Shown here one piece after another: positions 1-21,460 of a DNA stretch of 21,460 bases. This DNA comes from Prototheca cutis. Its lineage: Eukaryota > Chlorophyta > Trebouxiophyceae > Chlorellales > Chlorellaceae. Each line of letters opens with the position of its first letter. Position 1 is the stretch's first letter. The position numbers were made by a program, and so were the translations under genes. Under the pieces are notes generated by a model, which did not search any database, was not told the DNA's origin, and worked only from the letters and a program-made list of their open reading frames with translations. The stretch spans positions 1,003,726 through 1,025,185 of the forward strand of contig BCIH01000009.1 in assembly GCA_002897115.2 (NCBI GenBank), given 5' to 3'.

Positions 1-2
1 CT

Positions 3-1088
3 GGCGATGGCGGGGACAACAGCAATGACAACGAGGACGGCGGCGGCAGCACCCGCGCCGCGCGAGTCGAGGCAGAGGGAGCGACCGGCTCCCGCGTGGT
101 TCGTGGCAGGGCCGCCAGCATTGCTGCTGGCACCGCCGCTAGCGCGGAGTCGGACGGCATTGACCCCCCTCAGCAGGACCGCGCNGGCGCGCAGCAGCCG
201 GCCGCANGACGCAGAGTCGTGAAGCGCCGAGGCCTCGAGGGCCTGCGCTACGTCGATGACCTCAGCCCCGAGGAGCTAGAGCNGCTCGGCAAGTGTGTGT
301 TCATCGACCCCGGCCGGGGGGACTTGATGTACTGCATGCACGAGGACTCGAGCCACGAGAAGGGACGCCGCCTGACCATGCGGATCAGCAGCAGGGAGTG
401 GGCGTTCCTCACACGGTCGCGCAAGTTCCGGAGGCTGCTCCGGAGGCTCATGACCAAGGGCGTGCGCAAGGCCCAGCAGCGCCTGGCAACTGAGGCACCC
501 AACGGGGCCAGGGCCTGCACTGTGGCAGACTTCTTGGCGTACCTGCGTGTGTTCGGCCAAGTCGAGGCGACGCTCAGCAAGCACTATGCCAAGCCCATCT
601 TCCGGAAGCTCCGTCTTTGGACGTACATTTACCGGCAAAAGGCCTACGCGGCGGTCATCGCGCGCCTGCGCAAGTTCGCGAACGGCGCGACGCTGGTCGT
701 CGGCGACTGCTCGCCGGGCCCGGCACGCTACCACGAGCCGATGCCACACGTCGGGCTGCTGCGGGCGCTGGTCAAGGCGGGGTTCAGCGTCGTGCTCATC
801 GACGAGTTCCGCACCTCCAAGCGCTGCCCGGCCTGCGAACACGAGGAGTGCACGGTGGAGACGTTCCTCCGCGTGCCCAACCCACGCCCGTACCGCAGGG
901 AGCAGACGCCCGAGGTGGTGTGCCACGGGCTGCTGCGCTGCACCAACGAGAAGTGCCGGCCCCCGAACGGCGAGCATCGTCTCTGGAACAGAGACTTGAT
1001 GGCGTGTCTGAACATGAGGCACATCGTGGAGCACCTGCGGAAGACCGGCAAGCGGCCGGAGCGCTTCCAGCGCCCAGCGCCGCAGTAA
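3..1088 (+). CDS. TnpB/Fanzor-type RuvC nuclease, 5' partial
   Basis: The frame is open from the left edge, so the N-terminus lies outside the window; 361 codons are visible. After an acidic, low-complexity start comes a C-terminal TnpB-like nuclease core. The RuvC-I Asp is in FIDPGRGD (visible residue 102). A basic helical stretch holds RRLLRRLMTKG and RKLRLWTYIYRQK. RuvC-II is in VVGDCSPG (234-239). DEFRTSKRCPAC (267-278) follows, and a second Cys pair in LRCTNEKC (313/318) completes a four-Cys zinc ribbon. RuvC-III is in WNRDLMACLNM, with Asp 331. The order RuvC-I, RuvC-II, zinc finger, NRD motif is diagnostic of IS605/IS607 OrfB (TnpB) and its eukaryotic relatives, the Fanzors, which are RNA-guided DNA nucleases. 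In a nuclear algal setting Fanzor is the better name, although a TnpB-like gene from a giant virus is possible. No intron is seen. Three N bases (185, 207, 283) make three residues unknown. No partner transposase is in the window. The family call is firm; activity is inferred. Confidence 0.82.
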   Translation, partial: GDGGDNSNDNEDGGGSTRAARVEAEGATGSRVVRGRAASIAAGTAASAESDGIDPPQQDRXGAQQPAAXRRVVKRRGLEGLRYVDDLSPEELEXLGKCVFIDPGRGDLMYCMHEDSSHEKGRRLTMRISSREWAFLTRSRKFRRLLRRLMTKGVRKAQQRLATEAPNGARACTVADFLAYLRVFGQVEATLSKHYAKPIFRKLRLWTYIYRQKAYAAVIARLRKFANGATLVVGDCSPGPARYHEPMPHVGLLRALVKAGFSVVLIDEFRTSKRCPACEHEECTVETFLRVPNPRPYRREQTPEVVCHGLLRCTNEKCRPPNGEHRLWNRDLMACLNMRHIVEHLRKTGKRPERFQRPAPQ

Positions 1089-1097
1089 AATCCATCC

Positions 1098-1282
1098 TGG
1101 GAGGTTATAGCCTTCCAATGGGGGTGGGAACTCCCGGGGCTCCTTCCCTTCCCCGGAAAGGGAAAGCAGCCCCGGGGGTCGAAACCCTGGGGGCTCCCTT
1201 CCCGGGCCAAGGAGCCCAGAGCTCCTTGGCCCGGGAAGGGAAAACAGTCCCGGAGGTGGTCCATCATGGGGATGGTCCACCT
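1098..1282 (+). ncRNA. Four consecutive hairpins 3' of the nuclease (candidate guide-RNA scaffold or element end)
   Basis: Ten bases after the stop codon a run of stem-loops begins. (1) 1098-1104 pairs with 1111-1117, 7 bp with one G-U pair. (2) 1133-1141 pairs perfectly with 1168-1176, enclosing a second imperfect stem at about 1144-1164. (3) 1195-1215 pairs perfectly with 1221-1241, a 21-bp stem with a 5-nt loop. (4) 1254-1265 pairs with 1271-1282, 12 bp with one mismatch and a 5-nt loop. In TnpB and Fanzor loci the guide RNA (omega RNA) typically comes from the 3' end of the ORF and the element's right end, so this placement fits. The RNA role is inferred. The structures could instead be transposon end repeats or a transcription terminator. 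Confidence 0.45.
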
Positions 1283-1288
1283 TCCTAT

Positions 1289-1964
1289 TGCCATGCAGAG
1301 AAAATTTTCGGCCAGTGATGCCCAGCAACCTCCGGGGTGATGTGACGCTGTTGCTGCCTGAGCTGGTTGCATTATTTTTGCCCTGCATGGTACAGTCCTT
1401 GCCGGGATGGGATGGTCAAGGAAGCAAGGGAGGGACGTGGTGCTTGGCCCTCTGTCATCTAATGGTCCTTTGGGTATGAGGGGCGCCCACGGCAGCAGGT
1501 GTCCTTTGTTCCATCCCGCAGAAAAGGGGGCTTGAGGCTTCCGAAGGATACGATGGTTGGGAAAGAATAAATACGCTGGGATAGGGAACCGATCACCGGT
1601 TCATTCATCCTGGCAGCTGGTTGGGTGCATTTGAGGTCCAGGGTTGCCCTTGTGGTCGGCGATGCCCCCGCTGAAAAATAGTACGACTTGTCAAGCAAGA
1701 GAAGCAGCTGGGAAGAAGCTTGAAACGAGAACAATAATAGAAAGGGTGCTCAGGAAAATTTCATAGACTCACCTGGCCAATGGCCAAGGAGAAAGAGGAC
1801 GATGGTATCTTGCGAAACTATTTCTGAGTGTGAATGGTGGGTGGGAGGGTGATCTGGGACGTCCTATCCCTTTGGGCAGAGCCAGCCTGCTGGCCGGCCA
1901 GTGCCCCGCGCCAATGCTGGTGCCCACAAAGGAAATCCGGTGCCGGGCACCATCATAGCGCAGG
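1289..1964. other. Intergenic stretch between convergent genes
   Basis: This lies between the structured tail of the nuclease gene and the stop codon of the SAND-domain gene. It should hold the right end of any mobile element and the 3' untranslated region of the SAND gene. It is less GC-rich than the flanking coding DNA, with several T- and A-runs. No conserved protein, RNA gene or clear terminal inverted repeat was seen. An antisense ORF at 1459-1734 has no recognisable motif. Confidence 0.5.
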
Positions 1965-4450
1965 TTAGGGCCGTGTGCGTGGACCCTGCGTGCTGCCACG
2001 GGGGGTTGCATCGGCACCACCGGTCCCAGAGTTCTTCCTGCCTGGGCTGAGGCTGGTCTCGGGGGAGCTGGCCCCGGCCATGGTCACCCGTTTCGGCATC
2101 GGCTCAAACACGCTCTGCACAAGTTGCGTGTTTGTGTGGGGGACGGAGCGTATGGTATAGTGGGCCAATGAGGATGATTGCTGGAGTGGTGAACGACCGG
2201 CATGTGTGGAAACCGTTTGCTCCCCGCTGCTTCCCGCAACATGGACAGTCCCGGGTGCTGCTGGCGCCTGGTGGATGCCCCACACGAACAAACCCTTGTT
2301 GTTACCCATCGGTGCGCCCCACCCCACTCCAATCCCCTCCGCACGCACCCCGGAGCGTTTGAGTGGTGTGGCGGGCGGGTCCCGCTCCGGCTCTCGGCGC
2401 TGCGGCATTGCAGGTGGCTCCTCCTCTGCGCCGCCGCTGCGGCCCTTGACGAGCTCGCGCAGGGTCTGAACTTCCTTGCTCAGGTCGAGGTTGCTGGACA
2501 GCAGCACTCTCACAATCATCTGCATCTGGCTGCACATGGACTCCAGGCCCTGCAGCCTCGCCTGCAAGGAGATGGGCCGGCATACAAAAATGGTGGCCAA
2601 CGCCACAGTCGTCGTGGTGGGGGGGTCCTACAAATATCTTCTCCCCTCCCAAACCCTGCCAGCAGCATGCCCTGGACTCCCGCCCCAATCCCCAACCCAC
2701 ACATACAAAGAAGAAAGAAAGAAAGAAAGAAAGAGAGCAGCAATACCAAGGGGACGGACCAGGATTGAGGACCAGTCGTTTGGCGCGGGTTGACCAGGCC
2801 CCTGTGTTCGTGGCGATGTGGGGCCCGGCTGTTCTTGAAACCTGCAGAGTGCAGACACAGCGCTGGGCTCTGCCTGCCTCGGTGTCGTGTCGTCCTGTGC
2901 GGTGCCAGCGGGGGACAGGTACCCCAGCAGGCGCAGCAGTGGCTCCTGCATGTCTGCCCCGTGGCCGCCCTCGGCCAGCGGCCTTGCAAAGGGCCGAGCC
3001 TGCTCCGCTTGATCCATGGGGTTTAATCCCGGCAGCGCTTGCGTGCCGGAACCAGGGCCGCGCTGGGGCTCGAGACCGCCCTCCACGCTGGCCATGCCCG
3101 GTTGGTTGATGGACCCCCGGTTGGACGACAGGTGCGTGCTGCCCAGACGCAGCGGGGCAGAGCCCAGCACACTCAAAGGGTCACTCAGCCTGCCCTGGGA
3201 CCCCAGCACCTGTGCCCCCTCCCACGCGCTGGCGTCCTGTGCGGTGTGCAGTGTGGGGAGAATGCAGTCGGGCGGGCTGCGCCGAGCTGTGTGGGAACAA
3301 GGTGCGACCGCCATCGCTATCCACCGCACCGTCGCACCTGGCCTCGGGGCAGGAACCGGGAGAGCAGGGTCTCCGACATGGAATTGGACATAGCCCGATC
3401 CAGCAGTAGACCAGCGGGCATGCCGGATGCCTGGAGACGGAACAGCCCGGGACCCAGCGCCATGGAGCCTGTCGCCAGACCCGGCATCGTGCCCGTGGGG
3501 GGTCCAGGCTGCGTCAGTGATGCCAGCGTCTGCAGCGCCCCCCGTATCTGCTCTGCAGGCAATCCCAAGCCTGCGCCCAAGGCCGAGCCCTCACCAGGGT
3601 CCTCTGTGTAGCCTGCGGCGGGTTGGGGGAGAGGCACGGAGTTGCTGAGCGGAAACCCTGTTTGCGCCTCATGGGAATGTGGCCTCCTGCCCATGGTTCC
3701 GTACTCGTGACCCTTTTTTGAACAAGAGAAAAGGCAAGCCCTAGTGCATCCGCGCCCCTCACCGGGCCCATGTGTGGCCGCGGGGCCTGGCATCTTGCGG
3801 CTCAGCCAACGGCCCAGCGTCTCGGACGGCTGGCCCTGATCCAAGATGCGTAGCGTGTCGCGCCACTTCTTGCGGTGCGCCATTCCTGCGGTGCTTCGGT
3901 GGGCGCGCAGGGTGCAGGTCGAGTTGGGTGTCTGTGCGTTTGTGCACATGGGGAGGGGCCTTGCCGGCGCGATTTGACAGGGCTGGCTGCAGCGGCACGA
4001 CCGGAGTCGAAAGTCTAAAACCCCCATCCAACCCTCCTGCCCTCACACTCAAACAAATCAGACACCCTGCCCCTGCGCACCACTGTGTGTCTCAAAGCCA
4101 TTGGGCGTGAAGATGGCGCCGCCTTTGGTGCTGGGCGCCAGTTCTTTTCCTGCGCAGCACCGGCCCAGGCACTGGACGTAGAGCCGCGAGACATCGCCCC
4201 GCTCAACATCCACTCGAGTGCCGAGGTAGATGAGATGACCTGCTCGGGAGGGCGGGGCGGGTCTGGGGGACACAGCGGAGATGACGATTGGAGCTCCAAA
4301 GCGGTCACAGGTTGGGCTGCATTACCGGCCGGCCGAGGCACCTCTCCCCCGTGCCCAGGGGCACCACCTCTCCAACTTACCGCGCTTCTCGCCGCAAAAA
4401 ATTGTGCTCAATGGGGTGTAACCCAAACGCTCAAGCTGCTCCGTCGTCAT
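1965..4450 (-). CDS. SAND-domain protein with C-terminal coiled coil
   Basis: Seven exons join in phase: 4450-4381, 4239-4081, 3885-3763, 3612-3338, 3236-2760, 2561-2349, 2114-1965. They encode 488 aa. The first donor is a perfect GTAAGT; the donor at 2759 (GTCCGT) is weak, but its phase fits. The start is MTTEQLERLGYTPL. Residues about 24-105 form a SAND domain, a chromatin/DNA-binding fold. The strand LYVQCLGRCCAGKEL is followed by FTPNGFETHSG, then across an intron by MAHRKKWRDTLRIL and ETLGRWLSRK. This matches the family pattern of a TP-x-FE-x-H-x-G motif followed by a KxW basic helix. The middle (about 120-368) is Gly/Pro/Ser-rich and probably disordered. Residues about 369-408 (RLQGLESMCSQMQMIV and onwards) look like a coiled coil for self-association. 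The green-algal RegA/VARL regulators also carry a SAND-like fold, but membership of that group cannot be decided here. A nuclear transcription or chromatin role is inferred. Confidence 0.82.
2713..2732 (+). repeat. (GAAA)5 microsatellite in a SAND-gene intron
   Basis: Five GAAA units lie within the 198-bp intron 2562-2759. In the sense of the gene (minus strand) they read as a CTTT tract, a pyrimidine-rich stretch in mid-intron. Confidence 0.9.
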
Positions 4451-6172
4451 GGCCCGTGCTCGGCGCGGGTGACGCCCGGACTCCCCGGCGCGCTCGTGGG
4501 GAGGACACCCGGCAGGGCCCCCTGTACGAGCCAATTCTCCAAACCCCCGACGACGCACAAGGTTCTAATGATGTCCCAATCGCGTAGGGCAACCTTGACC
4601 CCGGCGAGCGGGTGATTCCGTTGAGCCGACGCCCCCCGGCTGCCGCTGTCGGGTGCACGCCCTGAAAAGCGTGAAGTACGGGCAATTGCCGACTGCTGAG
4701 GTATTCCAACAACGTATAATGAATAATACGACCTCCCTCACGACAACACAGGCAGTGTGTGCCCGTGGTAATACAGCAATTCTGATCTGCCTCGTCGCAC
4801 CGGACGTCAGCAAGGGCTCTCACGGCGGGCGGCGTTGTGCCCCTGCAGAGCGACGTGGCTACTTCGAGGTTTGCCCACAACGTCGTCCTAGCCAGGACGT
4901 ACGTTGTTCACCACCACTGCCTTGAACGGACGCGAGTTGAATTAACAGAGACTCGTGCACAATACTCGGAAGACGTGGACGTGCCTGCGATTTGAGTCGT
5001 GTGCACGCACCTTCGTCTGGGTCGAAGCCTTAAGAACCTACCGAGAACCCCCCCGGGGCATTAGACACACCACGCTTTAGCCAAGTACGGAGAGAGCAAT
5101 TCATTATGCATATCAAATGGCCTCCGTCTTCTGGTGAGGCACCGGATTCGTGGTGAACGAGCCCCTGGGTCTCTCTGGAAGGAGGGTTGTAAAGCGCCAC
5201 ACCACACGCATTGAGCTGGGGCCGCGTCATACAAACGTAGCGAGGTTGCATCATTTATCCGTGGAACGCTATGCAGCAAGCGTGACCCAACCCCATACAT
5301 CTTGCCGCCAAGATGCCACCACGTTGCCATGTTGGCCGCCAGAGAGTCAATCCCCCCGGGCCATACCCACCCCCTTCCACTCCGAAACGCATGGAGACAA
5401 TGCATGCGTGCGAGATCAATTGTGCCGTGATTGATCGATGCGCCGCAGAGCAGGGATCCTTGCCCGGTTTGTGTGCGCAGCATCAGTTCAACGAGCAGCT
5501 CGCGGGGCGCATGGCGGATCTCCGCATGGGGCGGGTCCTCCACCGCCGCCGCTCGCATAGCAAGCCATACGTTCACTCGCGGGACGCGCCCATCCGTGGG
5601 GACAATTAGGGAGCAGCCGGCAGTGGGGTTGGCTGGCAGGTTTGGGCATGGTCCTTAGGGTGTTGCCCGCACCTGGGTTTTAGGGCATGCTCTGGAAAGA
5701 GGACAAGGCGTCCCTCGGAACGGTTAGCACCATGGATGAAATTCACGACATTTATATGAACGGTCGCGACGACAGTGGAGCGAGGTGGAAGCTTGTCACG
5801 GGGGACCTCGATGCGGAGCGGCGGACGCGGAACGGGAAGCGGTCCCTTTGGCAGCGAATGATCGCAAGGCCCGGCATGTATGACGCCCGGCCGGGGCGGG
5901 TCCTCGGTATGCCACCCCCCTCCAGCCACGGTTCGGCCTCACAGCGTCTCCCATGCTGCAATGCTCTATTTACATCTAATGCCGCGCACAGTAAATACAA
6001 TGTGGCAAAGGTGGGACGCCACGCTCTGGTCAAGTCGTCTCGCAAGGCGGTGGTCGCCACCGGGGGCTACCACATAACTCCCCGGCGGCATGGCGCAGCT
6101 CGGTCAGCTATGTCCCCGGGCACATGGTGTGTGTGCATGTGTGCACATTGCCATCTTATCTGGGCTCAGGCG
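4451..6172. other. Gene-poor region upstream of the SAND gene
   Basis: About 1.7 kb lie between the start of the SAND gene and the stop codon of the four-helix membrane gene, both on the minus strand. It should contain the SAND gene promoter and the 3' UTR of the membrane-protein gene. Base composition is more even than in the coding regions, most clearly around 4650-5300. Several ORFs of 70-170 codons occur on both strands, but none has a recognisable motif, a convincing splice partner or coding-like composition. No tRNA, rRNA, transposon end or tandem array was seen. Confidence 0.5.
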
Positions 6173-6946
6173 TCAGATCACGGCCGAGGGAATGGATGGC
6201 TTTGGCGGCGCAATGGGTTGCGGGCCAATCATCTCCTTCTCCTCGTACATGCAGGTGCAGAGCATGAGCACCATGCTGCAAGGGAGCAGGGCGTGGCCGT
6301 GCATGAAGGGACTGCCATGTGGCGTGCGATTTCGTATATGCGTCATCCCGCAGCCCGAGCCGCCACTGACGACAAGCAACACTCTCCCTCTTCCCGTGGG
6401 GGCCCCCCATCAACGTACTTGGCGATGCTGGCGATGACGGCTCCCGCAACCACCGCACGCGTCGTGCTGTGGTTGTGGACCGGGATATTGTTGTAATACA
6501 GGTACGTGTTTGCTGTGTCCATGGTCAGCACAGTGAGCACGGTGAGGTAGCCCATCAACGCGGTCTTCCACCTGTCCATGCCCGCGACGAAGCCGTAGTT
6601 GAGCGCCACCAGGACTGCCAGCTGGAACCACACCTGGGGGGTGTTGGGGTGGGGGACACCTCGGCGGTGGGTGTGTAGGGAAGCGGAAGCTGGCTCGGCC
6701 AAAGCCAAGGGCTCGCGCTGTGCAGCCAGCTAGGCACGCCCAAAAACCACAGGCACGGGGGCTCACAATCCACCACGTGTAGCCAAATATGGTGCTGCAG
6801 GGCGCGGGGCCAAGGTAGCCCGCCTCACCCCCCAGGTCAAGCGAGTCGGCGCCACACCGAACTTGGACGCTGGCGATGCCCGCCATCATGATCAGCCATC
6901 CCAGGTACCCCAGGGCTAGGCTGCCGTACGCGAAAACAAGATCCAT
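6173..6946 (-). CDS. Small four-helix integral membrane protein, function unknown
   Basis: Three exons, 6946-6767, 6633-6419 and 6275-6173, encode 165 aa. The first intron is phase 0 (donor GTGAGC). The second is phase 2 (donor GTACGT, acceptor CCCTTGCAG). Four hydrophobic segments are clear: LALGYLGWLIMMAGIASVQV (about 10-29), WWIVWFQLAVLVALNYGF (about 58-75), ALMGYLTVLTVLTMDTAN and AVVAGAVIASIANMVLMLC. The C-terminal tail is short, hydrophilic and Pro-rich (GPQPIAPPKPS). The loop between helices 1 and 2 has two Cys residues and acidic residues. I do not recognise the family; it resembles small tetraspan proteins of algae and stramenopiles only in layout. It is divergent from the lipase gene, 504 bp away, so the two may share control sequences. 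The gene model is well supported by phase and hydrophobicity. Confidence 0.72.
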
Positions 6947-7450
6947 TCCAGCAACGTGTGCAGATGCGGTGACCGGAGCCCTCAGGGCATGTCTCAGGCG
7001 GAGTGCAGGATGCTCGCTGGCAGGTACATGTGGGCCCTGGCCCGGCCGGGAGGCGCGCGGGGTCTGCCTCGAAGCCTCACTTAAAAAGCGCTTCTGTTAA
7101 AGCAATCATGTGTTTGCTCTTTCCTGTGCGCGAAAGCGTATCGTCGTCCTGACCTGCCTCACGGCAACGCAGCGTGTAGCCAGGGGTGGTCCGATAAAAC
7201 TCTGACTCCAGGGGGATTAGTGTCTCTGCCCGCATCCGGTCGGGGGAGATGGAAGCCCATGGGTGGAATCTCCCCCCCGTTGTACTACTGCACCGCACCA
7301 ATGGGCCCATTCGAAGATGTGCATGCTGAAAGCGCAGGTTATTGCGCCACCGGTCGAGAATCCTGCCCCTTCTGGCAAGGCAGGATGGCGCCTGTGCCGG
7401 GGGGCATTCGGACGCGGTAGGGGTGCACGCCCAGCAGGCTCGGTCTAGCC
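6947..7450. promoter_or_regulatory. Divergent intergenic region, membrane protein / diacylglycerol lipase
   Basis: The two start codons face away from each other across 504 bp, so both promoters and 5' UTRs should lie here. An A-rich TTAAAAA stretch occurs near 7080, about 370 bp before the lipase start. I cannot assign any promoter motif with confidence. Confidence 0.4.
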
Positions 7451-8528
7451 ATGCCAGAGCTCCGGCTTTTCCGAAGGCGATGGCACATCGCCTCGGGTGA
7501 GTGTTCGGGGATTTAGAACGTTTGCGGCTCGCCCAGCGAACGATGCGCTGTTCCCGCAGCCAGGCGCTCTCCAGACCTGTCCAGCGGCCCATGGTCTTGA
7601 GCACGTCCGAAACACCTGTTCCTTGTGCGCAGACACATTTCCCTTGGTGTCTGGGGCGCTTGCGGCAATCCACTTTGGAGTTGCAATCCCCTTCATCTCT
7701 GGCAAGTGCATTGCCTTTTGTTGGGGTAGGGTACCCATGTTTTTCATGGGCGGGCATGCCATGCGGGCGGTTGCTGGTTGGTGTCCCTGCTCCCACCGGT
7801 AATGGTGTCTGGACGATGGCACTGGAATGCCTCCATAGACCTGGCATCCCCTGCACGTTGTGCAGGTGCATACAGCATTGAGAGCACGGGCATCAGGTTC
7901 AACTGCGAGGTTGGCACGGCAGTCAGAGTCGCCGTGTACGGAATGTTTGGGCTGCTGCTGCTGCTCAGCATCGTCGAGTGCTCCATCTCCAGCGTGGGGC
8001 TCAAGGGTGCGCCTCCTGGGAAAGATGGGGGGGGGGGCGATGGACACGACGACTGTGACTTTCTTTGGGAGGCTGAGACATGTGTATGCCTTTAAGGTCT
8101 GGGCTGGGCGCGAAGGGATGGAGGAACGGGCAAACCCCAGCTAACCCAGCACATGTTTGTTCTAGGGGGCCAGAACCGCAGTGGCCACGCAGCAGGAAGA
8201 CCCGATGCTCAGCCCACGTGCGCACTTACAAATCGTGCAGGCGGCCCGCTGGAGACGCGGAAGCGACGGGCCATGATTCCGCTGCTGTATGCCGAAATCA
8301 TGCTGTGGGTGCTGCTCCTCGCCTGGACAAGTGCGCATGGCGTGGCAGGGATGCTTTGTTGACGGGTTTTTCAGATGAGGTGGGGGTTTTCAGGATGCCC
8401 GACGGGCTTGGTTGCGGGCAAGACGGTGGAGCTTCTGCAGCCCTGCATCCCCTGCCTGGGCATGAGAGGTCCCCGGCATGCCGACACTGGCCCACTACGG
8501 AGTAAGCATGCCCACGACGCAATATCCC

Positions 8529-8559
<31 letters not shown>

Positions 8560-11500
8560 ACAGTCTTCTCGACATACATGGTCTACTCGCCGAGTGTCAA
8601 TGGAGAGTGCTGGAACGACAACCCCTGCGCATACAGTCTCGACCTCCCCGCCGTCTGTGTAGGGCCCAAGGATGCCAATGGTGTGTGTCTGTGTGTCTGT
8701 GTGGTAGTGGTGATAATGATGGGGTCCAAGGGGAGCCCCTTATTCCGCACTGCTGCTGGGGGCTCACAACCCTGCTCCGCCAGGCTGCTGGTGATGCCCC
8801 AACCTCGATGTCATTCCCTGGCATTCTTCGCCCCCGGCACCTGCAGGGATCAGCACACTGTCACCATCATGCGAGACAATATACCAGAACAGTGGCGGAT
8901 GGACGTGCGTGTGTGAGCGTGTTTTCGTGTGGATGGGGGAGAGGATGGGACACTGGGAGTTTGAACAGGGCAAGGCCACAACGTCCACGCGTATGCCGTG
9001 GCTCTAGTCAAGGTGACGTAGGGCCACCCTTGCTCTTTCCCTCCACACTGCGCAGGAACTGCATGGTTCAGTGGTTGTCATATGGTTCGTCGGTGTATGT
9101 GTACCACACCTACACCGACATGAATGTGTCGAGTTGGACGTGCGCCGAGCCCCTTCCCGACTGGACCAACGTCAAACCCTGGATCATCAGGAACTACCTC
9201 GATGGCACGCCGGGGTGGTCAGGGGTGTGGTTTTACAGGGACCGTCGAGAACTTGGTCTTGGGTGGGGCCCGGGCTGTTGTTATCCGTCGCCCCCCCCGG
9301 CCGGATGTTGTCTGTCGTCCCCTTGCTGGATATGGTGCGGCGCCCTTGATCTGACGCTGTCCAGTGCAGCGGTGGCCATGCCCCCCGGATTCCTCGCTCC
9401 TCTGTGTTTCCTTCCGCTCTATCAACCGACCCTTGCCCACCCACCCAATAAAACAAACAGGTAATGCCACGCTGTACGCCGAGATCACAGCCAAGGCGCC
9501 GATCGACCCCGTCGAGCTGCAGGACATCAACCTAATGCTGGGGGCTGGGGAAGGCAGCCAGAGTGCGGTGGACGAGTTCAACAAATTTGTCAAAAACCTA
9601 ACTCACCTGTCCGAGGACATCGAGGCCTCGTTCCTCGATGTCGCCGGCATCCCCTACGACCCAGCGGACCCGGGGCGCAGCGTGCCTTGGTTTGAGTGCA
9701 TGGACGAGGACTGCCAGGACCTGATACGGTGAGCCCTTGGCTGGGGTGGGGTGGGTTGAGGAATGGGTCGGGGAGGGGGGTGAGTGGAGGGGCAGGAGGG
9801 GAGGGGAACAAGAATTTGCATCCCACCCACCCACCAACCGACAATTCCAGGGCCACATCAGCCTTGACTCGGGCGGCTGCCGGTCCAGCTGCACCAAGAC
9901 ACCCACCCGTCTCCCCCAACGCAGCGAGGGTGACAACTGCTCGCAGTGGGACATCCTGCTGACGCTTCCGATGCCCGCGAATCGTCGGGCTTACTTCCTC
10001 GGTCTTGTCTGGACAAGCTGGGGCCTCATCATCTTTGAAGTGTGCGTGGGTGGAGTGGGGTTACAGGGGGGAGGGTGTCATCTGGCACGACCCCATTGGG
10101 GTTTGTTGGTGGGCGTCGCGCAGCGTCCATGGCTGCGCTGCACTCCCCAGCTGGCCAAGGCCATCGAACCATGGTTGATCCACCTCCCCCTTCTGCAGGG
10201 CGCTGGTGCTGATCGTGTTCAACTCGTTTCCAGACTACACCGAGGTGGACAGCTGGGAGGGCAACCTGCAGTGCTGGGGCAAGCTGTGCTGCTGCGGATC
10301 ACTGCTGGACAGCACCCTGGAGGACACGAGGTGTGTGGGTGTGTGGTGGGGGGGGGTGGGGGTGCTCGTGTAAGGTGGTGCTGCAAACATGCCGCTCAAT
10401 GGCCCAAGATGGCGGGCCGGGAAGGCGTCACGAGAGGCCTCATATTGAGCTGGCTCCAGTCATTCGGACAGGCTGCCACGAATGGCAGACAGTGGCAGCA
10501 CCGAGAAATGGGATTGTCTTCAACACCACCGTAAGATCCTGGCCCATCAACTCCATGGCCATGCAGCGAACGAGCGTCGCGTGAGATTGCCAAGAATCTG
10601 AGCCTTCTGTTTGGCGGGATCGACCTCGACCCCACAGACCGCCTGTTTGCGGCGCTCCTCTTTTCAGAGCACCAGAGCGAGCTGCGCGAGGGCAGCCTCA
10701 GGATGGCGCTGCGCGAAGCGGGTGCACACATGGAAATTCGAGTCGTCGTTTGTGTGCTTTTTTTTGGTCGATAGCAGGGGCGTTGAGTTTGGGATTGGCC
10801 AGGGGTACAGCGGACACCCCGCACGGGGTATGCTGATGATGCCAGGTGCCTGGCAGCTCATAGCTGCACGCTGCTTGCTCGTACCCGCAGGCTACGTTGC
10901 GGCGCCGCCGCCCCACAGCGCGTACATCAATGGTCACAAGCGGCGGGACGGGGGGTACATGCTCGGCACGGGCGAGCCGCCGGCGGCCGCGGCGGTGGCG
11001 GTGGGCGCCGGCGAGGACGGCGCGGTGCCCGTGTATAGGAGGACGTTTTTGCACCTGGCAGAGGGCAAGCCTATCGGGCCTGAGGCCAACAGCCCCGACG
11101 ACGCCCCGCTCTGGACGCCGGAACTCGGGGTGGAGACTCGGTTTGTGCCCATCCTCATCCCGCCGCGGCTGCCACGGACGTACGAGGACAGCATCTCCGT
11201 CGAGGACGCCGCGCGCCTCTGCTGCGGTGAGAAATCTGGCCATGTTTGTGTGTGATGGGTATGCATGGGGTTGTTTGTCCCTGGGCAGCCTGAACTCAGT
11301 GGCTTTGTGAAATGAAGGAAACTGTCACTGTGCTCAGTTTGGGCCCCTCGGAACGGCACGTTCCCAGTCGCCGGTCGGCGTGTGCGCACTCTCTTTGGGT
11401 GGTGCCGCCAGGAACACTCACCCAGAGAGGGACCCGTGCGTTGCCGCAGGTGAGCGCAGGCCTGTTGATGCCGGCAAAGTCCGCATGGCGCGGCACATGG

Positions 11501-14500
11501 CGCGGTTTGCCATTGCGTCATACGGCCTGCAGAGCGTGATCTGGGCAGAGGGAAAGTGAGTCCAGGATGTTTTGGGGGATTTTTTTTTTTGGATGAGGTG
11601 GGGACATGTACTCGCAAAAGTGAAAGGCGTGCGGGCAGCAGAAGCAGCCCCAAAAGGCTGGGGTTCAAGGGAAATGTGATGGGGTCAGCGGCGCCACACC
11701 TCACACACCCACTCCAACGCCCCAGGAGGCCGGCGGCTTGCGCGGGGAACATCAAGCTGGTGACCAAGTTGTACAGGGGCCTGTTCCGGCAGCGGGACTG
11801 GTTCCGACGACGGAACCAGGCTGCCATCCTCAGAGTCACGGGTGCGTGGGTGTGTGTGTCTGTGTGCAGGGTGTTTGAGGGTGTTTGGGGGGAGGTCTAT
11901 TTGGGGGCGTGTTGGTGGGAGGGAGGGAACCATGCGGGTCGTCAGCGCGGCTGACCGACTGCATGCTTGTTGTTCGTGCTGACTGCTGTTGATGAGGCAG
12001 TTTTCTGAGTGGTGGAATCACCAACAGAATTTCAGGCCCTGTATCGCCGCCGTGGCCAGCACACCGAGCTCATCAGAGACCCATCGTCGCCTCATGCAGG
12101 GTGCAAGCCAGAGGACTTGCTCTTCGTGTCATGTACGTGGCGGGGCAGTGGACCCATTGCCATGTCCAGTGTGGTCATGACATGCCATGTCTGAATCAGG
12201 AGGCTGGGTGCCGGGCCTGGCCTGGCCGCACTGCCGGTAGTCACACATGGGCGAGCCTCTCAACAGCCCTCCCTTTTTCTCACCTGGCATGCAGACGCCA
12301 ACGTCGCCGGCGGCGTGGTGCCATACCTCATAGCCTGGGAGCGCGAGACAGAGTCCCTCATTATCAGCATTCGCGGCACGGGTACGGGTTTGGCAGAGGG
12401 AATGTGGGCCAAGTGCTACAAGGGGAGCACACGTCATTGGACCATGGGGTTGGAAGCTGGTCGGTAGGCCTGGACTGCGCTGCATTGCTGGCGCCCTGAC
12501 GTCATCTCAAATCCACGCCCCGACCAGTCCCTGGGTCCCCTGCCCATCCGGCTCTTGCAGTCAGCATGGCGGATCTCATCACAGATCTCCTGAGCATGCC
12601 CGTCGACGTCTCGGAATGGATGCCACCATGGGTGCACGAGGTGCGTGGATAGGCAAGCAGGAGTGGACGCTGTTTTGCCGGCCGGCATGTTGCAGCGACC
12701 AGTGCGGGAGTCGTCGGCCCCCTGTGCCTAGGCCGCTCATTGGACCATAATGCCCCTCCTGCTTGAACGATGCAATGCACATGTGCTGCATCGTTATCCT
12801 GGGCAGTTGAAATCGCGATTTTGAAAACCTGCGCTCACCCAAACATGGCGCAGCACGTCCATGAGGCGGGTGGGGGACACATGTACGCGCATGCCGGCGT
12901 GGTGTCTGCTGCGACGGCTATCCTGCAGGACATGGAGACCAAGGGCATCCTCAAGGTGCGTCGGTGGATGGGAGAAAGGGGCAATCGGTGGCATGGGCAG
13001 GGCCATGGGCCAGGTGGGTGCTGGTGGTGGTGCTCCCCAGTCAGCAGTCTTGCATGGCAGGCCGGCACACACATCCAACACGCCATCTCCCCCTCCCCAC
13101 CCCCCTGCAGCTGCTGCTCCTCCGGGAGCAGCGCCAAGCGGTGATGGCCAGGATGTCTGTGCAGCCGGGCGGCATGGGTGTCCCACTCGCGGCCATGCAC
13201 CGCGGCGACGAAGTCGACCCCCTCACGTTGGATGGCGCTGGGCACCAGCCCCAAGGCGCGTTTTTGTTGGGGCGTGTGCGTGTGTGTGTCTGTTGCTCGG
13301 CAAAGCGTCCAGAGGAGAGGAGGTGAGAGATGAAGCTGGGGCCCCGCACATGGCCCACCAACCATGGCGAGCCTGGTATGCATGATCGGTGACCGAGCAG
13401 GCTGCCTATGCCCGAAGAATGAGTGAACGAAATTGTATGCATCGACCCTCTCGATCCTGCAGGGGCCAACCAGGTGCAGGATGGAGGGTACACGAGCACT
13501 GAGCGGTTCCGCAAGCTGCTCGACGCTCTGCGGGGCCGAGACAAGCAGCTCGTGCTGACCGGCCATTCCCTGGGCGCCGCCATCGCGTGCATGCTTTCCT
13601 TCCAGCTGCGCGAGGAGTGCCTAGGTGTGTGTGCTTGTGTGTGTGTGTTTTTTTGAACTGCATCGGTCGGACGAGTGGGATGCGAGCTTGCATTTAAGAG
13701 GGCAGGGCCTGCAAGGAAGGGATCAGTGCCACTGATGCAGCATGTGCGCTCGCATTGCTGATAGAATATCACCGAGCGCACTGGTTTCTCGTCGCCTCAT
13801 ACCCTTGCAGACCTCACATGCTGGGCGTTCTGTCCCCCCGGGGGTCTGGCGAGTTGGAGCCTTGTCCGCGCGTCACGTGAATTCTGCACGTCGGTGGTCG
13901 TGGGCAAGGACGTCATCAGCCGCCTGTCATTTAACACCCTGCAGCGTGCTGTGGACGAGATGATGGTCTGCCTGGCCAGGTGTGTTGGGTTGAAAGAAGG
14001 TCCTGGCATTGCTCCATGGCCAGCCTGCTCCCCCGCCCGGCACGCCTCGCTGCCCAGCCGTGGAGGCGGGGTCACCTCGTTCCGAATGTTAGGGACTCGA
14101 CAACCCCTGGCCCCGTGCCGCACACCCAGCTCACAGAGAAAACCCGTCCACCCCGTTGGATGTCACAGATGCCGCCGGCCCAAGCTCCTGGTGCTTGCTG
14201 ACGTTTTGCTCGGGCGGCGGCGGGATGGCCGCATGCCACCGCCGACGCTGTGTGACGTGGAACAGATCCCAAAGGAGAACTATTCGCGGCTCAGAAGGTG
14301 TTCTTATAGAGCAATTTATTGTGTGTGTGTTGTGTGTGTGTGTGTGTACACGCCGGTGGAGGCTTGGCATAGTGCCTGTGGCGCCTTTGATTGGCAAAGC
14401 GCACCAATGCCCCAATCCCCCACAGGTACTTTGTCGCTTCAAGGGCGCAGGTGCACCTGCAGCCTGAGCTGTATCCTCCGGGAGACATCATGTTCCTGCG

Positions 14501-14826
14501 ACCCCTGACGGGGCGGTCAACGAGTTGGGACGCCGTGCACATCAACGGTGCAGGTATGTTAGTTGTTGTGTGCTGGAAGGGAGGGGGGGCTGTGCCGAGA
14601 ACTGGGCTGAGGAGGCACAGCTTGGGCCTGTACTGCCACACATCTTCCCAGCCCAAGGCTGCATTGATTCCCACACTTTCTTTCTTTCCTGGCAGAGCTC
14701 ATTGGCGAGGGCATCCAGTTGACGCCCTCCATGCTTGTTCATCACCGACTGTACAACTTGGTGGAGGCGCTGGAGGCCTGCAACACTGAAGCATTGCTTG
14801 ACGAAGAATCCTGCAATCCCTGCTGA
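7451..14826 (+). CDS. DAGL: sn-1-specific diacylglycerol lipase (class 3 lipase), multi-exon
   Basis: The enzyme releases the sn-1 fatty acid of diacylglycerol to give 2-monoacylglycerol. About 24 exons: 7451-7496, 7633-7725, 7866-8006, 8241-8330, 8564-8680, 8847-8904, 9056 to about 9204 (3' end unresolved), 9461-9728, 9925-10041, 10199-10330, 10567-10721, 10891-11226, 11450-11555, 11726-11841, 12028-12132, 12295-12381, 12561-12640, 12854-12955, 13111-13273, 13463-13624, 13811-13979, 14169-14297, 14426-14553, 14696-14826. They give about 1060-1075 aa and all junctions but one agree in phase. The N-terminus MPELRLFRRRWHIAS resembles animal DAGLs. Four membrane helices follow: exon 2, exon 3 (VYGMFGLLLLLSIVE), exon 4 (LWVLLLAWT) and exons 9-10. 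The lipase domain has IISIRGTVSMADLITDLL. The nucleophile is in TGHSLGAA (Ser codon 13567-13569), the Asp is in VVGKDVISRL (13909-13911), and the His is in the HH pair at 14740-14745. Neighbours suggest no pathway. Confidence 0.93.
8526..8562 (+). repeat. Poly-C tract and (CA)n repeat at a splice acceptor
   Basis: Twenty C residues (8526-8545) run into a CA dinucleotide repeat that ends directly in the CAG acceptor of lipase exon 5 at 8563. The repeat serves as the polypyrimidine tract of the intron, so length variation could affect splicing. Confidence 0.85.
14321..14347 (+). repeat. (GT)n microsatellite in a lipase intron
   Basis: A GT repeat interrupted once lies 24 nt into the intron 14298-14425. 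It is the longest example of the TG-rich 5' intron segments that recur throughout this gene. Confidence 0.85.
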
Positions 14827-15469
14827 GAGCTGTGCTATTGCACCGCCGGGCATGGGGCCACTGCCCGACCGGTGTCTGTATGGCAGGCATGCATGCATGC
14901 ATGCGTGCGTGCTAGAGCCCGCGAAAGCTGGACTACATTGCTGAAAACCCGTGATTTTTAATCTGCAAATGAACCATTGCTGCACAGGGTGCACAGGCAT
15001 GCTGCACACCACATTTTGGGTGGTGGTGGCGTGGGTGCACCTGATCGTTCTGGGGCATCCCTAAGGCTGGCCCAGCAGCGCCGCTGCGTGGCGCACGGAC
15101 CGCGGGCAGCGCACAGTGACGGCGGAGCCTCACCTGATTCCCATCTGCATGAAGACGGGGCACATCTCGTGGACAGAAGACGCTGTGTGCATGATGGGGT
15201 GCGATGGTCCAGCACAGCACAGTGAGAGGGAAGGTCAACGAGCTGGCAAGGCTGAACCTCAGCCGACAGTCATCACGTAATCCAGCCCGCGTCCCACGGA
15301 ATGACCCACCCGAATCGTCTTCCCTGCTGCTCGTTGTCCATTCTCCGCTAGGTCTTGAGCTTGGAATGTTTTGGTATAGTGCAGGGTCGCGCCGTCAGGT
15401 TCCCACTTGCTCCTGACACGCAGCGCAGGGTCGCGGCATTGGGGGGCCAGATCGCCGCCTCATCGTGCA
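14827..15469. other. Intergenic region between lipase and nitrilase genes
   Basis: This holds the lipase 3' UTR and the nitrilase promoter and 5' UTR. A short tandem run of GCAT units changing to GCGT units sits at 14887-14910. ORFs on both strands at about 14930-15240 lack recognisable domains. A minus-strand piece near 15145-15205 ends in a plausible GTGAGG donor, but I find no partner exon. Confidence 0.45.
14887..14910 (+). repeat. Short GCAT/GCGT tandem repeat
   Basis: Four GCAT units are followed by two GCGT units in the 3' flank of the lipase gene. The GCAT part is self-complementary. Confidence 0.85.
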
Positions 15470-16390
15470 ATGGTGCGCTCGACGGTTGCCGCTTTGCAGA
15501 TCGGCGCCTCCCCCCAGGGGGCGGCGGCGACCCTGGAGCTGATCCTGTCTTTCGAAGGCCAGATCAAGGATTCTGGGGCCAGCCTGGTGGTGATGCCCGA
15601 GGCGGTGCTGGGTGGCTATCCCAAGGGTGAGACCTTTGGCACCTACCTGGGCTACCGCATGCCCGAGGGCCGCGAGGCCTTTGCCCGCTACTACGGCAAC
15701 TCCATCGACGTGCCGGGCCCCGAGACGGACGAGCTGGCGGGCCTGGCCCAGCGCACCGGGGCGTACCTGGTGGTTGGGGTCATCGAGCGCGCCGGCAACA
15801 CGCTGTACTGCGCCGCGCTGTTCTTCTCGCCCTCCGAGGGCCTGGTGGCCAAGCACCGCAAGCTGATGCCGACGGGGACGGAGCGCTTGATCTGGGGCCA
15901 GGGCGACGGGTCCACGCTCCCGACTGTGGAGACGCCGGCGGGCCGTGTCGGCGCGGCCATCTGCTGGGAGAACCACATGCCCCTGCTGCGCACGGCCATG
16001 TACGCCAAGGGCGTCCAGGTGTGGTGCGCACCCACGGTGGACGAGCGCGACGTGTGGCAGGCATCCATGCGCCACATCGCGCACGAGGGGCGCATGTTCG
16101 TGGTCAGCGCCTGCCAGGTGCAGCCCTCGCCTGCGGAGCTTGGCGTCGAGGTGCCGCACTGGGACGCGGCGCGACCCCTCATCCGAGGCAACAGCGTCAT
16201 CGTGGGGCCACTGGGCGACGTGCTAGCGGGGCCGCTGGTCAATGAGATCGGCCTGCTCACCGCCACCATCGAGACCGACGACATCGCTCGCGCGCGCTAT
16301 GACTTTGACCCAGTCGGGCACTATGCACGGCCAGACGTATTTTCCCTGTCGGTCGACGAGCGTGCTAAGTACACCGTGAAATTTTGCTAG
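15470..16390 (+). CDS. Nitrilase, intronless, bacterial type
   Basis: This 306-aa protein belongs to the nitrilase branch of the carbon-nitrogen hydrolase superfamily, which hydrolyses a nitrile to the carboxylic acid and ammonia. The catalytic triad is visible: Glu44 in [14 protein letters not shown], Lys131 in [14 protein letters not shown] and Cys165 in [14 protein letters not shown]. Other family signatures are [32 protein letters not shown] and the C-terminal [15 protein letters not shown]. The length is full for the family. The frame is open upstream to 15407, but the ATG at 15470 ([12 protein letters not shown]) matches the usual family start. No intron interrupts it, unlike the lipase gene next door, and the sequence reads like a proteobacterial nitrilase, which suggests transfer from bacteria. 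No targeting peptide is evident, so the product is probably cytosolic. The substrate cannot be read from sequence. Confidence 0.96.
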
Positions 16391-16699
16391 GCCTTGGAGG
16401 ATGGGGTTGCCATAATTGCCACTGGCACTAGGAGCAGAGATGGCGGTGGCAGCAGAGAAGATGGCGGCTATACGGTCGCTACCACTGCGGCCGCTGTCGT
16501 CAACCCCACTGCTCTCACTGCCGCCAGCCCCATCACTGCCATCACCGCCGCCACCCTCGTCTGCACTACCATCCCGATGCGATGATGTGCTACACCCATA
16601 CTGCTCTTCTTGTATCATTCGTGGCATTATCATCCATGCCATGCACGTGTACAAACGACCTCCTGTGGCCATGGCATGACTTCCTGGCATGCTCTTCTA

Positions 16700-16704
16700 T
16701 GTAA
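16700..16704 (+). promoter_or_regulatory. Candidate TGTAA polyadenylation signal for the nitrilase gene
   Basis: TGTAA is the common near-upstream poly(A) element in chlorophytes. This copy is on the correct strand about 310 nt downstream of the nitrilase stop. A pentamer occurs often by chance, so the call is weak. Confidence 0.25.
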
Positions 16705-17416
16705 TGTCATTGTTTACTGGAGCTATTGCTGGCCAGGTGATGGCCATGGCCCCTTGTCCCCTACAGAAGACTCTTGGGTGACAGATCTGGGTTACTGCGG
16801 GCTTTTCATATAGAGCCTGATAAACAGCGAGGTATCCTGAGCATGGCACTCCAAAAGCATTGTTCAGGATATGCTTTGCCACGCCCAACGAGTGCAGCTC
16901 GCTCATGTACGACCTCATCACCGTGGCCCAGATGCTGCTGGCCCACGACGTCACGTGCCTCACAGTCCTTCGCTGTCGCGCACGACTGGGGCGCGCCGGG
17001 CGCGCGCCGGGACAGCGTCGGGTGGTGGCCACCACCGACTGCAACGCCGTCCTGCGCGCCCGGGTCGACGTGACGAGGGCGTGGGCGGTGGCAAGGTCAT
17101 CGCGGCAGAGATCGTTGTGACGGGGATGATGGTGACGGCGGCGGTTGAGGAGTCGGAGGAGGTGGTGGCGGTGGAACCGCGGAATGAGGCCCATCTCTGC
17201 AGCGGTCGCTCCGCCTGGCGGACCTCGCCTCCTCACGCCGCGACAGGGTGCGTGGGCGGTGGCACGTGCGCGGGCGGGGCAGTGGGACATGAGGCTACAC
17301 CTCCCATGCTTGCTTACTTGTTTGTGGAATGCCGTCGCGGGCGGGCACAGTCACCCTCATGCCCTCACCCACGCGTGCACGAGCGCGTCTGATCGCCCGG
17401 CCGGCACCGCACCGGG

Positions 17417-17472
17417 CCCCCCCCCCCCCCCCCCCCCCGCCCCCCCCCCGCCCCCCCCCCCCCCCCCCCCCC
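17417..17472 (+). repeat. 56-nt poly-C tract interrupted by two G
   Basis: Positions 17417-17472 are C except for G at 17439 and 17450. The complementary strand is poly-G and could form a G-quadruplex. It lies outside any gene I can support. Confidence 0.9.
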
Positions 17473-17749
17473 GGGCAGCTGCCCGGAGTGCCGTCGATCG
17501 CGACTGCCGCATATCAGGACGTCCTGCACAGGGTGTGCTTGCGACCTCCCTGTGCGACCCGGTGTTTTGTCCACCGTGTCTGCCGCCGTGCCGGTCGCCC
17601 CCATGCCCGATGCGGACGACAGCCGCCATGCACTGCTTGCCCCTATGATGTGCAGCACACGCCGCTGTTTGCCCTGGTCGCGCCTGCCGTCGGAGGCCGG
17701 TGCGGGCATCCCAAGTGAGCGGCCCTGGGGGAGGGGAGAGATCGAGGGG

Positions 17750-18532
17750 TCTGCGCCTGGGGCAGCGGGGGTTGCGCGCAGAGCTGGCTGCCCCGGCCGC
17801 CGCCGCCCGCCGGTGGTCCACCACCATCCCTGTTCCTCTGTCCAGAGCTGTGACACCTTGTGGATCCAGTCTGGAAGCAGGGAAGCAGGGCCTGGGCATG
17901 TGTGACGTAGCCAGGCAGCTCCGCCACGGGGCAGCCACGCAGGTTGAGCTGGTTGATGGAGGTGGTGTCACGCAGGGGCTCCAGAGCATGCAGTGTGGCA
18001 ATGGGATTGGACCTTGCTTCCAGAATCCGGACCGAAAGCAGCTTGGCCAGGCTGCTCAGCAGCCGCTGCAACTTGTGAGTTACTCGCAGCGCTCGCAGCT
18101 TGGTCAGCGCGCGGGGGACGCAGAGACAGGCACACCAAGAAAACCCCCATACTCGCATCATCCAGCCATCCACACACGTGCGTCAGGCCTGTACCCAGGT
18201 CGGAGATGGCATTGTGGGAAAATTGCAGCTTCTCCAGTGACTGGCACCCCACCAGCCAGGAGGGGCGAACCGCCACAGCGTTGTGGGACAGGATCAGGGT
18301 GTTCAGCTCCCGGCGGCGCGTCAGGCCCCTACCAGCATTATGCCATTGTCGTTGGCAGTGGGGGCATTGAGATCGGGCAGGTACCCCACCGCCAGCTCAC
18401 CATGCAGCGCGTTCCGAGCCAGGTTGAGCACCTCGAGAGAGTCGCAGCCGCGCAGCACGTCAATGCTGTCAACCTGGTTTCCACCTGGTTGCCAGCCAGG
18501 GAAATCCAGCGCAGAGATGTGGGTGGGTGGGT

Positions 18533-18580
<48 letters not shown>

Positions 18581-18860
18581 AAGCCATCTACCTTGCCTAG
18601 GGTAGTTGTGGCTGGCATCCACGCGCATCCGGGAACGGCACACGGGCCCGGCGGCCTGCATGGTCGATGCCGGGCCTATGAGGGCCCCATTGGAAATAAT
18701 ACTGTTCCATCGTCTGCATGTGCCTGCATTGTGGCCCGCTCCCACACCAGCACCACCGCAATACCGTGGTGATGCCTCGCCCTGCCTCCAGCCGCTGTAC
18801 CGCCGCAAGATCGGTGTCCGAGTGCAGCTCCCGCACCAGGGCCGGCGTGAGCTTGGCCAT
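17750..18860 (-). CDS. Leucine-rich-repeat protein gene, reading frame broken (possible pseudogene)
   Basis: The start is MAKLTPALVRELHSDTDLAA (exon 18860-18765, phase 0). Exon 18655-18592 follows with RVDASHNY and ends at a GTAGAT donor. LRR-type units continue downstream: VLRGCDSLEVLNLARNAL (from 18473), YLPDLNAPTANDNGIML, LNTLILSHNAVAV, LEKLQFSHNAISDL, then after a 79-bp intron (18099-18177) LNLRGCPVAELPGY and LDPQGVTALDRGTG. This resembles SDS22-like LRR proteins, which bind other proteins. The units do not stay in one frame. There is an 11-bp tandem duplication at about 18472-18490, a one-base shift near 18321-18330 and another near 17870. The intron at 18474-18591 carries 46 G's (plus strand). 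Several LRR consensus leucines are also replaced. Either the gene is decaying or the draft sequence has indels here. The 3' end is not resolved. Confidence 0.55.
18533..18578 (+). repeat. 46-nt poly-G homopolymer preceded by GGGT units
   Basis: Three GGGT units (18521-18532) lead into 46 consecutive G residues. On the coding strand of the LRR gene this is poly-C inside an intron, just before the acceptor side. The G-rich strand meets the pattern for G-quadruplex formation. Such a run is also prone to sequencing and assembly error. Confidence 0.9.
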
Positions 18861-19092
18861 GGTGGGCTAGACAACAAATAAACTAATTCATGCAGAATGC
18901 GGCCATGCGACTACCTTCAGAGCGGCATCATGCGTCCAACATGACTGCGTTGCCGACAATGTACCTCATGCCGGGTCATGGAGGGCCAGCGCTCTACGTG
19001 CGAGCTTACGACATGCACGCACCAGGGCAGCATAAACCGTGCGTTGCGTCTCTTGAACAGAACACATTTCTAATTGCAAAATACATTCCCAA
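18861..19092. promoter_or_regulatory. Short divergent intergenic region, LRR gene / aminotransferase-fold gene
   Basis: Only 232 bp separate the two divergent start codons, so control elements for both genes probably overlap. The segment is AT-richer than its flanks (around 18870-18890 and 19050-19095). No specific motif is assigned. Confidence 0.4.
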
Positions 19093-20635
19093 ATGGCGCC
19101 GGATCACCCCACCCCGCCAAAGCTGATCCACTTCAACAATGCCGGGGCTAGCCTGCAGAGTTCCGCCACCTTGAAGGCCGTGCGCCACCATCTGGACCTG
19201 GAAGAGCAATATGGCGGGTGAGGCGACGAGAACCGAGCACGGAGGTGTGTTGGGTTTGGGATCGCCTGCAGGCCAGTGGCCAAAGATCTGGGCCACGCCC
19301 TCCCAGCACCCGTCTCCTCCCGCGCAGGTACGAGGCGGTGGAGAGGAATGCGGAGGCTCTGGCCCTGCCTTACACTGCGCTGGCCAAGCTGCTGAATGCT
19401 TCCCCCGAGGAGATTGCCATCGTGACCAGCGCCACTACGGCCTGGCAGGTGGCGGTGTACGGCCTGGCTGCCGGCTGGCAAGCTGATGACACGCTGCTGA
19501 CCTCCGTGCACGAGTACGCCAGCAACTACCTGGCCTACCTGCAGCTCAAGAAGCGGACAGGGGTGCGCATCGTGGTGGTCCCAGAGACGGCCGACCGGGA
19601 CATCGATCTCGAGGCACTGGAAGCGGCGGTGGCCGCCGCCCCCCGCACCCCAGTCCTCATCTCCATCACCCACATCCCCACCTCCTCGGGACGCATCTAT
19701 GACGCCGTAGGGGTGGGGGCCATCGCCCGCAGGCATGGCATCCCCTATCTCCTGGATGCCTGCCAGTCAGTGGGCCAGGTGCCCATCGACGTGCAGGCCA
19801 TCGGCTGCGACTTCCTTACCTCCACGGGGCGCAAGTACCTGCGGGCACCACGGGGCGTAGGCTTCCTCTACGCGCGGAATGCCGCCCAGGCCCTGGCAGA
19901 GCCCGGGTTCATCGATCTCCACAGCGCCGAGTGGGTCAGCGACCAGGAGTGTAGGCTGGCCCCCGGTGCCGCGCGGTACGAGGCGTACGAGATCGCCTTT
20001 GCCGCCAAGGTCGGTGGTCGGATAGTGAGATGGGGGGATCGAGAGGATGCCCAGTGCACATGCACACGTGCAGCTGTGGGTCCGCACGGGCTTGTCATTA
20101 GAAAAGACGCAGCTGCCCTGCCTTCGCCCATCCCCTTGCGCGCCCCCACACACCCGCGAGCAGGCTGGGCTTGGCGTGGCTGTGCAGGAGTTGGTGGAGC
20201 AAGGGATCGAGGCGGTGTCGGCCAAGCTGATCGCGCTGGCGGCGTATCTGCGTGAGCGGCTGGCACGAGTGCCCACTGTCACGGTGCAGGACCTTGGAAG
20301 AAATCTGGGTGGCATCGTCAGCTTCACCTCGGTACGTTGTCCTCCCTCCGCACTGTTCCCAAACGAGATAGAGTACTTGCATGTGAGATGTGGGCATGTA
20401 CACACGTACGCTCACACATGTTCAACCCGCGCAGAGCCGGCTGAGCCCCAGAGAGATCCGGCGGCGGTTGCACGCCTACAACATCAACGTATGGGAGTCG
20501 CCGCTCAAATTCACGCGGCTCGATTTGGGGCCCCGCGGTGTGGAGGCGGTCGTCCGCGCATCGGTGCACGCCTACAACACCGAGGAGGAGGTGGACGGCT
20601 TCATCGTTGCACTGCAGGAGATCCTGGCCGCCTGA
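19093..20635 (+). CDS. Class V aminotransferase-fold PLP-dependent enzyme
   Basis: Four exons, 19093-19217, 19328-20009, 20164-20331 and 20435-20635, encode 391 aa. Intron phases are 2, 0 and 0, with donors GTGAGG, GTCGGT and GTACGT. The protein begins MAPDHPTPPKLIHFNNAGAS, the nucleotide-binding-like start typical of bacterial members of the cysteine desulfurase/selenocysteine lyase-related group. The PLP site is complete: Lys211 in TSTGRKYLRAPRG forms the Schiff base, Asp185 and Gln188 in LLDACQSVGQ contact the cofactor, and His157 is in SITHIPTSSG. The C-terminal domain carries RASVHAYNTEEEVDGF. The segment INVWESPLKFTRLD, where desulfurases carry their catalytic Cys loop, has no Cys, so a sulfur-mobilising role is unlikely. 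Lyase, epimerase or aminotransferase activity is possible; the substrate is unknown. No targeting peptide is evident. Bacterial ancestry with later intron gain is plausible. Confidence 0.93.
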
Positions 20636-21460
20636 GCGGCCAGATCACTCAGCGTTGTTGTTGCACCCGCAACCCGGACTCCCTCCAATCCCTGCACTCC
20701 ACCAAGCTTCCAGTCATCCAAGGGCCCCCTTCCGGCCTGACATGTTTCCTAGATACCTTCCCTGCACCCGGATTCCCTGTCCACCACAGCTTCTACCGAA
20801 GTTTCTGCTCTAGCTGTGCTCCCGCGGTCCACACTCTAACTACCCCCTGGCAATACATAACCCATGCCCCCAGCCGTATACGGAGGGGGAGATCATTCTA
20901 CAATGCATGCTTTGTATCCTGCGTAACAAGCTCCCAGCCCAGCGAGTGCACAACAGTTGTGCTGTGGCCACAGTGCTCGGTGGCGGCAGGTGCACACTTG
21001 CTTCCTGAGCGACTTGATGCCGTTGTGATACAGCCAGGCCCTCGCTGGTTTCAGCGCAGTGCTGGGCGGGCTTCTCTCAGTCATACGCAGTGGCAGTGCG
21101 GTGCTGGTGGCGCAGCAGGCAGCGGTGACCCGGCCCCACTGGGATCGCCACNATCGTCGCCGACATAGGTCGGGGCGCTTCTGCACTGCAGAGCCCACCA
21201 CATGCACTATTCGCAGNAGACTCATGTTTGTTGTGCGCTCTGCACCGATGCGCATGGGCATGTGGCATGAGCTGCGTTGGGCCATGAGGTGCATGTGCGC
21301 ATGCCGGCCTGGCAACCTGCATGCAGTCCGGTTCATGCGGTGCTGATTGCAACTTGGCTTGGCTCCCGATGGACCGGTCCTCCCGACCACCAATGCGTGT
21401 AAACATCGACGATACAAGCAATTTGGACAAAGCGGTCCATCAGACGCAAGCTGCCAGACG
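20636..21460. other. 3' flank with no assigned gene
   Basis: This begins with the 3' UTR of the aminotransferase-fold gene, which is C- and T-rich to about 20870. A minus-strand ORF at 20893-21417 (174 codons, two N bases) has no recognisable motif and biased, Arg/His/Cys-rich content typical of chance ORFs. TGTAA occurs at 21397-21401, too far away to assign to a gene. N bases are at 21152 and 21217. Confidence 0.45.

Follow-up and report, generated by a model that had tools for sequence, protein, structure and literature searches.

A Fanzor1 gene fragment in a many-copy mobile element family with gene-less members in a trebouxiophyte alga

The Fanzor1 frame, its kin and its host

The stretch of DNA analysed here, 21,460 nucleotides in length and called the window below, is situated at the end of contig 9 in an assembly of 19.9 Mb and 23 contigs. 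The forward-strand frame at positions 3 to 1088, which a first-pass annotation had read as free of stops over 361 codons and proposed as a candidate nuclease of the Fanzor/TnpB family, is open and ends in TAA, and homology confirms that it encodes the C-terminal 361 residues of a Fanzor1 protein. The same annotation had placed the N-terminus outside the window; it is absent from the window, but it is not merely outside, since at least 9,726 Ns stand to the left in its place. The suggested leftward extension of the contig was carried out and met these Ns, leaving the front of the window copy unreadable. The REC and WED domains are likewise absent from the window, whose front side is the gap. 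Other copies in the genome have long upstream frames (748 and 708 codons when N codons are skipped), and inspection by eye picked out a WED-like motif.

The window contains 55 stop-to-stop frames of at least 150 amino acids, including one of 379 amino acids antisense to the Fanzor frame, and because such a GC-rich window is rich in long frames, open length is weak evidence for a gene. The frame is therefore taken as real from its homology to PpFz1 and SpuFz1 and not from its length. Among PDB chains, the best phmmer match for the window protein was PpFz1 of Parasitella parasitica (PDB 9cf0; E 1.7e-47), by sequence its nearest solved relative, followed by SpuFz1 of Spizellomyces punctatus (E 4.4e-26), to which it is related at a distance; matches at E ≤ 1 were exclusively these two proteins, both Fanzor1. 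A Pfam search gave a match to PF07282 (TNB domain) under its cut-off. The closest sequences found by phmmer in the PDB are Fanzor1 proteins, which places the predicted nuclease in the Fanzor1 type.

The RuvC-I Asp, RuvC-II region, four-Cys zinc ribbon and RuvC-III motif had been read by the first-pass annotation in that order, and each was recovered at an aligned and conserved position (Table 1). The catalytic triad of SpuFz1 is D383/E541/D606 (PMC10432273), and in the SpuFz1 row of the alignment the triad spacings are 158 and 223, equal to 541-383 and 606-383. Across the 17 aligned sequences E268 and C278 show no change at all, and at least 90 % of the sequences share D102, C275, C313, C318 and D331. 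The motif described as common to all Fanzor and TnpB proteins, D-X(125,275)-[TS]-[TS]-X-X-C4 finger-X(5,50)-RD (PMC3627910), is found in the window protein as D102, T271-S272, C275/278/313/318 and R330-D331, with 168 residues between D and TS and 11 between the last Cys and RD.

Table 1 Coordinates of features at the left end of the window
Feature	Position	Strand	Remark
Fanzor1 gene, C-terminal 361 codons with TAA stop	3..1088	+	N-terminus in assembly gap to left
Rear part of low-complexity WED-RuvC linker, residues 1-77	3..233	+	
RuvC-I catalytic Asp, D102	306..308	+	Aligned to SpuFz1 D383
RuvC-II catalytic Glu, E268	804..806	+	Aligned to SpuFz1 E541
Four-Cys zinc ribbon	825..956	+	C275 825-827, C278 834-836, C313 939-941, C318 954-956
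RuvC-III catalytic Asp, D331, in WNRD	993..995	+	Aligned to SpuFz1 D606
Structured 3' region, stop codon to right terminus, holding putative omega-RNA	1089..1390	+	Fold z -8.0
Right end kept in 13/13 short gene-less copies; candidate omega-RNA scaffold	1255..1390	+	136 nt here, 146 in C7 copy
Right terminal inverted repeat	1369..1390	+	
TA at right junction, target-site duplication	1391..1392		TA at 91/98 right and 66/73 left ends
Predicted guide of window copy, if omega-RNA runs past right end	1393..1408	+	By analogy with SpuFz1 (PMC10432273)

The linker between the WED and RuvC domains, of which the window holds the rear part, is extended. From the WED-side motif to RuvC-I there are 189 residues in another copy of the genome, C7. 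Four relatives were compared: three have 40-44 residues in this interval, and in the remaining one the motif was not recognised. The approximately 150 extra residues are glycine-rich and often RGG-rich: RG pairs number 6-12 in each of four subfamily-1 copies, and there are 10 in P0002, a 647-aa protein from an ENA contig that shares 73 % identity across the 372 residues searched and has a similar linker, but around which no element ends were readable. The stretch may have an RNA-binding role. One subfamily-2 copy has an alanine- and aspartate-rich linker with 0 RG pairs. PpFz1 carries an insertion inside RuvC and has the TAM ATN (PMC11423790), whereas the extra stretch here lies between WED and RuvC. 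The variation is near a loop that structures of Fz1 proteins have tied to contact with TAM-adjacent DNA (PMC11423790).

In a tree of 27 C-terminal sequences, the window copy grouped with copies C7 and C20 (100/99) and then with P0002 (95/89). Subfamily 2 joined next, with 100/99 for all six, and the wider neighbours were zygomycete-fungal and other relatives (midpoint root, no named Fanzor2 or TnpB). Three subfamily-2 copies are clustered on contig 4 at 1,444,075-1,451,520 (L040, L041), two with long frames and the third broken by Ns, and have a different 3' region. An inverted-repeat search recognised no terminal inverted repeats around the subfamily-2 copies, and the cluster is possibly immobile or domesticated.

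The green-algal origin given by the first-pass annotation is supported: the host is a trebouxiophyte near Prototheca and Auxenochlorella, and an exon of a plastid-type HSP70 shares 88 % identity with proteins from both Prototheca wickerhamii and Auxenochlorella protothecoides. For Prototheca cutis, a size of 20.0 Mb and 61.3 % GC are tabulated (PMC12633428 Table 1). The host is most likely a colourless alga that has seemingly lost photosynthesis, because a search of the genome for chlorophyll a/b-binding proteins, whose control gave matches in one of 14 genomes, Synechococcus, yielded none. Further along the window, an uninterrupted nitrilase (CN_hydrolase) frame at 15464-16387 (+) shares up to 85 % identity with its closest matches; among the top 120 of these every named source is bacterial, and the frame is likely a bacterial gene transfer or contamination. 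A class-V aminotransferase frame (Pfam E 3.6e-36) lies near it at 19152-20252 (+).

Copies, ends and gene-less relatives

The Fanzor element extends beyond the stop codon as far as 1390, its right terminus, next to which TA stands at 1391-1392; no left terminus was found inside the window by a pattern search allowing up to 3 mismatches. The first-pass annotation had recommended looking for other copies, and searching the genome with the Fanzor protein gave at least 116 matches. Among the matches listed, five copies including that of the window cover at least 360 of the 361 residues at 92-100 % identity, two subfamily-2 copies cover 353-357 residues at 60-61 % identity, and 18 of the 116 span at least 200 residues. 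The terminus patterns, again at up to 3 mismatches, were found genome-wide at 287 right ends and 96 left ends, and reversed-pattern controls for both termini gave 0 matches. The left-end count of 96 is an underestimate, as the pattern misses variants (ACGGCAG or similar, in 6 of 17 left ends read), and the right-end total is inflated by foldbacks bearing two right ends each; for these reasons the excess of 287 to 96 was not taken as one-ended movement.

The ends are inverted repeats, the left being CMRTGCAGGGCAAAAATGATG or a variant and the right finishing in TTATTTTTGCCCTGCAYGG, and the C7 copy (L034) measures approximately 3.4 kb from end to end. TA adjoins ends of both kinds (Table 1) and is present on both sides in 27 of the 32 elements with both ends in hand. 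The right junction is CA, not TA, in C7 and in C20 (L032), both of which have long open Fanzor frames. At locus L007 a second, gene-less element of the family (approximately 3165-3792) lies about 440 bp past the right end of the copy. The number of copies, the inverted repeats and the TA junctions settle the alternative of mobile element or domesticated gene left by the first-pass annotation in favour of the former: the window Fanzor is part of a mobile element and not a lone domesticated gene.

Many members of the family lack the gene and are referred to here as ghosts. Twenty such stretches were read, picked from closely spaced pairs of terminus hits, so that their shares are not genome-wide frequencies: 13 are elements of approximately 360 bp in which a left end of about 200 bp is followed by a right end of 146 bp (C7 numbering), three are of approximately 600 bp and retain a piece of the coding tail, and four (L099-L102) are foldbacks of approximately 100 bp that carry two right ends but lack a left one. 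The foldbacks keep the terminus and just part of the longer right end.

Constraint, a proposed right-end RNA and a predicted target motif

The Fanzor coding copies are under purifying selection. The dN/dS ratios of the window copy against the four other full-stretch copies were 0.245, 0.397, 0.084 and 0.391, and pooling the 45 pairs that ten copies form, shorter ones among them, gave a pN/pS of 0.44. Copies were further divided into two lineages by the sequence of the stop-codon junction, normal TAA or altered, in an alignment of 44 rows in which L001 was the reference, 19 + 15 copies were used and nine were dropped for a short tail or unclear junction (L063, L064, L065, L066, L067, L068, L069, L076 and L080). 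Differences from the window copy at the three codon positions were 36:17:80 in the normal-TAA lineage (n = 19) and 128:106:91 in the altered-junction lineage (n = 15), these cell counts not being independent of each other. In pairwise comparison, divergence in the coding tail was 4.8 % within the normal lineage (20 copies), and in the former coding tail of the altered lineage (15 copies) it was 14.8 %; for the last 146 columns (window 1245-1390) the two lineages gave 5.6 % and 7.5 %, respectively. From the two values of the altered lineage it follows that the right end was still constrained after the protein had been released.

The stop-junction classes were used to repeat a count made on classes picked by eye (41 rows, L001 as reference, 19 + 13 used; the eight copies L064-L070 and L076 left out), because those had been set after viewing the divergences and favoured the constraint reading. 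With the by-eye classes, the codon-position contrast between coding copies and ghosts was lost (p 0.47) when each variable column was counted once, and in the ghosts 94 of 201 columns of the tail were variable versus 50 of the last 146 (p 0.02).

None of 100 shuffles was as stable as the predicted RNA fold of the 302 nt after the stop codon (Table 1). Among 36 aligned copies, 98.6 % of pair cells remain paired, which is no better than shuffles, and covariation was not above shuffles either, with 3 of 81 pairs changed on both sides. At gathering scores no Rfam family matched the window. Within this region the conserved right end of approximately 140 nt (window 1255-1390) is likely the best candidate for an omega-RNA scaffold, because the short ghosts retain it and drop the hairpins upstream. 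Omega-RNAs of Fz1 systems are given as 75, 90 and 150 nt (PMC11423790); the scaffold of SpuFz1 has 75 nt and comes from the right end of its element (PMC10432273), whereas the structured 3' region here has about 300 nt and its right-end omega-RNA is a predicted one. By the same parallel, the guide of the window copy would start at 1393.

The flanks suggest a target motif. In a non-random sample of flank loci gathered for several purposes, TG directly preceded TA at 35 of 66 left ends versus 26 of 91 right ends read as reverse complement (p 0.003); the background was 86 of 670 TA sites in window 2001-21460 on both strands, and the right ends too lay above it (p 6e-5). Within the same 27 elements TG was found on the left only in 14 and on the right only in three (sign test p 0.013). 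The right-end excess over background is what would arise if the joining enzyme favoured certain targets. Such a preference should be symmetrical, and the left surplus was for that reason read as a contribution of the Fanzor TAM. SpuFz1 offers a parallel, in which a conserved CA precedes the left repeat and the TAM is CATA (PMC10432273); from this and the left-flank surplus the TAM of the present Fanzor is predicted to be TGTA.

Competing explanations and meaning

The reading preferred here, to which a probability of about 0.7 is given, is that window 1-1392 holds the right-hand portion of a Fanzor1-coding DNA transposon with short inverted repeats and a TA target duplication, for which an RNA-guided mode of maintenance is proposed. 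An omega-RNA from the right end would extend into the flank, its first approximately 15 nt becoming the guide; the loaded Fanzor would cut unoccupied sites bearing TGTA and a match to the guide, on the sister chromatid or the homologue after excision; and the occupied copy would template the repair, by which the element would be kept or multiplied. The coding copies may serve the ghosts in trans. The slower change of the right end, the stable RNA fold, the purifying selection on the frame and the TG bias of the left flank were counted for this reading. Counted against it were the lack of covariation beyond shuffles in the proposed RNA, the codon-position contrast that vanished once columns were counted singly, and the weaker TG preference at right ends. 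A transposase could also by itself account for the constraint on the right end.

That objection belongs to an account in which the Fanzor is a passenger of an ordinary TA-duplicating cut-and-paste family, with ends constrained by a lost or unrecognised transposase and with ghosts that are MITEs lacking any guide-RNA function. Inverted repeats with TA junctions are what it expects, the four foldbacks that keep the terminus and only part of the longer right end suit it, and so does the lack of covariation in the 3' RNA. It sits less well with slow change on the right side reaching well past the 20-nt repeat, with a left-flank TG bias exceeding that of the right flank and with a Fanzor frame under purifying selection. 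TA duplication and inverted repeats, as in Tc1/mariner elements, are both present, but DDE_3 (PF13358), a DDE transposase domain, was not detected in the genome by a search whose control gave matches in three of 14 genomes. Searches for DDE_1, Plavaka and Transposase_1 (including PF03184 and PF01359, none in the genome) had silent controls and are hence uninformative. On balance we regard the passenger account as unlikely, though the most serious of the competitors.

Two further explanations were judged very improbable. A Helitron2-like element, as CRe-1 of Chlamydomonas, or an IS607-like element of the Fanzor2 kind would recall the outnumbering of left by right ends, CRe-1 having an excess of 3' ends (PMC3627910), but the left count is low partly from variant ends that the pattern missed, and each terminus bears an inverted repeat and adjoins TA. 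Helitron2 was rejected on these ends, which stand in place of asymmetric hairpin ends, and Fanzor2/IS607 on the inverted repeats and on the serine recombinase (PF00239), not found in the genome by a search whose control gave matches in 10 of 14 genomes. Domestication as a host Fanzor gene, to which hardly any credence is given, could draw on the three subfamily-2 copies within 8 kb on contig 4, where terminal inverted repeats were not recognised; it was rejected for the window copy, which belongs to a many-copy family, ends at a right terminus with TA and groups with C7 and C20.

Among known systems, the RNA-guided transposon reading finds a close likeness in Spu-1, which likewise has a Fanzor1 between inverted repeats, ghosts and a conserved dinucleotide before the left repeat. 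For Spu-1, genes are reported at 42 loci, full at 19 of them and partial at the others, next to 134 ghosts (PMC10432273). No transposase was found between its repeats according to Saito et al. (PMC10432273). The TAM of SpuFz1 differs from the TGTA predicted here (CATA; PMC10432273). The CRe-1/2/3 elements of Chlamydomonas are, as here, green-algal Fanzor1 elements with an excess of 3' ends, but they have Helitron2-type ends (PMC3627910), in place of the terminal inverted repeats and TA found in this family. In Auxenochlorella UTEX 250-A, a related trebouxiophyte, the most abundant repeat is an uncharacterised element that encodes a Fanzor (PMC12633428); the likeness noted is one of host kinship, abundance and encoded protein, and the present host differs from it in seeming colourless. 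The first-pass annotation's expectation of a new member was fair in respect of this family, less so in that a Fanzor element was already known from Auxenochlorella (PMC12633428). No description of the family's ends, ghosts or TA junction came up in a search of the open PMC literature on Fanzors. Fanzor elements as such being known, what is new here is the ends of the family, its gene-less copies and its likely target signature.

These results bear on the question of what Fanzors do for their elements. A green alga here shows the ghost pattern reported for a chytrid, and a compact genome with constrained coding copies, ghosts, a TA junction and a left TGTA bias constitutes a ready statistical system. 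The predicted motif and guide are open to direct testing, and Auxenochlorella can be altered by homologous recombination (PMC12633428). A fuller version, which we hold to be improbable as it stands, is that a Fanzor with an RGG-rich, RNA-binding linker serves a few hundred transposase-less elements in trans, each with its own guide, by RNA-guided homing to TGTA. If true, the family would persist through RNA-guided homing into empty sites and not through a resident transposase.
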